Assembly (NCBI RefSeq): GCF_000830005.1
Contig: NZ_CP010408.1
Span: forward strand, 1-64,000
Direction: 5' to 3'
DNA: 64,000 nucleotides
DNA from: Streptomyces vietnamensis
GTDB taxonomy: Bacteria; Actinomycetota; Actinomycetes; Streptomycetales; Streptomycetaceae
Part shown: one piece after another, positions 1-64,000 of the stretch
How the letters are laid out: each line of letters opens with the position of its first letter
Position numbering within the stretch: position 1 is the first letter of the stretch
The notes under the pieces: generated by a model
Databases searched by the model: none
Told to the model about the DNA's origin: nothing
The model's input: only the letters and a program-made list of their open reading frames with translations
Translations under genes and position numbers: made by a program

Positions 1-240
1 GGTGTGGCTAGGGTCTGGGGTTTGGTGTCATGTGTGGTGCCTGGTTGGGGGGTTGGTGGGGGTTGGGTGGGGGGTGTGGGCCCCTGTCGGGGCCTGTGGG
101 GGTGGGAGGGGGTGTGTTCGGGTGTCCGGGGGGGTGGGGTGGGGGGTGTTCGCGGGTGGGGATGGGGTGTTTTTCCTGAGGGGGTTTCAGCGCCCTGTCG
201 GGCGCCGCGTCCGGGGTGGGCGCCCTCACGAGCGCACGGT
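1..240. other. G/T-rich strand-asymmetric tract, no gene
   Basis: The plus strand here is almost entirely G and T, with many runs of four or more G and few A, so it could form G-quadruplexes. Open frames exist only because of this skew and look nothing like protein. From 240 to 455 composition returns to normal and I see no gene. The tract does not show the palindromes expected of a Streptomyces telomere. Confidence 0.5.
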
Positions 241-455
241 ATTACGGGACGGACACGGAGGGCGAATTCCGGGGCGGCCTGACGGCCGGTTTCCAGGACT
301 CTGAAATTCGGCGCGTTCCATCGGTTGGTGATCCGCTCCGGCGTGTTACGTGTGCGCCGAGAGCGGATTCACAAGGTTTCTCTATCTGGCGGTTAGTCAG
401 ATACTGCGTGCGCGAAATGTGACCGCTCGGAAAACGAATAGGGAACCGTCCCGGA

Positions 456-482
456 AAAGAAGAAGAGGCCCTTCCGGGCCTC
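456..482 (-). terminator. Hairpin terminator with T-rich tail (minus strand)
   Basis: GAGGCCC and GGGCCTC pair around a 4-nt loop. On the minus strand the stem is followed by TTCTTCTTTTCC, a plausible intrinsic terminator. It lies beyond the DUF3846-like gene and its first hairpin. Confidence 0.45.
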
Positions 483-633
483 CCTGATTCGGCTATCACT
501 CCGTCAAAATGGCTCACCAGCAACCCACTTCGAGCCCGGTTCACCCCCAGGTGGCGCACAGCTTCCGCGCGTACGCGTCCCCGGCCGGCTCCCCGAGCTC
601 ACGCAGTCGCCTCCGGGCGCAGCCAGCGGGCCT

Positions 634-665
634 TGTGGGGAGCAGCCTTCCGGCCGCTCCCCACA
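634..665 (-). terminator. Hairpin behind the DUF3846-like gene
   Basis: TGTGGGGAGC and GCTCCCCACA form a perfect 10-bp stem with a 12-nt loop, 10 nt past the stop codon of the minus-strand gene at 675-1025. There is no U-tract, as is usual for Streptomyces terminators. Confidence 0.55.
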
Positions 666-674
666 GGAGCTCCG

Positions 675-1025
675 TCAGAGGTCCATGAGGCTCGCCAGCA
701 GAGCGAGCACCTTGTCCTTGCTCAACGGCACCGTCTCCCCCTCCTCATCGGCCCCACCGGTCAACAGGACGGGACCGTGGTATGCCTGGTAGGTCCGGCC
801 GAAGCGCCGCGCAAGCGCCGTCGCCACCAGGTTCACCGGCTGGGTGTACAGACCCTCATCGTCCAGCCACATATCCAGCCGATCGGTCAACGCCACCACA
901 TCCACACTCCGGCAACGGATCACCGCGTACATCACCGTCAACCGGTCCCCACTGCCGACGGGCAGATCGACGGGGACGACATCGGCCTCAGGGGTGATCA
1001 GCAGGGCAGACGGCGTGATCGTCAT
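675..1025 (-). CDS. DUF3846-like plasmid protein
   Basis: 116 aa, starting MTITPSALLITP. The ATG at 1025 is preceded by a GGAG ribosome site; an in-frame TTG at 1094 would add 23 residues from the conserved leader but has no Shine-Dalgarno. The central part (VDLPVGSGDRL, then a YAVIRC segment) resembles DUF3846 proteins of actinomycete plasmids and phages, whose function is unknown. It shares its upstream block with the genes at 5299-5625 and 11734-13041, so these three may be co-regulated. The family call is from memory of the pattern and should be treated as moderate. Confidence 0.6.
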   Translation of the reverse strand: MTITPSALLITPEADVVPVDLPVGSGDRLTVMYAVIRCRSVDVVALTDRLDMWLDDEGLYTQPVNLVATALARRFGRTYQAYHGPVLLTGGADEEGETVPLSKDKVLALLASLMDL

Positions 1026-1075
1026 AGCGACTCCATCTCTCGCAGATGTGGGCTTTCGGTACCGGCCGGGCGCCA

Positions 1076-1101
1076 CCCCCGACCAACAAGACAACTATAA
1101 C
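1076..1101 (-). promoter_or_regulatory. Conserved leader block, copy A
   Basis: On the minus strand this reads TTATAGTTGTCTTG followed by TTGGTCGG. The same block precedes the genes at 5625 and 13041. TATAGT is a good -10 candidate. The last T of TATAGT's complement (1099) lies 74 nt from the ATG, the same distance as in copy B. Confidence 0.6.
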
Positions 1102-1233
1102 CTGTACTCATCACCTCGTCTACTCCGCCACTCAGTCGCTGCTGCCTTCCACGGCCCATGGTTCAGCAGCGCCCGCCCGCCCCGTGCCGCTCTCCAGCGG
1201 CTGGTTCCGGGCGGGCGGGTGCCTGAGGGCGGA

Positions 1234-2340
1234 TCAACCCTTGGCCGCCAAGCGGGCTGCCATGTCCTCGGCGCTCATACGGCCCGTAATGGCGTCGTAC
1301 GGGAGACGGTCGTCCCAGGAGTACGCCCGGGTGCTGCGGTTGATGACCGGCTGAATGTCCGGGCCGCCGGGAACGGTGACGGAGGCACCGTTGACCCGGA
1401 GCGCCTCGTACCAGCGGCCGCGCGAGCGGGCATAGTCGCCCTTGGTGAAGTCGGCGCGGGACCAGAGCTTGAACCCGTCGGCTTCCGCCTCGGTGATGAT
1501 CTCCCGCCAATGGTTGATCTCGTCGACAGTCTCGGCGTGGCGGCGGGTGAGTTCGGCGACGTTCTCCGGCTTGGTGATGTCCCGCGAGGAGCCGAAGGCG
1601 GATTCCCCAGCGAGCAGCTTTTCCAGTCCCCGGAGGGAGGCCTCAAGCTCCTTCAGGCGGCGCAGGGTGCGGGCCGGGCCCTTGCGGTGCTGCTCGTAGC
1701 GGGCGGCAGCATCGGCGCGGCCGGCCCAGCGCTCGGCACGGTTGCCCTCGTCGATGCCCTGGAGCTGGCTCGCCCCGATCCGGACAAGGTCCCGGCGATG
1801 CCGGCCCTCGGAGTAGTGGCCAACCAGGACCGGCTGCCCGAAAAGAATGGCGGAACCAATACGGCAGGCCTCGGCGAACGCCGCCGTGGAAACGCCGGCG
1901 ACCCGGTCGGCACGAGCGCTGAACCGCTCGGCCCGGTCAGCGGCGCGCTCCTCCCGCTCGGCCTCGGCTTCGACGAAACTACGGGCGACGTCCTCGCGCA
2001 CAGTCACATGCACGGCGTGCCCCGCCTCACGGAGGGCCTCGGCCACCGCGCCGAGGGTGAAACAGTCGGCGGCCCGGTCACGGGAGTGCGGGAGATACCA
2101 GCAACCGAGCTTGCGGGACCAGCGGAAACGACGGCCCCTGAGGATCCCCGCGGACCCGTCACCCCGAGCGGTACCTTCGACGACAGTGCCGCCAGTTTCG
2201 GTGACCAGGCAGATAGCGGTCTTGCCGTGATACCGAGTGCCTTCGTGATAATGGAGGCCGGGGCTTGGAGGACGAGCTGGCGGATCGCGGAGGCCCTGCC
2301 GCGGGACAGCAATCTCGCATCCTGCATCGCAACTACTCAT
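1234..2340 (-). CDS. DUF3560 domain protein
   Basis: 368 aa from the ATG at 2340. An upstream start at 2400 is possible, and neither has a convincing ribosome site. Residues ~45-110 carry the DUF3560 signature seen in actinobacterial plasmid proteins: a GTARGDGSA segment, then RFRWSRKLGCWYLPHSRDR. This is followed by a charged helical region rich in Glu/Arg (AEAEREERAADRAERF) and the FGQPVLVGHYSEGRHRR motif. The last third is helical and less conserved. The biochemical role of DUF3560 is unknown; it is typical of conjugative and linear plasmids. The gene is divergent from the one at 2388, with 47 bp between the start codons. Confidence 0.8.
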   Translation of the reverse strand: MSSCDAGCEIAVPRQGLRDPPARPPSPGLHYHEGTRYHGKTAICLVTETGGTVVEGTARGDGSAGILRGRRFRWSRKLGCWYLPHSRDRAADCFTLGAVAEALREAGHAVHVTVREDVARSFVEAEAEREERAADRAERFSARADRVAGVSTAAFAEACRIGSAILFGQPVLVGHYSEGRHRRDLVRIGASQLQGIDEGNRAERWAGRADAAARYEQHRKGPARTLRRLKELEASLRGLEKLLAGESAFGSSRDITKPENVAELTRRHAETVDEINHWREIITEAEADGFKLWSRADFTKGDYARSRGRWYEALRVNGASVTVPGGPDIQPVINRSTRAYSWDDRLPYDAITGRMSAEDMAARLAAKG

Positions 2341-2387
2341 GCCTACAACCGCTGCCCGTCGGCAGTCACCAGGAGGGAAGACACAGC

Positions 2388-2912
2388 ATGCTCCATCCAA
2401 ACGTCCTCGGGGACTGGCAGGAGTACGACGAAGACTTCACAGGCCTCCGCGTCCGGGTACACAGCTTCAAGAAGGGCGACGTTCCCAAGCGAGGCCGTGA
2501 CGACGACGCGAAGGGTCTGACGTACTTCAGCTTCCAGGTCACCGTCGAGAACCGCGCCGAGGAGTACTTTGACCTTCGCCTTGACCACGACGAGGTGCAG
2601 ATACGTGCAGGAAAAGACGGCCACGGCGCCTTCCTCGACAAGTACCGTTCGGCCTGGATCAGGAACTTCCGGCTCTACCCGCTCCGCCGGGCCTCGGCCA
2701 CCGTCTACGCCGCCGCCCCCGCCAGCCACCTCAAGGCCATCGATATCCAGATCGCCATGCAAGTCGATGATGAAGGCACAGACCCGTACGTGTGGGTCGG
2801 CAGCGATGGCATCCCCGAATCCACCGGCCGGACCGCGGTGAAGAAGACCCGCGGCAAGGGCATCGCGGACGAGGTCAGCAAGTTCCTTGAACAGGGAGGA
2901 ACCGATCTCTGA
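2388..2912 (+). CDS. Conserved hypothetical, predicted beta-sandwich
   Basis: 174 aa. The ATG is preceded by AGGAGGG at good spacing, so the longer open frame starting at 2265 is rejected. There is no signal peptide. Alternating hydrophobic strands (LTYFSFQVTVENRAEEYFDL, then RLYPLRRASATVYAA) give an Ig-like beta-sandwich appearance reminiscent of DUF4352, but cytoplasmic. The C-terminus is basic and helical (AVKKTRGKGIADEVSKFLEQ). I do not recognise a specific family. It shares a 47-bp divergent promoter region with the DUF3560 gene. Confidence 0.65.
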   Translation: MLHPNVLGDWQEYDEDFTGLRVRVHSFKKGDVPKRGRDDDAKGLTYFSFQVTVENRAEEYFDLRLDHDEVQIRAGKDGHGAFLDKYRSAWIRNFRLYPLRRASATVYAAAPASHLKAIDIQIAMQVDDEGTDPYVWVGSDGIPESTGRTAVKKTRGKGIADEVSKFLEQGGTDL

Positions 2913-3408
2913 CCTCACAGAACGCCGCGCTGTTTATATGCCCGAGGCCATTGCCGAAGCTGAGAAGAAAGGTCCCTTCCCGGACACGAGGCTCGGGCCG
3001 GGATGGGGCGAGTGGGTCAGCTCATGCGGAAAGCGCAGCAGTCGCATGGGAGGACTTGGATGGCCAGGGAGTCTGGCGGGCAGACAGGACAGCATCCGCA
3101 GCGGCGATGTGGAAGGCGGCATGTTCCTCGCGGATCCCGTCAGCGGCGTCGGGGTCTGCGCCGTTGACGGCGGCTGACCAGAGGGCCTTGGCCTCGGCAA
3201 GGACGTCGTCCGATCCGCCGACCCAACCGAATCCTGACGGCGACCGGCGCCGACACTGGGCAGTGCCCGCTCATCGCCACAGTCCCACTCCCTGGACCTA
3301 CACACCCGTAGGACTCTTCCTACATGACCGCTGCCCCCACCCAAACCCTCCTACAACCTCACACACCTCCCTGACTAACCAGCCCATCTCCCAGATGGCC
3401 ATGATCAA
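2913..3408. other. Intergenic with probable gene remnant
   Basis: No complete gene. On the minus strand at about 3028-3225 one frame reads like protein (SDDVLAEAKALWSAAVNG, then EEHAAFHIAAADAVLSARQ) and ends in TGA, but I find no start codon with a ribosome site. It may be the 3' end of a lost gene. The rest shows nothing I can name. Confidence 0.35.
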
Positions 3409-4449
3409 ATGGCGAATGGTTTTGCGTCCCCGCCTCGATCCTCCGAAGATGAGCACGTGAGCGAAGAAACAAACGGCACGTCACCCGACCCCGATGACGA
3501 GACGGCTCCTCTTATGCCTTCGGACGATGAGCAGGAAGTTGCCGGGCCACTCATCTCATTCGGCTTGCCGGACAGCGTGCTGCTCAACTACGAGTCACTG
3601 GCAGATGACGCCTCCAAGGGGATCCGGCAGGTGCTTGCGCAGACGGAATCTCACCGCCGCATGCTTGCGAGCGCTCAGCGCCTCCTCCAGCAAGGTGCTC
3701 CGGATTTTGAACAGTGGATCCAGCCGATGGTCGACTGGACGCGAGTCCGCCATATGGCTGCCGGGTTCCAGGACATCGTGGACCGGGCCACGCGGTTCCT
3801 CCCCGAGAACTGGCAGGACCAGGCCCTCAACTACGAGACGGTGGTGTCCGTCCTTCAGCAGGGCATTCCCCTGGCGTGGGTTCCGCCGGCACCCATCGTC
3901 CGCGACCTTCTCCAGGCGACCGACACGCAAGCGATGCTCGAAGCCGTGCAGGCAGGACAGGAGCTGATCGTCGAGTCCTGCAGCTCCGTCATCGAGCTAG
4001 TAGAGGACCCTAAGCTCGTACACCAGGCCGCTCTGCTCAAGAAGTGTGTCGACATGGCCAAAGCCGGCCAGGTCGAGGGGGTTCAGGCCTTGGCAGCGAG
4101 CGTCGTCGACACGCTCTACCGTGCCCTCTGGCGAGCACAGCCCGAGTTGCAGAATACCAATGGTAAATGGGACGGCTACGGCAACCTGAATAGCCGACTA
4201 CCCGAGGTCGACACTGACGATTCGACAATTCTTGAGTTCCGCCAGGCTTGTGTTCTCGCACCCCTTAAGGCGGCGTACACGACCTTCAACGAGGGCCCCG
4301 TACCGCAAACTTTTAACCGCCACGCTACAGCGCATGCGGCCGGGCGAACTCAATACACGCTGGTCAACGCACTCGTGGTACTCATGCTGGCCGTTAGCCT
4401 CCTGCGCGAACTGCAAGACGGTTACCTTCCCCACCAGATCCACGCGTAG
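3409..4449 (+). CDS. Hypothetical protein with HEPN-like C-terminal motif
   Basis: 346 aa from an ATG at 3409 with a weak ribosome site; a GTG start at HVSEET (residue 17) is an alternative. The first ~45 residues are acidic and probably disordered. The middle is helical. The C-terminus has FNRHATAHAAG, an R-x4-H motif (R304, H309) followed by a long hydrophobic helix. That is the arrangement of the catalytic motif in HEPN ribonucleases and in abortive-infection proteins. What is seen is the motif and its position; that it is an RNase is inference. A small gene of unknown function follows on the same strand after 239 bp. Confidence 0.6.
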   Translation: MANGFASPPRSSEDEHVSEETNGTSPDPDDETAPLMPSDDEQEVAGPLISFGLPDSVLLNYESLADDASKGIRQVLAQTESHRRMLASAQRLLQQGAPDFEQWIQPMVDWTRVRHMAAGFQDIVDRATRFLPENWQDQALNYETVVSVLQQGIPLAWVPPAPIVRDLLQATDTQAMLEAVQAGQELIVESCSSVIELVEDPKLVHQAALLKKCVDMAKAGQVEGVQALAASVVDTLYRALWRAQPELQNTNGKWDGYGNLNSRLPEVDTDDSTILEFRQACVLAPLKAAYTTFNEGPVPQTFNRHATAHAAGRTQYTLVNALVVLMLAVSLLRELQDGYLPHQIHA

Positions 4450-4688
4450 CTGCGAGATACGACGTCGCCCCTTGTCCGGCCCGACCGTGCTGTGGCGCAG
4501 CATGATCCCCCTCTCCGAGCACCTGGCTGATCACACCCTGGTCGGGCGGGCCTCACCCCACTGCGCCCAGCGGCAGAAAGCAGGGCGTAGCGGGGCCGGC
4601 CTCAGGTGAGCTACCGTCAGACCACGCCCACGGGCGTTGCGTCCACGGACACTCGGACCTACGGGTCCTCTCCCTACGAGGAGCTCGC

Positions 4689-5171
4689 GTGCTCTCACTC
4701 ACCCCCATCGAACGCGACATGCACCGCCTCCTGCGCTCACTTGCGAAGGCCGGCGACCCAGTCGATCCGCTTTCCGCCTGCATCGGCTACAAGGAATTCG
4801 CACAACGAATTGACCCGCATGGTCTGGACCCCTACACGTCGCAGGGCCAGATGCGCGGGCTATACCCGAAGCTCGGCCACATCAGCGTCTATGAGCACCA
4901 GCACGGTCGGCCTCTGCTGTCGGCGCTTGTCATTCGCAAGGCAACCGGCCGGCCTGGGAGCGGCTTTGCCGAACTTGCGTCACAGCTCGGCTTCGAAGCC
5001 GCCGAGGATGCTGGATTCTGGGAGCATCAGGTGGCTCAGACAGTGCGCTTTTGGTCCGCTGATGACCCAATCATGGTGATGGACTCCGCGATGGATCAGG
5101 TACTGAAAGAGCTTGGCTCGATCAAGCGCACCGTACGGCGACTCGCCGCAAAGCCTGTCGAGAAGGGCTGA
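4689..5171 (+). CDS. Conserved hypothetical, 160 aa
   Basis: Starts MLSLTPIERDMHRLL. The upstream GAGGAGCTCGCG supplies a ribosome site. Central segment PLLSALVIRKATGRPGSGF is a pattern I associate with small conserved proteins of phages and mobile elements, in which GRPGxGF precedes a helix. No enzymatic motif is evident. It lies on the same strand as the HEPN-like gene and could be its partner, although the gap is 239 bp. A bidirectional hairpin terminates it at 5253-5280. Confidence 0.65.
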   Translation: MLSLTPIERDMHRLLRSLAKAGDPVDPLSACIGYKEFAQRIDPHGLDPYTSQGQMRGLYPKLGHISVYEHQHGRPLLSALVIRKATGRPGSGFAELASQLGFEAAEDAGFWEHQVAQTVRFWSADDPIMVMDSAMDQVLKELGSIKRTVRRLAAKPVEKG

Positions 5172-5252
5172 CCGGCGGAAGAATCCGTCCAGGACTGGCT
5201 CGGCGGCCCGCGCTGACTCGTGCGGCTCAAACCGGCGCCTCCGTAAGGCCGG

Positions 5253-5280
5253 GCCCCGGGCGCACCTTGGCGCCCGGGGC
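5253..5280. terminator. Bidirectional terminator between convergent genes
   Basis: GCCCCGGGCGC and GCGCCCGGGGC form a perfect 11-bp stem around ACCTTG. It separates the plus gene ending at 5171 from the minus gene ending at 5299. Confidence 0.75.
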
Positions 5281-5298
5281 GGGACTGACGGACGCGGG

Positions 5299-5625
5299 TC
5301 AGGCGATGTCGAGGATCACCGCGGCGACGCGCATGGTGACCTCGTCCAGGCCGTCCAAGGCGCTGGTGCAGTCGAAGTACTCCAGGAGGAAGGTCGGCTC
5401 GGTGCGGTCGTTCGCGTGAACGTACAGGTCCCCCTCGTGATCCACGGCAACGAGGAAGTGGGCGCCGTCCGGGGCGGTGATCTCGCCGGTCACGCCCCAG
5501 TAGCCGGACTCGGCGTGCCAGTCGTCGCCAAGGACCTTGACCGCTTGGCGTGCGATGTCCGAGATGGAGAACGGGTACTCGCTGCCGGGTGCGGGGTCGT
5601 ACCGATACGTAGTCGCAATGGTCAT
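5299..5625 (-). CDS. Hypothetical plasmid protein under shared leader
   Basis: 108 aa, starting MTIATTYRYDPAPG, with GAGGATCC upstream as ribosome site. The sequence is acidic with alternating strands (GYWGVTGEITAPDGAHFLVAV, then DLYVHANDRTEPTFLLEYF). No family is recognised with confidence. Its interest lies in the upstream block at 5670-5695, which it shares with the DUF3846-like gene and the beta-clamp paralogue. An in-frame TTG at 5688 would add 21 residues resembling the same extension in the other two genes. Confidence 0.65.
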   Translation of the reverse strand: MTIATTYRYDPAPGSEYPFSISDIARQAVKVLGDDWHAESGYWGVTGEITAPDGAHFLVAVDHEGDLYVHANDRTEPTFLLEYFDCTSALDGLDEVTMRVAAVILDIA

Positions 5626-5669
5626 CTGGGATCCTCTCGATCGCGTCTTCGGTCCCCGGTCGACTGCCA

Positions 5670-5695
5670 CCGCCGACCAGTTAAACAACTATACC
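5670..5695 (-). promoter_or_regulatory. Conserved leader block, copy C
   Basis: Minus strand reads GGTATAGTTGTTTAACTGG then TCGG, matching copies A and B except for four central bases. With copy B it also shares GCGGTGGCAGTCG just downstream. The distance to the ATG is 68 nt. Confidence 0.6.
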
Positions 5696-5959
5696 ACATA
5701 CGTATAACTATCAGCGGGGGTGACTTCCCCCCTCACCTGGCGAAAGCGGTAGGAGCGCGCGCAACACGGCACTGAGTCCGTCTCGCAAAAAGGGTCGGTA
5801 TGCTGCCAGATGGCAAGGCGCGTACTGCCTCCCGCCGTCGGCTCCCACGCGGCCGGCGATCCCGGGTGAAGGTCTCACAGGCCCGCGTATCTCGTAGATC
5901 ATCGAGCGCATCGAGCAACCGGGCGGGCATGGCGTGGGCGACGTCCGCCGGAATCCGAG

Positions 5960-6718
5960 ATGACGATGCCAAAGAAGCAGACCCGCGCCACGCAACTCGC
6001 TCGGCAGATCCAGGCCGTGACCGGCCTGCCGTACACCACCTGCCTGAAGATGTGCGAGCCCACCGAGGACAGCTGGGGCCGGCTCGCCCGCGCGCTACAG
6101 GCGGAGGGCCTGACCGAGACCGCAGACTGCCTCCTGGCCGCCGATGCCGTGACCACCGAGGCCGGCACCTGGCTCGACGCCGGCAACGAGGTCGAGCAGC
6201 TCTTCGACGGCACCGATCACGCCAGGGTGAAGCGGACGTACGCCGCATGCGAGGAAGCCGCCGGAGCGGCCCTGAGCCGGGCTGGGTTCGAAACGTACTC
6301 GGACACACCCGACGCCGAGGCGTACCACGCGGCGTTCCTCGCCTTGTCGAAGGCCGGGGCGCTTCTCGACGGCCGGGCCCTTGCCCGGGCCGCCCTGGAC
6401 ATCTTCGTCGACGACCCGATGTGGTGCTCGGACGTCATCCGCACTCGAGGCCGGGCCCCGTTCTCGTACGACACCGCCGTCGGCCTCACTGGCCCCGAGA
6501 CATCGGTCGCCGTGGCCGCCAGAAGGGCCGCCTGTGCGATGGCCCGAGCGGCGGCGGTCCGGTTCAGCGGGGACGAGGAATGGTACGAGGCGGCCGGGAT
6601 CATGGTCGAGGCGATCTGGCACGCGAGCGAGGCCGCCGGGCTGCCGCCACTGGAGGGGTATCCCAACTGCCGGGATCACCTCGAGCACTTCATGGACGGC
6701 GTGATCCCGAACCGGTGA
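5960..6718 (+). CDS. Hypothetical plasmid protein, 252 aa
   Basis: The N-terminus (TRATQLARQIQAVTGLPYTTCL) resembles a short helical motif found at the start of many actinobacterial plasmid and phage proteins. Two Met codons are close together; the first at 5960 is used. The remainder is alanine-rich and helical, with scattered Cys (about residues 32, 57, 94, 155, 184) and no recognisable catalytic pattern. No function can be assigned. It stands alone, facing the minus-strand gene at 6747. Confidence 0.65.
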   Translation: MTMPKKQTRATQLARQIQAVTGLPYTTCLKMCEPTEDSWGRLARALQAEGLTETADCLLAADAVTTEAGTWLDAGNEVEQLFDGTDHARVKRTYAACEEAAGAALSRAGFETYSDTPDAEAYHAAFLALSKAGALLDGRALARAALDIFVDDPMWCSDVIRTRGRAPFSYDTAVGLTGPETSVAVAARRAACAMARAAAVRFSGDEEWYEAAGIMVEAIWHASEAAGLPPLEGYPNCRDHLEHFMDGVIPNR

Positions 6719-6746
6719 CAGACCGGCCCCTCGTGGTGGGACGCGA

Positions 6747-7061
6747 CTAGAAGAGGGCGTCCTGGTCGGGCTCGTCCCGGGGCAGGTCGGGGACGTCCTC
6801 GCCGCGCCATTTCGCCTCGAGGTGCTTGCGCCAGCCCGGCGGCGGGGGAGATGGGATTCCCCACTCCGCGAGCTGCTTCCTCGTCCACCCGCCCTTCTCG
6901 GTCATCGCGGCGGTCACTTCTTCAGGGGAGGGCACATAGCTCGGCACATGCTCATCATGCCCGGCCTCGGCCCACGCAAGGACGTCTTCGAGCTCCCCGG
7001 GTTGTCGGTGCGCCGTGGCACGATCGGGGGACAAGCCAGCGACGGGGGCACAGGGGGTCAC
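6747..7061 (-). CDS. Small hypothetical protein, start uncertain
   Basis: The C-terminal half (GGWTRKQLAEWGIPSPPPPGW, then DEPDQDALF) looks like a conserved small actinobacterial protein. The start is doubtful: GTG at 7061 collides head-on with the plus-strand ATG at 7063, TTG near 7030 and GTG at 6947 are alternatives, and none has a strong ribosome site. Function unknown. Confidence 0.45.
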   Translation of the reverse strand: MTPCAPVAGLSPDRATAHRQPGELEDVLAWAEAGHDEHVPSYVPSPEEVTAAMTEKGGWTRKQLAEWGIPSPPPPGWRKHLEAKWRGEDVPDLPRDEPDQDALF

Positions 7062-7062
7062 G

Positions 7063-7242
7063 ATGAGCACGTTCGAGTGGCCGCAGGTGGCGAGCGGCGA
7101 GGACTCTGCGGCTCTGAAGCGGTGGCTGGCCGGACACGGGTGGGAGGTCGCCCCCACCGTCGTCATGGTCGGCGCCCGAGGCCCAGCGGTTCAGGTGCGC
7201 CGGATCGGCGGGCCTGGCAGGGCGGGGAGCCCGGCCTCCTGA
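7063..7242 (+). CDS. Small hypothetical protein, 59 aa
   Basis: MSTFEWPQVASGEDSAALKR; the ATG follows GGGGG by six bases. Its body (WLAGHGWEVAPTVVMVGARG) is coherent, but the product is short and no relative is recognised. It overlaps the region where the opposite gene must start, so at most one of the two long versions is right. Confidence 0.4.
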   Translation: MSTFEWPQVASGEDSAALKRWLAGHGWEVAPTVVMVGARGPAVQVRRIGGPGRAGSPAS

Positions 7243-7324
7243 TCCTGCCAGGCGACGTTGTCGAGTACGCCGGCAAGCGAGTACGTGTGGCCACAGCCCC
7301 CCAGGGCGGAGCGACCGGGTGAGG

Positions 7325-7672
7325 TCAGCCGTCCGCGGCCTGGACCCTGGCCCGGGAAGGGGCGGGTGGTGCTGGGAGCGCACCGTGGCCAGCGTGGGCG
7401 GGAAGGCCGATCGGCTGGAGACCGGGCTGCGGCCACTTGAAGAGCCTGGCCATCTTGGAGGAGGTGCCGGGGTCGTACGGCACCTGGTAGAACACACGGC
7501 CGTCGGCCCAGTCTTGCCTAGACGGAACGGTCCCGCGGCGCCACTTCCCGCCGACATGCACGCGCATCATGGGCCGCGCGTATGTCGGCCAGGTTTTCAC
7601 CTGCGGCTCGACGCCGTCCTCCGGGTGCCAAGAGCGTGCATCAGTCGCGTCTTTGTACTCCCACATCTTCAC
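7325..7672 (-). CDS. Hypothetical protein, 115 aa
   Basis: Starts with GTG at 7672, overlapping the stop of the upstream membrane-protein gene by 4 bp (GTGA). Translational coupling is therefore likely and the two form an operon. RVHVGGKWRRGTVPSRQDWADG is a small SH3-like or strand-rich segment seen in hypothetical proteins of Streptomyces mobile elements. The proline-rich tail may be non-essential. No function is known. Confidence 0.55.
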   Translation of the reverse strand: MKMWEYKDATDARSWHPEDGVEPQVKTWPTYARPMMRVHVGGKWRRGTVPSRQDWADGRVFYQVPYDPGTSSKMARLFKWPQPGLQPIGLPAHAGHGALPAPPAPSRARVQAADG

Positions 7673-8322
7673 CGTACGCTGCGGGTGCGCTTCTGCTGCT
7701 TCTGGGCCTTCCCGCTCTTGTCCAGGTACACCTTGCTCTGGCGCCGGAACTTGAACAGGGCGTTGAAGTACTCCTGTACTTCCGCTCTACGCAGATCGCG
7801 CGCGCTGGCGGCGGGCTCGTGCGCCGCTTCGCGCTCGAACAGCTCCTTGCCACCAAGCAGCCGGTGGGCCGAGACCACGACCCGGTGCGCCGTCTTGGCG
7901 ATCTCGGGCGGCCCCTCCAGGTCCACGCCGTCATAGGCGGCGATCACCTCCTGTAGAAGCGCCGGGGCCTTCTCGCTCACCCACTTGCCGTCGAAGTCGT
8001 CGAGCACCGGTGCCAGGTATTCGGCCCAGGTGATCGTCTCCTCGAGGACCAGGCCGTCTTCGTCCGCCTCGGGCTCCGGGCCGTTCAGCGTGGACTCGGT
8101 GAAGGCCGCCTCCGCGCGGCTGTGCTCCAGGAAGATGGGCTCGGTGACCGACACGAAGGCGCGCGCGGCAGTACCGAAGGCCGTGTACGCCTGCCGACGG
8201 CGGTCGTAGAACCACTGCTTCTCCTGCGCGTGTTCCTGGCCCTTGCGTTGGAGCGCCGCGGCGTACACTGCGGCGACGGCTGCGAGAAGCCCGACTATGA
8301 GAGCGATCATGCTTTCGTCCAT
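7669..8322 (-). CDS. Single-pass membrane protein with helical cytoplasmic domain
   Basis: 217 aa from the ATG at 8322. Residues 4-24 (SMIALIVGLLAAVAAVYAAAL) form one transmembrane segment. A charged, helical domain follows (EKQWFYDRRRQAYTAFGT, then TAHRVVVSAHRLLGG) and the tail is very basic. This architecture, an N-terminal anchor plus a four-helix-like body, is common among uncharacterised actinobacterial proteins. No enzyme motif is visible. It is the first gene of a two-gene operon with the one at 7325. Confidence 0.6.
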   Translation of the reverse strand: MDESMIALIVGLLAAVAAVYAAALQRKGQEHAQEKQWFYDRRRQAYTAFGTAARAFVSVTEPIFLEHSRAEAAFTESTLNGPEPEADEDGLVLEETITWAEYLAPVLDDFDGKWVSEKAPALLQEVIAAYDGVDLEGPPEIAKTAHRVVVSAHRLLGGKELFEREAAHEPAASARDLRRAEVQEYFNALFKFRRQSKVYLDKSGKAQKQQKRTRSVR

Positions 8323-8628
8323 GCCAGGAGTCTGTCTTTGGCGTGGCTGTGACCGTGGGCAAACGGCAGAACTCGGTACCGGAGCGCGCCGACGGTAGGA
8401 CGGCCGGGCTGAGCGTAAATTCGGATGCATGAGTGATGTCCCCCCAGGCGCCTGGACCCCGAAACGACGGATTCGACCGCGGCCGCGATCATCCTGCGGC
8501 GTGCCGGGGCAGGTCGGGCCGTGCCCGCGTTGTCAGGGACTCACCGTGCGGTACGGGCCGCAGCGCGGCTGATCTGCCTGGCGTGCAGCGCCCAGGGGGC
8601 TCGGGCGACGTAGCTGGGGAGCGGGCTG
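8323..8628. other. Intergenic, nothing recognised
   Basis: 306 bp between two minus-strand genes. It must hold the promoter for the membrane-protein gene; I see no clear -10/-35 pair, repeat or hairpin. Confidence 0.4.
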
Positions 8629-9564
8629 TCAGTCGCCCCGGTTGAGGCGCAGGCGGGTGAAGCGGCGCGGTTGGTCCCCTCGCTCGAGGTTCTTGAGGTT
8701 TCGGCGCAGCTTCCACTTCCCAAACAGGGCGGGAGCCTTGATCAGGGTCCGGACGACGTCGGAGTCCGGTCCCGAGCGCGGCAGAGTTGGATGGATCCGG
8801 GGCGTGCCGGGGGCGATGACCATGAGGCTGTTCACGGTCGCCGTCGCCCGGAAGCGGTCCAGGGAGTCCTTCTGCTCGGCGGTGAGGCTGTCGCGCTCGC
8901 CCCAGGGGAGGAAGGCGTCGAAGTCGCCTTCCGGGCCCAGGCGACCCACGGCGCCGGCGCCGCCGGGGTTGTGGCCGGCCTGGGAGACTCCGCAGGCCCA
9001 GCTGGAGTAGTGCCCCAGGTTCCCGGCGTAGTACGTCTCGTAGTACTCCATGCGGCGCGCGCCCGCCCACGAGGCGATCTCCTCGGGGGTCCAGTCGGTA
9101 CCCGCTCCGATGTCTCGCAAACGGGTGCGGCCGAGGGTGACGTGGACGGCGGTGCCGTTGCTGCCCCACTCGGCGCCGATCCGGATCTTCGGCTTGAAGC
9201 CCTTGGTGCGGGTGGTGATCGAGTAGGCGCAGACCTTGAGGTCGTTGCTCCACGTCACGAGGTAGCCGTCCTCGCCGAGTTTCCACACCCGCTCCGTGAG
9301 TAGGAACTCTTCCTCGTAGTCGCGCAGGTCGACCTGTGCCTTGGACTCGAACGCGGGCTCGCCGAAGAGGGACTCGACGTAGGCCGGCCGGACACTGGGG
9401 CCAAGGAGCCGGAAGTTCTTCGTCCAGGTCCGGCGGCGCCCGGGGCCGTTCGTCCACCATTCGGAGACGCCCTTGAGGATCGCCATCGCGCCCACCACCC
9501 CACTGATGATCTTGCCTATGTCGCCCAGCGGGCCGAGCCAGTCGTTCCCCAGGAGCCAGTTCAC
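8629..9564 (-). CDS. Hypothetical membrane-anchored protein, ETEC_3214-like
   Basis: 311 aa. The N-terminus (DIGKIISGVVGAMAILKGV) is a probable membrane helix. The segment VESLFGEPAFESKA, followed by WSNDLKVCAYSITTRTKGF, resembles proteins annotated as ETEC_3214-domain, where a GEPxF motif precedes a beta-rich domain. Function of that family is unknown. There is a conserved-looking YYAGNLGHYSSW stretch at about residue 180. The tail is basic. It is a monocistronic minus gene. The family assignment is tentative. Confidence 0.55.
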   Translation of the reverse strand: MNWLLGNDWLGPLGDIGKIISGVVGAMAILKGVSEWWTNGPGRRRTWTKNFRLLGPSVRPAYVESLFGEPAFESKAQVDLRDYEEEFLLTERVWKLGEDGYLVTWSNDLKVCAYSITTRTKGFKPKIRIGAEWGSNGTAVHVTLGRTRLRDIGAGTDWTPEEIASWAGARRMEYYETYYAGNLGHYSSWACGVSQAGHNPGGAGAVGRLGPEGDFDAFLPWGERDSLTAEQKDSLDRFRATATVNSLMVIAPGTPRIHPTLPRSGPDSDVVRTLIKAPALFGKWKLRRNLKNLERGDQPRRFTRLRLNRGD

Positions 9565-9639
9565 GCAGGCAGTCTGAATCTTCGGCGGAGCGGCGAACGC
9601 GGCCGGGGCGGGATCGTTATGTGCGCCTCGGCCGCGCGC

Positions 9640-11052
9640 TCACAGTGAAGGCGGTACCGCGGCGGCTGTCGGACTGGTACGGCTGCGGGCCAGGTCGGTG
9701 CAGCGGATGCCGCCTCCGGGGTGCCATTCCATGACCGGTTCGGCAGATGCGCCGTGTTCCTGGCACCAGTTGACCGGGACGATGCCGCCACAGTCGTACC
9801 GCTTGCATACGCAGGCCTCCCCTGGGGCCGCGTACGCCAGCCCGTGGCGAACCACTCCGCCCGTCTGCCCGTCCGAGGCGGCACCCCGAAGGCCGGCCGG
9901 CCATGCCAGCGTCATCCGCAGGCCGCCGGATCCCGACCTGAACCGGTCGATCACCCGTACCTCGCCCGGTACGGCCAGCGGAATCGCTCCCGGCACGGTC
10001 AGCCGGCGCAGCGACGCCCCATACTCTCCGGCCGCGAGCTCGGCCAGCGTGTCGGCGTCGTCGTCGGTGGACCAGCCCGACAGCCGGTCTTCCTCCTCGG
10101 CATCGTCCGCCAGGGCCAGGAGCGGGCCGTCGAGACGAATCCTGGTCGTGCCTTCGGGGCCGTCCAGGAGGAGCATGGCCGGCGGCACCTCCGAAGGGAT
10201 CTCGATCTTGTCGTGGTCGAGGAGCCAGGCGGCCATCGCGCGACGGTCGAACTCCGGATGCGTGTCCGTACCGCCGACCGGGTCCGGGAAGTCTGCCTGC
10301 TTCCGGCGCCAGTTCACCACCGCGGCCCGGCCCACTCCGGCGATCCTTCCGATCTCCGCCAGCAGCACCACATCCTGCCCCGGGATGACCGGGGTGAGTC
10401 CCGCGAGCGGTGAGCGGCGGCCCGCAGCCACGGTGCGCACCGCTTCCCAGTCCACTCCGGGGCGCAGCACCGGGAGCAGCGCGATGTCGATGGCCGAGTA
10501 CAGGGGGACCGTGGTCAAGCCGCCGTGGGACTTGTAGTCGATCGTCACGGAGTCCACTGGGGAGATCCAGCCGAGCCTAATGATCTGGTCGTAGTCGGCC
10601 CTGCGTACGCCGAGTCGGATTGCGGCCTGGTCCGGGCCCAGGGGGACGTGGCGGTCGAGCAGCGCCGGCAGGTCACGGCGGCGTGCGAGGGCTGCCACCT
10701 GGTCCGGGTGGACGTCGGGGCACACCGTGTCTCCTCCGAGCCAGACCAGTAGGCCGGCCTTCACCAGGTGACCGACCGCCGCGGCGGTGACCCGTGGCCG
10801 GTACCGCGGCAGCGGCATGCCCAGGGCCTCGGTCAGTCGGTCCGCCGCCGTTCCTGCGCCGATCGGCCCGTGCAGCGCGGCACGGACTCCTTCGGCGTCC
10901 ACTGCGTCGACTGTGGACCGCGACCACTGCCCCGGCCCGGCATCCGCTGGTGGGACCAGTCCGGACCCTGCTGCCCAGCGCCAGGCGGCCACCGAGACTC
11001 CGAGCCGTCCGGCCGCCGCCCGCTCGTCGTAGAACTCCCGCGGCTTGCTCAT
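9640..11052 (-). CDS. Multi-HTH protein with C-terminal zinc-binding cluster
   Basis: 470 aa; the ATG at 11052 follows AGAGGAG. Three helix-turn-helix-like modules can be read at roughly residues 12-50 (ERAAAGRLGVSVAAWRWA), 140-175 (DQAAIRLGVRRADYDQIIR) and 232-275 (LLAEIGRIAGVGRAAVVNWR). Each resembles excisionase/MerR-type DNA-reading heads. The C-terminus has CVCKRYDCGG, then NWCQEHG and a later RCTD, a likely zinc site. Proteins of this layout occur on Streptomyces plasmids and are presumed DNA-binding; no specific role is known. Confidence 0.65.
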   Translation of the reverse strand: MSKPREFYDERAAAGRLGVSVAAWRWAAGSGLVPPADAGPGQWSRSTVDAVDAEGVRAALHGPIGAGTAADRLTEALGMPLPRYRPRVTAAAVGHLVKAGLLVWLGGDTVCPDVHPDQVAALARRRDLPALLDRHVPLGPDQAAIRLGVRRADYDQIIRLGWISPVDSVTIDYKSHGGLTTVPLYSAIDIALLPVLRPGVDWEAVRTVAAGRRSPLAGLTPVIPGQDVVLLAEIGRIAGVGRAAVVNWRRKQADFPDPVGGTDTHPEFDRRAMAAWLLDHDKIEIPSEVPPAMLLLDGPEGTTRIRLDGPLLALADDAEEEDRLSGWSTDDDADTLAELAAGEYGASLRRLTVPGAIPLAVPGEVRVIDRFRSGSGGLRMTLAWPAGLRGAASDGQTGGVVRHGLAYAAPGEACVCKRYDCGGIVPVNWCQEHGASAEPVMEWHPGGGIRCTDLARSRTSPTAAAVPPSL

Positions 11053-11733
11053 CACGAACTCCTCTCCGGGCCCCCTCTGGAGCCACGTCCGAAAGATCCC
11101 GAAAGATCCCCTTTGTTGTCAATAGCCTTTGTCTGACCGGAAGTTGGGGCCGCACCGTCAGATCCCCGCCCGCGTACGCGAGGGCGAAATCACTCCTGCG
11201 GGTGAACTGAAGCGGGCCGGGCGCACCAGCGAGCCACGGCTGCGCGCTGTATGTGCTGGGGTGTCAACGCCGTCGGCGCTGAGTCCTCCCGAGGGCCTGC
11301 CCGGCGCTTGCGGCCCTGGTCAGCTCGGCCGACGGCTTCCATCGCAGAGCGGCGACTGGATGCCGATCGCTGCCGGGCCAGGCGGAGCCCCCTACCGTCT
11401 GCAGCGCCGGCGGTGCGCGAGCGGGGGACATAGGCCCCGGCCCCGGGGCGGGGTGCAGCAAGGCCGCCGGCACCCCGGGCCGGGCACCTTGCCGGTGGCC
11501 GGGCAAGCCGCCCGCGGATGGTGAGGCCCTGGTTGAGTCGGGTGGGGCGCGGTCAGGACTGGGGCGTTGTCCCGTCGGTCTCGGTCCAGTTGTCCTAGAG
11601 CCATCTCCAGTCGAGCATCCAGGCCATGGGGTACCTCCTGCGGGTGTGCTGTCGGGCCCGGCAGGGTGCCGCTCCCTGCCGGGGAGGTGCGGGGGCGGGG
11701 TTGCTGGCCCCGCCCCCGTGAACCGCTGCTCGT
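11053..11733. other. Intergenic, 680 bp, very G+C-rich
   Basis: No credible gene on either strand: open frames lack ribosome sites and codon sense. It contains the promoter of the multi-HTH gene, several overlapping GC palindromes around 11430-11500, and the terminator of the beta-clamp paralogue. Confidence 0.45.
11691..11717 (-). terminator. Terminator of the beta-clamp paralogue
   Basis: GGGGGCGGGG and CCCCGCCCCC form a perfect 10-bp stem with a 7-nt loop, 17 nt downstream of the minus-strand stop codon at 11734. Confidence 0.7.
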
Positions 11734-13041
11734 TCAGGCGAGGCGGACGTGCATCACCAGGTGCTTGTAGCCCTGGGTGGCCATCTCGGGCCCTTCGGTG
11801 AAGAGCACGGGCTTACTAAGCTGCCCGTCCTTCATCTCGCCCAGGTGCAGCGTGATGGTGTCGCTGGTGAACGTGCCGAGCGCGTCCAGCAGGAAGGTCG
11901 GGTTGAAGGCGGCGAGGCCGCCACGCAGGCCCTCGTCGGTGCCGTGGGTGATGGTCGTCGGGATGGGCATGCCCTTGGTGCGGGCCGCGTCTTCGGCCGT
12001 GTCCATGCGGGGGGCGAGCGTGAGGTTGCCGTCAATGTCCCACGCGAACAGGACGGGCACGCTCCTGAGGCCCTTGGCGTTCAGGACGGCCTGGCACTTC
12101 TTCACTGCTCGTTCGGTGGTGGCACGGTCGAGCTGGACCGACGTCTCGCACGTCTTGGGGAACAGCTTCCCGTACTTGGGGAGGCCGCCGTCCAGCGAGC
12201 GCATGGTGACGGTGACGGCGCCCAGCGACAGCGTGGCGCGCGGGGTGGGTCGGTGGGCCAGGCGCTCCCCTTCGGCGTGGTCGTCTTCGAGGATGCCGAT
12301 GCCCATGGGACCGTCGTGGGTTTTCAGCCGCTTGGCCAGGACGGAGAGGGTGACGGCAGGGATGAGCGCGGTCAGCGGCTTCTCCGGCGGCTGCACGGTG
12401 GCGGTGACGGGGAGTTCCGCGACGGCGAAGCGGTAGCGGTCCGTGGCCGCCATGGTGAGTGTCTCTCCGTCCAGCGTGATCTGGATGCCGGTGAGCACGG
12501 GCAGCGTGTCGTCGCGGCCCGCCGCGGGCAGTACGCGGTTGAGCTGGCCGAGGAAGGTCTGCGCGTCCATGGTAGCCATGGCGGGCACGGCTTCCAGCGG
12601 CTGCGTGTACTCGTGGATGTCGTGGGTGGTGACGGGCACCGTGAGGTGTTCGGTGGCCAGCAGGTCTCCGGTGAGCGAGACGCGGGTCCGGGCCGCGACA
12701 GTCTTGGGCTCCCCGGCGACCATGGCCGCGAGCGTTTTCTTCAGCTCGGGGAAGTCGAGGAGCGAGGAGCCCTTCGCGTCCGGCGTCGTGGCCGGGACCG
12801 TGACCGACACGGCGGTCTCGAAGTCGTAGGCGCTGAAGACGATCCGGTCGTCGCCGCTCTCGATCAGCACACCGCGCTGCGCGGGCGGCTGCGCCTTCGG
12901 CGCAATCCCGAATTCAGCGAAATTCAGGGCGTCGATGATTTCCGCGTGATTAGCGGCGAAGTGAGCGGTCGGCTTTACGGGCTGCTTTCCCTCCTTCTTC
13001 TCGGTGTTGGAGGTAGCGACCTGCGTCATGGGCGTGGTCAT
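11734..13041 (-). CDS. DNA polymerase III beta sliding-clamp paralogue
   Basis: 435 aa; the ATG at 13041 follows GGGAGAG. The fold of DnaN is recognisable: an N-terminal clamp domain, a middle domain with LNRVLPAAGRDDTLPVLTGI and TLTMAATDRYRFAVAELPV (compare the chromosomal AAGRDDTLPMLTG and ATDRYRLA motifs), and a third domain ending YKHLVMHVRL, equivalent to the terminal LMPVRL of DnaN. The clamp encircles DNA and tethers polymerases. A ~40-residue N-terminal extension and divergent termini mark it as an accessory copy rather than the housekeeping gene. It is expressed from the shared leader block (copy B). Whether it serves plasmid replication, repair or as a decoy cannot be told. Confidence 0.85.
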   Translation of the reverse strand: MTTPMTQVATSNTEKKEGKQPVKPTAHFAANHAEIIDALNFAEFGIAPKAQPPAQRGVLIESGDDRIVFSAYDFETAVSVTVPATTPDAKGSSLLDFPELKKTLAAMVAGEPKTVAARTRVSLTGDLLATEHLTVPVTTHDIHEYTQPLEAVPAMATMDAQTFLGQLNRVLPAAGRDDTLPVLTGIQITLDGETLTMAATDRYRFAVAELPVTATVQPPEKPLTALIPAVTLSVLAKRLKTHDGPMGIGILEDDHAEGERLAHRPTPRATLSLGAVTVTMRSLDGGLPKYGKLFPKTCETSVQLDRATTERAVKKCQAVLNAKGLRSVPVLFAWDIDGNLTLAPRMDTAEDAARTKGMPIPTTITHGTDEGLRGGLAAFNPTFLLDALGTFTSDTITLHLGEMKDGQLSKPVLFTEGPEMATQGYKHLVMHVRLA

Positions 13042-13089
13042 AGCTCTCCCTGGGAGGTGAGATGCGGATTCGGCTTGTTGGCCGACTGC

Positions 13090-13117
13090 CACCGCCGACC
13101 AACAAGACAACTATACC
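13090..13117 (-). promoter_or_regulatory. Conserved leader block, copy B
   Basis: Minus strand reads GGTATAGTTGTCTTG then TTGGTCGGCGG. It is 74 nt from the ATG of the clamp gene. The match to copy A covers 22 consecutive bases, and to copy C it extends further downstream. Confidence 0.65.
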
Positions 13118-13454
13118 ACTCATCATTCACAATCGGGGCTGGTCAGGCCCTGTTTTCGCCTCAATTCGCCCCGGAGACCAGCGTGCGAGCGGCCGGGGCC
13201 GCAGGGCGCGCCCGTCTGCCCCGGATCGGCTGACGGTGCCCTGCGACCACACGGCCGGCCCGCGGTAAGGAACCCCGCCAGGTCGACGTGCGGTGACGGT
13301 AGGGCAGTGTGGCGCCCGGTCCGACAGCGCGACCCGCCAAAGGCCGCTCACCTGGCCCAACATCCTTGCGGAACGGATTCGGCCGCGATCATGTTGGCCC
13401 CGTTCGCCGGACCAATCTGTGTCCGGCTGCAGCATCCCCGAAGGAGTCCCCACC
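13118..13454. other. Intergenic, promoter region
   Basis: Divergent region between the clamp gene and the plus gene at 13455. Apart from leader copy B at its left edge and AAGGAG at 13441, no feature is recognised. Confidence 0.4.
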
Positions 13455-13907
13455 GTGGAACCGATCGCACTGCGCGACGCCATCCTTGCCGCCCTGGAAC
13501 CCGTCACCGGACTGGAAGGCCGGCCCATCGGAGGCGAGCTGGAGGACGGTTTGGTCTACGGCCTCGTCACCCGCACCGGCGGCGGGGAGGCCTGGTGGCA
13601 GATCTTGGTTCGGACCACCCCCGAGTCCCGGCCCCCTGCCCCTGATCTCGATCCGGCACCTGTCCTACCGACCTCCGGCCCGGTCCGTGTTGGCGACATC
13701 GAGCTGCTCTTCGCCCACGCCGCCATGACGGCCGGGGCCGTCACCGCCACGCGCTACAGCACCCGCGCGACCCCGCCGGCGCTCAAGTACGGAGTGCACG
13801 CCGAGTTCGAGGACGAGACGGCCGCGTTCATCCAGCTGCAGTGGGTGCTCCGGCCCGGCGAGGAGCGCCGTGACCACACCCGAGGCCAGCACCGCGACGA
13901 GGTGTGA
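13455..13907 (+). CDS. Hypothetical protein, 150 aa
   Basis: GTG start (MEPIALRDAILAALEP) with AAGGAG nine bases upstream; longer frames lack this. A helical N-terminus is followed by a strand pattern (GLVYGLVTRTGGGEAWWQIL). A second half contains RYSTRATPPALKYGVHAEF and AAFIQLQWVLRPGEE. No family is recognised. It is the last gene before the CRISPR array and reads toward it, but has no Cas features. Confidence 0.55.
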   Translation: MEPIALRDAILAALEPVTGLEGRPIGGELEDGLVYGLVTRTGGGEAWWQILVRTTPESRPPAPDLDPAPVLPTSGPVRVGDIELLFAHAAMTAGAVTATRYSTRATPPALKYGVHAEFEDETAAFIQLQWVLRPGEERRDHTRGQHRDEV

Positions 13908-14018
13908 CGAGGGTGATGGCGGGCTCTCGGCCATCAGGCCGGCACCACCTGACACGTTGACGGTGGTGGCCGCAAGGAGTCGACTCGTCGCGTCTGCCTG
14001 TCGGTGGCCTCCGCTACA

Positions 14019-14476
14019 GGGACCGTCCCTGCCCGCAAGGGCCACACCCGTTTTTGCCGGACTGCGTCGTCGACTGGCGGGGACCGTCCCTGCCCGCGAG
14101 GACCGCACCGGCTCCATCCGGCCTCGCGCACAGTTCACGCGCGGGACCGTCCCTGCCCGCGAGGGCCGCCCAAGATCTCGGCAAGCCGGGTGGCCGTGCC
14201 CGCGGGACCGCCCCTGCCCGCGAGGACCGCACCTCCCCGGTCCGCACGACGACGGACCTGAACAGGGACCGTCCCTGCCCGCGAGGACCGCACAGGGCCT
14301 GGATCTGCCGCTCGATGGCCTTGATGGGACCGTCCCTGCCCGCGAGGACCGCACCCCGGTTCCGGGCCGTCGTGGTTCATCGACCAGGGACCGTCCCTGT
14401 CCGCGAGGACCGCACTCGTCCAGGTCTTCAGCGATCTCCGCGGGCGGAGGACCGTCCCTGTCCGCGAGGACCGCAC
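14019..14476 (-). CRISPR. CRISPR array, 8 repeats and 7 spacers, I-E-like
   Basis: The repeat is 29 nt. On the plus strand it begins GGGACCGTCCCTGCC and ends CGCGAGGACCGCAC. Repeats start at 14019, 14080, 14143, 14204, 14265, 14326, 14387 and 14448. Period is 61 nt (32-nt spacers) except the second interval, with a 34-nt spacer. Spacers are all different. Read on the minus strand, the repeat starts GTGCGGTCC and ends GACGGTCCC, like Streptomyces type I-E repeats. Repeats 1, 3 and 4 carry changes, concentrated at the low-coordinate end, which fits a leader at the 14477 side and decay at the trailer. A possible much-degraded repeat lies near 13956-13985. No cas1, cas2 or Cascade gene is in the window. 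Confidence 0.9.
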
Positions 14477-14880
14477 CCTTGCCGAGCTGGGCCTTCTCGC
14501 CAGGAGGTGAACTCCTGACGCCACTTTCGAGTTTTCCGACAAAGGTGGCATTCCGCGTGTTCCGCCACGGGCGTGTTAAGGACGGGCGACTCGGTTACCC
14601 GGCCGCCCTGGGCGACCAGCTGGCTGGTCGCAGGCTATTTCCAGCCCGGTCCTGCACCGCTTCCTTCCCTCTGCGCACCAGGGCGGTGAGGGGTTGCCTG
14701 CCCTTGCCTTGCGGCTGGTGCAGTCCACGGGCGCTCTACTCCCCCATCCAGGGGACGAGTTCCCCTCTTGTGGGAGGCGAACAAGCAACACCGTACGAGA
14801 AGAACGGAAGGGAAGCCCGCATTAACTGAACTTTTAACCCTTATGCACCATTTGTCAGTGACGAGTGCGAAGGTGCGCGC
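14477..14880. other. CRISPR leader side and 5' flank of TnpB
   Basis: 404 bp without a gene. The first ~110 bp abut repeat 8 and contain the most A/T-rich run nearby (TTTTCCGACAAAGG), a leader candidate. At 14738-14776 there is an imperfect two-tier hairpin (CTCCCCCA with TGTGGGAG, enclosing AGGGGA with TCCCCT) about 100 nt before tnpB. Such hairpins occur at the ends of IS200/IS605 elements. No tnpA is present. Confidence 0.45.
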
Positions 14881-16275
14881 ATGGACGAGAACACCACCAC
14901 TGTCGTGGTCAAAGAGACGCTGGACCCCGCCCCCTCGCAGGTAGCGATCCTCCAGCGCTACGCCGACGCCTCGCGCTGCAGCTTCAACTACGCCCTCGGC
15001 CTCAAGCACGGTGCGCAGCAGCTGTGGGCCCATGGCCGTGACCGGCTCGTCGCCCAGGGGCAGGCGCCCGCCGAGGCCGCCCGGAACGCGCCGAAGGTCG
15101 AAGTGCCTGGCCAGTTCGCCATTCAGAAGATCTTCCTGGCGCAGCGTGACCAGCCCCTGCCCGGACCTCTGCTGCCGGGCCAGGAGCCAAGGCTTCTGTA
15201 TCCGTGGTGGAAGGGGGTGAACGCGATCGTGTGCCAGCAGGCGTTTCGGGACGCGGACGCCGCCTTCAGCAACTGGAAGAGCGCCGGCCGCCGCAAGGGG
15301 GTTCCTGCCCGTTATCCCCGGTTCAAGCGGCGTGGCCGGTGTCGGGATTCGTTTCGGATGTTCGCCGTGCGGCTGGTCGAGCAGGATCTGCGGCACGTGC
15401 GGATCGGCGGGGGCGGCGGTCAGCCTGCCTTCGCGGTGCGGCTGCACCGTCCCGCGCGGCGTCTGGCCCGGCTGCTGGCTCGTGGCGGGGTGACGAAGAC
15501 GGTGACGATCGCCCGTGAAGGCCACCGCTGGGTGGCGGCCTTCAACGTCCGTGTCCCGGTCGGCCCAGCGCCTCGGCCGAGTCGACGTCAGCGGGAAGCG
15601 GGAGCTGTGGGGGTGGATCTGGGGGTGAAGGTGTTCGTCGCCACCTCCGACCCGGTGGTCATCAACGACCACAAAATCCAGCTGTTCGAGAATCCCCGGT
15701 GCCTGGAGAACACCCGGCGGCAGCTGCGTAAATGGCAGCGGCGCATGGCCCGCCGGCATGTACGCGGGCTGAAGTCCCACGAGCAGTCGAAGGGCTGGAA
15801 GGAAGCCCGGGACCAGGTGGCCAGGCTTCACGCGCTGGTGGCTGCCCGCCGGGCGTCCAGCCAGCATCTGGTGACCAAACGGCTGGTGACCCAGTACGCC
15901 CACGTGGCCCTGGAAGACCTGCGGGTGAAGAACATGACCGCCTCCGCCCGCGGCACCGCGGAAAACCCCGGCCGCAACGTGAAGGCCAAGGCCGGGCTGA
16001 ACCGGGCCATCCTCGACGTCGGCTTCGGCGAGATCCGCCGCCAGATCGAGTACAAGGCCCTGCTCTACGGGGCCACTGTGACCGTCGTCGACCCCGCGTA
16101 CACCTCGCAGACCTGTAACCGCTGCGGTCACGTGGACGCCAAGAGCCGCCGCACCCGCGATCAGTTCACCTGCACCCGCTGCGGCCACGCCACCCACGCC
16201 GACATCGGCGCCGCCATCAACATCAAGACCCGTGCCCAACTCTCAACCGAATCGGTTCAGCCGAGGGCTCGTTGA
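14881..16275 (+). CDS. tnpB: TnpB, IS200/IS605-family RNA-guided nuclease
   Basis: 464 aa, a normal TnpB length. The OrfB N-terminal helix-turn-helix-like region (RYADASRCSFNYALGLKHG) leads to a split RuvC nuclease. D246 is in VGVDLGVK, E345 in VALEDL and D441 in HADIGAAIN. The zinc knuckle is C412-x2-C415 and C431-x2-C434 (CNRCGH, CTRCGH). All catalytic and zinc residues are intact, so it should be active. TnpB proteins cut DNA with a guide RNA transcribed from the element's own right end, probably overlapping 16200-16330 here. No TnpA transposase accompanies it (IS1341-like). It lies 405 bp from the CRISPR array and is transcribed away from it. Confidence 0.9.
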   Translation: MDENTTTVVVKETLDPAPSQVAILQRYADASRCSFNYALGLKHGAQQLWAHGRDRLVAQGQAPAEAARNAPKVEVPGQFAIQKIFLAQRDQPLPGPLLPGQEPRLLYPWWKGVNAIVCQQAFRDADAAFSNWKSAGRRKGVPARYPRFKRRGRCRDSFRMFAVRLVEQDLRHVRIGGGGGQPAFAVRLHRPARRLARLLARGGVTKTVTIAREGHRWVAAFNVRVPVGPAPRPSRRQREAGAVGVDLGVKVFVATSDPVVINDHKIQLFENPRCLENTRRQLRKWQRRMARRHVRGLKSHEQSKGWKEARDQVARLHALVAARRASSQHLVTKRLVTQYAHVALEDLRVKNMTASARGTAENPGRNVKAKAGLNRAILDVGFGEIRRQIEYKALLYGATVTVVDPAYTSQTCNRCGHVDAKSRRTRDQFTCTRCGHATHADIGAAINIKTRAQLSTESVQPRAR

Positions 16276-16281
16276 CCGGGA

Positions 16282-16833
16282 ATGACCCTTCACTACCTGC
16301 CTACCGCCACCACCACCGAGGGACGCGAGCCGGATCCCGCCCAGGCGCCGCCCTTCGGCCTCACCGATCCCGCGGAGTTCGCCAACGAGCCGGGAGAACG
16401 TGAGCCGTGGAAGGGGGAGGCCGAGGCCCTCGCGGAAGCGGCGGCGGTCGGCCGGCGAGCCGCGGAATGGATCCGGGCCCTGCCTCTCCCTCTTCCGGAC
16501 GGGGCCTGGATCTGCGGCCCGCTGGCCGATGCCGTGGAAGAGGCGATGACCACTTTGGACCCGGCAGACTGCGACGACGCCGACCGCTTCGGTCATGGAG
16601 GTGTCTCGGAATCGGCGCGGCAGCGCCTGGACGGACTCGTCTACGACGTTGCCGCCGTGGTGTCTCTGACAGCAGCCCAGAAGACCGCGCTGTTCGCAGT
16701 GATCCACTGCGTCCAGGGCACCCCCAAATCCCTCGCCAACGACCCGGGAACAGTGATCGAGAGAGGGGACCTGGCGGCCGTGTGCGAGATCATCCGCAGC
16801 GCCATCGGCGGGGCGCAAGCCTCGGAGGCCTGA
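16282..16833 (+). CDS. Hypothetical plasmid protein, 183 aa
   Basis: Starts MTLHYLPTATTTEGREP, 6 bp after the tnpB stop. If tnpB's guide RNA spans its 3' end, it would overlap this start. The body is helical (EAEALAEAAAVGRRAAEWIRAL, then RLDGLVYDVAAVVSLTAAQK) with Cys in WICGP, DCDD, IHCVQG and AVCEII. No family is recognised. Its start region could be partly IS-derived. Confidence 0.5.
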   Translation: MTLHYLPTATTTEGREPDPAQAPPFGLTDPAEFANEPGEREPWKGEAEALAEAAAVGRRAAEWIRALPLPLPDGAWICGPLADAVEEAMTTLDPADCDDADRFGHGGVSESARQRLDGLVYDVAAVVSLTAAQKTALFAVIHCVQGTPKSLANDPGTVIERGDLAAVCEIIRSAIGGAQASEA

Positions 16834-17008
16834 CGCGGCACCGAGCGCCCGGCCGCCTGGATCAGTCTGCCACCCGGCTCGCCGTTCGCCACCGCGACCG
16901 GGGACACTTACACCACGACCACCACCGATCCAGTGCTGGAGGTCCTGGAGGGGATCACCCGGCACCAGGTCGTCGCCCACCCGTGTCCGCCGAGCAGGAG
17001 CCCTATCC

Positions 17009-17215
17009 GTGCCGTATGTCGTCGCCCTCCAGTTCGTCCCCGGCGGTCCCCGCGTCACCGGCACCTGGAACGAGGAGGGCCCGGCCGATCGCAGATTCCT
17101 GACCTGGCTCGGGCTTTACGGGGTGCCGGGCGCCGCCACGGTGATCGCGTTGGCCGAGCGGACCCCGGACGGCCTCGAGCGTCTCATCAGGCGGTGGCCC
17201 GAGCCGGCGGCATGA
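17009..17215 (+). CDS. Small hypothetical protein, 68 aa
   Basis: GTG start preceded by AGGAG. MPYVVALQFVPGGPRVTGTW followed by a compact helix (GAATVIALAERTPDGLERLI). The layout suggests a small soluble alpha/beta protein conserved in Streptomyces plasmids; the role is unknown. It is followed after 48 bp by the secreted inhibitor-like gene. Confidence 0.55.
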   Translation: MPYVVALQFVPGGPRVTGTWNEEGPADRRFLTWLGLYGVPGAATVIALAERTPDGLERLIRRWPEPAA

Positions 17216-17263
17216 CCCCATCGAGCGAGGTGACCGGCCGGAGCCAGCCGCGTTGGTCCGACC

Positions 17264-17662
17264 ATGAACAAGATCATCACCGCTGTCGCCGCCGTGCTCC
17301 TCGCCACCGCACTCGCACCCGCCGCGACCGCCGCCCCGGCACCGGTCCAGGACACCCGCCTCCAGCTGACCGTCGAGCGCACCGAGAACGGCCAGGACAC
17401 CGTCGGGGTCGTCTGGCTCGACTGCCCCGACAGCGGACGCCCCGCCCACCCGCACCGGGCCGAGGCCTGCGCGGACCTGGAAGCCGCCGGCGGCGACTTC
17501 GACCGCCTCCCCGGCCGGGACACCGCCGTCTGCTCCAACGAAGCCACCCCCGTCACCGTGACCGCGGACGGCAGCTACCACGGCCGTGAAGTCCACTGGA
17601 CAGACACGTACGAAAACGACTGCACACGCCAGCTGGCGACGGGCAATGTCTTCGAGTTCTAA
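17264..17662 (+). CDS. Secreted subtilisin-inhibitor-like (SSI) protein
   Basis: 132 aa with a Sec signal peptide (residues 1-23, cleaved near ATA-AP). The mature part aligns with Streptomyces subtilisin inhibitor throughout. VWLDCPDSGRPAHPH and EACADLEAAGGDF match the TLTC and ACADL blocks, and NDC plus the GNVFEF end match NEC and the terminal SSVFAF. Four Cys (54, 69, 90, 120) would form the two SSI disulfides. SSI proteins inhibit subtilisin-like and transglutaminase-activating proteases outside the cell. The reactive loop is odd: C90-S-N-E-A-T-P replaces C-P-M-V-Y-D-P, giving Asn92 at P1 and no Pro at P2. The usual target may therefore not be inhibited. Confidence 0.85.
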   Translation: MNKIITAVAAVLLATALAPAATAAPAPVQDTRLQLTVERTENGQDTVGVVWLDCPDSGRPAHPHRAEACADLEAAGGDFDRLPGRDTAVCSNEATPVTVTADGSYHGREVHWTDTYENDCTRQLATGNVFEF

Positions 17663-17707
17663 CGGGCATTCCGGCCCGAACGCGGGCAGGATGCCCGTAC
17701 GCTGACC

Positions 17708-17787
17708 GTGAGGCGGGTGGAGTCGACTGGTCGTTGCACTCCCCACACCCGCCTCACACGCGCCCCCGACCCCCCGTTCGGGGGCGC
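17708..17787. terminator. Double hairpin between convergent genes
   Basis: GTGAGGCGGGTG (17708) pairs with CACCCGCCTCAC (17746). A second stem GCGCCCCCGA (17760) pairs with the TCGGGGGCGC ending at 17787. Together they separate the SSI-like gene from the minus-strand gene ending at 17827. Confidence 0.65.
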
Positions 17788-17826
17788 GGCCATGTCCACC
17801 ACCGGACGTCGCCCTCGCTCTCGACG

Positions 17827-19014
17827 CTACGAGACGGGTCCGGCATCAGCCCCCGCCCGGACACGGGGCGCGTTCCGGTCGATGAAGTCCTGGAGGAGCT
17901 CGCGGGTGGGTGGCGGCATCATTCCCTCGGCGTCGAGGAGGTGCCATTGGCAGCCGGGGACGAGGTGGTCGAGCCGCTGGAAATCCTCCAGCTGGTAGAG
18001 CAGCAGCAGGGTGTCGAGAGCCTGCTGCGCGGGTGGCCATTCGCGCTGCTTCAGCGTGCTGAGCAGGACCAGGCCGGCCACCGCGTAACGGCACTTCTGC
18101 CACTCCCCAGCCGCCTCGCCCAGGCGTCCGGAAGCCAGTTCCTCTTCGGCGCGCGTGCACAGGTCCAGGGCCCACTGCCGTACGCGCTCCGCGGTCCTCC
18201 ATGCCCGCGCGAGGTCCTCCAGCGGAGCCGTGGTGGCCAGGTCGCGCAGCTGGTCGCGGGCATCGCGCACGGGGCCGAGGGCCAGGTGCCCGTCGTCGGT
18301 GAGGACCGTGTCGGCGACCTCGGGGGCGTCTTTGCGGGTGGTCTCGACGAGGGACGCTATCGGGTTGGCCACGGCGGTGGGGTTCATCGCGCGCAGCATG
18401 TCGCCCATGTCCTCCAGGGACATCGATCCGGTGATGACCGCGGAGGCTGCCGCCAAGGCAGCGTCCTTGGGGGTGGAGGGTGACGGGCCGGGGTTCTCGT
18501 CGAAGGAGGCGAGCTCGGCCGGGGGCCAGGTGTGCCCGCCGGCGCGTGCGAGGCGGGCGATGCCTTCGTCGATCCGCCTGGCCCTGGCGGGGACCAGGGT
18601 CACGGTCAGACCGGCGTCGGCAATGTGGTCGGCGAGGTCGTCGAGCCGCTGATCCGGGTCGCGGTCTGGTGCGTCGTCGCCGTGGAGGGTGATGGTGTCC
18701 ACCGCTGCGGTGAAGGCGGCCCGTACCGTCTGCTCGGGTACCGGGAGCCCCTCGTCGAACAGGAGGAGGGCCACGTCATTCGGGCGCTTGCCGCGGCCGG
18801 CGTGCCGTGCGAGGCCGAGGACGAGGTCGAAGCTCTCGGGCGCCGGGCTGGAGGTGCTGCCCTTGCCGCGGCCCAGACCGCCGCCGGGGATGTTGCCCGG
18901 CAGCAGGCGGCGGCTCCTCCAGACCTCCAGCATCTTCTCGGTCACGGCGAGCCCGTGCCGGTGGGCATGGTCGAGCAGCAGCTGATCGGCCGCGCTTGGG
19001 GTGTTGGTGGACAT
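17827..19014 (-). CDS. MerR-like HTH regulator-type protein
   Basis: 395 aa from the ATG at 19014. The N-terminus (GLAVTEKMLEVWRSRRLLPG) followed by GRGKGSTSSPAPESFD resembles the winged-helix heads of MerR-like actinobacterial proteins, which read DNA as 'Wrr.GLLP...GrGrGs'. The following ~50 residues (LFDEGLPVPEQTVRAAF) continue that fold. The long C-terminal helical region has no known motif and may sense a ligand or dimerise. It is divergent from a small membrane-protein gene, and the 300-bp spacer holds 21-bp direct repeats that could be its operators (inference). Confidence 0.6.
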   Translation of the reverse strand: MSTNTPSAADQLLLDHAHRHGLAVTEKMLEVWRSRRLLPGNIPGGGLGRGKGSTSSPAPESFDLVLGLARHAGRGKRPNDVALLLFDEGLPVPEQTVRAAFTAAVDTITLHGDDAPDRDPDQRLDDLADHIADAGLTVTLVPARARRIDEGIARLARAGGHTWPPAELASFDENPGPSPSTPKDAALAAASAVITGSMSLEDMGDMLRAMNPTAVANPIASLVETTRKDAPEVADTVLTDDGHLALGPVRDARDQLRDLATTAPLEDLARAWRTAERVRQWALDLCTRAEEELASGRLGEAAGEWQKCRYAVAGLVLLSTLKQREWPPAQQALDTLLLLYQLEDFQRLDHLVPGCQWHLLDAEGMMPPPTRELLQDFIDRNAPRVRAGADAGPVS

Positions 19015-19092
19015 GGCAGGGAAGGTACCGGCGCCGCTCGCGGTCATGACCGGGCTGTCACCTCATCCGGTGGCCCCCTCGGAATGGCCACC

Positions 19093-19224
19093 AAATGGCA
19101 AGCCCATGGCGTAGCGGTGGCGGGCTGCCCTGCCCCCGGCCCCGTTTAGAGCCCCCCTACCTGCGCCGGGTCCCCGCACATCCCGCCCGCTCCAATGGCG
19201 TGGAAATGGCAAGCCTGTGGCGTA
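19093..19224. repeat. Pair of ~21-bp direct repeats in divergent spacer
   Basis: AAATGGCAAGCCCATGGCGT at 19093 and AAATGGCAAGCCTGTGGCGT at 19204: 18 of 20 identical, 111 bp apart, same orientation. They lie in the gap between the MerR-like gene (start 19014) and the membrane-protein gene (start 19316). Operator or iteron roles are both possible. Confidence 0.6.
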
Positions 19225-19315
19225 CCTACGCCGCGGCAGGCCGACCAGATTGGAGTCGGCGGCCTCGGGGTGACCTGCGGCCGCCAGACGACCCGACTCG
19301 TTCAAGGAGCCCGGC

Positions 19316-19543
19316 ATGCCCGCCAGTACGAACGCACCCCGCCCGGACCGCGATAACCAGGAGCTGCGCCTGGTCGTTCTCCTCCTGGCCCTGGCACTGG
19401 GGCTGTTGGTGACGTCAGCAGTGGTCTACGTGGCCCTGGTCCATCCGTCGACGGCCGAGCCGCTGGCGGTAGGCGCGGGGGTCCTTGGCGCCCTGACCGG
19501 CGCCGGTGGCCTCATCGCCCGCGTGCTCAGGCACTGGCGGTGA
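19316..19543 (+). CDS. Small two-helix membrane protein
   Basis: 75 aa, ATG preceded by AAGGAG. Two hydrophobic helices (LRLVVLLLALALGLLVTSAV and VGAGVLGALTGAGGLIARVL) are separated by a short loop. Small membrane proteins of this kind are frequent on Streptomyces plasmids; no function is known. The direct repeats upstream may control it. Confidence 0.6.
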   Translation: MPASTNAPRPDRDNQELRLVVLLLALALGLLVTSAVVYVALVHPSTAEPLAVGAGVLGALTGAGGLIARVLRHWR

Positions 19544-19726
19544 CGGACCCTGCTGGCCGGCGCCCGGTCACGGTCTTCGGCGGCGTCTGTTTCGAACTCT
19601 CCAAGGGGGCGGTCAATCTCGTCTCCGACCAGTGATCGTTTCTGCAGTGAAATCCGGCGCCCAACCGAGTGAGTTGGCCCGTGAGCGCCTTCCACAAAGA
19701 GACGCCCCGCGGCTACAACGCGAAGC

Positions 19727-20464
19727 ATGATCACCAACCTGATGCGGCGGGCTCTGCCCGTGCTGGCCCTGGCTACCGTCCCCGTTCTCACCACAGCGCT
19801 GCCGGCAGCAGCCACTGTCCCGGCCGCTCAGTCGGCCCCCCTGGCCCAGCAGGGTTCCCTCCAGGACAGCGCAGGTCTGCCGACGCCGGTGCTGATGCCA
19901 CTGTTCGAGGCCATCGACCAGATTCCCGTCGCGGCCGAGCACCGCGAGGGGTACAGCCGGACCCTCTACAAGCACTGGAACAAGGGCCTCAACCCGGCTG
20001 ACGGATGCAACACCCGCAAGGAGGTCATCCTTGCCGAAGCCATCGAAGCGCCTGAGGTGGGGGATCGCTGCGCGCTGACGGGTGGGTCCTGGCTCAGCAA
20101 GTACGACAACGTCGTGGTCACCGACGCGGCCCGCCTCGACGTGGACCACTTCGTACCGCTCGCCGAAGTGTACGACTCCGAGCAGACGCCGTGGAGCCCG
20201 GCACGGCGTGAGGCGTACGCGAACGACCAGGACAGCCCCGACACCCTGATCGCGGTCACCGCGGCCTCCAACCGGTCCAAGGCCGACAAGGACCCGGCCG
20301 AATGGCTGCCCTCGGACGCCACCTACCACTGCACCTACGCCGCGACCTGGGTCGGCACAAAGCTGCGCTGGGACCTCGCCGCCGACGAAGCCGAACGCCA
20401 GGCTCTCCTCGGACTCGCTGAGGACTGCCCCACGACCATGGTCAGCTACGAACCCGTTCTATAG
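19727..20464 (+). CDS. Secreted HNH-family nuclease (GmrSD C-terminal-like)
   Basis: 245 aa with a signal peptide (residues 1 to ~30, ending AAA-TVP). The catalytic core is RLDVDHFVPLAEV (D140-H141), followed by WSPARREAYANDQD and ASNRSKADKDPAEWLP (N182). This is the HNH/DUF1524-type motif set found in extracellular nucleases of Streptomyces. Four Cys could form disulfides after secretion. It probably degrades extracellular DNA. The gene is intact, while three degraded partial copies of a paralogue lie at 20480, 26758 and 28535. No ribosome site is strong; the ATG is chosen by the signal peptide. Confidence 0.85.
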   Translation: MITNLMRRALPVLALATVPVLTTALPAAATVPAAQSAPLAQQGSLQDSAGLPTPVLMPLFEAIDQIPVAAEHREGYSRTLYKHWNKGLNPADGCNTRKEVILAEAIEAPEVGDRCALTGGSWLSKYDNVVVTDAARLDVDHFVPLAEVYDSEQTPWSPARREAYANDQDSPDTLIAVTAASNRSKADKDPAEWLPSDATYHCTYAATWVGTKLRWDLAADEAERQALLGLAEDCPTTMVSYEPVL

Positions 20465-20479
20465 CCGACCGGCAAAGTG

Positions 20480-20640
20480 CCGCCGTTACCCAAGGCGCAC
20501 TGCTGGTACGTCGGCGAGCGGAGCGGACGAAACTGCGCTGGGGCCTGACCGCAGGCCAGACCGAGGCCGATGCGCTGAAGGTGTACGCGGAGGCGTGCGA
20601 GACCACCATCGTGCACTTCACCCCGCCGCGTAACTGGGGG
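20480..20640 (+). pseudogene. Remnant of a second HNH nuclease gene (C-terminus)
   Basis: Directly behind the intact nuclease, two frames together read LPKAHCWYVGE and then TKLRWGLTAGQTEADALKVY ... EACETTIVHFTPP. These match the C-terminal part of the nuclease and, more closely, the remnant at 26758. A frameshift lies near 20525. Confidence 0.7.
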
Positions 20641-20694
20641 AGGAGGAACAGCCGGTTGAGCCGAACTGCCTCCTGACCTGGTTTTCGTAACCGG

Positions 20695-21096
20695 TCAATT
20701 GTGAGAACCGGGTGGAAGCGGATCCTCCCCCAGCCAACGGCGCACTGTCTCCGCGTCCTCTGGGCGGCCAAGCTTGTCGAGCACCAACGCTTGCAACTTC
20801 AGCACGGTATGAAGTTTCGGAAGCAGCGTGGGTGTCGTGACGATACGACGGCGGTAGAGCTCCACAGCCTCTGCCGTCACCCGTAGAGCCCCGGAAAGGT
20901 CGCCCCATCTCATGGCGACCATTGCCAAGACAGTCAGCGAGTGGGCGAGGTTGGGCTCGTAGGCGGCGGGGTTGCCGACGGCCAGCCTGCGGCAGATCTC
21001 CACCGCCTCCTCGGACACAGGCAGGGCCTCCGCACGATGCCCCACATCCGACAGCCGGATGCCCAGGTTGGACAGCTAGTGGGCGAGGTCGGGCTC
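20695..21096 (-). pseudogene. 3' end of the trypsin-NTPase-TPR gene, cut off by two TAG codons
   Basis: This stays in frame with the gene at 21097-24591. Two amber codons, at 21097-21099 and 21076-21078, fall inside one TPR unit where the others read TAC and TCG. Beyond them one more full TPR (ALPVSEEAVEICRRLAVGN) and a distinct capping helix set (LHTVLKLQALVLDKLGRPED) remain open to the stop at 20695. The C-terminus is therefore well preserved and the nonsense changes are recent, or are suppressed. Confidence 0.75.
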
Positions 21097-24000
21097 CTAG
21101 GCGGCGAGGTCGCCGGCGGCCAGCCTGCGATAGATCTCCACCGCCTCCTCGGACACGGTCAGGGCCTCCGCACGGCGCCCCGCCTCCAACAGCAAGATGC
21201 CGAGGTTGGACAGCGAGGCGGCGAGGTCGGGCTCGTAGGCGGCGGGGTTATCGGCGGCCAGCCTGCGATAAATCTCCACCGCCTGCTGTTCGGCGGTCAG
21301 GGCTTCCGCCCGGCGCCCCGCCTCCGCCAGCCGGATGCTGAGGTTGGTCAGCGAGCGGGCGAGGTCGGGCTCGTAGGCGTCGGGGTCGCCGGCGGCCAGC
21401 GCGCGACAGATCTTCACCACCTGCTCGGACATGGGCAGCGCCTCCGCCTGGCGCCCCACCTCCGACAGCCGGATGCTGAGGTTGCCCAGCGCGCGGGCAT
21501 AGTCAAGCGCGTAGGCGACGGGGTTGCCGACGGCCAGCCTGCGGCAGATCTCCAGCGCCTCCTCGGACACGGGCAGGGCCTCCGCCTGGCGCCCCGCCTC
21601 CGCCAGCCGGATGCCCAGGTTGGACAGCGAGGCGGCGAGCTCGGGCTCGTAGGCGGTGGGGTCGCCGACGGCCAGCCTGCGATAAATCTCCACCGCCTGC
21701 TGTTCGGCGGTCAGGGCCTCCGCCTGGCGCCCCGCCTCCGACAGCCGGATGCCCAGGTTGGACAGCGCGCGGGCGAGGTCAGGCTCGTAGGCGGCGGGGT
21801 TATCGGGGGCCAGCCTGCGATAAATCTCCACCACCTGCTCGGACACGGTCAGGGCCTCCGCACGGCGCCCCGCCTCCAACAGCCGGATGCCGAGGTTGGA
21901 CAGCGAGCGGGCGAGGTCGGGCTCGTAGGCGGCAGGGTTGCCGACGGCCAGCCTGCTGCAGATCTCCACCGCCTCCTCGGACACAGGCAGAGCCTCCGCC
22001 CGATGCCCCGCCTCCGACAGCCGGATACCCAGGTTGGACAGCGAGGTGGCGAGGTCGGGCTCATAGGCGGCGGGGTTATCGGGGGCCAGCCTGCGATAAA
22101 TCTCCACCGCCTCCTCGGACACGATCAGGGCCTCCGCACGATGCCCCGCCTCCGACAAATGGAGACCGAGGTTGGACAGCGAGCGGGCGAGGTCGGGCTC
22201 GTAGGTGGCAGGGTTGCCGACGGCCAGCCTGCGATAGATCTCCACCGCCTCCTCGGACACGGTCAGGGCCTCCGCACGGCGCCCCGCCTCCAACAGCCGG
22301 ATGCCGAGGTTGGACAGCGAGCGGGCGAGGTCGGGCTCGTAGGTGGCGAGGTCGCCGGCGGCCAGCCTGCGATAGATCTCCACCGCCTCCTCGGACACGG
22401 GCAGGGCCTCCGCACGGCGCCCCGCCTCCAACAGCCGGATGCCGAGGTTGGTCAGCGAGCGGGCGAGGTCGGGCTCGTAGGTGGCGGGGTCGAAGGCGAC
22501 GAGTTGCCGGTCGGCCTGGGTGAGTGCGGTGGTGAGTTTTACGGCGAGGGCTGTTGTGACGCGGGAAGGGTATGGGAGCGCGCTGGTGGCGCTCTGGACG
22601 GCCGTGTAGGCGAGGGGGGTGGTGTCCAGGGCCATGTCCAGGGTGTGGAGGACGCGGTCGCTGTTGGTGGTGCGGCCGGTGTTGTAGTGGGCGATGGCGG
22701 CGCGGGCCAGGACGGTGATGGTCTGTGCCTGCTGCATGGGAGAGCCTGCTGTGAAGAGGGCGGGCAGCAGAATGGCGCCATCCTCGAGGACGCGGGAGGC
22801 GTGGTACTCAGCGACGCGGTCGGGTTGGAGGGAGCCCCAGTAGCGGTCTCCGTCGGCGGGGTACAGGGCGGCCAGCCAGTTCGCGGCGGAAGCCGCCTGG
22901 CGGTCGGGCAGGCCGGGCAGGGTGGTGATCACCTGGACTGCTTCCTCCCGGGTGGCGGCCCCGCACAGTGCGGCGACCGCGACGGCGGCACCCAGGGTGG
23001 AGGAGTCCAGGTCGAGCCTGTGGGCGGGCGTTTTCGCGCTGGCCTCCCAGAAGCGGTCCTCGTGCTTGAGGAGGGTGCGCTCCGGCGGGGTGCCGGGGGT
23101 CGCGTCGACGGGGTGCGGTCCGTGCTGCAGGAGGTCGACCAGGGCGGTCATCTGCAGGGTGAGGACGTTGTCGTAGCGGTGGTCGTGCAGGTCTGCGGGA
23201 GGCCTGAGCTCGACGGCGAGGGACGACCAGTCGTGCGCGGACAGGGTGGGAACCAGCGGGAGCAGGCGGGCGAGGTCGCCTGCAGCCTGGCGATAGGCGC
23301 TCTGCCTGTCCCGGGCGGGCTGACTGGTGGGGATGAGGGGAGCGAGGGGAGTGACTGGGGCCTCTTCCAGGAGGTCCCGTACCGCGGGGATGGCTTGGAG
23401 GGAGCCGGTGCGCCATTCGCCGTCGGAGCGGGCGAGCAGCAGCAGCCGCACCCGGTGGCGGGAGCGGTGCAGGTGGGTGATCAGGCGGCGCAGGAGGCGG
23501 GGGCGGGTTTCGGCGTAGTCGACGACCAGGAGCAGGGGCAGGGCGGTGTTCAGGGTGGTGAAGTCGGGCGGGGTGCCGTCCAGGGCGGGGTCGTCGGTGA
23601 GGTCGGAGCGCAGGTGCCCGGTGACCCAGCCGTGCCAGCCGAGGGTGTCGGTCAGGCGGCGGGCAAGGCGGGTCTTGCCCTGTCCGCCGGGCCCGGTCAT
23701 GACCCGTATCGAGATGGAGGGCGGTCCGCTCTCGCACCACGCGTGCAGGTCGGCGAGTTCGGTGTCGCGGCCGTAGAAGGCGACCGCCTCGGTGTCGGCG
23801 CGGAGCAGCGCGGCCGGGGAGCGGAAGTTGCGGTCGACCGTGGCAGGGGTGAGGAGGGCTGCCGGTTCGATGGGTTCGAGGACGGGTTCCCAGCCGGTGT
23901 GCTCTTTGATGAGGCCGCGGAAGGCGTCGTCGGCGAGGAGGCTGGCGGCGGCGGTGGCGGTCAGACGGGTGCCGCCGTCGGCGCGGCGGTCGCGTCGTAT

Positions 24001-24591
24001 GACTCCGCACAGCAGGTCGCCGCCGAAGCCGTCCTCGGCGAGGACGGTGGCGCCCGACATGCCCGACCAGCGGCTCCCGCCGGTGGCCCCGGTGCCGGGA
24101 GTGGGGTCGGTGCTGGAGATCTCGTAGCGGCCGGCCAGGGCGCCGGTGCCCGGGGCGATGAGACCGGTCAGCTGCTCATCCAGACGCCGACCGTCCTCTG
24201 TGTCCTTCTGCAGGCGGGGGAATCCGGTCGCGGTGACCGGAAGGCGGCGGGTGCCGATGATCAGGCCGTACCGCTGAGGTGGCCGGGTGAGCAGGTCGCC
24301 CAGGGAGGGCGGTACCTGCCAGCCGTCCTGTCCGTCGGTGATCTCGATCAGCGCCGCGTCGACGGTGTCGTCCGTGCGCTGCCAGCGCACGGACGCCGAG
24401 AAATCCCGCTCGCCGCTGTCGGGCAGGCTCACTGTCACCGGCTCCCCGGCGGTCGGATCCAGGTCGTCCAGGACGTGGGCGGCGGTCAGCACCAAGCGCG
24501 GTGCGACCAGGTAGCCCGACCCGAACCCCCTCGTCCTCTTCCCGTCCTTCAGCCGGTCCACCCGGATCTGCACCCGCCGGTCGAACTCCAC
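21097..24591 (-). CDS. Trypsin-like protease / STAND NTPase / TPR conflict protein
   Basis: 1164 aa before an in-frame TAG (1298 aa if read through to 20695). Residues 1-235 form a trypsin-like serine protease with H39 (LTAAHV), D78 (DTVDAAL) and S179 (SGMSGATVL). Residues 270-700 form a STAND-type NTPase with Walker A TGPGGQGKT (299-307) and Walker B LLLVVDYAE (353-361). The C-terminus is a run of 46-residue TPRs (AxYEPDLARSLSNLG ... EEAVEIYRRLA), about ten before the stop. Such proteins are predicted immune sensors: repeats detect a signal, the NTPase oligomerises, the protease acts as effector. The Trypco2 gene lies 43 bp upstream on the same strand. The very similar repeats suggest recent expansion. 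Confidence 0.85.
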   Translation of the reverse strand: MEFDRRVQIRVDRLKDGKRTRGFGSGYLVAPRLVLTAAHVLDDLDPTAGEPVTVSLPDSGERDFSASVRWQRTDDTVDAALIEITDGQDGWQVPPSLGDLLTRPPQRYGLIIGTRRLPVTATGFPRLQKDTEDGRRLDEQLTGLIAPGTGALAGRYEISSTDPTPGTGATGGSRWSGMSGATVLAEDGFGGDLLCGVIRRDRRADGGTRLTATAAASLLADDAFRGLIKEHTGWEPVLEPIEPAALLTPATVDRNFRSPAALLRADTEAVAFYGRDTELADLHAWCESGPPSISIRVMTGPGGQGKTRLARRLTDTLGWHGWVTGHLRSDLTDDPALDGTPPDFTTLNTALPLLLVVDYAETRPRLLRRLITHLHRSRHRVRLLLLARSDGEWRTGSLQAIPAVRDLLEEAPVTPLAPLIPTSQPARDRQSAYRQAAGDLARLLPLVPTLSAHDWSSLAVELRPPADLHDHRYDNVLTLQMTALVDLLQHGPHPVDATPGTPPERTLLKHEDRFWEASAKTPAHRLDLDSSTLGAAVAVAALCGAATREEAVQVITTLPGLPDRQAASAANWLAALYPADGDRYWGSLQPDRVAEYHASRVLEDGAILLPALFTAGSPMQQAQTITVLARAAIAHYNTGRTTNSDRVLHTLDMALDTTPLAYTAVQSATSALPYPSRVTTALAVKLTTALTQADRQLVAFDPATYEPDLARSLTNLGIRLLEAGRRAEALPVSEEAVEIYRRLAAGDLATYEPDLARSLSNLGIRLLEAGRRAEALTVSEEAVEIYRRLAVGNPATYEPDLARSLSNLGLHLSEAGHRAEALIVSEEAVEIYRRLAPDNPAAYEPDLATSLSNLGIRLSEAGHRAEALPVSEEAVEICSRLAVGNPAAYEPDLARSLSNLGIRLLEAGRRAEALTVSEQVVEIYRRLAPDNPAAYEPDLARALSNLGIRLSEAGRQAEALTAEQQAVEIYRRLAVGDPTAYEPELAASLSNLGIRLAEAGRQAEALPVSEEALEICRRLAVGNPVAYALDYARALGNLSIRLSEVGRQAEALPMSEQVVKICRALAAGDPDAYEPDLARSLTNLSIRLAEAGRRAEALTAEQQAVEIYRRLAADNPAAYEPDLAASLSNLGILLLEAGRRAEALTVSEEAVEIYRRLAAGDLAA
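21100..22490 (-). repeat. Tandem ~138-bp repeats encoding TPR units
   Basis: About ten in-frame copies of a 46-codon unit, highly similar at DNA level (recurring TAGATCTCCACCGCCTCCTC and GCGAGGTCGGGCTCGTAGG on the plus strand). Near-identity between some neighbours indicates expansion or gene conversion. Confidence 0.85.
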
Positions 24592-24634
24592 CAGACCTCC
24601 CCCACTCCCCCTTTCCGCGCGTACGCGGGAGGGG

Positions 24635-24964
24635 CTACTCCTCGTCGCTGATGTCCACGTCTCCGCCGCCCGGCCGGTGTGGGGTCAGCTTCACCGTCAG
24701 CTTGTGGGTGTCCTTCGTGCCGCTCTCCTTCTTCCCGCCGAGGCTGATCACGCTCCACCTCAGCCCGCCGTTGACGCCCTTGGTCCCGGTCAGCTCCAGC
24801 CCGAGCTCCACCGTGATCTCCCCCAGCGTGAACAGCACCCCCTTGTCACCGCCCTCCGCGGGGTCCGCGAGCCGACTCTGGGCCTCGGCAATCTGCTCCC
24901 GCAGCAGCGTGACCGCGTCCGCCAGGTCCATCCACTGTCCATCCGCACCGTGCGTATCGGACAT
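24635..24964 (-). CDS. Trypco2-family protein
   Basis: 109 aa; the ATG at 24964 follows GGGGGAAAGGG. MDLADAVTLLREQIAEAQSR, then ITVELGLELTGTKGVNGGLR and WSVISLGGKKESGTKDTHKL, ending in KLTVKLTP: this is the pattern of 'trypsin co-occurring domain 2' proteins. They are named for sitting next to trypsin-like proteins of predicted conflict systems. Its mechanism is unknown; it may be an adaptor or a substrate of the protease. It is the first gene of a two-gene operon with the trypsin-NTPase-TPR gene, exactly the association that defines the family. Confidence 0.85.
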   Translation of the reverse strand: MSDTHGADGQWMDLADAVTLLREQIAEAQSRLADPAEGGDKGVLFTLGEITVELGLELTGTKGVNGGLRWSVISLGGKKESGTKDTHKLTVKLTPHRPGGGDVDISDEE

Positions 24965-25288
24965 CCCTTTCCCCCTTATCTCGCGCCCCGGGCGTTGCCC
25001 TGTCCCGGCTCCACCGGTTTCCCCACCCGCATCCGACGGCTCAACACCGCCGGCACAACCACAGTCCCACGCGACACACCAGAGCGGAGCAGTTCGCCGA
25101 ACATGCGTACCTGTAAGCCTCGAAGGAAGGCCGATATCCGCCGTCGCTGTGGCCGCCGATGCGGGGACGATCGCGCTGCCGGCTGGCCGGCCCCGGCTAC
25201 GGTTCACTTCTGCCCGTTCTCATCAACATCAAGTCCGGCATCCGGGTCGCGCAATGGCCGCAGGCCGCGGGGCCGTCATCCAGCAGCC
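24965..25288. other. Upstream region of the conflict operon
   Basis: 324 bp between two minus-strand genes. It must contain the promoter for trypco2. No hairpin or clear promoter elements are recognised, and no small gene is convincing. Confidence 0.4.
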
Positions 25289-26659
25289 CTAAACCGGGCA
25301 AGGCGTCTCAGAACGGGGGGCGTCGTGCCGGGGGCCGTCCGACGGCTCGGGCGGCCGGGCGGTGCGGCGTTGGAGGATGGTCAGGGCGTCCTGGACGCGG
25401 CCGATGTCGATGAGGTAACCGGCCAGATCATGGCCGTTCCTGGAGGCATGCTGTTCGAGAACGGCGACCGCCTCCTCGATGCGTCCGGCGCCGGCGAGCA
25501 ACTCGGCAATGTGCAGCGCCGCATACCAGGTGGCGCCCTCGGGATGGGAGCGGGCCTGGGCGATCGCTCCGTCGACACCGTCGCGGGCGGCGATCAGCGG
25601 CAGCCGTATCCCGTACAGATCCCAGTACTCCTCGCCCCCACGGGCGGCGGCGAGAGCGTCGAGGTGCGCCAGGCCCTCCTCGGGGCGGCCCTGGCCGAGA
25701 TACAGGTCGGCCAGAATATGGAGGATCCAGTCGTCCCCGTTGCGGGCGTCGGCCTGGCGGCGCATCACCTCGATCGCCTCGCTCCCCCGGCCGTGCCGGG
25801 CCAGGAGCTGCGCGAGCTCGACAGCCGCGTGGGCATCATGGGCTCCAGGCAGGTCGGCCTGCCGGTATGCCGCGATCGCCCCCTCCACATCGCCGCGCTC
25901 CTCCAGCAACAGCGCGAGCCTGCGTACGGCGTACCCCGAGTCATCACTCGCCGCAGCTGCCCGAAGCTCGTCGAGCCGGCCGTGCAGGGCCAGCAGCGCG
26001 GCCAGTTGCCTACGGTTGAGCAGCGTGGTGCCGTCGGGGCGCAGCAGGGCAATCGCCTCGTCGATGCGGCCCTGGCGCTCGCGGATCGTGGCGAGCAGAC
26101 CGATCGCCGTGTCGCGATCGAGGCCCCGGCAGCACCACGGAAAATCGGAACACTCGTGCCCGGTCCGGGCGGCGAGCAGCGCGGCGGCTTCCTCGTCGCG
26201 GCCGACAGCGGCCGCGACATCGACCAGCGTCACGGCAAGGGACGGCTCGCCGATGTGCGGGCGCAGCAACATGAACGCCTCCTCGGCACGGCCGTGCCGG
26301 GCGAGCAGGCGCGTGTAGGACTCCAGCGCCATCGGATGTCCGGCCTCCATACGGACCCGGGTGATCTCGATCGCCTCATCCACACGACCCCAGCCCTCCA
26401 GCAGCTCAGCGGCGGCTTCGACGGCCGTCCACCAGCCGGTCGCCAGATACGGGGCGAGCACCTCCAACGCGTCGGCCTGCCGGCCCTGCTCACCCAGCAA
26501 CCGCGCCCAGGCCAGCGCGCAGAACCACTCCCCGCGTCCGGCCTGCAGCTCCACCACGTCGACGTGACCGTGTTCAAGCAGCCGCAAGACCAGCTCCGGC
26601 GGAATGCAGCCGGACCGCGTCCGGGCCCGGTAGTCAAGATCAGCAACGTCCACGGCCAC
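25289..26659 (-). CDS. TPR-like helical-repeat protein
   Basis: 456 aa. After an N-terminal segment with RARTRSGCIPPELVLRLLEH, the protein is a series of ~35-residue helix pairs of the kind ALAWARLLGEQGRQADALEV, ESYTRLLARHGRAEEAFMLL and HIAELLAGAGRIEEAVAVLE. This composition is typical of an abundant Streptomyces family of unknown function, presumably protein-binding scaffolds. No catalytic domain is present. It stands immediately upstream of the conflict operon on the same strand, with a 324-bp gap, so membership in that system is unproven. Confidence 0.65.
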   Translation of the reverse strand: MAVDVADLDYRARTRSGCIPPELVLRLLEHGHVDVVELQAGRGEWFCALAWARLLGEQGRQADALEVLAPYLATGWWTAVEAAAELLEGWGRVDEAIEITRVRMEAGHPMALESYTRLLARHGRAEEAFMLLRPHIGEPSLAVTLVDVAAAVGRDEEAAALLAARTGHECSDFPWCCRGLDRDTAIGLLATIRERQGRIDEAIALLRPDGTTLLNRRQLAALLALHGRLDELRAAAASDDSGYAVRRLALLLEERGDVEGAIAAYRQADLPGAHDAHAAVELAQLLARHGRGSEAIEVMRRQADARNGDDWILHILADLYLGQGRPEEGLAHLDALAAARGGEEYWDLYGIRLPLIAARDGVDGAIAQARSHPEGATWYAALHIAELLAGAGRIEEAVAVLEQHASRNGHDLAGYLIDIGRVQDALTILQRRTARPPEPSDGPRHDAPRSETPCPV

Positions 26660-26757
26660 GCACCCTAACGCTCACCCCCAACACCTTGCCCACACCACCG
26701 GCGGTTTCGAATACAGCACAGGTGGCATGACGCTCCCCGCCACTCAGGGCGGCCGCT

Positions 26758-27030
26758 TGGACCGCGGCTCGTCGGGAGGCGTACGCCAACGACCAGGACG
26801 CCGCCACGAGCCTGGTGGCGGTGACGGCACGTTCGAACCGCTCGAAGGCGGACCAGGAACCGGCCGAGTGGATGCCTCCGCTGCCGGGGGCGCACTGCCG
26901 GTACATGGGAGAGTGGACCGCGACGAAGCTCCGCTGGGGCCTCGCGACCGACCAAGCCGAGGCCAACGCCCTGAAGGTCTACACGGAAGCCTGCGAGACC
27001 ACCGTCGTCCACTACACCGCGGCACCGTGA
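26758..27030 (+). pseudogene. Truncated HNH nuclease gene, C-terminal ~90 codons
   Basis: One open frame reads WTAARREAYANDQDAATSLV, VAVTARSNRSKADQEPAEW and TKLRWGLATDQAEANALKVY, then stops at 27030. This matches residues ~157-240 of the nuclease at 19727. The catalytic DH and signal peptide are missing. The preceding ~45 bp resemble the sequence before the remnant at 28535. Confidence 0.75.
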
Positions 27031-27140
27031 CGGCTGTGCCCGGGCAGGCTGCAGGTGCGGTCTGCCCGGGCACATGTCCGATGAGAGCCAGGCCGGTCCC
27101 GAGCAGGTCACACGGGGCGGCCAAGCCGTTCACGGGCAGA

Positions 27141-28334
27141 TCAGAAGGCGGTGGCGCCTTCCAGCGCCCACCAGGAAGCGTTGGAGCTGTCAACCTTGCG
27201 CAGGCCGCCGGTGACGAGTCCTTGGTACTGGTAGAGCCAGATGCCGTCGGACGCCTCCAGGTCGGGTCGTCCGTCACCGGAGGTGTCGCCGACGCCAAGG
27301 ATGTGGTCCATGGAGTTCCAGCCGCCGCTGCCGATGAGCTTGCGCGTGCCGAGACCCCCGCTGCCGGTGCCGGGGTAGAGCCACAGCTTTCCTGTGGCCT
27401 TCTCCCGGGCAACGAGGTCGGCCCGGCCGTCGCCGGTCATGTCACCAGCGCCGACGAGGGCGTTCATGCCGTTCCAGCCGCCGGCGCCGATGAGCTTGCG
27501 CGCGCCGAGGCCCCCGCTGCTGGTGCCCGGGTACAGCCACAGCTTGCCGGTGGCCTTCTCCACGCCGAGAAGGTCGGAACGGCCGTCGCCGGAAAGGTCG
27601 CCGAACGCAGCGAGCCGGCCCATGGAGTTCCAGCCGCCGCTGCCGATGAGCTTGCGCGTGCCGAGACCCCCGCTGCCGGTGCCCGGGTACAGCCACAGCT
27701 TGCCGGTGGCCTTCTCGCGGGCGATCACGTCCTCGCGGCCGTCGCGACTGAAGTCACCGTGCCGCACGAGGGCGTTCATGGCGTTCCAGCCGCCGGCGCC
27801 GATCAGGCGCCCAGAGCCGTTGCCGGGCATGAACCACAGGCGCCCGGCCTCGTCGCGCAGTACGGCGTCCGCCCGCCGGTCGCCGTTCATGTCGCCGAAC
27901 CCGCTCGCTCGCGGCGACGTCGCCGTTTCCCAGTAGGGATACGGCTCCGCCTCACACTCGCGCAGCGTGGGCACAAGCTTGATGGAGCTGGTATCAGGGT
28001 CGCCGCCGCTGGTCGGATAGTTCTGGTCGGGGGTATCCCATGAGTACCCGCCCGCGAGTCCGTAGTTCGGCTGGTCGTACATGCAGACGTTCAAGCCCGT
28101 GCGGTTGTACCGCGTTCGGATCTTGTTGTCCCAGCTCCCCAGCGTGGGCACGCTCGTCCTCGTCTTGAACATCGAGCCCGTGCCGTCGCCGCTTGCCCAG
28201 CCACAGAAGTAGCCCTGGGGGCAGTCACTGATCGCCGCCTGCGCGGGCGCGGCACCGGCCCCGAGCAGCCCCAGCGACGTGAGCCCCAGCGTCGTGGCCA
28301 ACACGGCCGCGCGCCGAAGCAGAGTGTTGCGCAT
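27141..28334 (-). CDS. Secreted protein: I36-like domain plus FG-GAP/VCBS repeats
   Basis: 397 aa with a signal peptide (residues 1-34, ending AQA-AIS). SDCPQGYFCGWASGDGTG with C38 and C44, then C-rich segments to ~125, resemble peptidase-inhibitor family I36. From ~145 there are beta-propeller repeats (GDMNGDRRADAVLRDEAGRL and GDMTGDGRADLVAREKATGK) with D-x-N/S-x-D-G calcium-type loops and LWLYPGTGSGGLG linkers. Expected to be extracellular and ligand-binding. Part of the repeat array is nearly identical at DNA level. It is flanked on both sides by nuclease remnants. Confidence 0.8.
   Translation of the reverse strand: MRNTLLRRAAVLATTLGLTSLGLLGAGAAPAQAAISDCPQGYFCGWASGDGTGSMFKTRTSVPTLGSWDNKIRTRYNRTGLNVCMYDQPNYGLAGGYSWDTPDQNYPTSGGDPDTSSIKLVPTLRECEAEPYPYWETATSPRASGFGDMNGDRRADAVLRDEAGRLWFMPGNGSGRLIGAGGWNAMNALVRHGDFSRDGREDVIAREKATGKLWLYPGTGSGGLGTRKLIGSGGWNSMGRLAAFGDLSGDGRSDLLGVEKATGKLWLYPGTSSGGLGARKLIGAGGWNGMNALVGAGDMTGDGRADLVAREKATGKLWLYPGTGSGGLGTRKLIGSGGWNSMDHILGVGDTSGDGRPDLEASDGIWLYQYQGLVTGGLRKVDSSNASWWALEGATAF
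27290..27800 (-). repeat. Tandem ~156-bp repeats in the VCBS protein
   Basis: About three 52-codon units (KLIGxGGWNxM ... EKATGKLWLYPGT) in which long stretches such as GAGTTCCAGCCGCCGCTGCC recur unchanged on the plus strand. Confidence 0.7.
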
Positions 28335-28534
28335 GGATTCCCTCCCTCACGCGGCACGGAGAACGGTCTCGACGTGCCGCGCCAGGAAGATATCCCAGCC
28401 TACGGACAGCTGATCAGGCGCCTCGGAGGTGGGCACCGGCTTTGTGGCCGCGTCGTCCGCCAGTCGGCGGCTGGGCGCGGACCCCAGCTTCGAATATCGC
28501 GCGCTTGAAATGACGCTCCCTGCCAGCTGAGCGG

Positions 28535-28632
28535 ATCCCGTGGAGCCCGGCGCGGCGTAGGGCGTACGCGAACGACCAGGACAGCCGCGGGACGTCTCCA
28601 CGGAGCCGGCGGTGAAGTTCCACACCCCGCCG
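28535..28632 (+). pseudogene. Third HNH nuclease remnant
   Basis: PWSPARRRAYANDQDS is readable at 28539-28586, followed after a deletion by a trace of the C-terminal KFHTPP. The upstream ~40 bp (TGACGCTCCCTGCCAGC) resemble the sequence preceding the remnant at 26758. Only fragments survive. Confidence 0.6.
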
Positions 28633-28801
28633 GTTCAGCGATGGCTACCTCGTACGCGAAGCCTCGCCGCGGTGAGTGGCGGCGCCCCCAAGGTCCGGAT
28701 CGCCGCCGCGCTTGTGAACAGCGCGGAGGCACGCCCCGCACCTGGGAACGGCTCCTCGGCGCAGCCGCAGCAGTCATTCCGGAGGCGGACACCGAGCTCT
28801 A

Positions 28802-29924
28802 GTGTCCTGAGTCGGAGATTTGTCGTTGGTCTGGTGTGAGTCGTCCTGGACCGAAGATCCCGCCGGTGGTGTTGTCCGATGCCGAGCGGGCGATGTTGCA
28901 GTCGTGGGTGCGCCGTCGTTCGAGTGCCCAGTCGCTGGCCTTGCGGTCGCGGATCGTCCTGGAGAGCGCGGACGGACACGCGATCGCCGAGGTCGCCCGG
29001 CGGCTGGGCATCACCACGGACACCGTCCGGGCCTGGCGGCGACGCTTCCTGGAACGCCGGCTCGACGGCCTGTGCGACGAACCACGCCCCGGTGTCCCCC
29101 GGAAGATCACCGACACCGACGTCGAACGCGTCATCGTCAAGACGCTCGAGGAGACACCGAAAGACGCCACGCACTGGTCGACCCGGTCGATGGCCGCGGC
29201 GACCGGAATGTCGCAGTCGGCGATCTCCCGGATCTGGCGGGCCTTCGCCCTCCAGCCCCACCGGGCCGAGACGTTCAAGCTCTCCAAAGACCCGCTGTTC
29301 ATCGACAAGGTCCGTGACGTGGTCGGGCTGTATCTCGACCCGCCGGAGCGGGCCCTGGTGCTGTGTGTGGACGAGAAGTCCCAGATCCAGGCCCTGGACC
29401 GGTCCCAGCCGGTCCTGCCGATGATGCCCGGGGTGCCCGAACGCCGCAGCCACGACTACGTGCGCGCGGGCACCACCACCCTGTTCGCCGCACTCGACAC
29501 CGCGACCGGCAAGGTCATCGGCTCGCTCCACCGCCGCCACCGCACGGTGGAGTTCAAGAAGTTCCTGGTCAAGCTCGACAAGGAAGTCCCCGCGGACCTC
29601 GAGGTCCATTTGATCCTGGACAACTACGTCACCCACAAGGTCCCGGCCGTGAAGACCTGGCTGCTGGCGCATCCACGCTTCCACCTGCACTTCACCCCGA
29701 CCGGCTCCTCCTGGCTGAACCTGGTCGAGCGGTGGTTCGCCGAACTCACCACGAAGAAGCTCCGCCGGGGCGTCCACCGCTCCGTCCAGGCCCTCGAACG
29801 CGACATCCGGGCCTGGCTCGCCGACTGGAACGAACACCCCCGGCCCTTCGTCTGGACGAAGACCGCCGACGACATCCTCGACAAAGTCGCCGCTTACTGC
29901 CGACGAATCTCCGACTCAGGACAC
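28802..29924 (+). mobile_element. IS630-family insertion sequence, 1123 bp
   Basis: Terminal inverted repeats begin GTGTCCTGAGTCGGAGATT at both ends. The element is flanked by duplicated TA (28800-28801 and 29925-29926), the canonical IS630 target. It encodes one full transposase. The TA target was within the TAG stop codon of the minus-strand gene now ending at 31653. Confidence 0.9.
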
Positions 29925-29927
29925 TAG
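28836..29927 (+). CDS. IS630-family transposase
   Basis: 363 aa. HTH N-terminus (EVARRLGITTDTVRAWRRRF), then a DDE catalytic domain: D179 in LVLCVDEKSQIQ, a second Asp in HLILDNYVTHK and Glu in SWLNLVERWFAEL. All three acidic residues are present and the frame is uninterrupted, so the element should be mobile. The stop codon TAG uses the TA duplication at the right end, so the C-terminus is defined by the insertion site. Confidence 0.9.
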   Translation: MSRPGPKIPPVVLSDAERAMLQSWVRRRSSAQSLALRSRIVLESADGHAIAEVARRLGITTDTVRAWRRRFLERRLDGLCDEPRPGVPRKITDTDVERVIVKTLEETPKDATHWSTRSMAAATGMSQSAISRIWRAFALQPHRAETFKLSKDPLFIDKVRDVVGLYLDPPERALVLCVDEKSQIQALDRSQPVLPMMPGVPERRSHDYVRAGTTTLFAALDTATGKVIGSLHRRHRTVEFKKFLVKLDKEVPADLEVHLILDNYVTHKVPAVKTWLLAHPRFHLHFTPTGSSWLNLVERWFAELTTKKLRRGVHRSVQALERDIRAWLADWNEHPRPFVWTKTADDILDKVAAYCRRISDSGH

Positions 29928-29985
29928 TAGTGCTTCGTTAGGTCTGCTGTCCGTGAGGTTGCGAATGGTGCCTAGGATGCGGGCC

Positions 29986-30255
29986 ATGGTGATCATCGAC
30001 GTAGCTTCAGTCGCAAGTGAGGACGAGCTGCACCGACTGCTCCAGAGAGAGTTCGACTTTCCGGACTTCTACGGTCGGAACTGGGCTGCCTTCTGGGACG
30101 CCATCAGCGGCCTTGTTCTCATCCCCGAGCATGTGCGTTTCGTGGGTTGGAAGCCGTTGGCGGAACGTGTCCCGGATGGGGCGATGATGCTGGCCGATTG
30201 CCTTGATCGATACCGCGAGCTCTATCGGCCGGGTCTTCGGGTGGAGTACCTGTAG
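29986..30255 (+). CDS. Barstar-like protein inside the IS
   Basis: 89 aa from the ATG at 29986 (an upstream start at 29953 is possible). ASEDELHRLLQREFDFPDFY followed by GRNWAAFWDAISG is the barstar signature: helix, then FPxFYGxNWxAFWD, then a strand (VRFVGWKPL) and a long helix. Barstar proteins bind and block barnase-type RNases. No such RNase gene is adjacent. The gene lies between the inverted repeats of the IS701-family element and points opposite to its transposase, so it moves as a passenger. Confidence 0.8.
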   Translation: MVIIDVASVASEDELHRLLQREFDFPDFYGRNWAAFWDAISGLVLIPEHVRFVGWKPLAERVPDGAMMLADCLDRYRELYRPGLRVEYL

Positions 30256-30361
30256 CCGTGACGCGTACCCGTCCGTACTGACAGATCTCGGCCGCACGTC
30301 ACACAGGTGCCGGTCCAGCACCTCAGCAGGTCCTGAAGGGCGTCGAGGACCTGGTAGAGGG

Positions 30362-31600
30362 TCAGGCCGGCGTGTGGGCTTTTGGGTCGAGCCGCCGCAG
30401 GGTGAGGAAGGCCTGGGCGGCGGTGACGAGGGTGACGTGGTGGTGCCAGCCGCGCCAGGTGCGGCCCTCGAAGTGGTCCAGCCCGAGGCCGTGCTTGAGC
30501 TCGCGGTAGTCGTGTTCGATCCGCCAGCGCATCTTCGCCCAGCGGACCAAGTCGGCGACCGGGGTGGTGGCGGACAGGTTCGATATCCAGTAGCCCGTCG
30601 GGGCGTCCTGGCCGTGCGGCCATTCGACCAGGAGGGTCCGGGCGGGCAGGACGCCGTCCCACCGGTTGCGGCCGCCGCCCGCGGTCTGTGCCACGGCCAG
30701 GGACTGCTTGCCCGCCGGCCGGACCGTCAGGACGGTGAACCGTGAGGTCATCGGGCCTTTGCTGCCCTGTCGCCAGGTGACCTCGGCGAACTGTTCCGGG
30801 CCGGCTTCTGCCGCGAGGGCACTGACGGCTCGGGACGGGGTGCGGTAGCGGGGCAGGGTCGGCGGTCCGAGCCCGCCATAGGCGGGCCGGTGCGGCTCGG
30901 CCTGTTCGGCATGGGCGACTTCCTTGCCGGTCAGGGCGAGGACGTAGGACAGTCCGCGCTCCTCCAGGCCGGTCCGGAAGGGGGTGCTGACGCCGTAGCC
31001 CGCGTCGGCGACCACCACCGGCGCCTCCAGCTCCCAGCCGGCAAGCGTGTCCAGCATGCCGAGTGCCAGGCGCCACTTCTCCCGATGGGCAACGGCGTCG
31101 TCCGGCACCCCAGCCCTGCGGCAGCGGGCCGGCTCGTCCGTCCACTCCCGCGGCAGATACAACTCCCAGCCCAGCGGGCAGGACGCCGCGTCGGCGGCGG
31201 CGTGGACACTGACCGCGACCTGGCAGTTCGCCCGTTTTCCCAGCGCTCCGCAGGACTGCCGGGCCACCCCGACCGAAGCGGTGCCGCACTTGGGGAACGA
31301 CACATCGTCGATCACCCACACCTCCGGCGTGATCGCCTCGCTCAGCCGTTCGGCGATCCGCCGCCGCACCGGCAGCGGATCCCACGGCGACTGGTTCACG
31401 AACTGCTGCAGAGCCTGCACGTTCCCGTCCGGCAGCCGCTCGGCCATCGGCTGGACCGACTTGCGCCGCCCGTCCAGCATCAGACCCCGCAGATAACACC
31501 CGCCCCACCGCCGCTGATCCCGCCGCGGAAGCGAGGCGAACACATCGGCAACGAACTCCGACAACTCACCCCGGAGCCGTTCCACCTCCCCCAACCTCAT
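30362..31600 (-). CDS. IS701-family transposase, C-terminus frameshifted
   Basis: 412 aa from the ATG at 31600 (MRLGEVERLRGELSEF). DDE fold: first Asp in EVWVIDDVSFPKCG, second in VVVADAGYGVSTPFR, Glu in WRIEHDYRELKHGLGLDHF. It stops after LDPKAHTPA, but the next frame continues with HAGLTLYQVLDALQDLLRCW and TGTCVTCGRDL. That is the usual C-terminal tail of the Streptomyces family, so a 1-nt shift has removed about 30 residues. The catalytic core is intact. Confidence 0.85.
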   Translation of the reverse strand: MRLGEVERLRGELSEFVADVFASLPRRDQRRWGGCYLRGLMLDGRRKSVQPMAERLPDGNVQALQQFVNQSPWDPLPVRRRIAERLSEAITPEVWVIDDVSFPKCGTASVGVARQSCGALGKRANCQVAVSVHAAADAASCPLGWELYLPREWTDEPARCRRAGVPDDAVAHREKWRLALGMLDTLAGWELEAPVVVADAGYGVSTPFRTGLEERGLSYVLALTGKEVAHAEQAEPHRPAYGGLGPPTLPRYRTPSRAVSALAAEAGPEQFAEVTWRQGSKGPMTSRFTVLTVRPAGKQSLAVAQTAGGGRNRWDGVLPARTLLVEWPHGQDAPTGYWISNLSATTPVADLVRWAKMRWRIEHDYRELKHGLGLDHFEGRTWRGWHHHVTLVTAAQAFLTLRRLDPKAHTPA

Positions 31601-31652
31601 AACGCAAAGATGCCCACCACCAGGCAAGATCACCCAACGTAACGAAGCACTA

Positions 31653-32141
31653 CTAGGCGGGCTGGCGGGGAGGCAGAGCCGCTCGGGCACGCCAGAAATC
31701 CGCGTCGCGAGGGTCGGTGAGCCATCCGATCAGTCGCTCAGCACCAGTTTTGAAGGCGCGGGGCAGTGAGGTCTCCTCAGCGACAACAAGCCTGAGGGCG
31801 TCGACGTCATGGCTAGCGTGATCGGTGTCGCACCAGCAGGCCACGTTCACTGCCGCGTCGACCGCGAGCTGGCCGAAGTCGGTCCACACGACTTGGAGCA
31901 GGAACTCCAGCCGATCGCCCCCGTCCGCATGCTCGATGACGTCCAGGCCAAGCACGATGGGCGTCCACGGCCGCGGGCCCGGGAAGACCGCGTGATCCAG
32001 TGCCCACTCCCACTCAGCCTTGTCTCCGTCCGCGCGAGCCGCATCAACTGCACGGGCGGCTTGTTCCAGGGATTCCACGTCGGCAGGCGACAGGCGGGGG
32101 AAGAGCGTGGTCAATGGGACATCGTCGAAGGCGCCTCGCAT
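31653..32141 (-). CDS. Hypothetical protein, 162 aa
   Basis: MRGAFDDVPLTTLFPRLSPA, then a helical, acidic protein with VACWCDTDHASHDVDALRLV and a final WLTDPRDADFWRARA. No family is recognised; it resembles small immunity- or antitoxin-type Streptomyces proteins only in size. Its TAG stop overlaps the CTAG target of the IS701 element and the TA used by IS630, and is regenerated by both duplications, so the protein is complete. The ISL3 element lies only ~100 bp upstream and may have replaced its promoter. Confidence 0.6.
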   Translation of the reverse strand: MRGAFDDVPLTTLFPRLSPADVESLEQAARAVDAARADGDKAEWEWALDHAVFPGPRPWTPIVLGLDVIEHADGGDRLEFLLQVVWTDFGQLAVDAAVNVACWCDTDHASHDVDALRLVVAEETSLPRAFKTGAERLIGWLTDPRDADFWRARAALPPRQPA

Positions 32142-32237
32142 GAGTCGATCATGCGTTCTCTCCGCCTCCAACGACAAGGGACCACCGCCCTGACCTTTCA
32201 GGGCATCCTGACGATCACCAAGCTGAGCACGTTCGTC

Positions 32238-33924
32238 GGCTCTGTCGCTGATCTTGTGATGCTGGGCGGCTGAACTGGGCAGCCTCGAGGTGTGCGGTTC
32301 TGGGGGTTTGGTGCGGTTGTTTCCGCATCTGTCGGGTGTGGTGGTGGAGTCGATCTCGCGGGACGCGGGTGTGGTCACGTTTCGTACGCGGGCCCGGGCC
32401 GACTCGGCGAGATGCCCGCGGTGCATGTCGCTGTCGTGGCGGGTGCACGGTCGGTACGAATGGCGCCTGGCGGACGCCGCCGCGGGTACGACTCCGACGG
32501 TTGTCCGGCTGACGGTCCGCAGGTTCAAGTGCCTCAGTCCTGGATGCCCGACAGTAACCTTCGCCGAACAGATACCGGGCCTGACCAGTCCCCATGCCCG
32601 ACACACCCCGGTCCTGCGCAAGCTGCTGGCGCGGGTCGCCGAGGCCTTGGCCGGCCGGGCCGGTGCCAGGCTCGCCCGGCAGATGGGAATGCCGGTGGCC
32701 AAAGACACCCTGCTTCGGCTTCTTCGTGCGTCTGATCTGGAGGATCCCGGTGCGGTGCGGGTCCTTGGGGTGGACGAGTTCGCCCTGCTCAAGGGGCACA
32801 ACTACGCGACGCTGCTTGTCGACCTCGAAGCCCGCCGTCCCATCGATGTCCTGCCCGGTCGCGAGGCAGAGACGGTCGCCCGCTGGCTCGAGGGCCATCC
32901 GGAGGTGGAAATCGTCTGCCGCGACCGGGCATCGGCCTATGCCGAGGCGGCCCGGGCGGCTGCACCTCAAGCGGTCCAGATCGCAGACGTCTGGCACCTG
33001 TGGAACAACCTCGCCAAAGCCGTCGAACGAACTCTCACCAGCCACTATGTCTGCATCCGTGCCGGTCACGACGCCGCCAGGCAACCCGACGAGGAGACCA
33101 TGGCGCCACCGCCGGACGGCACATTCGACGTCAACGGACGCCCGCGCCGGATCGTCGGCCGGATCCGCGAACGACACCGCCGCGTCCAAGAACTGCTGGC
33201 CCAGGGCCGTTCCCTTCGGGGGATCAGCCGGGACCTCGACCTGGACTATTACGCGGTCCGTCGATACGCACGCACCACCAACGTCGACGAGCTGCTGGTC
33301 AAGGTCACCCAGCGACGGACCCTGCTCGACGACTACAAGCCCTACCTCTACGAACGCTTCACCCAGGGCTGCCGCAACGCCAGCCAGCTCTTCCGGGAAG
33401 TCCGTGACCAGGGCTTTCGTGGAGACAGAACGGTCGTCAACCGCTACGTCCGTCAGCTCAAGCAGGGCGTCGAGACGGCACCCCCGGCACCAGCCCTGCC
33501 CAAACCGCGGCGGGCACTTCGCTGGGTAATGACGCACCCCGACCGGCTGCGGCCGCATGAAGTGCTCGGCCTCAAGGCCGTCCGGGCTTCTTGCCCCGAG
33601 CTCGACACGGCCGTCGAGCACGTCCGCAACTTCGCCATCCTCATGCACGAGCGACGCGGCCAGGACATCTTCGACTGGATCGAACAGGTCCATGATGACG
33701 ACCTGCCATCACTGCAACAGTTCGCCCGTGGACTCCTTCACGACCGGGACGCCGTCGTCGCCGGCCTCTCGTCAACCTGGAGCTCAGGACAAGTCGAAGA
33801 CCAAGTCACCCGGGTCAAGCTCATCAAGCGAGCGGGATACGGCAGAGCCAAACTCGACCTCCTCCGAACCCGAATCCTGCTCAGAACCTGACCACAACCC
33901 CATCACAAGATCAGCGACAGAGTC
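32238..33924 (+). mobile_element. ISL3-family insertion sequence, 1687 bp
   Basis: Ends share CTGTCGCTGATCTTGTGATG in inverted orientation, starting GGCTCTG (left) and GACTCTG (right). An 8-bp target duplication CGTTCGTC is present at 32230-32237 and 33925-33932, as expected for ISL3. Confidence 0.9.
32290..33891 (+). CDS. ISL3-family transposase
   Basis: 533 aa. N-terminal zinc ribbon ([20 protein letters not shown] and [13 protein letters not shown]), HTH region ([18 protein letters not shown]), then the DDE core: Asp in [14 protein letters not shown], Asp in [10 protein letters not shown] and Glu in a C-terminal helix ([17 protein letters not shown]). The ending [10 protein letters not shown]...KRxGYGRAxxDLLRxR is diagnostic of ISL3. 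The frame is intact, so the element is likely functional. Confidence 0.9.
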
Positions 33925-34312
33925 CGTTCGTCCGTACCTGGCTGAGCACTTCAACGAGTACGCCGACACTTGTCATGAAGCGGTGTCGCTGGGACAGCGT
34001 GTGAGCGCCGAGGTCTTGGCTCTGGACACCGAGAGGCGTGGGCAAGCGGTGCTGTCCTTGATTGCCCTGCAGGAGAATCCATGGCTCGTCTGGGCTGAGC
34101 GCGTGGGCAGCATCGTCAGTGGTCGCGTGACGAAGCTCGTCCCATTCGGCGCCTTCATCGGTCTTGATGACGGGATCGCAGGGCTGATTCACAACTCCGA
34201 ACTGCTAGCAGCAGTGCCAGGCGGGGAAGTCCGCGTCGGTGATGTGATGACCGTGCGGATCTCAGAGGTCGACCCACCCATGCGACGTATCCGGCTGTCG
34301 CCGGGGCGCTAG
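33925..34312 (+). pseudogene. C-terminal fragment of an S1-domain protein
   Basis: In frame from the ISL3 border: HEAVSLGQRVSAEVLALDTE, SLIALQENPWLVWAERVG, then an S1 RNA-binding domain (IVSGRVTKLVPFGAFIGLDD, GLIHNSELL) and a final RRIRLSPGR. It resembles the tail of ribosomal-protein-S1-like Streptomyces proteins. The sequence left of the ISL3 element does not restore the missing N-terminus, so the gene was already truncated when ISL3 inserted or the junction was later altered. Confidence 0.75.
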
Positions 34313-34343
34313 AGTGCCCTTCACATCGGGGGGCGGGAGTGAC

Positions 34344-34643
34344 ATGGCAGAGAAAAGCTGGCAGCTCAGGCAGGATGATCGCCTCGTAGGGACGTTGACC
34401 CTTGAAGAGATCGACATGTTCTGGTCGGACTGTCGCTTCGAGCCTGCTCCCGCTTGGGACGACCTCCGCCCCCTTTTCGCCGCTTCGCGGGATGCATGGG
34501 TTCGGGGTGACGAAGAGGCCGCCCTGGCAGCAGATGAGGCGATCCATGCTGAGGGGCTCATCCTCGTCCCCGACGAAGGCGGCGACCCCATCACCGATTT
34601 CCTAATCCGGATCAACGGAGAGACGGCCCGCTTCCGACACTGA
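34344..34643 (+). CDS. Hypothetical protein, 99 aa
   Basis: The ATG follows GGCGGGAG. MAEKSWQLRQDDRLVGTLTL with EEIDMFWSDCRFEPAPAWDD: this 'W.L..dg..vG.L...e.D..W..c.Fep' pattern recurs in small Streptomyces proteins of unknown function. A second half has an Ala-rich helix (DEEAALAADEAIHAEGLILV) and ends FLIRINGETARFRH. It is single-domain and soluble. Possible immunity-type protein; that is speculation. Confidence 0.6.
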   Translation: MAEKSWQLRQDDRLVGTLTLEEIDMFWSDCRFEPAPAWDDLRPLFAASRDAWVRGDEEAALAADEAIHAEGLILVPDEGGDPITDFLIRINGETARFRH

Positions 34644-34769
34644 CTGCTGCTGGTGGCAGGACCAGCCCACGCGTCGAACGACGGAGGGCCGGCGCCTGGT
34701 TCTGGCATCAATAGACTCCTCTGGTCAGCGCTTACGTTCGGGTGCTGCAGCCAAAAGCAGGGGGATGTG

Positions 34770-35702
34770 GTGTCGACGGTCGACGCGCAGAGGGTCTGGA
34801 AGCCGTCCGTAGCGGAACTCTGGGCGGGACGACGCCCTCTGTGGTGGACCGTTGGCCCGACGGGGGAGCTGGCTGTTCTGCTCGTCCATCGGCAGTGCCT
34901 ACGCCGAAGCCGTTACGTGAAGGGTTGGGTGGGCTGGGGCCCGCAGGTCCCATTCGATGCAGTGCTCGTGATTCGCCAGGCTGACGGTTCGTTTCAACGG
35001 CGACCGATCAAGGACGTCCCGGTCAGGCCGAGCCACATCGCTCTTCTCCCGGAGGCCCGGCTTCTCGTCGCAGGCGGTCGAGCAGGCAAGGAGGAGTCGG
35101 GAGCCTGGAGCCCGAACGCCGTGGTGTTCTCGCTGGAAAGTGGTGACCAAGAGGCCACCTTCTGCATCGGCGACGACATCCCTGCTCTGGTGACCGATCG
35201 CGGGGGATCGATCTGGACGGCTTACGGAGACGAAGGTATCTACGGAGGGCATCCGGAGTCTGCAGCCGGTCTTGCCGGCTGGAGTGCCGATGGCCGGGCT
35301 ACCTGGGCTCCGGGAGGTCGCCTTCCTGACGTGCCTTTGGAGGGATGCACCACTGCCACCGAGGGGGACCGGGTCTGGCTGGTCTGGTATTCCGGCAGTC
35401 GGCGGGGAGGCACGTTCTTGACGCGGATCACCCCGTCGACCGGTGAGGTGACCAGTTGGCCCAGCCCCGTACGTGACCCGGACGGGTTCGCCGTGCGCGA
35501 CCATCGAGCGGTCCTGACCAAGCGCGTTCACAACCAGCGGTCAACCGAAGTGGTGCGAGCCAAGCTGGATGGTGATACCTGGGGTGTGACCGAGCGGCGC
35601 AAGATTCGAGTGCCCGGACGGATGGTCATGCGCTGCGGTCAGGGTCGCGACGGTCTTCTATGGCTTCGCGCTGGCGACACGTGGCTTCGCATCGAAGCCT
35701 GA
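34770..35702 (+). CDS. Hypothetical beta-propeller-like protein
   Basis: 310 aa from a GTG at 34770; the longer frame from 34653 lacks a ribosome site. There is no signal peptide. Repeated four-strand patterns (PSHIALLPEARLLVAGGRAG, DRGGSIWTAYGDEGIYGGHP, QGRDGLLWLRAGDTWLRIEA) suggest a cytoplasmic beta-propeller. Proteins of this type are common, unassigned Streptomyces genes. It stands between the S1 fragment and a broken recombinase. Confidence 0.6.
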   Translation: MSTVDAQRVWKPSVAELWAGRRPLWWTVGPTGELAVLLVHRQCLRRSRYVKGWVGWGPQVPFDAVLVIRQADGSFQRRPIKDVPVRPSHIALLPEARLLVAGGRAGKEESGAWSPNAVVFSLESGDQEATFCIGDDIPALVTDRGGSIWTAYGDEGIYGGHPESAAGLAGWSADGRATWAPGGRLPDVPLEGCTTATEGDRVWLVWYSGSRRGGTFLTRITPSTGEVTSWPSPVRDPDGFAVRDHRAVLTKRVHNQRSTEVVRAKLDGDTWGVTERRKIRVPGRMVMRCGQGRDGLLWLRAGDTWLRIEA

Positions 35703-35723
35703 TAGCGGCTGACAGCGGGCAGC

Positions 35724-36251
35724 TCACGGTCGACGGGCCACCTCGGCTGCGTAGGCCATTCTGACCGCGCCGGCAGACCATCGTTCGGCCGCCATAGGGC
35801 TGATACCGAGCAGCCGTTGCAGCACGGCCGGTGGCATCTGTGTGCAAAGGTCGAGCAGGGCGGCGCATCGTCCGGCTTCGGATGGGAGGCCGATGTTCCG
35901 CAGACGGGTCGCGAGCCGGCTGCTGGTCAGTGCTCGTCCGGGACGCTGGGTCGGGAACAGCCAGGGCGCGTTTGTCTCGTTGCTGTTGACCGCGTGCTCG
36001 TGGCTGTGCGCGATGTCGACGAGTTGCAGGACAAGGGCGTCCAGAGGCGGTGGCAGCCGGAGCGGCGTCTTGTTGATGCGCAGTGCGACGCCGTCCTCGT
36101 CGTGCAGGACGTGGTCGGTGGTCAGGCGGCAGGTCCTGGCGGGAGTCTGGCCGTAGATCAGGACCATCAGGCCGACGACGCGGTCCTTGGTCTCGAAGGA
36201 GTCGTCATTGAGGAGCTGGCGGGCGATCTTGGGGTGCTGGTAAGAACGCTG
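35724..36251 (-). pseudogene. 3' fragment of a tyrosine-recombinase-like gene
   Basis: Open from a TGA at 36252-36254 to the stop at 35724, with no proper start. QHPKIARQLLNDDSFETKDR and VVGLMVLIYGQTPARTCRLT resemble the C-terminal domain of actinobacterial integrase/recombinase proteins of Tn554-type sets, followed by NAPWLFPTQRPGRALTSSRL. The N-terminal two thirds are missing. The break coincides with the left 46-bp inverted-repeat arm. Confidence 0.65.
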
Positions 36252-36276
36252 TCACCAACCGCAAACAAGGGGCGCC
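36231..36276 (-). repeat. Left arm of 46-bp inverted repeat
   Basis: Read on the minus strand: CCCTTGTTTGCGGTTGGTG, then ACAGCGTTCTTACCAGCACC. It matches the plus strand at 39462-39507, 38 of the 41 outermost positions identical. Confidence 0.8.
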
Positions 36277-36437
36277 ATGTTCGGCGCCGCAACCGGGGGA
36301 AGCCGACTGTTGCGGCGCCCTCGTCGCATCGGGACCGCCTGGGATGAACCCGCCCCTCTGGGCCCGCTGGCCGCTAAGTTCGGTGGGCGGCCCAGAGACG
36401 GGGCCAGCGGAAGGTCAGCTGGACGAGGGGTTTCAGG

Positions 36438-36842
36438 ATGGCTGGGCAGAAGGTGTGGGCGGCTGTCGCGGTGGTGTGCACCGTGGTGGTCATGGGACTG
36501 GTGCTCGTCGTGGTACTGGCGGACCTGGAGACGGCGGACAAGATCGCCAGCGTGGTGGGGGCCAGTGTGGGGGTAATCGGGCTGGCTGTGTCGGTGTTCG
36601 CGCTCACCCGCGGCGAGGACACTCCGCCCGTGGCCGGTACCCGGTCCGTGCAGGCCCGCGGTGGCATCGGGCGGGTGGTGACCGGCGACAACAACCACCT
36701 CACCACGCCTGCCCCCAGGCCCCAACCGCCAGCAGGCGCAGACGGCGGCGCGGGCGGCCTGGCCGTTCCCGGGGAACGCGGCGTGGCCGCGGACGGCAGT
36801 ATCGGCGAGGCCGTCACCGGCGACGGGAACCAGCAGCCGTGA
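36438..36842 (+). CDS. Two-helix membrane protein paired with the NB-ARC NTPase
   Basis: 134 aa. Two transmembrane segments (VWAAVAVVCTVVVMGLVLVV and IASVVGASVGVIGLAVSVFA) are followed by a soluble tail. The tail has two copies of a motif, ARGGIGRVVTGDNN and ERGVAADGSIGEAVTGDGN. The same motif opens the next protein (ERGLSAGGDIG, then IVTGDNNSI), so the two probably interact through it. Its stop overlaps the GTG start of the NTPase gene by 4 bp: they are translationally coupled. Predicted membrane partner of a STAND immune protein (inference). Confidence 0.7.
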   Translation: MAGQKVWAAVAVVCTVVVMGLVLVVVLADLETADKIASVVGASVGVIGLAVSVFALTRGEDTPPVAGTRSVQARGGIGRVVTGDNNHLTTPAPRPQPPAGADGGAGGLAVPGERGVAADGSIGEAVTGDGNQQP

Positions 36843-39400
36843 GCGCCTTCCGACGCCGCAAGAACGAGAACGAGGGCGAGCCGGGGAGAACGGTGCCGGG
36901 CGAGCGCGGGCTGTCTGCCGGCGGGGACATCGGTCTCGGGGCCTCGGGCGACGGCAACGAGATCACGGTCCGGGACATCGTCACCGGTGACAACAACTCC
37001 ATCACCCACCAGTACCACCTGCCCGCGAAGAGCGGCCCGGTGTGGCCGCACCAGGTCGGAGTGGTCCCCCTGTCTGCACGGTCTTTTCAACACCGCGGGG
37101 AGGGGGACCGGCTGCGGGCGGCGGTCGAAGGCGGGGGCACCGCGGTGCTCTCCCAGGTGCTGACGGGGATGGGCGGGGTCGGCAAAACCCAGCTCGCCGC
37201 CGACTATGCCCGCGCGGCCTGGGATGACGGCGGCCTGGACGTCCTGGTCTGGGTGACCGCGAGCTCCCAGTCGGCCGTGGTGAGCGGATTCGCGCAGGCC
37301 GGTGCCGAGTTGTGCCGAGCCGACACCGACGAACCCGAACAGGCCGCGAAACAGTTCCTGGCCTGGCTGGCTCCCAAGCCCGGGCAGCAGCCGTGCCGGT
37401 GGCTGATCGTCCTCGATGATGTCGCCGACCCCAATGATCTGACCGTTCACCCCGACGACCCCGCCCAGCGCTACAGCCTGTGGCCGCCGGCCAGCCCCCA
37501 CGGCCGGGTACTGCTCACCACCCGCCGCCGCGACGCCGCCCTCTTCGGAGAGGGCCGTCGGCGGATCGAGGTCGGCCTGTTCACCCCCGACGAATCCCTC
37601 GCCTACCTCACCGCCGCCCTGCACGCCCAGGGCCGCACCGAGTCCGCAGACCAGCTCACCGCCCTCGCCCACGACCTCGGACACCTGCCGCTGGCTCTGG
37701 CCCAGGCCGCCGCCTACCTCATCGACTCCGGCGAAACAGCTGCCGCCTACCGGCATCTGCTGGCCGACCGTGCCACCACACTCGACCACCTCGCCCCCGA
37801 CGTCCTGCCCGACGAGCAGGCCGCCGCCCTCGCCGCAGCCTGGTCCCTGTCCATCGACCGCGCTGACACCCTGCGCCCCGCCGGCCTGGCTCGCCCCATG
37901 CTCCACCTCGCCGCCCTCCTCGACGCCAACGGCATCCCCCAGGACGTCCTCACCGGCCAGAGCGCCCGTGCCTACCTCGCCGCACACCGCACCCCAACCA
38001 GCCCCACCCCGCAGCAGACCCCCGTCTCCCCCGCGGACGCGGTACGCGCCCTGCGCGCCCTGGACCGGCTCAGCCTCATCGACCACCACCAGGACACCCC
38101 CCACCAGGCCGTCCGCGTCCACCAGCTCATCCAGCGCGCCACCCGCGACACCCTCACACCCCACCAGCACCACCAGGCAACGCGCACCGCCGCCGACGCC
38201 CTCCAGACGGCCTGGCCCGACGTCGAACGCGACACCGACCTCGCCCAAGCCCTGCGCACCAACGCCGATGCCCTCACCCGCTACGCCGAAGACGGCCTGT
38301 ACCAGCCGGACGCGCACCCGGTGCTGTACCGCCTCGGCCTCAGCCTCGGTGAATCCGGTCAGGTCACCGCCGCCATCGACCACTTCCAGCACCTCACCGA
38401 CACCACCGGCAACTTCTTGGGCGAAGACCACCCTCACGCCCTCACCGCCCGGAACAACCTCGCCCTCTGGCGGGGGGAGGCCGGGGATGCGGCCGGGGCC
38501 GCGCAGGCCTTCGCCGACCTCCTCGCCGACCAAATCCGGGTGCTGGGAGCCGACCACCCCGACACGCTCGCCGCCCGGAACAACCTCGCCCGCTGGCGGG
38601 GGGAGGCGGGGGACGCAGCCGGGGCCGCGCATGCCCTCGCCGACCTCCTCGCCGACCGAATCCGGGTGCTGGGAGCCGACCACCCCGACACGCTCACCAC
38701 CCAGAACAACCTCGCCATGATGCGGGGGTGGGCGGGGGATGCGGCCGGGGCCGCGCATGCCCTCGCCGACGTCCTCGCCGGGCGAATCCGGGTGCTGGGA
38801 GCCGACCACCCCGAGACGCTCGCCGCCCGGAACAACCTCGCCATGATGCGGGGGGAGGCGGGGGATGCGGCCGGGGCCGCGCATGCCCTCGCCGACCTCC
38901 TGGAGTCCACGGTGCGGGTGCTGGGAGCCGACCATCCCATCACCCTCACGACCCGGGGCAACCTCGCCCGCTGGCGGGGGGAGGCGGGGGACGCGGCCGG
39001 GGCCGCGCATGCCCTCGCCGACCTCCTCGCCGACCGAATCCGGGTGCTGGGAGCCGACCACCCCGACACGCTCACCACCCGGAACAACCTCGCCGCTATG
39101 CGGGGGTGGGCGGGGGATGCGGCCGGGGCCGCGCATGCCCTCGCCGACCTCCTCGCCGACCGAATCCGGGTGTTGGGAGCCGACCACCCCGACACGCTCA
39201 GCACCCGGAACAACCTCGCCCTCTGGCGGGGGGAGGCCGGGGATGCAGCCGGGGCCGCGCAGGCCTTCGCCGACCTCCTGGAGTTCACGGTGCGGGTGCT
39301 CGGAGCCGACCACCCCCACGTGTCGATCTTTCGACAGAACCTCGGCCACTGGCGGAAGAAGGCGGAGAGGATGCCTGAGCCTGGTAACGATCACTCGTGA
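36839..39400 (+). CDS. NB-ARC (STAND) NTPase with TPR sensor repeats
   Basis: 853 aa from the GTG at 36839. Residues 1-60 contain the shared 'GERG...TGDNN' motif. The NB-ARC core has Walker A TGMGGVGKT (109-117), Walker B WLIVLDD (188-194), the sensor segment GRVLLTTRRRDAALF and LGHLPLALAQAAAYL, the GLPLA-like motif of plant and bacterial NLRs. A winged-helix region (LDRLSLIDHHQDTPHQAVRV) follows. The C-terminus has eight 42-residue TPRs (VLGADHPDTLAARNNLARWR). Such proteins are predicted sensors of infection or other signals. No effector domain is fused; the membrane protein may supply it. The segment is framed by 46-bp inverted arms. Confidence 0.85.
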   Translation: MSAFRRRKNENEGEPGRTVPGERGLSAGGDIGLGASGDGNEITVRDIVTGDNNSITHQYHLPAKSGPVWPHQVGVVPLSARSFQHRGEGDRLRAAVEGGGTAVLSQVLTGMGGVGKTQLAADYARAAWDDGGLDVLVWVTASSQSAVVSGFAQAGAELCRADTDEPEQAAKQFLAWLAPKPGQQPCRWLIVLDDVADPNDLTVHPDDPAQRYSLWPPASPHGRVLLTTRRRDAALFGEGRRRIEVGLFTPDESLAYLTAALHAQGRTESADQLTALAHDLGHLPLALAQAAAYLIDSGETAAAYRHLLADRATTLDHLAPDVLPDEQAAALAAAWSLSIDRADTLRPAGLARPMLHLAALLDANGIPQDVLTGQSARAYLAAHRTPTSPTPQQTPVSPADAVRALRALDRLSLIDHHQDTPHQAVRVHQLIQRATRDTLTPHQHHQATRTAADALQTAWPDVERDTDLAQALRTNADALTRYAEDGLYQPDAHPVLYRLGLSLGESGQVTAAIDHFQHLTDTTGNFLGEDHPHALTARNNLALWRGEAGDAAGAAQAFADLLADQIRVLGADHPDTLAARNNLARWRGEAGDAAGAAHALADLLADRIRVLGADHPDTLTTQNNLAMMRGWAGDAAGAAHALADVLAGRIRVLGADHPETLAARNNLAMMRGEAGDAAGAAHALADLLESTVRVLGADHPITLTTRGNLARWRGEAGDAAGAAHALADLLADRIRVLGADHPDTLTTRNNLAAMRGWAGDAAGAAHALADLLADRIRVLGADHPDTLSTRNNLALWRGEAGDAAGAAQAFADLLEFTVRVLGADHPHVSIFRQNLGHWRKKAERMPEPGNDHS
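38440..39350 (+). repeat. Tandem 126-bp repeats encoding TPR units
   Basis: Roughly seven near-identical 42-codon units (recurring GTGCTGGGAGCCGACCACCC and GGGGATGCGGCCGGGGCCGC). DNA identity between units is much higher than protein conservation would need. Confidence 0.85.
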
Positions 39401-39461
39401 GACACCAAGACCACCTCGGTGTCGTGGGCCGCGACGTCGTGCATGGCCGCGTCCACGTAAC

Positions 39462-39507
39462 GCGCACCCTTCTTTGCGGCTGGTGACAGCGTTCTTACCG
39501 GCACCCC
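39462..39507 (+). repeat. Right arm of 46-bp inverted repeat
   Basis: CCCTTCTTTGCGGCTGGTG, then ACAGCGTTCTTACCGGCACC. Mirror copy of 36231-36276. The ~3.2-kb interior holds only the membrane protein/NB-ARC pair. Confidence 0.8.
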
Positions 39508-39666
39508 GACACCGACACCCTCCAGCGGAAGATCGACCACCTTGAACAACAAGTCGCCGAGCTCCGCGACCAGCTCTCCGAACGCGAAGAAGACCTCCAG
39601 GCATCCCGAGCCACGAACCGCGAGTTGATGACCCAACTCAACAGCACCCCTCACCGCCCCCGCTGA
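39487..39666 (+). pseudogene. 3' fragment of a DUF6262/TnpC-like gene
   Basis: Open frame after a TGA: RHPDTDTLQRKIDHLEQQVA, then QLSEREEDLQASRATNRELM and a stop. This coiled-coil tail is typical of DUF6262 proteins, the small third partner of Tn554-like recombinase sets. The N-terminus is missing and the fragment begins inside the right inverted-repeat arm. 39401-39486 and 39667-39748 contain nothing else recognisable. Confidence 0.6.
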
Positions 39667-39748
39667 CATGCGAGCCCAGATACCAACCGCTGGTCGGTGG
39701 ATCGCAGCCCTCACTTTGGGGTGCGAGCAAGTCGGTTCCGCCCGGCGG

Positions 39749-40377
39749 TCAGGCGGGAACGCCAGCCCGGTCCAGGACGGCGGCCATCTCGTCCTCGGGG
39801 AGCGCCGGGTTGGCACCCGCGCTGGATGCCAGTTCGGGGACGAGGAGGGCCTCGCGGAGCCGGTGGAACGGGAGGCGCGGGTCGCGGGCCGCCGCCTGAC
39901 GCGTCCAGACAACGGGGTCGTGGCTGAGCCGTTCGATCAGCTCCGGCGTGGCGGCCGGATCCCGTACGGCCAGTCGGCGGTAGTTCCCGTCGGGGTGGTT
40001 CGCGTAGCGGGTGGCTAGGCCCTCGCGGGGGAACCGCGGGTGCGTCTCCGCCATCCAGGCGGAGAACGTCCCACCCAGCCGCGCAAACACCCGCATCAGG
40101 ACCTCCTCCGGAGTATCGGGGTGGTGAATGCCCAGGAGGTTCTCCACCGCCGGGTCCTCGACGCGTGCAAGCAGGCGCAGCAGGTCAGGCGGCAGATGGG
40201 GGCTTCGGGCAGGAGGGCGAGCTGCTCGTCCAGCCAGATCCGCCAGGGCTCGTACTCGTCGAGCACCGCCAGGTCGTAGGAGAGCATCCGGTTCTCTGGC
40301 GGGCGCTTGCCGTAGCGGTGGCGCTGTTCGGCGACGAACTGGGGGCCGAAGCGCCGAAGGGACTGTTCCGTGTTCAT
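39749..40377 (-). pseudogene. LRV-like repeat protein, frameshifted
   Basis: The N-terminal half (MNTEQSLRRFGPQFVAEQRH ... YEPWRIWLDEQLALLPEAP) and the C-terminal half (LPPDLLRLLARVEDPAVENL ... PALPEDEMAAVLDRAG) are in different frames; a 1-nt indel lies near 40185-40195. Repeated 'A.RDP.aTPELIERLSHDPVVW.RQAAARDPRLP' units resemble leucine-rich-repeat-variant helices. Repaired length would be about 209 aa. It is either a pseudogene or a sequencing error. Confidence 0.65.
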
Positions 40378-40478
40378 GGACCCGGATTCTCCGGCTTCCC
40401 ATCGCCGTGCGCACCGAGATTGAAGGTCCTGCGCAGTCGCCCCCGACCGTGGCTATACGAGAACTGGGCCGGCACGGG

Positions 40479-40709
40479 TCAGTCGGTGACGTCCGTCCCG
40501 CTGGGCGCGCGACCGCTGGCGCCGAGGGTGCGGCGCGGGCCCGGCGCCGGTGCGGAGCGGGGCTGGAACAGGCCGCGGCCTCGCAGTTCGTCGAGGTTCG
40601 GGAAACGGCTGCCCGGGATCGATTCGTGGAGGTCGGCCTCGGCGGCGACGACGCGGTCGGCGTTCTCCGGCCCGGGGCCCAGGGTGCGGCGTTCGTTCAC
40701 GCTGCTCAT
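40479..40709 (-). CDS. Small hypothetical protein, 76 aa
   Basis: [20 protein letters not shown], then an acidic helix and [20 protein letters not shown]. Low-complexity proline/arginine tail. No relative recognised and the ribosome site is weak; it may be part of the surrounding debris. Confidence 0.4.
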
Positions 40710-40879
40710 CGTATGGGGCGGTCACTTCCCGCAACGGCGAAGGAGTCGGTCGCCCCGGTGAGGGTGACCGACTCCTTCCGTGTCTTGGCTCCCCAGGTCC
40801 ATGGGGAGGAGTGGTGCCTGTCCACCTCTGTCTGAGCAGGGCGCACCGTGGGGCGTACGGCGGCGCGGCAAGGTCGGGC

Positions 40880-41088
40880 CGGGATTCGGGGTCAGCGGGA
40901 GGCCACACGCGGAGTTCCGCGATGGCGGCCTCGAAGTCTTGGAGGCTGTCGAAAGCCTTGTACACGGACGCGAAGCGCAGGTAGGCGACGAGGTCGAGCT
41001 CCTGCAAGGGGCCGAGGATAGCCAGGCCCACGTCACGGATGGTCAGCTCGGCGCTTCCGGTGGCGCGCACCGCCTCCTCGACCCGCAA
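40880..41088 (-). pseudogene. nrdR: nrdR fragment (ATP-cone, 3' part)
   Basis: [40 protein letters not shown] and [18 protein letters not shown] correspond to the C-terminal ~65 residues of NrdR, the ATP/dATP-sensing repressor of ribonucleotide reductase genes. The zinc ribbon and first half of the ATP-cone are absent, and the sequence before it (AVAAL) is not NrdR. After the homology the frame runs on without a natural stop. A dead partial copy of a chromosomal gene. Confidence 0.8.
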
Positions 41089-41405
41089 CGCGGCTACCGC
41101 CGTCGATGCGGAAGGTCGGCCAGGCGGTCGGCCTCTCCAGCGCCTCCTCGGTGGCGCACCAATTCATGCTTCCTCCGCCGCGACCCGCACCGGCCCGCGC
41201 GTACGAGGTCTGCGGCTCCGACCAGCCGAGCACCCAGCCGACGGACACCACCGGCAAGCCGGCCGCGTCGTACGTCCCGCTGGTCGGCCGCAGGAGAGTT
41301 GGCATATTCCACCAGCACATCGGTAGCACGCGAGGCGCTACGAGCCCCTGGCGAGGCCAGCCTGCAGGCGTGAGCCCGGCACGGGTGTGCCGGGCTCGAA
41401 CGGTC
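41089..41405. other. Intergenic debris
   Basis: 317 bp between the nrdR fragment and the end of the IclR-type gene. Short overlapping frames exist but none has a ribosome site or recognisable product. Confidence 0.4.
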
Positions 41406-43049
41406 CTAGGGCAGCGCGTGCCGTGCCGCGGGGGCTGTGTGCTCCCACTGGCCTGTGTGGTGGACGGTGGGCTGGTTCATGTCGTCGGCGAGGAGGTGGA
41501 CCAGGAGAATGCCGGTCGCGCGCCGGCTGAGGGTGCGGGCGGCGGCGATAAGGCGTGGGTGCTGGTCGGCGGGCATGGAGAGGGCGAGGCTGGAAGCCCG
41601 GCCGGGCAGGCCGAGGGAGTAGGCGACGCAGAGTTCGGTGTCGGCGTATTCCAGGAGGTCGAACTGGGCTGCGTGCGGGCCGTCGACGTCGAGGTGCTGG
41701 AAGAGGGTTCGTTCGTCGGTGATGGTGCGGTCGGTCAGCTGGATGAACGGGTACCTGCTGAGGTGGTCCATCCGCGAGGCGAAGTTCTGCTGGGCCAGCA
41801 GGCTCTTGCCGACGGCGTTCGCGTGGGCTGTCACCCCGAACGGCGTCTGCTCGGTGACGGCCGGGGCGGTGTCGCTGGAGGACGACTCCTGGATGATGAT
41901 CTCTCCGTCGGTGTAGGAGCTGATGTACACGGCGGCGCCGAGCTCGTCGCGCAGCTCGGCGAGCGTCCCGGTCAGCAGGGAGCTGGTGGTCAGCTTCGTC
42001 ATAAGCTCGCCGGGGTAGTGGATGCCGTCTCGGGTCTCGAGGAATCTCTGCTCGCGCAGCCAGCTGAGCATCTGGACGGCGAAGCTCAGCGCTACCCCGG
42101 TGCGGCGGGCGAGGGTGCGGGTGTCGATGCCGTCGGGCCGGATGAGCTGGAGCATGTCCCGCGCCCGCTGGGTGATCTGCCACTTCTCCGGTACGGCAGC
42201 GGGTTGCGACGCGGGCCGGGCGAGCTGGGTCAGTCTGGCGGGACGCAGGGCGCCTGCCGACCACCCTGATGATCCGCTCGGGAGGATCAGGTGGTGTCTG
42301 GCGGGCGGCTCTGGCTGGAGATCGGGCAAGGACAGCGACAGGCCCGTGGGGACGGAATGCAGATGCGCTCTGCGGGTGGCGGGGTCGTCCTTGGGGCGTG
42401 GGGGCGGGCTCGGGATCGTGGGCAGGACGGGTGCCGAGACCAGGACCAGGTCGGACACGCCCGTTCCCGCACTCGCCTCCGCTTGCGTCTGCCGGCGCTC
42501 GTCGGCGTCTTGTAGCGGGCTGGAGTCCTCGTCGGCCGGGGCCGGCGCTTCGGCGGAGCGTCGCAGATGCTCGCGGGCCTCCTCGAAGAAGACCTCGTCT
42601 TCGGGCCTCGCCTTTGCCCCAGCCGGGTTCGCGTCGTCCGGTTCTTGCAGGAGACGTCGCGCGTCGCCGTGCCCGTGCTGAGCCGCCTCGACGATGAGGA
42701 AGTGGGCCTCCTGTGTCCACTCCGGTCCCGTGCGCAGCGTGATCACGGCCAGGCGGAACAACGCGCCGGGGTGTCCTGCGGCGGCGGCGATGCCCAGCCA
42801 GTCCACTGCCGGAGCGAGCTCGCCCCGCAGCAGCGCCTTCGACCCGAGCCGGTAGAACGAGTTCGCCTTCCTCCGGGCCTCGACACTGTGAGGGGAAGGG
42901 CGGTCCAGGGGGCCGAAGTCCCCGCCGGGCCGGTCCCAGAAGTCCGGCGGCCCCTGCAACTTCCTGCGGAGGGCGAGCAGCCCGCCAGGGGATTCGGGCG
43001 CAGAGCTTCCGGCGCCGTTGTCCTTGCTGAAGCGGCGCACCGCCGTCAC
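41406..43049 (-). CDS. IclR-type regulator with helical N-terminal extension
   Basis: 547 aa, twice the length of a usual IclR protein. Residues ~60-135 form Sel1/TPR-like helices (NSFYRLGSKALLRGELAPAV and AAGHPGALFRLAVITLRTGP). 140-270 is a low-complexity linker. 290-335 is a winged helix (DTRTLARRTGVALSFAVQML). From ~340 an IclR effector domain follows (ELGAAVYISSYTDGEIIIQE, then TAHANAVGKSLLAQQNF, and a C-terminal SLALSMPADQH). The GTG start overlaps the sigma-factor stop by 4 bp, so it is co-translated with a sigma factor: likely a paired regulatory unit. Confidence 0.75.
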   Translation of the reverse strand: MTAVRRFSKDNGAGSSAPESPGGLLALRRKLQGPPDFWDRPGGDFGPLDRPSPHSVEARRKANSFYRLGSKALLRGELAPAVDWLGIAAAAGHPGALFRLAVITLRTGPEWTQEAHFLIVEAAQHGHGDARRLLQEPDDANPAGAKARPEDEVFFEEAREHLRRSAEAPAPADEDSSPLQDADERRQTQAEASAGTGVSDLVLVSAPVLPTIPSPPPRPKDDPATRRAHLHSVPTGLSLSLPDLQPEPPARHHLILPSGSSGWSAGALRPARLTQLARPASQPAAVPEKWQITQRARDMLQLIRPDGIDTRTLARRTGVALSFAVQMLSWLREQRFLETRDGIHYPGELMTKLTTSSLLTGTLAELRDELGAAVYISSYTDGEIIIQESSSSDTAPAVTEQTPFGVTAHANAVGKSLLAQQNFASRMDHLSRYPFIQLTDRTITDERTLFQHLDVDGPHAAQFDLLEYADTELCVAYSLGLPGRASSLALSMPADQHPRLIAAARTLSRRATGILLVHLLADDMNQPTVHHTGQWEHTAPAARHALP

Positions 43050-43624
43050 CCATCCTTCTCTACGCGTCGTGTCTGCTTCCGATGCCCGTCACGGATGTGC
43101 TTGCCCAGCTTGCTGCGCAGCTCAACGACGGCGGATGAGCGGTCCTTGTGCAGCCGGATCCTGTCTATGCCCAGCACGCTGGCGATGTCGGTGTCCTCAA
43201 GGCCCTGGCTCTGCAACTGGACGATCTTGCGGCGCTGGGTGCGGGGCATCGCGTCGATCAAGGGCACGACGAGGCGTTCCAGGAGGTCGGCGTCGTCGGG
43301 AGAAACGCGCGGCGGCGGGATCGCGGCCACGAACTCGCTGTCGTAGCGGACGGGGTCGCGCTGCAGGGCGCGCAGCGCGTCTTTGGCCAGGTTCCGCGAG
43401 GCCGTCCTGAGGTATCCGGGCAGCTTCGTCACCGAGTCCAGCTCTCCGGAGGCGGCCTTGGCCGCCACCCGCTCGTACGCCTCCTGTGCGATGTCCTCGC
43501 ACGCCGCCTGCGACAGCAGCGGCCGGTACTTCTTGCACAGGACCAGCGGCTCCGTCGCCATGAACATCGCGTAGCAGTCCAGCAGCCGCTGCTCCACATC
43601 GGTGAGAGAGGGCTGCACGGACAT
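43046..43624 (-). CDS. Sigma-70-family (ECF-like) RNA polymerase sigma factor
   Basis: 192 aa. Region 2 (YRPLLSQAACEDIAQEAYER, then LPGYLRTASRNLAKDALRAL) and region 4 (MPRTQRRKIVQLQSQGLEDT, DIASVLGIDRIRLHKDRSSA) are recognisable, with the short acidic linker of ECF factors. No anti-sigma factor or membrane protein is adjacent; the coupled IclR-type gene takes that place. The small gene 8 bp upstream completes the operon. Targets unknown. Confidence 0.8.
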   Translation of the reverse strand: MSVQPSLTDVEQRLLDCYAMFMATEPLVLCKKYRPLLSQAACEDIAQEAYERVAAKAASGELDSVTKLPGYLRTASRNLAKDALRALQRDPVRYDSEFVAAIPPPRVSPDDADLLERLVVPLIDAMPRTQRRKIVQLQSQGLEDTDIASVLGIDRIRLHKDRSSAVVELRSKLGKHIRDGHRKQTRRVEKDG

Positions 43625-43632
43625 ATCGCCGC

Positions 43633-43938
43633 CTACCACGGGCCGTTCTCCTTCACCGGTCCATGCGGCCCCAGGCCGGGACCACCTCCGGCGGGGAGAA
43701 AGACCGAGATCTCCACCTGCCCGGGAGGCAGGACGGCAATCCGGACGCCGACCGGTCCCCGGCTGGTCGCCGGGAAGGGTTCGGCGTCGACGGCTCCAGG
43801 CTCCAGCGCCGTCCCGGCACGGTACGACCGCCGGTCCCACCACACCTGGACCACGGCGGCCGCGGTCTGCACCACTGCCGCTGCCACCGCGGCGAGCTCG
43901 GACACGGCCAAGCACGACGTCATCGACTTGATCTCCAT
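43633..43938 (-). CDS. Small hypothetical protein upstream of the sigma factor
   Basis: 101 aa from the ATG at 43938 (MEIKSMTSCLAVSELAAVAA); an internal ATG at 43923 is an alternative. An Ala/Val-rich helix that may touch the membrane (SELAAVAAAVVQTAAAVVQV) is followed by a strand-rich part (GVRIAVLPPGQVEISVFLPA). No family recognised. The stop lies 8 bp before the sigma-factor start, so they are probably co-transcribed. Confidence 0.5.
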   Translation of the reverse strand: MEIKSMTSCLAVSELAAVAAAVVQTAAAVVQVWWDRRSYRAGTALEPGAVDAEPFPATSRGPVGVRIAVLPPGQVEISVFLPAGGGPGLGPHGPVKENGPW

Positions 43939-44544
43939 CGTCAGTATCAGGGGGCGCACCAAGCGCCTTCGCCCCACCCGACGATCCCGCTCCCCGGTTA
44001 TCCCCCGGGCGACCGAACATTTCCTCAGATGACCGAAGCCAACCGGCGCTGCCCGGATCCCGACCAGAACACGTCGTTGCATGACCGCAGACCGCGCGGC
44101 GGTCGAACTCGCGGTGCCGACGATGCTGGCGACGCCGGCCATGGGGGCGGCGCCAGTGGACATGACTGTGCCCCCGCAGGGCGGGGGCACGAAGCGCGCC
44201 AACGACCAGTCGGCTCACTCGGACTCAACGTAGCGGCCGCGAGGCGCCAGACAGCTGAATCTGCGGATCGGATGACCGGGACGGACTACACGCGGCCCGC
44301 GACGATGACGTACGCCTTGACGACGCCAGGCGCCGACGGTTTCGATCAGTCGAGCTCAACGTACGTGGAGATAACTAGTCTTCAACACCTGCCCCGGAGA
44401 CCAGGACGGCGGTATCGGTCAGGCCGACTTCTCGTGCTCGGTGATGCGGGTGAAGCCGACGCCTACCCAATCGGGCCCGGCAATCGGCTCCACTCGGCGG
44501 CAAGCCCGACGGCCGCCCTCCGGAGGCGGTGGAGGAGTTGCCCG
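43939..44544. other. Intergenic, 606 bp
   Basis: No gene with a ribosome site. Around 44280-44400 the plus strand reads briefly like protein (YALTTPGADGFDQSSSTYVE) but is not bounded by a start and stop of sense. It contains the hairpin at 44168 and, presumably, the promoter for the sigma operon. Confidence 0.35.
44168..44190. terminator. Perfect hairpin, 10-bp stem
   Basis: GTGCCCCCGC and GCGGGGGCAC pair around AGG. It is 230 bp upstream of the sigma operon start and no gene ends next to it; it may insulate the operon from the biosynthetic block. Confidence 0.5.
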
Positions 44545-45045
44545 TCAGCAGTCGTCGCCGCTGGCGAGGAGCTTGACGATCCCGGTCTTCCGGGCCTCAA
44601 GGGCCGCGTGCATCCGGGTGGCCGCGGACGGCAGCAGGAGTTCATCCGCTTCGTCGGGACATGCCCACATGTGGTCTTCGAGTTCGTCGTCAGGCAGCGT
44701 GACCGAGGCGTCGGCGGGGACGGTGCCGGCGTCGAAGACGAGGTTGATCGCCGGGCCGTCGAGCCGTTCGCCGGGCGGGGACCAGGTGACGACCAGGATG
44801 CCGTGCATCGGTCGGTCGAGGCCGGTCTCCTCCAGCAGTTCCCGGCGGGCGCAGGTCTCGGGGTCCTCGCCCTGGTCGACGGTGCCGCCGGGGAACTGCC
44901 AGGCGTCGCGGTACTGGGGCTTGACGATGAGGACGCGGTCGAGTTCGTCGGTGACGAGGACGGCAGTGCCGGTGTACGCGCGGGTGAGGGTGGCGAGCCA
45001 CTGTTCGCGCGGGAGGAACGGGCGCGGCTGCTGCTTCGTGGGCAT
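44545..45045 (-). CDS. Nudix hydrolase
   Basis: 166 aa with a complete Nudix box at about residues 53-76: GGTVDQGEDPETCARRELLE followed by ETGL, i.e. G-x5-E-x7-REUxEExGU. N-terminal strands VLVTDELDRVLIVKPQYR are usual for the fold. It would hydrolyse a nucleoside-diphosphate derivative. Being next to NDP-sugar genes, a nucleotide sugar or a damaged nucleotide is a plausible substrate. A strong hairpin separates it from the MurG-like gene, so it is probably expressed separately or by read-through. Confidence 0.85.
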   Translation of the reverse strand: MPTKQQPRPFLPREQWLATLTRAYTGTAVLVTDELDRVLIVKPQYRDAWQFPGGTVDQGEDPETCARRELLEETGLDRPMHGILVVTWSPPGERLDGPAINLVFDAGTVPADASVTLPDDELEDHMWACPDEADELLLPSAATRMHAALEARKTGIVKLLASGDDC

Positions 45046-45070
45046 GTCGGCCCTTTCGGCTTAACGCGTA

Positions 45071-45098
45071 TGGCCCCTGCGGAAGCCCGCAGGGGCCA
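45071..45098 (-). terminator. Terminator of the biosynthetic operon B
   Basis: TGGCCCCTGCGG and CCGCAGGGGCCA form a perfect 12-bp stem around AAGC, 27 nt downstream of the MurG-like gene's stop. Confidence 0.75.
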
Positions 45099-45124
45099 CG
45101 TTCACGGCTGGGTCTGCCGTGAGG

Positions 45125-46285
45125 CTAGCGCGTCGGCCGTAGGGCTGTCGTAACGACGAGGTCAGCGAGGCGTTGCGCGGCGTCGGGCTGGCCGGCGGAG
45201 CGGGCCGAGCGGGCCATGCTCTGCCGGCGGGCGGGGTCCTTCAGGAGCGGAAGGAGCGCGTCGCGCAGTCCGTCGGGGGTGGCGGTGGCGTGGTCGAGGC
45301 AGAGGGCGGCTCCGGCGGTCTGGAGGGTCTGGGCGTTGCGGAGCTGTTCCTGGCCGGCGGTGGGGATGAGGGGGATGAGGATGGACGGTTTGCCGATGGC
45401 GGTGAGTTCGGCGAGGGTTCCGGCGCCGGATCGGGAGATGACGATGTCGGAGGCGGCGAGGATGTCGGCCAGGCCGTCGCTGACGTAGGGGACGAGCCGG
45501 TACCGGTGGGCGTGTTCGGGCGTGAGGCCGGCGGTCTGCTGCTTGATCTGGTCGTAGTGGGCCTCGCCGCACTGGTGAAGGATCTGGCAGTGCGGCAGAA
45601 GGTGGGGGAGGTTGTCGGTGATCAGGCGGTTGATCTGGGCGGAGCCCTGTGCGCCGCCGGTGACGTAGACGAGCGGGGTGTCCGGGTCGAGCTGGTGGGC
45701 GCGGTGGGTGGCAGCGGAGTCGCCGTCGAACAGGGCGGGGCGTACGGGGTTGCCGGTGACGACGGCCCGCTGCCTGGCCGCGGGCGGCAGGGAGTCGAGC
45801 GAGGTGGCGTGGCTGAGGGCGATGGCGGTGGCGCCGCGGGCGAGGATGCGGTTGGCCAGGCCGAGGGTGGTGATCTGCTCGTGCATGACGAGCGGTACGC
45901 CGACGATGCGGGCGGCCAGGCCGAGGGGGACGGCGACGTAGCCGCCGGTCGACATGACGACGTGCGGGCGGAAGCGACGGAGTTCGGCGACGGCCTGGCC
46001 GAGGCCGGCGGGGACCTTGGCCAGGTCGACGGTCGTGGTCGCAAGGGCCTTGAGGTTGAGGGAGCGGCGGACCTTGCCGGTGGCGATGGTGCGGAAGCAG
46101 ATGCCGGCCTCGGCGGCGACGCGGGCTTCGAGGCCGGTGGGGGTGCCGTACCAGGTGACGTCGAGGTCGGTGTCGCGGGCGGCGAGGTTGGTGCGGATGG
46201 TGTTGATGGTGGTGAGGGCGGGGTAGGTGTGGCCGCCGGTCCCGCCGCCGGTCACGGCCAGGCGGATCGTCGTGGTGCTGGTCAC
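45125..46285 (-). CDS. MurG-like glycosyltransferase (GT28)
   Basis: 386 aa. The GT-B fold of MurG is clear: N-terminal LAVTGGGTGGHTYPALT (glycine-rich loop), VVMSTGGYVAVPLGLAARI, HEQITTLGLANRIL, then the C-terminal donor-binding half with VYVTGGAQGSAQINRL and SRSGAGTLAELTAIGKPSIL. MurG adds GlcNAc from UDP-GlcNAc to lipid I. As the last gene of a biosynthetic-looking operon with sugar-nucleotide enzymes, this copy more likely glycosylates a secondary metabolite than peptidoglycan (inference). The preceding gene ends 42 bp upstream. Confidence 0.85.
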   Translation of the reverse strand: MTSTTTIRLAVTGGGTGGHTYPALTTINTIRTNLAARDTDLDVTWYGTPTGLEARVAAEAGICFRTIATGKVRRSLNLKALATTTVDLAKVPAGLGQAVAELRRFRPHVVMSTGGYVAVPLGLAARIVGVPLVMHEQITTLGLANRILARGATAIALSHATSLDSLPPAARQRAVVTGNPVRPALFDGDSAATHRAHQLDPDTPLVYVTGGAQGSAQINRLITDNLPHLLPHCQILHQCGEAHYDQIKQQTAGLTPEHAHRYRLVPYVSDGLADILAASDIVISRSGAGTLAELTAIGKPSILIPLIPTAGQEQLRNAQTLQTAGAALCLDHATATPDGLRDALLPLLKDPARRQSMARSARSAGQPDAAQRLADLVVTTALRPTR

Positions 46286-46327
46286 CGGGTGGGCTCCTTG
46301 TCGTCGTCGGGGCGAGGACCAGGGTGG

Positions 46328-47041
46328 TCAGGCCGCCGTGGTGGTGTCGCCGAGCAGGGCGCGCGCCCGGGTCAGGCTGTCGGGGTCTTTGATGGCCTCC
46401 CAGTAGGGGAGAACGACGGCGGTGCCGGGGGTGTTCTTGGCGAGCGCCATGTTGACGGCGGTCTCGTAGTCGCCGAAGGCGATCGTGTCGCGGCGGATGC
46501 GCCGGATGAGGGGGCGGCCGGCGAGGTGGTGGACCCAGATGTTGACCAGGCGGCCGGGCGGGCAGCCGCCGGGCGGGCGCTCGATGATGCCTTCGAGGTC
46601 GGTGGTGCCGGGGCGGAAGCCGAGCATGCCGCCGACGAAGGTGCGCTCGAGGACGGCGCTGGCGATGCTGATGCCGTGCTCGGGCAGGGCTTTGGCGACG
46701 AGGGTGTAGGCGTCGTCGGGGACGATGTCGGTGATGCCGCAGAGGAAGGCGCTCGTGCAGTCGGCGGGCAGCAGGCGCAGGCCGGTCGCGGCGGCGGCGT
46801 GGGCGTCGGGGCCGTCCTGGAGGACGACCTGGAACGGGGTGCCGTCGGCGACCTGGGCGGCGTGGTCGGCCACGGCGGCCTGGTTGTCTTCGTTGGTGAC
46901 GATGATGAAGGAGCGGGTGCCGGCGGCGCGGGCCTGGCGCATGTGCCGCTGCAGGAGGGTCTCGCCGGCGAGGACGAGGGTGGGCTTGTCCCGGCCCAGG
47001 CGGGTGCCGTGGCCGGCGGCGAGCAGTATGGCGGTGGTCAT
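46328..47041 (-). CDS. Sugar-1-phosphate nucleotidyltransferase-like protein
   Basis: 237 aa from the ATG at 47041, overlapping the aminotransferase stop by 4 bp (ATGA). It opens TAILLAAGHGTRLGRDKPTL, the nucleotide-binding signature (L-A-A-G-x-G-T-R-L-x-x-x-K-P) of NTP transferases. LCGITDIVPDDAYTLV supplies the metal-binding Asp, and a later INIWVHH-like strand follows. It probably activates a sugar phosphate as an NDP-sugar, the donor for the glycosyltransferase encoded next. MobA-like specificity cannot be excluded from sequence alone. Confidence 0.8.
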   Translation of the reverse strand: MTTAILLAAGHGTRLGRDKPTLVLAGETLLQRHMRQARAAGTRSFIIVTNEDNQAAVADHAAQVADGTPFQVVLQDGPDAHAAAATGLRLLPADCTSAFLCGITDIVPDDAYTLVAKALPEHGISIASAVLERTFVGGMLGFRPGTTDLEGIIERPPGGCPPGRLVNIWVHHLAGRPLIRRIRRDTIAFGDYETAVNMALAKNTPGTAVVLPYWEAIKDPDSLTRARALLGDTTTAA

Positions 47042-48150
47042 GAGGATGCTCCTTCGCTGAGGATGCCGAGCAGGACCTTGGTGACGCGGGTGGTGTCGTC
47101 CCGGCTGATGCCGGTGTGGAAGGGCAGGCACAGGGTGCGGCGCAGCAGCGCGCGCAGGCCCGGCAGGCTCGCGGCCTCGTACGGGGCGAGGGCGGGGTAG
47201 TCGGTCCAGGGGCGGGCGAACATGACGGCGGTGCCGATCTGTTCGCGGGCGAGCGCGGCCTGGACGGTGAGGGCGTCGTGGCCGTCGCCGAGGTCGACGC
47301 AGAACCGGCTCCAGGTGCTCCTCGGGCGCCGGCCGGGCGGCAGAAGGGCGGGGCGCTCGGCGAGCAGGGTGGTGGCGTAGGCGTCCGCGACCTGGGCGAG
47401 GGCGTCGGCGGTGGCGGTGCGCGCCTTCCACTGGTGGGTGGCCAGGAGGGCGTCGGTCTCGGAGAGGGTGCGGTTGCGCAGCAGGGTGTCGCCGAGTTCC
47501 CAGAGGTGTTCGACGCCGCTGTGCTTGCGGCGGTCGCGGATCTCCTGGGCGAGGGCGGTGTTCGCGGTGACGACGGCGCCGCCGGCGGTGGAGGAGATCG
47601 GTTTGGTCGGGGCGAAGGACCAGGTGGAGGCGTCGCCCCAGGTGCCGGGCCCGGTCGGGTCGGTGGGCAGGACGTAGGCGCAGTCCTCGATGACGGTGAC
47701 GCCGCGCTGCCACAGGGCGGCGATCGTGGTCTCGGCGTGGTCGGCGACGATGCCGCCGTGGTGGATCCAGATCACGATGGCGGAGCTGGGCACCTGGTTG
47801 GCGGCCGCGACGGTGGGGGCGAGGGTGGTGGGGTCGACGTCCATGGGGACGGGGGTGAAGCCGAGGCGGGCGGCCAGGGCCGGGATCGCCTGGAAGGCGT
47901 GCGCCGGCACGTGGACCTCGCGGTCCGGCTCGCGCAGCGTTTCGAGGACGAGTTCGAGGGCGTCCATGCCGGAGCCGACGACGATCGCCCGCCGGGCGAA
48001 GAAGCCGGCGAGTTCCATCTCCAGGCGGCTGGTGTGGACGCTGTCGCGGAGCAGGCCGCTGGCGACGGTGTGGGTCAGCTGCTGGGCGAGGCCGGCGGAC
48101 TGGGCGGGGTTGCCGGTGGGGGGCCGCCACAGCGGCGTCCAGCCGTTCAC
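47038..48150 (-). CDS. DegT/DnrJ/EryC1/StrS-family PLP aminotransferase
   Basis: 370 aa from a GTG that overlaps the stop of the WbqC gene by 4 bp. VGSGMDALELVLETLREPDR (PLP phosphate site), AHAFQAIPALAARLGFTPVP and MDVDPTTLAP, VIEDCAYVLPT (the Asp that contacts the pyridine N) and WSFAPTKPISSTAGGAVVT. The Lys in PTKPIS is the Schiff-base residue. These enzymes install amino groups on keto-sugars or cyclitols. The C-terminal ending (CLPFHTGISRDDTTRV) matches the family's CLPxHxxxxxxD motif. It implies an amino-sugar or aminocyclitol unit in the product. Confidence 0.9.
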   Translation of the reverse strand: MNGWTPLWRPPTGNPAQSAGLAQQLTHTVASGLLRDSVHTSRLEMELAGFFARRAIVVGSGMDALELVLETLREPDREVHVPAHAFQAIPALAARLGFTPVPMDVDPTTLAPTVAAANQVPSSAIVIWIHHGGIVADHAETTIAALWQRGVTVIEDCAYVLPTDPTGPGTWGDASTWSFAPTKPISSTAGGAVVTANTALAQEIRDRRKHSGVEHLWELGDTLLRNRTLSETDALLATHQWKARTATADALAQVADAYATTLLAERPALLPPGRRPRSTWSRFCVDLGDGHDALTVQAALAREQIGTAVMFARPWTDYPALAPYEAASLPGLRALLRRTLCLPFHTGISRDDTTRVTKVLLGILSEGASS

Positions 48151-48878
48151 GCGGCGACCGCCGGGGCCGGGGCGCGGCGAGCGACGCGGAGGGCGGGCAG
48201 GGAGTGGGGGCCGAGGTTCGCGATCAGGTCCAGGGTGCTGAGGTTGTCGAGCGTGCCCTGCGCGGGGTGCTGCTGGGGGTAGGCGGGCGGCTGGTAGTTC
48301 TGCCACTGGACGGCGATGCCGGCCTGTTCGAACAGGGTGGTGTTGAGGTAGCGGGTGCGCGATCCGTCGCCGGCGAGGTACGTCGTGGCGCCGACCTCGC
48401 GGCACAGCTCGACCAGGCGGGCCGTCTTCGCGGCGCGGGCCGGGCGAAGGCGGCTGGAGCGGATCGTGGGGGTGCGAATGTCGAGGACGCGGGCGAGTTC
48501 GGTGGAGCAGGCGAGGTTGAGGTCCGCCAGGGTCGGCCACGTCCGGGGGGCGTAGAGCAGGTTCAGCAGGTCGCTGCACAGGTCCCGGTGCGGGGCGCGG
48601 GCGTACGCCTGCTCGATCGTGGCCCGGTGCTTGTTCTGCCAGGGCAGGGTGTAGTCGAGGCGGGCCGCGGTGAGCCGTTCCTGCCGGCCGGTGTGGACGA
48701 CGGGGGCGGTCAGCAGGCGGCGCCCGTCGTGGGTCTTGATCCAGTTCCGGTTCTGCCAGCCGCCTCGGGTGAAGGCCGCGTCGTCGAGCCAGATGAACAG
48801 GTCCGCCTGGTCGAGCTTGTCCAGCAGCCCGGGGTACGGCAGGTAGTGCGGCTGGTGGATGGCCACGGTCAGGGCCAT
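48147..48878 (-). CDS. WbqC-family protein
   Basis: 243 aa; the ATG at 48878 lies within the end of the upstream gene (10-bp overlap). It starts VAIHQPHYLPYPGLLDKLDQ and ADLFIWLDDAAFTRGGWQNR then NWIKTHDG, the hallmark of WbqC proteins (xxQPxYlPwxGxf, d..q.skrswqnR..i). WbqC proteins accompany O-antigen and natural-product clusters and are suspected to attach amino-acyl or glycyl groups to sugars; the chemistry is not settled. Coupling to the DegT aminotransferase fits modification of an amino sugar. Confidence 0.85.
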   Translation of the reverse strand: MALTVAIHQPHYLPYPGLLDKLDQADLFIWLDDAAFTRGGWQNRNWIKTHDGRRLLTAPVVHTGRQERLTAARLDYTLPWQNKHRATIEQAYARAPHRDLCSDLLNLLYAPRTWPTLADLNLACSTELARVLDIRTPTIRSSRLRPARAAKTARLVELCREVGATTYLAGDGSRTRYLNTTLFEQAGIAVQWQNYQPPAYPQQHPAQGTLDNLSTLDLIANLGPHSLPALRVARRAPAPAVAA

Positions 48879-50017
48879 TTCGGACTCCTCTCGATGGTCT
48901 TCGCCAGATCGGCGGCCAGGGCCAGCGCGGCGGCGATCGTGGTGCCCATGTCGTCGTGGAACGTGCTGCCGCGGCCGGTGAACACGACACCGTCGGTGCG
49001 ACGGGCGCGGTAGGCGTCGGCGAGGCGCTGGTTGTCCGGTGTGCGCAGGACGAAGTCGATGGCGTTGGGGCCGTCGCCGTGGTGCTCGTAGCCGACGAGG
49101 ACCTTCTCGGTGGGGTTGGCCGGCTGGCCGGGCAGGTGCTCGGGGGTGTGGGCGCGGTAGTACGGGACGCCGGGGCCCGGGTAGGTGGTGGTGGCCGTGG
49201 CGGGGGCGGTGTGCCGGTCGGTCAGGCGCCAGTCGACGCAGATCCGGCCGCGTGCGAGCGTGCCCAGGTCGTGGTCGAACCAGGCGTCGATCGGGGTGGT
49301 GACGATGCAGGCGTGGGTGTACGGCGGCAGGTCGCGGACGGATGCCGCGTGGCGCCGCAGGACGGTGATGTCCCGGTTGTCGACGAGCCGGCCGAAGAAG
49401 TCCCCCCAGCCGTCGGCGGGAAAGCCCTGCCGGCCGACCGCCGACCGGAGACCGGCGGTGGGGGTGAAGCGGATCCCGAACCGGTCGGTGAACACCCCCG
49501 GCGCGAGCTGCTCTGGGCTGGTGCCCCACTGCTTGGTGATGTGCCCGCGGACGAACATCTCGTACAGGCGCGGCCCGAGCGCGGCGAGCGCCGCCTCCTG
49601 GGCGCTCGCCGGGGCCCGGCCGGTGCGGTGCGGTGCGACGTCCTGCTCGACGAGGACGCGGGCCGCCTCCGGGGTGAGGGAGGCGTCGCCGTAGCAGAGC
49701 CGGATGGCCTCCAGTCCGAGCGGCAGCGGCACCAGCTCGCCGCCGATGTCGGCGTACGCCCGCCGCTGGTGGCTGATCATCCGGGTCCGGCCGGCCACGT
49801 ACGTCCACACGTCCGGGTCGCTGGTCGCCAGGGTGTGCGTGCCGTACGGGTTGTACTGCACGCCGGTGTGCGGGCAGACGGTCGAGGCGCACAGGCCGCC
49901 GAGCCGGTCGGTGGCTTCCAGGACCATGACCCAGGCGCCGGGCAGCAGGGCCGTGAGCCGGTCCGCGGTCACGAGCCCGAACAGGCCGGCGCCGACGATG
50001 ACGACGTCGGGCCGCAT
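48869..50017 (-). CDS. UDP-galactopyranose-mutase-like flavoprotein
   Basis: 382 aa from the ATG at 50017 (TGATG overlap with the radical SAM gene). VVIVGAGLFGLVTADRL is a dinucleotide-binding Rossmann motif. GGLCASTVCPHTGVQYNPYG, THTLATSDPDVWTYV match the Glf pattern (GG.c......G....YG.H.fht....VW..v). TKQWGTSPEQLAPGVFTDRF and a C-terminal GRGSTFHDDMG are also as in the mutase family. These enzymes use reduced FAD to contract a hexopyranose to a furanose. A mutase or an FAD-linked oxidoreductase acting on an NDP-sugar is the best guess. Confidence 0.75.
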   Translation of the reverse strand: MRPDVVIVGAGLFGLVTADRLTALLPGAWVMVLEATDRLGGLCASTVCPHTGVQYNPYGTHTLATSDPDVWTYVAGRTRMISHQRRAYADIGGELVPLPLGLEAIRLCYGDASLTPEAARVLVEQDVAPHRTGRAPASAQEAALAALGPRLYEMFVRGHITKQWGTSPEQLAPGVFTDRFGIRFTPTAGLRSAVGRQGFPADGWGDFFGRLVDNRDITVLRRHAASVRDLPPYTHACIVTTPIDAWFDHDLGTLARGRICVDWRLTDRHTAPATATTTYPGPGVPYYRAHTPEHLPGQPANPTEKVLVGYEHHGDGPNAIDFVLRTPDNQRLADAYRARRTDGVVFTGRGSTFHDDMGTTIAAALALAADLAKTIERSPKWP

Positions 50018-51189
50018 CACAGGAACCACGCGTGCTGGGTCTCGAACTCCTCGGCACCGGGCGCCGCCAGGTCGCCGGCCTGCCAGGCGTCGATGGCCCG
50101 GGTCTGGTGGATATGGCGGCAGCCCATCCGGTAGCAGCCCGACAGGGCCATGTTGGAGATGAGCCGCTGTGCGACCTGCTGGTGCCGCTCGCTGCCCCAG
50201 ATGTCCTCGAGGTTGTTCTCCCGCAGGTCGCCGATGAGGTACTCGCTGCGGCCCCACTGCGGGCCGCAGGCGTACACCTCGCCGTTGGCCAGCACCCAGC
50301 AGTTGAACCCGGCGGCCACCGTCCAGCACCAGCGGTGCGCACCGTCGGCGCCCTTGGCGTGTTCGCCCAGGATGTGCCCGGCCTGTTCGCGCCAGGCCGG
50401 CAGGCCGCGTTCGTCGGCGAGGCGGAGCAGCAGTTCGCGGAACTCCTCGCGCTGACGGGTGTCGAGGACGAACGGCTCGCCGGTCTTCTCGTAGTCGTCG
50501 ACGAGCCGGATGTGGATGTTGTCGAAGCCGACGTGTTCGGCCCAGTCGTAGATCTGCTCCAGCCACCGGTAGTTCGTGGCGTTGATCAGGACTTTGGCGT
50601 TGACCTTCGGGGTGGTCAGGCCGGCGGCGTTGCGGGTGGCGATGATCGCGCGGGCCGCCTGCTCCATCGCGGTGTGCGAGCGGGTGTGGGCGACCTGCTC
50701 GTAGGTGTCGTCGTCGTAGGCGAAGACGGCGACCTCGATGAACGTCATCCGTTCGAGGACGTCCGGGCGGGCGAGCGGCATCCCCTTGATCAGGTTCGAC
50801 GCCATGCCGGCCCGGGTGGTGGCCAGCGGGAGGCGGGCGATGTAGTCGGCGATCTTCCCGCCGCGCCACTGGGTGGGCTCTCCCCCGCCGCAGTACTGCA
50901 CCCCGCGCACACCCATGGCGGTGATCGAGTCGTGGAGGCGGTCCATCATCTCGACCGGCATCGATGCGAAGCCGTAGGCGGCGTTGCGGTTCTTCGCGTA
51001 GCAGTGGTCGCACCGGGTGTTGCAGGCGAAGGTGGCGTACATCTCCAGCGACCACGGGGCGCTGCGGATCTTGATGCCGCGCTGGAGCGGGCCGGGTAAG
51101 AACGTGGCCTTGGCGGCGTGCAGGGCTTTGGTCGCGGAGGAGTACGGGCTGGGCTGGGCGGTGGTGGTGATCTGCTCGAACTCGGGCAT
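50017..51189 (-). CDS. Radical SAM enzyme 2
   Basis: 390 aa. The CxxxCxxC cluster motif is C56-NTR-C60-DH-C63, preceded by SLEMYATFA. GVQYCGGGEPTQW is the GGEP-type SAM-binding motif. Toward the C-terminus, WCWTVAAGFNCWVLANGEVY, ACGPQWGR and GCYRMGCRHIH give a SPASM/twitch-like set of Cys for an auxiliary cluster. It therefore resembles SPASM enzymes that modify peptides, sugars or cyclitols by H-atom abstraction. Start MPEFEQITTT is 19 bp after the first radical SAM gene's stop. It overlaps the flavoprotein gene start by one base. Confidence 0.85.
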   Translation of the reverse strand: MPEFEQITTTAQPSPYSSATKALHAAKATFLPGPLQRGIKIRSAPWSLEMYATFACNTRCDHCYAKNRNAAYGFASMPVEMMDRLHDSITAMGVRGVQYCGGGEPTQWRGGKIADYIARLPLATTRAGMASNLIKGMPLARPDVLERMTFIEVAVFAYDDDTYEQVAHTRSHTAMEQAARAIIATRNAAGLTTPKVNAKVLINATNYRWLEQIYDWAEHVGFDNIHIRLVDDYEKTGEPFVLDTRQREEFRELLLRLADERGLPAWREQAGHILGEHAKGADGAHRWCWTVAAGFNCWVLANGEVYACGPQWGRSEYLIGDLRENNLEDIWGSERHQQVAQRLISNMALSGCYRMGCRHIHQTRAIDAWQAGDLAAPGAEEFETQHAWFL

Positions 51190-51208
51190 GGTCGGCCTCC
51201 CGCGAGGT

Positions 51209-52420
51209 CTAGAAGAAGGAGCCGTGCGGCGCGGCGAACTCGGTGGCGAACTCCAGGAGCTGGTTCTGGTCGTGGTGCACGCAGAACGGGCAGTCCTTCA
51301 GCCGCAGCTCGGCCAGGACCCGGCGGCGCTGCTCGCCGCGCCAGATCTCCTCGAACGAGGAGTCGTAGATGTTGCCGATGACGCCGGCGATCCCGTCGCC
51401 GGCGTCGGTGCGGGTCCGCTTCTGCGCGCACAGGAAGACGTTGCCGTCGGCGCCGATGACCGGCTTGAACTGCTGCCAGTGGCAGCGGGTGTAGCCGCGG
51501 ACCTGGTGGACGGCGTTGTCGAAGATCCGCTTCACGATGTGGACGTCGAAGGTGTCGTCGTCCAGGTCGAGCGCCTCGCCGAGGCCGGCCAGCATCTTGG
51601 CGTGGAGGGCGGGCTCGATCGCGACGCCGGAGTACGACTTGTACTGGATGTAGTCGGCGCCCGCGTCCTTGACGAGCCGGCCGCACGCGACGAGGTCGTG
51701 GACGTTGTCGTCGTTGATGAAGTAGCCGGTGCCCACGGTGCAGGGGCCGTCCGCGGCGGCGAGCGCGCGCAGGTTCGCGATGATCCGGTGGTGGTCGTCG
51801 TTGCCGTGGAGGCGTGCGTGGAGGGCGGGGTCGGCGGCGTCGAAGCTGAACCGCACGTAGGTCGCGGCCTTCTTCAGCCGCTCCCCCAGCTCGGGGAAGA
51901 CCCGGGCGCCGTTGGTGACCAGGCCGACGGACATGCCGTGGCGGGCGGACCGCTCGATCGCGTCCACGGTCGCGGGGTGGGTCATCGGCTCGCCGCCGCC
52001 GACGTACAGCGCGGAGGTGACGCCGAGGCCAGCAAGTTCGTCGACCAGGTCCATCAGCCGGTCGGTGTCCATGCGTTCGCTGCGGCCCTTGGAGTGCAGC
52101 GAGGAGTAGATGCAGAAGCTGCAGTGGTGGTTGCAGGAGTTCGCTGGGTCGATCTCCACGCTCGTCGGGAACGGGTCCTGGCCCGCCGCGTACGCGCGGA
52201 TCGTGTCCTGCTGCTGGAGCAGCCGCAGCGGCTCGAACAGGTACCGGAACCGGTGCTGGCGCTCGATGGCGGCGTACCGGTAGCCGAGTTCCTCGGCCGG
52301 GGTGCGGGCGCCGGAGGTGAGCACGGCGACGTCCTCGTTGATGGTCGGCTTCGTCACGATCGGCAGCTGGCGCCGGGGACCGCGGGCGGGCGAGGCGTCG
52401 TGGTCGGGTGTGGTCGTCAC
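51209..52420 (-). CDS. Radical SAM enzyme 1
   Basis: 403 aa from a GTG at 52420 with AAGGGGG upstream. The cluster motif is C96-NHH-C100-SF-C103 (EIDPANSCNHHCSFC) and the SAM motif is LYVGGGEPMTHP. The last 120 residues carry Cys in YTRCHWQQFKPVIGADGNVF, LCAQKR and LKDCPFCVHHDQNQ, a SPASM-type auxiliary-cluster domain. It opens operon B, right after a terminator, so a promoter must lie in 52421-52595. Two different radical SAM enzymes in tandem suggest two oxidative or epimerising steps. Confidence 0.85.
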   Translation of the reverse strand: MTTTPDHDASPARGPRRQLPIVTKPTINEDVAVLTSGARTPAEELGYRYAAIERQHRFRYLFEPLRLLQQQDTIRAYAAGQDPFPTSVEIDPANSCNHHCSFCIYSSLHSKGRSERMDTDRLMDLVDELAGLGVTSALYVGGGEPMTHPATVDAIERSARHGMSVGLVTNGARVFPELGERLKKAATYVRFSFDAADPALHARLHGNDDHHRIIANLRALAAADGPCTVGTGYFINDDNVHDLVACGRLVKDAGADYIQYKSYSGVAIEPALHAKMLAGLGEALDLDDDTFDVHIVKRIFDNAVHQVRGYTRCHWQQFKPVIGADGNVFLCAQKRTRTDAGDGIAGVIGNIYDSSFEEIWRGEQRRRVLAELRLKDCPFCVHHDQNQLLEFATEFAAPHGSFF

Positions 52421-52595
52421 GGTCTGAACCCCCTTGGTGGGATGGATCGGAGTGACCTGCGATACGACGGTGCGAGCGCAGGGCAGACGGTGCTCCAGAG
52501 CGGCGGGCGCTCACAAGAGCACGTGGTACGAATCCGCCGGTCTTCCGGGTGCCAGGCCCGGGATCGGTCGGGAGGCGTCGCAGGCTTGGGGTGGT

Positions 52596-52625
52596 GGCCG
52601 GCCCGCCGTGGGGCGCGGGCCGGCC
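52596..52625 (-). terminator. Terminator of operon A
   Basis: GGCCGGCCCGC and GCGGGCCGGCC form a perfect 11-bp stem, 15 nt beyond the HPr-kinase-like stop. It divides the locus into two transcription units. The remaining 175 bp up to the radical SAM start hold no convincing gene. Confidence 0.75.
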
Positions 52626-52639
52626 GGTTCACAGGGGGG

Positions 52640-53746
52640 TCAAGCGCCGAGGCGGGCCACGGCTTCCTTGAGGACGGCGGCGTTCGCGGCGGCGTCGTGG
52701 TTCATGACGAGTCCCTGGTGCAGCAGGGCGTCGAGGTGCTCGGTCAGGAGGGTGCGGTCGCCGGGGGCGGGCAGCAGCCCGAAGATGTCGGGGTAGCGGT
52801 CCTCGGTCGTCTCGTCGAAGAAGTCGCCGGGCTGGACGCCGCGGTCGCTCTCGATGAGCCGGGGTTCGGCGCCGGCGGTGATCTGCGGGTAGAGGACGCC
52901 GACGGCGTGGCCTTCGGCGGCGAGCGGCATGGACAGCCACGAGGTGAGCTGGTCCGGCCACAGCTGGGGCTTGAGCTCCTTGCCGTTCGCCTTCCACAAC
53001 GGCTCGCGGCGGCCGGCGAGGAGGGCGTCGGTGACCTTCTGGTGCTGGGTGGGGTGCATCTGCTCGCCGGAGGCGAGCCGGGTGCGGACGACCTCGTACA
53101 GGTCGTGCGCCTCGAGGAGACCGAAGCCGTACGCCGCGGCGGACGGCCACGGCAGGACCCGCACCACACCGTGCTCGTCGACGCGGGCGAAGATCCGGTC
53201 GTTGGCCAGGAGCCGCCATCCGGCGCGGGCCAGGGCCAGGCTGGTGGTGGTCTTGCCCGCCCCCTTGTCCCCGAGGGTGAGGATCGTGGCGCCGTCGGCG
53301 CCGGTGACGGCGGAGGCGTGGAGGATGAACCAGCCGTCGGCAAGGAGATGGGCGCGCACGAGTTCACGGGCGAGACGGGCGGCGGCGGTGGCGAGGTCGG
53401 TCTCGTCGGTGCCGACGATCCGCAGCATGCGCAGGTTCTCGTCCCAGCGGTAGGCGAGCGAGCGGTCTTCCTGCACGGCGGTGACCATCTGACCGTCACG
53501 GACGACGAGCAGGTGGGCGCCGGCGTACTCGACTGTCTCCGCGTCGCCCTGCTCGACGGCCGCGGCCAGGGCCAGGAGCTTGGTCTCGTCGAGGTCGGCG
53601 AAGACGCTCGGTCCGTGGAGCTCGGTGGTGGGCTCGGCGTTCCACCAGCCGCCGAGGTAGCGCTGGGCCCAGGCGGGGACGGTGTCGGTCTGGCTGGCCA
53701 CGGTGACGGCCTGGCCGTCGGCGGTGGTGATGCGTACGGCACCCAT
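52640..53746 (-). CDS. HPr-kinase-like P-loop protein
   Basis: 368 aa. The middle has ILTLGDKGAGKTTTSLALAR, a Walker A motif of HPr serine kinase type, followed by GWRLLANDRIFARVDEHGVV (the DR motif after the P-loop helix). The N-terminal ~160 residues form a separate domain (LLVVRDGQMVTAVQEDRSLA). True HPr kinases act on the PTS protein HPr. Homologues in natural-product loci act on other hydroxyls, for example in lasso-peptide clusters. The substrate here is unknown. It is the last gene of operon A, 5 bp after the dehydrogenase. Confidence 0.75.
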   Translation of the reverse strand: MGAVRITTADGQAVTVASQTDTVPAWAQRYLGGWWNAEPTTELHGPSVFADLDETKLLALAAAVEQGDAETVEYAGAHLLVVRDGQMVTAVQEDRSLAYRWDENLRMLRIVGTDETDLATAAARLARELVRAHLLADGWFILHASAVTGADGATILTLGDKGAGKTTTSLALARAGWRLLANDRIFARVDEHGVVRVLPWPSAAAYGFGLLEAHDLYEVVRTRLASGEQMHPTQHQKVTDALLAGRREPLWKANGKELKPQLWPDQLTSWLSMPLAAEGHAVGVLYPQITAGAEPRLIESDRGVQPGDFFDETTEDRYPDIFGLLPAPGDRTLLTEHLDALLHQGLVMNHDAAANAAVLKEAVARLGA

Positions 53747-53751
53747 AAGGG

Positions 53752-54636
53752 TCAGATCTCCTTGCTGAGGCGGATATAGGCGGTGTGGAGCTTCTCCGTG
53801 GCCGCCGCGAGCTGGGCGGTCTCGGAGTCGTCGAGGGCCGGCGGACACATCGCCGGGGCCCCGTCGGTGTAGTGGACGGGCATCCCGAGCCAGACGCCCG
53901 TGTCCTGGCGGACGGAGACCTCGGTCAGCCCATCGGCGAGGCCGAGGGTGTGGACGAGGGCGTCCAGGACGGCCCCGGCGGGCCCGAGACGGGTGCGGCC
54001 GATGCCATCGCTGATCCGGCGGGGCCGGGCGGCGAGTTCGGTGCGCACCTGCTGCACGGGGACGGTGACGGGTGCTCCGTGGACAGTGGTGGTGGAGGCG
54101 CAGATCACGGCGCCGTCGCCGTGCTCGCCGATCACGTGCCCGCGGACCGCGCCGACGGGCACGCCGAGGTGGCGGGCGAGGGTGAGACGGTAGCGGGCGG
54201 TGTCGGTCGCCGCGCCGATCCCCACGACCCGCTCGCAGCCGGAACGCTCGGCGAAGATGCGAGCCAGCACATCGACGGGGTTGGTCACCATAACGGCGAC
54301 GCCGGTGTAGCCGGTGAGCTGCCGGGCCAAGTGGACGATCAGTGGCGCGTTGGCGATGAGGCCGGCCATCCGTACATCCCGACGGGCGGTGTTGGTGAAG
54401 GGGGCCCTCGGGGAGAGCACGATGGCGTCGCAGGAGCCCATGGCCTGCGGGGTGGTGAGCGTGACCCGCATGCAGGATCCGGTGACCTCGGTCAGGTCCT
54501 CCAGATCGGTGACGAGCCCGCGGGCGCTGGCCTGCGACCCGGAGGCGATGAGGAGCTCGGTGCACCAGCCGGCGGCGACGAGCAGCGCGCCGACGCTCTG
54601 GCCGACCGCTCCGGCTCCGATCAGTCCGATTCGCAT
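53752..54636 (-). CDS. L-lactate/malate dehydrogenase-like protein
   Basis: 294 aa from the ATG at 54636, overlapping the kinase-like gene by 16 bp. RIGLIGAGAVGQSVGALLVA is the NAD-binding Rossmann motif. VMVTNPVDVLARIF and TARYRLTLARHLGVPVGAVR, then GHVIGEHGDGAVICA keep the catalytic Arg and His (EHGD) of the LDH/MDH family. It should reduce or oxidise a 2-hydroxy acid with NAD(H). The family in a biosynthetic setting suggests making or removing a 2-oxo group on the precursor. Clearly divergent from housekeeping enzymes. Confidence 0.85.
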   Translation of the reverse strand: MRIGLIGAGAVGQSVGALLVAAGWCTELLIASGSQASARGLVTDLEDLTEVTGSCMRVTLTTPQAMGSCDAIVLSPRAPFTNTARRDVRMAGLIANAPLIVHLARQLTGYTGVAVMVTNPVDVLARIFAERSGCERVVGIGAATDTARYRLTLARHLGVPVGAVRGHVIGEHGDGAVICASTTTVHGAPVTVPVQQVRTELAARPRRISDGIGRTRLGPAGAVLDALVHTLGLADGLTEVSVRQDTGVWLGMPVHYTDGAPAMCPPALDDSETAQLAAATEKLHTAYIRLSKEI

Positions 54637-55772
54637 GCGGCTACCGCCTCTCGTACGCGGGTCATATACAGGCGCCACCAGGTCGCCCCGTCCTCGGTCG
54701 CCGCGAGCTGGGCCGTGGCGCGGTCCAAAAGGTCCGCGACGTGGCGGGCGCGGTCTCTCACTGCGGCCGCGTGCGCGGACAGCGGCAGGCCGGCGGGGGC
54801 GGTGAGGTAGGTGGACAGGATGTTGAGGGTGTCCATGAGGACCAGGAGCACGAGTTCGCCCAGCCAGGCCGCTCGTTCCTGCGCGGGCAGGCGCCGGGCG
54901 GACGCCCGGACGAACGAGTCGATTCCGCTCAGGGCTACGGCTGCGGCGGCCGGACGGTGTGCGATCAGCCCGAGCGTCAGGCGCGAGACGAGCTTGGCGG
55001 TGTCCGCGACCGCGTGACCGTGCATCAGCCCCGGGTCGAGGTAGACCGGTCGGCCGTGATCCTCGGGGAAGGTGGCGTGTTCCGGCTTGAGGTCGCCGAA
55101 GACGACCGTCCGCCCAGACGCGGGAGGGATCCGGCGGGTCCGGCGCAGGCGGGCGACCACCGGGTCGAGGACTTCGCCGTGCCCGGTCTGGCGCAGGTAG
55201 ATCCCGCCGCTCAGCCCGTTGAACTTCCGGCTGAATGTCCCGCCGATGCCGCGCTCGCGGATCGGCGCGCTCTCCACGGCCTCGGTGACGCCCTCCCGGG
55301 CGAGCCCTTCGGCGAGGTCCCGCACGATCGTCCCGAGCAGCTCCCGGGTGCGGCCGGGCTCGGCCTCGATCAGGTCCGCGAGCGTCGGGCCCGGCACCGG
55401 CTCGGTGAACAGGACCCCGCGGTCGTATCCGGCGAGCGCCACCGTCCCGAGCCCGGCGGGGCCGGCCAGGGCACGCAGTTGAGCAGCCTCGCGGGCCATG
55501 AGCGAGTCGGGCGAGAGTAGATAGGCCGCCTGCCGGGCGCGTACGGTCTCAAAGTCCCCGCAAGTGCCGCGCAGCAGCGACACCAGGGAGACCCCGCAGA
55601 CCGAGGTCTTCGCGTACAGGTCGCGGCCGTCGACGGTGATCAGCTGTACGTAGCTGGTGACGCTGGGCGTCACCTGGCCCGGGACCACCTCGGCGCCCGG
55701 CCACGCGGACCGCGCGGCGGTGAGGACCTGGTCGCCCGCCATCGCGAGCACGTCGGCCGCCGCCGGGGGCAT
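54621..55772 (-). CDS. APH-fold kinase-like protein
   Basis: 383 aa from the ATG at 55772 (TGATG overlap with the upstream gene). A protein-kinase-like fold: N-lobe strands (SYVQLITVDGRDLYAKTSVC, with Lys in AKT), a Glu-bearing segment, VPGPTLADLIEAEPGRTREL, then the catalytic loop VVFGDLKPEHATF and the metal-binding YLDPGLMHG (H/F-G-D-L-K-P-E-H and D-P-G in place of HGDxxxxN and DFD). It may phosphorylate a small molecule, like aminoglycoside or choline kinases. The altered active site leaves room for a non-kinase role. Confidence 0.7.
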   Translation of the reverse strand: MPPAAADVLAMAGDQVLTAARSAWPGAEVVPGQVTPSVTSYVQLITVDGRDLYAKTSVCGVSLVSLLRGTCGDFETVRARQAAYLLSPDSLMAREAAQLRALAGPAGLGTVALAGYDRGVLFTEPVPGPTLADLIEAEPGRTRELLGTIVRDLAEGLAREGVTEAVESAPIRERGIGGTFSRKFNGLSGGIYLRQTGHGEVLDPVVARLRRTRRIPPASGRTVVFGDLKPEHATFPEDHGRPVYLDPGLMHGHAVADTAKLVSRLTLGLIAHRPAAAAVALSGIDSFVRASARRLPAQERAAWLGELVLLVLMDTLNILSTYLTAPAGLPLSAHAAAVRDRARHVADLLDRATAQLAATEDGATWWRLYMTRVREAVAACESD

Positions 55773-56257
55773 CACGCGGACCACCCGCTCGCGACGGCAG
55801 CTGCAGGGCTCGTCATGCCGGAGAGGGGCCGGGGCCGGCGGCAGACGCACGCGGCCGCGGGCATCGCGGCCAGGGTGTAGAGGATGTGCCCGGGGCCGGT
55901 GACGCACACGACCTCCGGGACGTAGGCGCGGCGGGTGAGCCGGTCCGCGAGGTCCTCGAGCCCGAGCCGGTCCTCGGCCCAGCGGCGCAGGGTGGTCCCC
56001 GGGAAGGGACGGACGTCGTCGGGGTCGTCGTCGAGCCGGTCGGCGAGGTGCTCGGCCACCGCCGTCAGGCACCGCACGGCACCCCACGGGGACGGGGCCG
56101 TGTCGCAGGACAGCAGCCAGGTGTACGGGGCGAGCGGGGTCCCGGCCCACGCCTCGCAGTGGATTTCGGCCGTACCGCCTACGTGTCGGCCGTAGCGCGG
56201 CGCGCTGGGGGCTCCGGGCGAGGGGGCGTGTAACTCGCTGCGGTCGGCACCGGTCAC
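55772..56257 (-). CDS. Hypothetical protein of operon A
   Basis: 161 aa from a GTG at 56257 that overlaps the upstream stop by 4 bp. The middle (YTWLLSCDTAPSPWGAVRCL, then AVAEHLADRLDDDPDDVRPF and PGTTLRRWAEDRLGLEDLAD) is conserved-looking and helical; the C-terminus contains VVCVTGPGHILYTL. No family recognised. Tight coupling on both sides argues it belongs to the pathway. Confidence 0.55.
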   Translation of the reverse strand: MTGADRSELHAPSPGAPSAPRYGRHVGGTAEIHCEAWAGTPLAPYTWLLSCDTAPSPWGAVRCLTAVAEHLADRLDDDPDDVRPFPGTTLRRWAEDRLGLEDLADRLTRRAYVPEVVCVTGPGHILYTLAAMPAAACVCRRPRPLSGMTSPAAAVASGWSA

Positions 56258-56745
56258 GAGTTCACCTCGCACCAGATCCGCTTGCCGGTGGAGACCCGCT
56301 CGATGCCCCACCGGTCGGCCAGGGCGGCGACGAGGAACAGTCCGCGGCCGGCTTCCTCGTCGTTGCTCGGGGCAGTCGGCACGGACATCTCGGCGCGGTC
56401 GGTGTCCAGCGCCATGAGGCGGACGGTGGTCTCGTCGGTACGGGTGACGACCACGCTGACGGTGCGCGAGTCCGTGTGGATGACGGCGTTGGTGACCAGC
56501 TCTGAGATCAGGAGTTCGGCCGTGTCGATCAGGTGTTCCAGGCCCCAGGTCGTAAGCGTGCGCGCGACATCGCGCCGCGCCTGGCCGGGGGCGGTGTCAC
56601 GAGCGGTGTACTTGGCGAGATAGCCCGGCGGGTCCGCGGGGGCCGGGGTGAAGGGGTTCAGCATGCCGCCTCCTCTCGTGACGTAGATGGGCTGTGGGGC
56701 GCGCCGGCCGACCGGCGGAACGGGGGCAATCAGCGTGCTCGTCAC
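56254..56745 (-). CDS. HATPase_c regulator (anti-sigma-like kinase)
   Basis: 163 aa from a GTG at 56745; an internal ATG at 56664 is an alternative. The GHKL ATPase motifs are visible: LLISELVTNAVIHTDSRTVS (N box), LMALDTDRAEMSVPT (G1 DxxxG-like) and EEAGRGLFLVAALADRWGIE (G2). Such small ATP-binding proteins accompany XRE/DUF5753 plus DUF397 pairs in Streptomyces WhiJ-type loci, exactly as here with the divergent pair at 57272. It is the second gene of operon A and probably regulatory. Confidence 0.85.
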   Translation of the reverse strand: MTSTLIAPVPPVGRRAPQPIYVTRGGGMLNPFTPAPADPPGYLAKYTARDTAPGQARRDVARTLTTWGLEHLIDTAELLISELVTNAVIHTDSRTVSVVVTRTDETTVRLMALDTDRAEMSVPTAPSNDEEAGRGLFLVAALADRWGIERVSTGKRIWCEVNS

Positions 56746-56921
56746 GTGGCAGCACCTTCCGTGTGGCGGGGGGTGGGGGTGCTGAACAGGTCGAGGTACA
56801 GGTCGCAGGTGTCCTCGCTCCAGTCGGCGACCGGGCCGTGCGAGGCGCAGAAGGCACGGGCCGGAGCGTGGGGGCGTGCGGGGGTGTGCTCGCAGGGGGT
56901 GCTGCTGGGGATCGTCTTCAC
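56742..56921 (-). CDS. Small Cys-containing protein, first gene of operon A
   Basis: 59 aa, GTG start at 56921 with GAGG eight bases upstream. It reads VKTIPSSTPCEHTPARPHA, ARAFCASHGPVADWSEDTCD and LYLDLFSTP. Three Cys and several His (C-x-H ... C-x-x-H) could bind zinc. The stop overlaps the GTG of the ATP-binding gene by 4 bp (GTGA), the coupling that supports a real gene despite its size. Function unknown; likely regulatory. Confidence 0.6.
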   Translation of the reverse strand: MKTIPSSTPCEHTPARPHAPARAFCASHGPVADWSEDTCDLYLDLFSTPTPRHTEGAAT

Positions 56922-57271
56922 GTCGGCCTCGGCAATCCGGTGGATGAGGGCGGAACTTGAAGGGATGGATGGCGGCCCCGGTCTCCGACGGGGGCGGAGG
57001 TCAGAGCCGCCGTGCCGGGCCCATGCTCAAAGCCCGGCCGAACTGGAGGCTCACCGACTAAACGCCGCTAGGTGATCACGAATTGACGGATAGTCATGTC
57101 GCCATGAGAGCTAGAGTGCACCTCAACCCACCGGGTGCGCAACAGGCGCACCTACCCGAATTCCTGTCCACCCTCGACGCAACAACCCGGCGCGGGCACA
57201 ATGCGACCCAAGCGCGGGATGCACGCACCCACAGGTGACACGACGTCACCAGCAAGGGAGAAGGGGGAGTA
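56922..57271. promoter_or_regulatory. Divergent control region of the WhiJ-type locus
   Basis: 350 bp between operon A and the XRE/DUF5753 gene. It must hold both promoters. TTGACG at 57083 and GTCATGTCGCCATGAGAG downstream are the most promoter-like bases, but spacing is poor and I make no firm call. GGGAGAAGGGGG precedes the regulator start. Confidence 0.45.
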
Positions 57272-58135
57272 ATGCCGAACCAGAGAGCCAGGCCCACCCT
57301 GCGGCGTCGCCGCCTCGGAGAGCAGCTGGCGGCCAGACGCGACGAGGCCGGCCTCAGCCTCGAGGACGCCGCCGCGCTCATGGGCTGGGACAAGCCCACC
57401 ATGTCGAAGATCGAGAACGCACGACGACACATCTCCACCAAGGAGGTCGAGGACCTCCTTGGCCATTACGGCGTCACCGACCATGCGTTCATAGGAGCTA
57501 TGTCAGCCCTCGCCCGCGACGCCGGCAAGAAGGGCTGGTGGGCAGGATTCGGCACCCTCGGCGACTCGTACCAGGACCTGCTGAGCGTGGACACCGACGC
57601 AGAGGCCGTGCGCTTCTTCTCGCCGAACCTGATCCCCGGGCTGCTCCAGCGCGGTGCCTACGCCCGACAGGTCATCAACGCCTCCGCGATCACCCGAACC
57701 GACGAGGACAAGGACGCGCTCTCCCGCCTCCGGCTGGCCCGGCAGTCCGTGCTCGAACGCTCCCCGAACCCGCTACGCCTGTGGGCGGTGATCGGCGAGG
57801 CCGCCCTTCATCAGAGGTTCCCCGACCACACTGCGATGCGCGATCAGCTCGCGTACCTGCTGGAGGTCTCCACCCGCAAGGGCATCACGGTCCAGGTGAT
57901 GCCGCTCGACTGCGGCGGGCATCCGGGCCTGGCCGGGATGTTCAGCATCGTCAGCTTTCCCTCGCCGTGGCCCACCGTCGTCAACCTGGAGAACCTGCGC
58001 GGCGGCACCTTCGTGGAAGGGACCAACGACGTGACGATCTTCGAAGAAGCCTTCGAGCAGATCGTCGCCACCGCGCAGTCACCAGACGAATCGCGCGAGA
58101 CCATCAAGAAAATCATGGAGGAGAAGCACTCATGA
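57272..58135 (+). CDS. XRE-family regulator with DUF5753 (WhiJ-like)
   Basis: 287 aa with GAAGGGGGAG before the ATG. HTH at residues ~14-70 (LGEQLAARRDEAGLSLEDAA, ALMGWDKPTMSKIENARRHI). DUF5753 ligand-type domain from ~100 (EAVRFFSPNLIPGLLQRGAY, ARQVINA; EAALHQRF; ITVQVMPLDCGGHPGLAGMF; VVNLENLRGGTFVE). These proteins work with a small DUF397 partner, encoded next with an ATGA overlap, to control development or antibiotic genes. Divergence from the biosynthetic operon makes it the likely pathway regulator. Confidence 0.9.
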   Translation: MPNQRARPTLRRRRLGEQLAARRDEAGLSLEDAAALMGWDKPTMSKIENARRHISTKEVEDLLGHYGVTDHAFIGAMSALARDAGKKGWWAGFGTLGDSYQDLLSVDTDAEAVRFFSPNLIPGLLQRGAYARQVINASAITRTDEDKDALSRLRLARQSVLERSPNPLRLWAVIGEAALHQRFPDHTAMRDQLAYLLEVSTRKGITVQVMPLDCGGHPGLAGMFSIVSFPSPWPTVVNLENLRGGTFVEGTNDVTIFEEAFEQIVATAQSPDESRETIKKIMEEKHS

Positions 58136-58323
58136 CCGCCCCCGACAGCCCGGCCTGGTTCAAGTCCTCATACAGCGCCGGCGAGCAGGACTGCGTCGAG
58201 GTCGCGAACATGCCGGGCGTCCTGTACGTCCGAGACTCGAAGGACAAGACCGGCCAGACCCTTTCATTCGGGCCGGCGGAGTTCTCCGCGTTCGTCGAAT
58301 ACGCCTCGACGCTGGAGATCTGA
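58132..58323 (+). CDS. DUF397 protein
   Basis: 63 aa. PAWFKSSYSAGEQDCVEVAN, then VLYVRDSKDKTGQTLSFGPA and EFSAFVEYAS: the complete DUF397 pattern (W.kSsyS...g.nCVEva....v.vRDSk.p.g..l.f....W..F). The ATG overlaps the regulator's stop. DUF397 proteins partner XRE/DUF5753 regulators; they are thought to antagonise them. Confidence 0.9.
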   Translation: MTAPDSPAWFKSSYSAGEQDCVEVANMPGVLYVRDSKDKTGQTLSFGPAEFSAFVEYASTLEI

Positions 58324-58334
58324 CCGCTCTCACG

Positions 58335-58386
58335 AAAGGCCCGTCGTTCCCACCCGAACGGAAGACTTTGAGGGAGACGGGCCTTT
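58335..58386 (+). terminator. Hairpin after DUF397
   Basis: AAAGGCCCGTC and GACGGGCCTTT form an 11-bp stem with a 30-nt loop, 12 nt after the stop codon. Confidence 0.65.
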
Positions 58387-58476
58387 CTCACACACCCATA
58401 CCTGCAGCCTGAGCGCTGCCCTCCGGGCCGACTCCTGGTAACGGACCGGCTTTCTGGCTTTGGTCGATGACCCTGC

Positions 58477-58646
58477 TTATGGCCCGCCACCTGGCCCGGC
58501 CACGCCCAGCACGAGCGTGAACCGGCCCGGCGCCGACTCGGCCAGCCAGCCGCGGGCCACGAGCTGCTTCGCCTTCGACCGATGCGCTTCCGCCTTACCG
58601 TCCACGACCGTCGCCACACCCCAGCTGATGATGCCCGCCCGGCTGG
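58477..58646 (-). pseudogene. 3' fragment of a winged-helix-like gene
   Basis: One frame reads NASRAGIISWGVATVVDG, KAEAHRSKAKQLVARGWLAE and SAPGRFTLVLG to a TAA at 58477. It begins right after the stop of the NTPase gene at 58654, with no start codon. It looks like the end of a plasmid gene joined to the NTPase gene by recombination. 58387-58476 holds nothing recognised. Confidence 0.5.
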
Positions 58647-58653
58647 CGTTGAC

Positions 58654-61176
58654 TCAACATCGAGGCACGTCAGGAGTGTCATGGGGCCTGAGCGCTGCAG
58701 CTTGGGTTGGCTGGTGCGCTGAACCTTGGACGCTCGCGCCTTGGTCAGACCAGGGTGGAGTGGGCGAGCCGTCCGGGTCCAGTCCGTACGGCCACCTGGC
58801 CTTGAACTGGGGGACAAACTGCCCGGCGTCGGTGGCTTGCCGGACGAGTACTTCAGCATCCTGCCAGCCGACCAGTGACTCCCGAATCACCGACAGGACC
58901 CTCAGGGAATTGGTATGGCCAAGGGCTGCCGCCTGCCGGGCGAGTGCTTCAGCGCTCTCCCGATCGCCAGCCGTCTCGCGCATCAATGCGAGGTGAGCCA
59001 GGGCGTCGCCGTTGCCGCCGTCTGCGCCGCGTCTGGCGATGGCATCGGCGCCCTCCCGGTCCCCGACTTCCTCTCGCAACTGTGCGAGATTGGTGAGCCC
59101 GCCGCTGTGGCCTGCGTCGGCGGCCTGCCACCATAGGGCTTCAGCCCCCTCCCGATCCCCGGCATCCTTCCGCGCCAGCGCGAGGCTGAGGAGTACGGCC
59201 GGGTGGCCGGTGTCGGCAGCTTGTCTGGCGAGGGCTTCGGCACCCTCCAGGTCCCCGGCTTCCTCCCGAATCCGTGCCAGGTCGAGGAGCAGGTCGGAGT
59301 GCCCGGCGGCGATGCCCTGCCGGATGAGTGCTTCGGCCCCCTCCAGGTCCCCGATAGTCTTCCGCGCCTGCGCAAGGGCGGACAGTGCGGCCGGGTCGCC
59401 CGTGTCGGAGGCCTGTCTGGCGAGGGCTTCGGCACCTTCTCTATCCCCGGCATTTTCCCGCCTCAGTGCCAGAGCTAAATAAGCGTTGGAGCTGTCGGCT
59501 TCGATGGCAAGCCGGTAGATGGCTTCGGCGCCCTCCGGATCGCCGGCATTCTCCCGCATCAGTGCCAGAGCGAAATAGGCGTTGGAGCTGCCGGCTTCGG
59601 CGGCAAGCCGGTAGAGGGCTTCGGCGCCCTCCCTGTCCCCAGCCACCTCCCGCATCCGCCCCAGACTGACAAACGCCCCAGGACTTCCGGCGTTGGCGGC
59701 TCGGTGTCGCAGATGGTGGGCCCATTGCAAGCGGTGCCGATGTTCGGCGGCGTCGGCGAGGTTGTTGAGGTCGTCGGGGTGGGTCAGGTAGGTGAGAGCG
59801 GCATGCCAGAAGGAGGCGGGCGGGCAGAGGCCGTAGCGACTGGTCCGGCCGTGCTGCTCGAGATAGTCGGCGATACGGAAGACCGGCCCTCCCGTCGAGA
59901 CCAGCGCCGTGGCAGGTGTCGGAGAGCCGTGCGGGCGCCGCGCGGGGCGGATGGTGATTCGTTGCAGGAGGGCTTGCTTGCCGTGAACAGGGTGGGCGAG
60001 GTCGGCGAAGGCGGCCTCGGCCCAGTCGTCACTGAGCTGGTCCCAGTCGTGGTCGGTGAGGTAGTCGGTGGCGGCTTCGGCAAGGAAGGCTTGCGGAAGG
60101 CGGAGGCCGACGCCGAGGCGGCGGGCGTCCATTGCGGCTTCCAGCAGGGCCCTGGCGGCAGGGCTTCCGTTCTCGTAGCGCCGCAACAGCTCGGGAGCGC
60201 CCGCGAGGTCCTGTGCGATCCGGCCGTGCTCTCGGGCACGGGTGAGGGTGTCGGCCATGAGCCGGTCACCTCCTGCGGCGAGATCCTCCGCAGCGCGGAG
60301 AGCCTCCTGGTCGAAGGTATCCGGGACCGTGACGATGCGTCCGGTCAGGAGTTCACGGGCCCGGCTGTGGACGTCCGGGGTTCCGAAGGCTGGCAGGTTC
60401 GTGTACCGGTCTGCGTATTCGGGCCATAGCGTGCCAAGGATCAGCACTGGGCCGCGGCCCGGGTGGGTGAGCAGGGTGTGCAGGGAAGCCGCGATCCGCT
60501 CGCCGGCCTTCGGGTCTCCGAGGTAATGCTGAGCCTCGTTGAGCCACACCACCGTGCACGGTGTGACGCACTCCAGCTCGGCGAGCGCCGCTTCAGCCCG
60601 GGTCGGATCGTAGGGGTGCCACAGTCGCCAACCACCGACCGCCAGCGGCTGGATGCCTTCCCAACACGCACGTGTCTTCCCTGTGGAGGACGAGCCGACC
60701 ATGATCAGCATCTGGCTGTGGCCCCCCGTTGCCCTGCCCACCGCGTCGGCGAGCACCTGGTCGTGGTCGCGGCGCACGTACCCTGAAAGGGGCCGGGCTG
60801 CCGGGGAGCCAGAACCGCCCATGGCGACGCGCGCTCCGGACGGATGGACTTCCAGGTCATGCGGGTCCCATTCCCCGATCGGCTTGCCCGGACCATCCGC
60901 CTGTTCGTGTACGGAGCCAGCATTGCCGAGTGCCCTGCGCCGTAGCTCCAGCAGCTCCGCCCTCGGCAGCCCAAGCACGTTGGCCAGCCCGACGACCGTC
61001 CCGGCCGATGGAACAGGCCCATCAGCCCTGAACGCCTCCTGGACTGTGGTACGGCCCAGGCGTGCTTGAGCCGCGACCTGAACCTTAGTCAGCCGTTTAC
61101 GCGCCAGTCCGTCCGCCAGTCTGTTGCGCAGTTGAACCAGCTGCTCTTCCTGACCGCCGTCGTCCTTGTTCGGCAT
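58654..61176 (-). CDS. HTH / P-loop NTPase / Sel1-like repeat protein
   Basis: 840 aa. N-terminal HTH (residues ~20-75: KRLTKVQVAAQARLGRTTVQ, EAFRADG). P-loop domain with Walker A GSSSTGKT (161-168) and a Walker B-like CTVVWLNEAQHYLGD, then a helical region to ~540. The C-terminus has nine or so ~35-residue repeats (MREVAGDREGAEALYRLAAE, ALARKDAGDREGAEALWWQA) of Sel1/TPR type. Widespread in Streptomyces; predicted signal-transduction ATPase of unknown input and output, possibly defence-related. The last ~30 residues (SVQGSAHQPTQAAALRPHDT) are unlike the rest and may be a junction artefact. Confidence 0.75.
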   Translation of the reverse strand: MPNKDDGGQEEQLVQLRNRLADGLARKRLTKVQVAAQARLGRTTVQEAFRADGPVPSAGTVVGLANVLGLPRAELLELRRRALGNAGSVHEQADGPGKPIGEWDPHDLEVHPSGARVAMGGSGSPAARPLSGYVRRDHDQVLADAVGRATGGHSQMLIMVGSSSTGKTRACWEGIQPLAVGGWRLWHPYDPTRAEAALAELECVTPCTVVWLNEAQHYLGDPKAGERIAASLHTLLTHPGRGPVLILGTLWPEYADRYTNLPAFGTPDVHSRARELLTGRIVTVPDTFDQEALRAAEDLAAGGDRLMADTLTRAREHGRIAQDLAGAPELLRRYENGSPAARALLEAAMDARRLGVGLRLPQAFLAEAATDYLTDHDWDQLSDDWAEAAFADLAHPVHGKQALLQRITIRPARRPHGSPTPATALVSTGGPVFRIADYLEQHGRTSRYGLCPPASFWHAALTYLTHPDDLNNLADAAEHRHRLQWAHHLRHRAANAGSPGAFVSLGRMREVAGDREGAEALYRLAAEAGSSNAYFALALMRENAGDPEGAEAIYRLAIEADSSNAYLALALRRENAGDREGAEALARQASDTGDPAALSALAQARKTIGDLEGAEALIRQGIAAGHSDLLLDLARIREEAGDLEGAEALARQAADTGHPAVLLSLALARKDAGDREGAEALWWQAADAGHSGGLTNLAQLREEVGDREGADAIARRGADGGNGDALAHLALMRETAGDRESAEALARQAAALGHTNSLRVLSVIRESLVGWQDAEVLVRQATDAGQFVPQFKARWPYGLDPDGSPTPPWSDQGASVQGSAHQPTQAAALRPHDTPDVPRC

Positions 61177-61291
61177 CCAGCCTCCAGTCCACGTGTTCGC
61201 CAGTGTTCATCTTTGTCCGGCCGAACCATGGTGAGCATCGATTCCGCGAACTTCGGTCACGTCAACATCCACCTGTCAGGAGGAGATCACC

Positions 61292-61492
61292 GTGACCCGT
61301 CTCGCCGTTGTTCTACTTGCCGCCGCTCTCGTCGTCATGTTCGCGCTCCTGGCCGCCGCTGCCGCGGGCACACTCGCCCGCCTCGACGGCGCCACCTACC
61401 CGGCAGCCCTCATGCGCGCCGCCACGACCTTCGCAGCCGTTCTCACCCTGGCCGCCGCCATCACTGGAGTTCTGGCCCAGTTCCTCCGGTGA
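61292..61492 (+). CDS. Small two-helix membrane protein
   Basis: 66 aa, GTG start preceded by AGGAGGAG. Two hydrophobic helices (LAVVLLAAALVVMFALLAAA and AATTFAAVLTLAAAITGVLA). It is divergent from the HTH-NTPase gene by 115 bp. Function unknown. Confidence 0.6.
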   Translation: MTRLAVVLLAAALVVMFALLAAAAAGTLARLDGATYPAALMRAATTFAAVLTLAAAITGVLAQFLR

Positions 61493-61509
61493 CCTCTTCG
61501 AACCACGGC

Positions 61510-62190
61510 GACGTCTCGTTCATGGGGTGATGGGCCGTTCTTCTTGTCTGGGTGTGCCGACAGGACGAAGCGAGTGGCCGAGAGATTGGACAGGCCGAAG
61601 AGCTACATCAGCTGGACAGGGTCCGCGCTGTGGCGCGCCTCGTCGACGATTCGGTCCACGTGTAGGCGGCCGGTCGACAGGCCGACTCTTTGGAGGAGGC
61701 TCTGTACCGCGCCGACGCTGATGGGCGGGCCGGAGTCGTCGACGGCGGTGTTGCGGGTGACGAAAAAGTGGAGGTTGGAGCTGTCGGGCCAACGCTGGTG
61801 ACGCTGGAGTTCCCACACTGCGGCCAGGCGCAGGGTGAAGGCGTCGATGTAGATGACGTGGCCCAGGCGTCCCGCCCTGCGCAGGCGCAGTCGGCCCTTA
61901 CTACGGTCGAGGTCGGTTCGCCGGAGGTGGTCGAGCTGTCCGGGGAGGAAGGCGTAGATGGCGACGAGGGCCACTATGAGGCGGTCGCGGGGGTCGTCGA
62001 GGCGGTCCAGGAGGCCGGCGATGCAGTCGGAGGGAAGCCCGGTCGGCACCGCTCGGTTGCTGGTGAGGGAGATAGCGCGGGCGGGATCGCGGAAGGCGAG
62101 GCGTTCTCGCTCGAGTTCCTGGTGAAGAAGTCGATCGAGTACGGCGAGCCGGTCCACTGCGTCGCCCGGACGATCGCCACGCGGGAGGAC
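61510..62190 (-). pseudogene. Degenerate tyrosine recombinase
   Basis: LHQELERERLAFRDPARAIS, LLDRLDDPRDRLIVALVAIY, LPGQLDHLRRTDLDRSKGRL and SNLHFFVTRNTAVDDSGPPI resemble the C-terminal catalytic half of actinobacterial plasmid integrases. A TAG at 61603-61605 interrupts a frame that continues as LFGLSNLSATRFVLSAHPDK. The N-terminal half is absent or decayed. Confidence 0.65.
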
Positions 62191-62325
62191 GGAACCACCG
62201 CGTGCCCCTCGCTGCGGTACCGGCATCTGCTCCACAAGGTCACCGGCCGGACCGTCGCCGAACTCGGGTTCACCCTGCCTGCCCCGTGTGCGGCCGGGCG
62301 GTCGATGGAAGGCGATGGTGAGGAC

Positions 62326-62601
62326 ATGCGGCGACTCACCATGCTCCTGGGAACCGGCGCCGCGGTGCTGGCCGTCGTCCGTCTCGCCGTCCGCCCCGGC
62401 TGGCAAGGCCACGGCATCGGCACCCGGATCCGCCAAGCCCTCCTGGATGCCATGCGCCCCCAGTGGGTCTCACTCCTCGCCATGCCCGGCGCCCCCGCCC
62501 AGAACCTCTACCGGCAGCTCGGCTACCAGTACGCAGGCCCGTACAAGACCGGGCCGAACGGACCTGTACTCGATCTGTTGCTTCTGCGCCTCAGCCCCTG
62601 A
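62326..62601 (+). pseudogene. Truncated GNAT acetyltransferase
   Basis: 91 aa if started at the ATG at 62326. VVRLAVRPGWQGHGIGTRIR is the acetyl-CoA-binding motif A (R/Q-x-x-G-x-G/A), and MPGAPAQNLYRQLGYQYAG is motif B. The first ~80 residues of a GNAT domain are missing; the upstream sequence overlaps the recombinase remnant. Probably non-functional. Confidence 0.65.
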
Positions 62602-62682
62602 CAGCACGTGGAGCCCCCGGTATGTCCGGAGGCTCCGGCGACAGCCGTCGCGGCCAGACGCGGCGAGGGCCGTCCGACAGAC

Positions 62683-63543
62683 TCACAGCCGCTGCGGCTG
62701 TCGTCCCTCGCTCTCCACGGGTGGGAGCAGCTCGTTACAGACGGGACAGTGGGCACTGCCCTCGAGAACCGAGCGGAACCTGAATCGGCTGACTGTGTCG
62801 CACAGGATGTGCCGGGCGGACCACGGCGCCACCGGCCCACGGTATTTGTCGAGCGGAATGAGCCCGGCTTCCCGCATGCGGTCCTTGGCTTCGGGAGCCT
62901 GTCTCTGAATGACCCTCCTGGCTTCTCTTCGTTCTCTCTCCCGGACGGCTTGGCGCCTCCCCTGGACTCGTCCCCACGCCTGGACCCACATGGGGAACTT
63001 CGCCTCAGGCACCTCGCAGGCGACCAGGTACGCGTGCAGGGTCCGCTGCGAACCGGGCAGCGACTTGCGGCGCGAGATCCTCTCCGCCGTACTGCGGGAG
63101 AGAGGCGCCCTTGTTTCCTTGTAGCGGCCTTCCGCCCGCCTCTCCATTTCCCTGGTGGAGGGGCGGCCGTTTTGCTCCCAGACCCGAGCAAGCGCGGCGC
63201 CGAGTTCGTCGGCGGTGCGCACCAGGTCGGGTCGGGGAGCCTGCGTGTAGCTGCGCGGCACGCGGCCGCGGTAAAAGCTCACGGCCTTGTTCCACAGCGC
63301 TTCGGCTTGGACGTGGTCCAGGACGCAGACGCGGATGTATCCGTGAACGGTGTCGCGTGCGGGAGGGATTTTCCCTCCTTCGGCACGCTGGACGGTCGTG
63401 ATGGAGCATCCAAGCTTGCTCGCGAGTTCCCCGCGGGTGAGTCCCCTCTTGCGGCGCGCCGCTCGGAGGTACTCGGCTAGCTCGCCCATGCCGTTGGCGG
63501 CATTGGCCACCGGGCTCGTTGGCCGGCCCTTCCGGGGCGCCAT
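62683..63543 (-). CDS. XRE-family regulator with C-terminal zinc knuckle
   Basis: 286 aa. HTH at residues ~20-75 (LAEYLRAARRKRGLTRGELA, SKLGCSITTVQRAEGGKIPP). The middle is a basic helical region repeating an HTH-like set (RISRRKSLPGSQRTLHAYLV). The C-terminus has ARHILCDTVSRFRF and HCPVCNELLPP, a candidate zinc site. Common in Streptomyces genomes, regulatory role presumed, targets unknown. The ATG at 63543 follows GGAGGTGGCTCC. Confidence 0.75.
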   Translation of the reverse strand: MAPRKGRPTSPVANAANGMGELAEYLRAARRKRGLTRGELASKLGCSITTVQRAEGGKIPPARDTVHGYIRVCVLDHVQAEALWNKAVSFYRGRVPRSYTQAPRPDLVRTADELGAALARVWEQNGRPSTREMERRAEGRYKETRAPLSRSTAERISRRKSLPGSQRTLHAYLVACEVPEAKFPMWVQAWGRVQGRRQAVRERERREARRVIQRQAPEAKDRMREAGLIPLDKYRGPVAPWSARHILCDTVSRFRFRSVLEGSAHCPVCNELLPPVESEGRQPQRL

Positions 63544-63565
63544 GGAGCCACCTCCTCTGCCTCAC

Positions 63566-63832
63566 TCAGTCCTGCGGAGAAGCGGAGCTGAGGATGCGCA
63601 TGGCCGTCGTTCGCAGCGGGTCGGCGAAGCCGGTGGCCGTGAGGCGGATCGCAAGTACGCCGATGCCAGCAGAGGTGGCGAGCAGGCTGATGACGCCGAT
63701 GGGCGGCGTGGGCGCGGCCTCACCGCCCACGAGCGCAGTCAGGGCGGCGGCCGTCACCACGATCACAATGATGACGGCGGCGCCGGCTCCTCCGAGCGGC
63801 TGCCGACGGGAGGTCGTACGGATACGGGACAT
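63566..63832 (-). CDS. Small membrane protein
   Basis: 88 aa. Two hydrophobic stretches (GAGAAVIIVIVVTAAALTAL and IGVISLLATSAGIGVLAIRL) with a basic N-terminus (MSRIRTTSRRQPLGG). It lies 22 bp upstream of the XRE regulator on the same strand, so they may be co-transcribed. Function unknown. 63833-64000 shows nothing recognised. Confidence 0.55.
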   Translation of the reverse strand: MSRIRTTSRRQPLGGAGAAVIIVIVVTAAALTALVGGEAAPTPPIGVISLLATSAGIGVLAIRLTATGFADPLRTTAMRILSSASPQD

Positions 63833-64000
63833 GGGTCTTCTCTCTCTGTACCTGCCGCCACGGGGCGGTCATGGGGGCCCTCGGGTTACGAGGGTGTCCG
63901 GCTCCAACCAGCTTCGTACGTACGGGCGTTTGGCTCGCCACGTCGCGTGAGAGCATCGTGCCACTGAGTGAGGGCCCGTCAGGTCGGATCGAGGACACAT

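Follow-up and report, generated by a model that had tools for sequence, protein, structure and literature searches.

Two independently conserved gene modules in tandem on a probable linear plasmid of Streptomyces vietnamensis, one of them with a proposed role in building an amino-sugar compound

The window, as we call the whole stretch of DNA analysed, comprises positions 1 to 64,000 (64,000 nucleotides) of contig NZ_CP010408.1 of Streptomyces vietnamensis. The locus described here sits on what is probably a linear plasmid of this soil bacterium, and consists of two independently conserved modules, A and B, placed in tandem on one strand. Module A (56745-52640, minus strand) encodes an ATPase and a small protein, followed by a trio of APH-like kinase, LDH-like dehydrogenase and 'HprK-like' protein (aph, ldh and hprK), with WhiJ and DUF397 genes divergent from it on the plus strand. 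Module B (52420-45125) encodes two paralogous SPASM radical SAM enzymes, a UGM-like protein, a WbqC protein, a DegT protein, a nucleotidyltransferase and a second MurG.

57272..58135, plus strand: WhiJ-type regulator, HTH_31 and DUF5753 (Pfam)
58132..58323, plus strand: DUF397 protein, overlapping the WhiJ stop (Pfam, 70 bits)
56254..56745, minus strand: HATPase_c_2 (anti-sigma-like) protein, start at 56745 or 56664 (Pfam)
55772..56257, minus strand: 161-aa protein, with a 62% homologue upstream of the trio in loci L052/L081
54621..55772, minus strand: module A APH-fold kinase (alignment; PF01636 match in the homologue from locus L028)
53752..54636, minus strand: module A LDH/MDH-like dehydrogenase (Pfam Ldh_1_N/C; alignment; LDH/MDH matches in PDB)
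52640..53746, minus strand: module A PEPCK/HprK-superfamily phosphotransferase ('HprK-like')
52596..52625, minus strand: perfect 11-bp hairpin ending module A, directly 3' of hprK
51209..52420, minus strand: module B SPASM radical SAM enzyme 1, rsam1 (Pfam; family alignment)
50017..51189, minus strand: module B SPASM radical SAM enzyme 2, rsam2, a paralogue of enzyme 1 (Pfam SPASM)
48869..50017, minus strand: module B UGM-like flavoenzyme (Pfam GLF; UGM structure matches)
48147..48878, minus strand: module B WbqC-family protein with HQPH motif (Pfam, 193.7 bits; predicted HUP/nucleotidyltransferase-type fold)
47038..48150, minus strand: module B DegT-family (sugar) aminotransferase (Pfam, 143 bits)
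46328..47041, minus strand: module B MobA-like nucleotidyltransferase (Pfam, 51.5 bits)
45125..46285, minus strand: module B second MurG-like protein, GT28 (murG equivalog score near the cut-off)
45071..45098, minus strand: perfect 12-bp hairpin ending module B, directly 3' of murG
44545..45045, minus strand: Nudix hydrolase, beyond the second hairpin (Pfam)

Every family named in an initial annotation of this DNA was found in its place. Pfam matches were obtained for Radical SAM/SPASM (twice), GLF/UGM, WbqC, DegT, MobA-like NTP transferase and GT28/MurG, as well as for Ldh_1, Nudix, HATPase, DUF5753 with HTH, and DUF397. The APH-like protein itself has no Pfam match; its homologue in L028 matches PF01636. 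The annotation had also described two minus-strand units, overlapping by 4 bp or more at nearly every junction and each ended by a perfect hairpin. Both units and both hairpins are present, but the Nudix gene lies outside the second hairpin and the WhiJ and DUF397 genes are on the plus strand. The overlaps had been overstated: only five of the 12 junctions overlap by at least 4 bp (4, 16, 10, 4 and 4), two overlap by 1 bp, which alternative GTG starts could turn into 4 bp, and the remaining five are gaps of 5, 219, 19, 42 and 79 bp. The stretches holding the hairpins fold better than every one of 200 shuffled versions, and no such advantage is seen in the stretch that follows nudix (z 0.52); a terminator scan that requires a T-tract reported neither hairpin. 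The boundary between the units, formed by the 219-bp gap and the first hairpin, coincides with an evolutionary boundary.

Among the module A proteins, the 161-aa protein has no Pfam match, and an identity as DUF6415 was rejected for that reason. The APH-fold kinase keeps GDLKPxH and DPxL in all 11 aligned sequences. The LDH-like dehydrogenase has the active site of its superfamily, with R89, D145, R148 and H172 invariant (11/11); these presumably correspond to R109, D168, R171 and H195 of the L-lactate/malate dehydrogenases. Its substrate-discriminating position is N82, neither Gln nor Arg, and at 109.1 bits it falls below the cut-off of 303.55 for the L-lactate dehydrogenase equivalog (TIGR01771). 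For the HprK-like protein the sequence match was weak (24.8-24.9 bits for HprK_rel_A/B against a cut-off of 200, and 12.7 against 240 for the HPr kinase/phosphorylase profile TIGR00679), and the assignment was settled by structure: along the entire chain the predicted model matches ATP-PEP carboxykinase, and it has the fold of the PEPCK/HprK superfamily, with a P-loop, a His before it and an Asp after it. A PADLOC search with the two trio kinases gave no match. Module A may interconvert a 2-oxo and a 2-hydroxy acid with NADP(H) by means of the LDH/MDH-like 2-hydroxyacid dehydrogenase. The two phosphotransferases, the APH-fold kinase and the PEPCK/HprK-fold protein, would carry out phosphorylation, and the resulting small phosphorylated metabolite could act as a signal, a precursor or a protection for whatever lies downstream.

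Module A, with its divergent WhiJ-type regulator, is a portable cassette. Because gene calling left out ldh in two loci (L087 and L089) and aph in two others (L082 and L096), the trio was counted by tblastn, a gene being taken as recognised at E<=1e-4 with partial matches included. The complete trio was recognised in 37 of 40 loci, our own included; aph was not recognised in L053, L069 and L080. WhiJ, DUF397 and ATPase genes also adjoin the trio in L033 and L091, and gene calling placed an ATPase homologue upstream of it in several loci. The trio stands alone or upstream of either FxLD-lanthipeptide or radical-SAM/methyltransferase genes. An FxLD-type methyltransferase follows module A in five contexts (L033, L084, L085, L086 and L088, of which L084, L085 and L086 look like one locus in three genomes), and in L085 it is accompanied by an FxLD precursor, a lantibiotic dehydratase and LanC. 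In four others (G023, L025, L027 and L091) a radical SAM and a PCMT-type methyltransferase follow; the neighbours in G023, L084 and L086 were assigned by similarity only.

These neighbours raise the question of whether module A acts on peptides, the APH- and HprK-type kinases phosphorylating a ribosomal peptide and the LDH-like enzyme reducing an N-terminal 2-oxoacyl group, with the RiPP genes of this locus lost or replaced by module B. We regard this as unlikely, given that no downstream peptide system was recognised in many other gene-called contexts, that a search immediately upstream of aph turned up no small ORF shared by the trio loci, and that the resemblance of the HprK-like model to PEPCK extends along the entire protein. 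The lack of a common ORF also led us to reject a RiPP precursor inside the window locus. A connection to decRiPPter and class V lanthipeptides through the APH-like kinases was likewise considered and dropped, since the main text of PMC7794033, as far as it was available, uses 'lactate dehydrogenase', 'HPr' and 'kinase' 0 times and gives it no support.

In module B, the CxxxCxxC motif of rsam1 (C96/C100/C103) is invariant in 22 of 22 aligned sequences. The second enzyme matched SPASM, its Radical_SAM score of 28.1 bits lying just below the Pfam cut-off of 29.5, and BLASTP aligns the two at 23% over 346 residues, hhalign scoring the pair at 99.2%. The UGM-like protein resembles UGM with its FAD motif over its whole length (best structure match 1v0j, phmmer 3.5e-40, residues 2-367), and is below the UDP-galactopyranose mutase equivalog (TIGR00031, 97.8 bits against 303.75). 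Its R288 is invariant in 17/17, while the LPVRY Arg is present in just 5 of the 15 family members, the window copy among them, and in both outgroup rows, being otherwise Q, T, S or C; the diphosphate-binding arginines of UGM are R174/R280 in Klebsiella numbering. In GxHxFHT, Ala replaces the second His in all 15 family members. An exclusion of UDP-galactose as substrate was abandoned because the window copy keeps both arginines. WbqC is a clear PF08889 member (193.7 bits against 21.3). An adenylate-forming ligase is suggested by the fold predicted for it and by its HQPH motif, the HUP/adenylate-forming superfamily being marked by an HxGH-like motif after strand 1; Foldseek returned no significant match for the model, and the HUP reading therefore rests on VIA-align and the motif. 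The nearest structures of DegT include TlmJ, WbpE and ArnB, and the MobA-like nucleotidyltransferase has no PDB relative at 1e-3. The MurG-like protein is 4 bits short of the murG equivalog (TIGR01133, 246.1 against 250.25), and the canonical MurG of the genome, on another contig, scores 288.2 bits.

The order rsam1-rsam2-ugm-wbqC-degT-NTP-murG is the same in all three other actinobacterial loci found, from one Streptomyces and two Microbispora genomes, and partial versions occur in alphaproteobacterial and acidobacterial MAGs. The arrangement of the seven module B genes is conserved in two actinobacterial orders, and other phyla have reduced versions of the set. The absence of synteny that the initial annotation had named as grounds for doubt did not materialise. 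The distribution of module B is very patchy: among 392 Streptomyces genomes, E<=1e-30 gave only our own genome and one 29% relative (G420) in an unrelated cluster, and among plasmid records the only rsam1 match was an Azospirillum plasmid (30%). Both distant relatives were set aside as outside the family, their contexts being other clusters. The Nudix gene is loosely associated with module B; the copy in L040 is on the opposite strand and 36% identical.

The initial annotation had placed the LDH-, APH- and HprK-like proteins in the same pathway as the sugar genes. Under such a scheme the trio would supply a phosphorylated hydroxy-acid (or enol-phosphate) block for conjugation by the sugar genes of module B, in keeping with the shared strand, the single junction of only 219 bp, and the other dehydrogenases encoded directly upstream of rsam1 in module B relatives: L043 has an aldo-keto reductase and L044 a 54% homologue of it, and a Gfo/Idh protein stands there in L041 and, judged by eye, L042. 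S. filamentosus also probably carries rsam1 and hprK homologues on one contig, and is the only other strain that seems to link the modules. However, the trio is absent from the fetched flanks of 7/7 module B family loci (10 kb at most, and for L044 a total of only 3.8 kb), the 33 other gene-called contexts of the trio (two without ldh called) showed no rsam1 next to it, the trio there standing alone or preceding other genes such as those for FxLD lanthipeptides, and a hairpin separates A from B. Since A and B lie apart in every relative examined except that one inferred strain, a single pathway was rejected as the leading reading, and we consider it quite improbable; the trio is a separate cassette, and the hydroxy-acid idea is unsupported.

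We therefore favour two separate modules with the chemistry proposed for each, as the best explanation of the whole (probability about 0.55). Most likely, module B makes an amino-acylated amino-sugar that is transferred by the MurG paralogue. Either the MobA-like NTP transferase would nucleotidylate a sugar-1-phosphate, or the starting point would be a UDP-GlcNAc-type sugar nucleotide from the pool. DegT would add an amino group after oxidation, performed in Microbispora perhaps by the UDP-GlcNAc-3-dehydrogenase-like enzyme encoded just upstream of module B, and a PIG-L protein may free an amine in the versions from proteobacteria and acidobacteria. WbqC could then activate an amino acid as its adenylate and join it to the amino-sugar through an amide bond. 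Remodelling of the sugar or the acyl part would fall to the SPASM pair and the UGM-like flavoenzyme, and the MurG paralogue would transfer the sugar to polyprenyl-PP or a similar acceptor.

Perhaps module B instead modifies the envelope of its producer, the second MurG adding a modified amino-sugar to lipid II or to some other lipid-linked glycan, for instance for self-protection or as a surface coating, and no compound is secreted. WbqC, DegT and UGM are typical genes of surface-polysaccharide loci, and radical SAM pairs are unusual in them. The near-cut-off MurG-like score beside a separate canonical MurG and the broad phyletic spread are consistent with an envelope role; the patchiness among Streptomyces genomes, the radical SAM pair, and the Pfam result that no module B gene encodes a transporter or flippase argue against it, and we consider it rather unlikely. 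The available text of PMC5532660 associates WbqC with surface-polysaccharide loci and calls the family functionally uncharacterised.

Returning to the two-module reading, no pathway with this gene set and no product of module B was found described in the literature. The locus is uncharacterised, as first annotated; it looks biosynthetic, and a sugar-nucleotide, MurG-style conjugate is the best reading of its 3' unit, whose seven genes probably build an unusual amino-sugar compound. More speculatively, and with similar reserve as for the envelope, module B could stand for a class of natural-product or cofactor pathway that is new and spans several phyla, one where a radical SAM pair and a mutase-like flavoenzyme remodel an amino-sugar aminoacylated by WbqC, acting as an undescribed adenylate-forming ligase, before a dedicated second MurG moves it to a lipid-PP carrier; module A would at the same time be a mobile 'plug-in' using a PEPCK-like enzyme to make a phosphorylated hydroxy- or enol-acid for unrelated downstream pathways. 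Module B is a rare order-conserved set reaching from Streptomyces and Microbispora through to alphaproteobacterial MAGs, and the WbqC family gains a concrete, testable enzymology. As the mobile PEPCK-like/LDH-like/APH-like cassette precedes different biosynthetic operons, it could serve Streptomyces natural-product plasmids as a general accessory.

The closest known systems to module A include HPr kinase/phosphorylase, the HprK-type lasso-peptide kinases, and the FxLD lanthipeptide systems (TIGR04363/TIGR04364), of which it is an upstream neighbour in the five contexts above; in the window locus, by contrast, Pfam and NCBIfam scans of the module genes gave no match to an FxLD precursor, a methyltransferase, a dehydratase or LanC. 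The nearest counterpart to module B is the Wbp/Vim linking-sugar pathway of Porphyromonas and Tannerella. In the available text of PMC7468200 this relies on VimA, a putative N-acetyltransferase, and on VimE, of the carbohydrate esterase 4 family; the term WbqC is found 0 times there, and radical SAM, UGM-like and second MurG enzymes are not named for it. The proposed chemistry is alike: in the Wbp/Vim pathway a GlcNAc-type sugar nucleotide receives an amine at C-3 and loses its C-2 acetyl, and the amine so exposed takes up an amino acid (PMC7468200). The UGM-like protein aligns over its full length with UDP-galactopyranose mutase (Glf) and conserves the GxGLxGL FAD motif, QW and the PYxR Arg, but it differs in its equivalog score, and its family in the LPVRY Arg and the His-to-Ala change described above. 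The MurG-like protein shares the GT28 N and C domains with MurG, but differs in being a second copy, on a plasmid contig, beside amino-sugar and radical SAM genes.

The locus at 44545..58323 was described in the initial annotation as one uncharacterised biosynthetic pathway, but it is better described as two modules. All of the gene families named there are present, the coding assignment being based on GC-frame and codon scores, and the two perfect hairpins that it claimed were both found.

56745-52640, minus strand: module A, an ATPase gene (HATPase_c_2), the gene of a 161-aa protein and the trio aph (APH-like kinase), ldh (LDH-like dehydrogenase) and hprK (HprK-like, PEPCK-like protein)
52596-52625: perfect hairpin of 11 bp, after hprK
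52420-45125, minus strand: module B, rsam1 and rsam2 (SPASM radical SAM), ugm, wbqC, degT, NTP (nucleotidyltransferase) and murG (MurG-like, GT28)
45071-45098: perfect hairpin of 12 bp, after murG

The stretches holding either hairpin folded better than 200 of 200 shuffles, and the T-tract demanded by the terminator scan was absent at both. Overlaps at nearly every junction had been overstated: they reach at least 4 bp at 5 of 12 junctions and 1 bp at 2, with gaps at 5.

The genome is in two contigs, and its relatives and named homologues are Streptomyces. The contig carrying the locus (C2, 286,635 bp; the window is its bases 1-64000) is most likely a linear plasmid, because bases 73-509 show inverted similarity to its opposite end (81% over 444 bp). 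Counted from the left end, the locus occupies roughly kb 45-58. Inverted, 99.8% identical copies of a DDE_3 transposase element stand on both sides (window 28795-29943 and G000:C2 65867-67016), and the whole locus is therefore within a bordered 36-kb segment. Elsewhere in the window, a gene at 14881-16275 is TnpB-like (OrfB_IS605 / Cas12f1-like_TNB), and a 1164-aa protein at 21097-24591 combines trypsin-like and STAND-NTPase-like parts with many TPR repeats, whose DNA is a tandem array of copies 84-92% similar; this protein matches Avs1b in PADLOC weakly (16 bits). The TPR repeat DNA of an 853-aa NB-ARC and TPR protein at 36839-39400 is likewise similar (85-89%).

By tblastn the LDH-like protein was matched in 24 of 72,556 plasmid records (22 Streptomyces, 2 Listeria; 20 of the 24 listed), with 28.6% identity in one of the two Listeria records. 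Of 392 Streptomyces genomes, 32 gave a match, our own among them (E<=1e-30; 35 places, 30 given as loci). We compared the trio in 40 loci: these 30 from genomes, which count the window's own, plus 10 taken from the 24 plasmid records. Both ldh and hprK were recognised in all 40 and the complete trio in 37, L053, L069 and L080 being without recognisable aph; at least one trio gene was matched only partially or displaced in L071, L072, L077 and L079, and a contig end falls within hprK in L074. Distances of the three proteins over 11 loci were strongly correlated pairwise (r 0.81-0.86; 0 of 2000 permutations as high), as a unit moving together would be expected to show. Nearest by LDH identity in the Streptomyces sample is genome G344 (L052/L081; 78%), which has the 161-aa protein's gene with the trio and was not among the rsam1 matches in those 392 genomes.

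What stands downstream of the trio varies among 34 gene-called contexts, window included, which overlap with the 40 loci (ldh not called in two). It is an FxLD-type methyltransferase in L033, L084, L085, L086 and L088, where L084-L086 look like a single locus in three genomes and four called genes separate hprK from the methyltransferase in L088; and a radical SAM gene with a PCMT-type methyltransferase in G023, L025, L027 and L091. G035 has a radical SAM gene at this place, and the window has module B. No FxLD, radical SAM or module B-type system was recognised in the remaining contexts. The FxLD methyltransferase profile scored 541 bits in L085 and 491 in L088; in L085 the methyltransferase is accompanied by a lantibiotic dehydratase, a LanC-like protein and a lanthipeptide precursor of the FxLD type (58.9 bits). 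On an S. coelicoflavus plasmid (L031) the trio is flanked by gamma-butyrolactone-type genes (ScbR and ScbA families, per annotation). The Streptomyces genomes G023 (L014) and G025 (L018) hold further HprK-related proteins in other gene clusters, an LDH-like partner not being recognised there.

The rsam1 family is compact: among the best 120 of 631 matches, 84, some of them fragments, have 44-100% identity, and the next has 33%. CxxxCxxC is invariant, as are further Cys/His residues. Relatives named among the matches listed include Streptomyces filamentosus, hydrogenans, pseudovenezuelae and acidiscabies, and several Kitasatospora. Within Streptomyces the family is rare: besides our own genome, the 392 gave a single relative (29%), whose cluster is unrelated, and the overlapping sample of 394 Streptomycetaceae gave our own only at E<=1e-60. 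Streptomyces plasmid records gave no rsam1 match at E<=1e-20. Two peptide patterns scanned over 84,980 species genomes led to 11 confirmed loci, L040-L046 at 46-80% identity and L047-L050 remote. The window order rsam1-rsam2-ugm-wbqC-degT-NTP-murG recurs in Streptomyces NBC_00620 (L040) and Microbispora (L041, L042). A Rhodobacter MAG (L043) has rsam1-rsam2-GT28-PIG-L-wbqC-degT, ugm and NTP not being recognised; Parvularcula (L044, a 3.8-kb contig) has rsam1-rsam2 and then a GT28 start; an Acidobacteria locus (L045) has rsam1, NTP and PIG-L without rsam2; and Saprospiraceae (L046) has rsam1 alone. The trio was not seen in the fetched stretch of any of L040-L046. A second WbqC-family branch in Streptomyces (L109-L112) has HQPN in place of HQPH.

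S. filamentosus is probably a second strain linking the modules, since its rsam1 (93%) and hprK (88%) homologues are both listed under a longest contig of 139345. Linkage in S. hydrogenans is spoken against by the listed contigs, 300457 for rsam1 versus 112046, 13705 and 507478 for the hprK homologues.

We conclude that the finding is real. Its main interest is that the order of module B is kept across phyla, together with the adenylate-forming ligase role hypothesised for WbqC and the portability of the PEPCK-like cassette. In the literature searched, no paper with this gene set was found. The UGM-, LDH-, HprK- and MurG-like proteins reach none of the equivalog cut-offs (MurG falls short by 4 bits), although they do have the features of their superfamilies.
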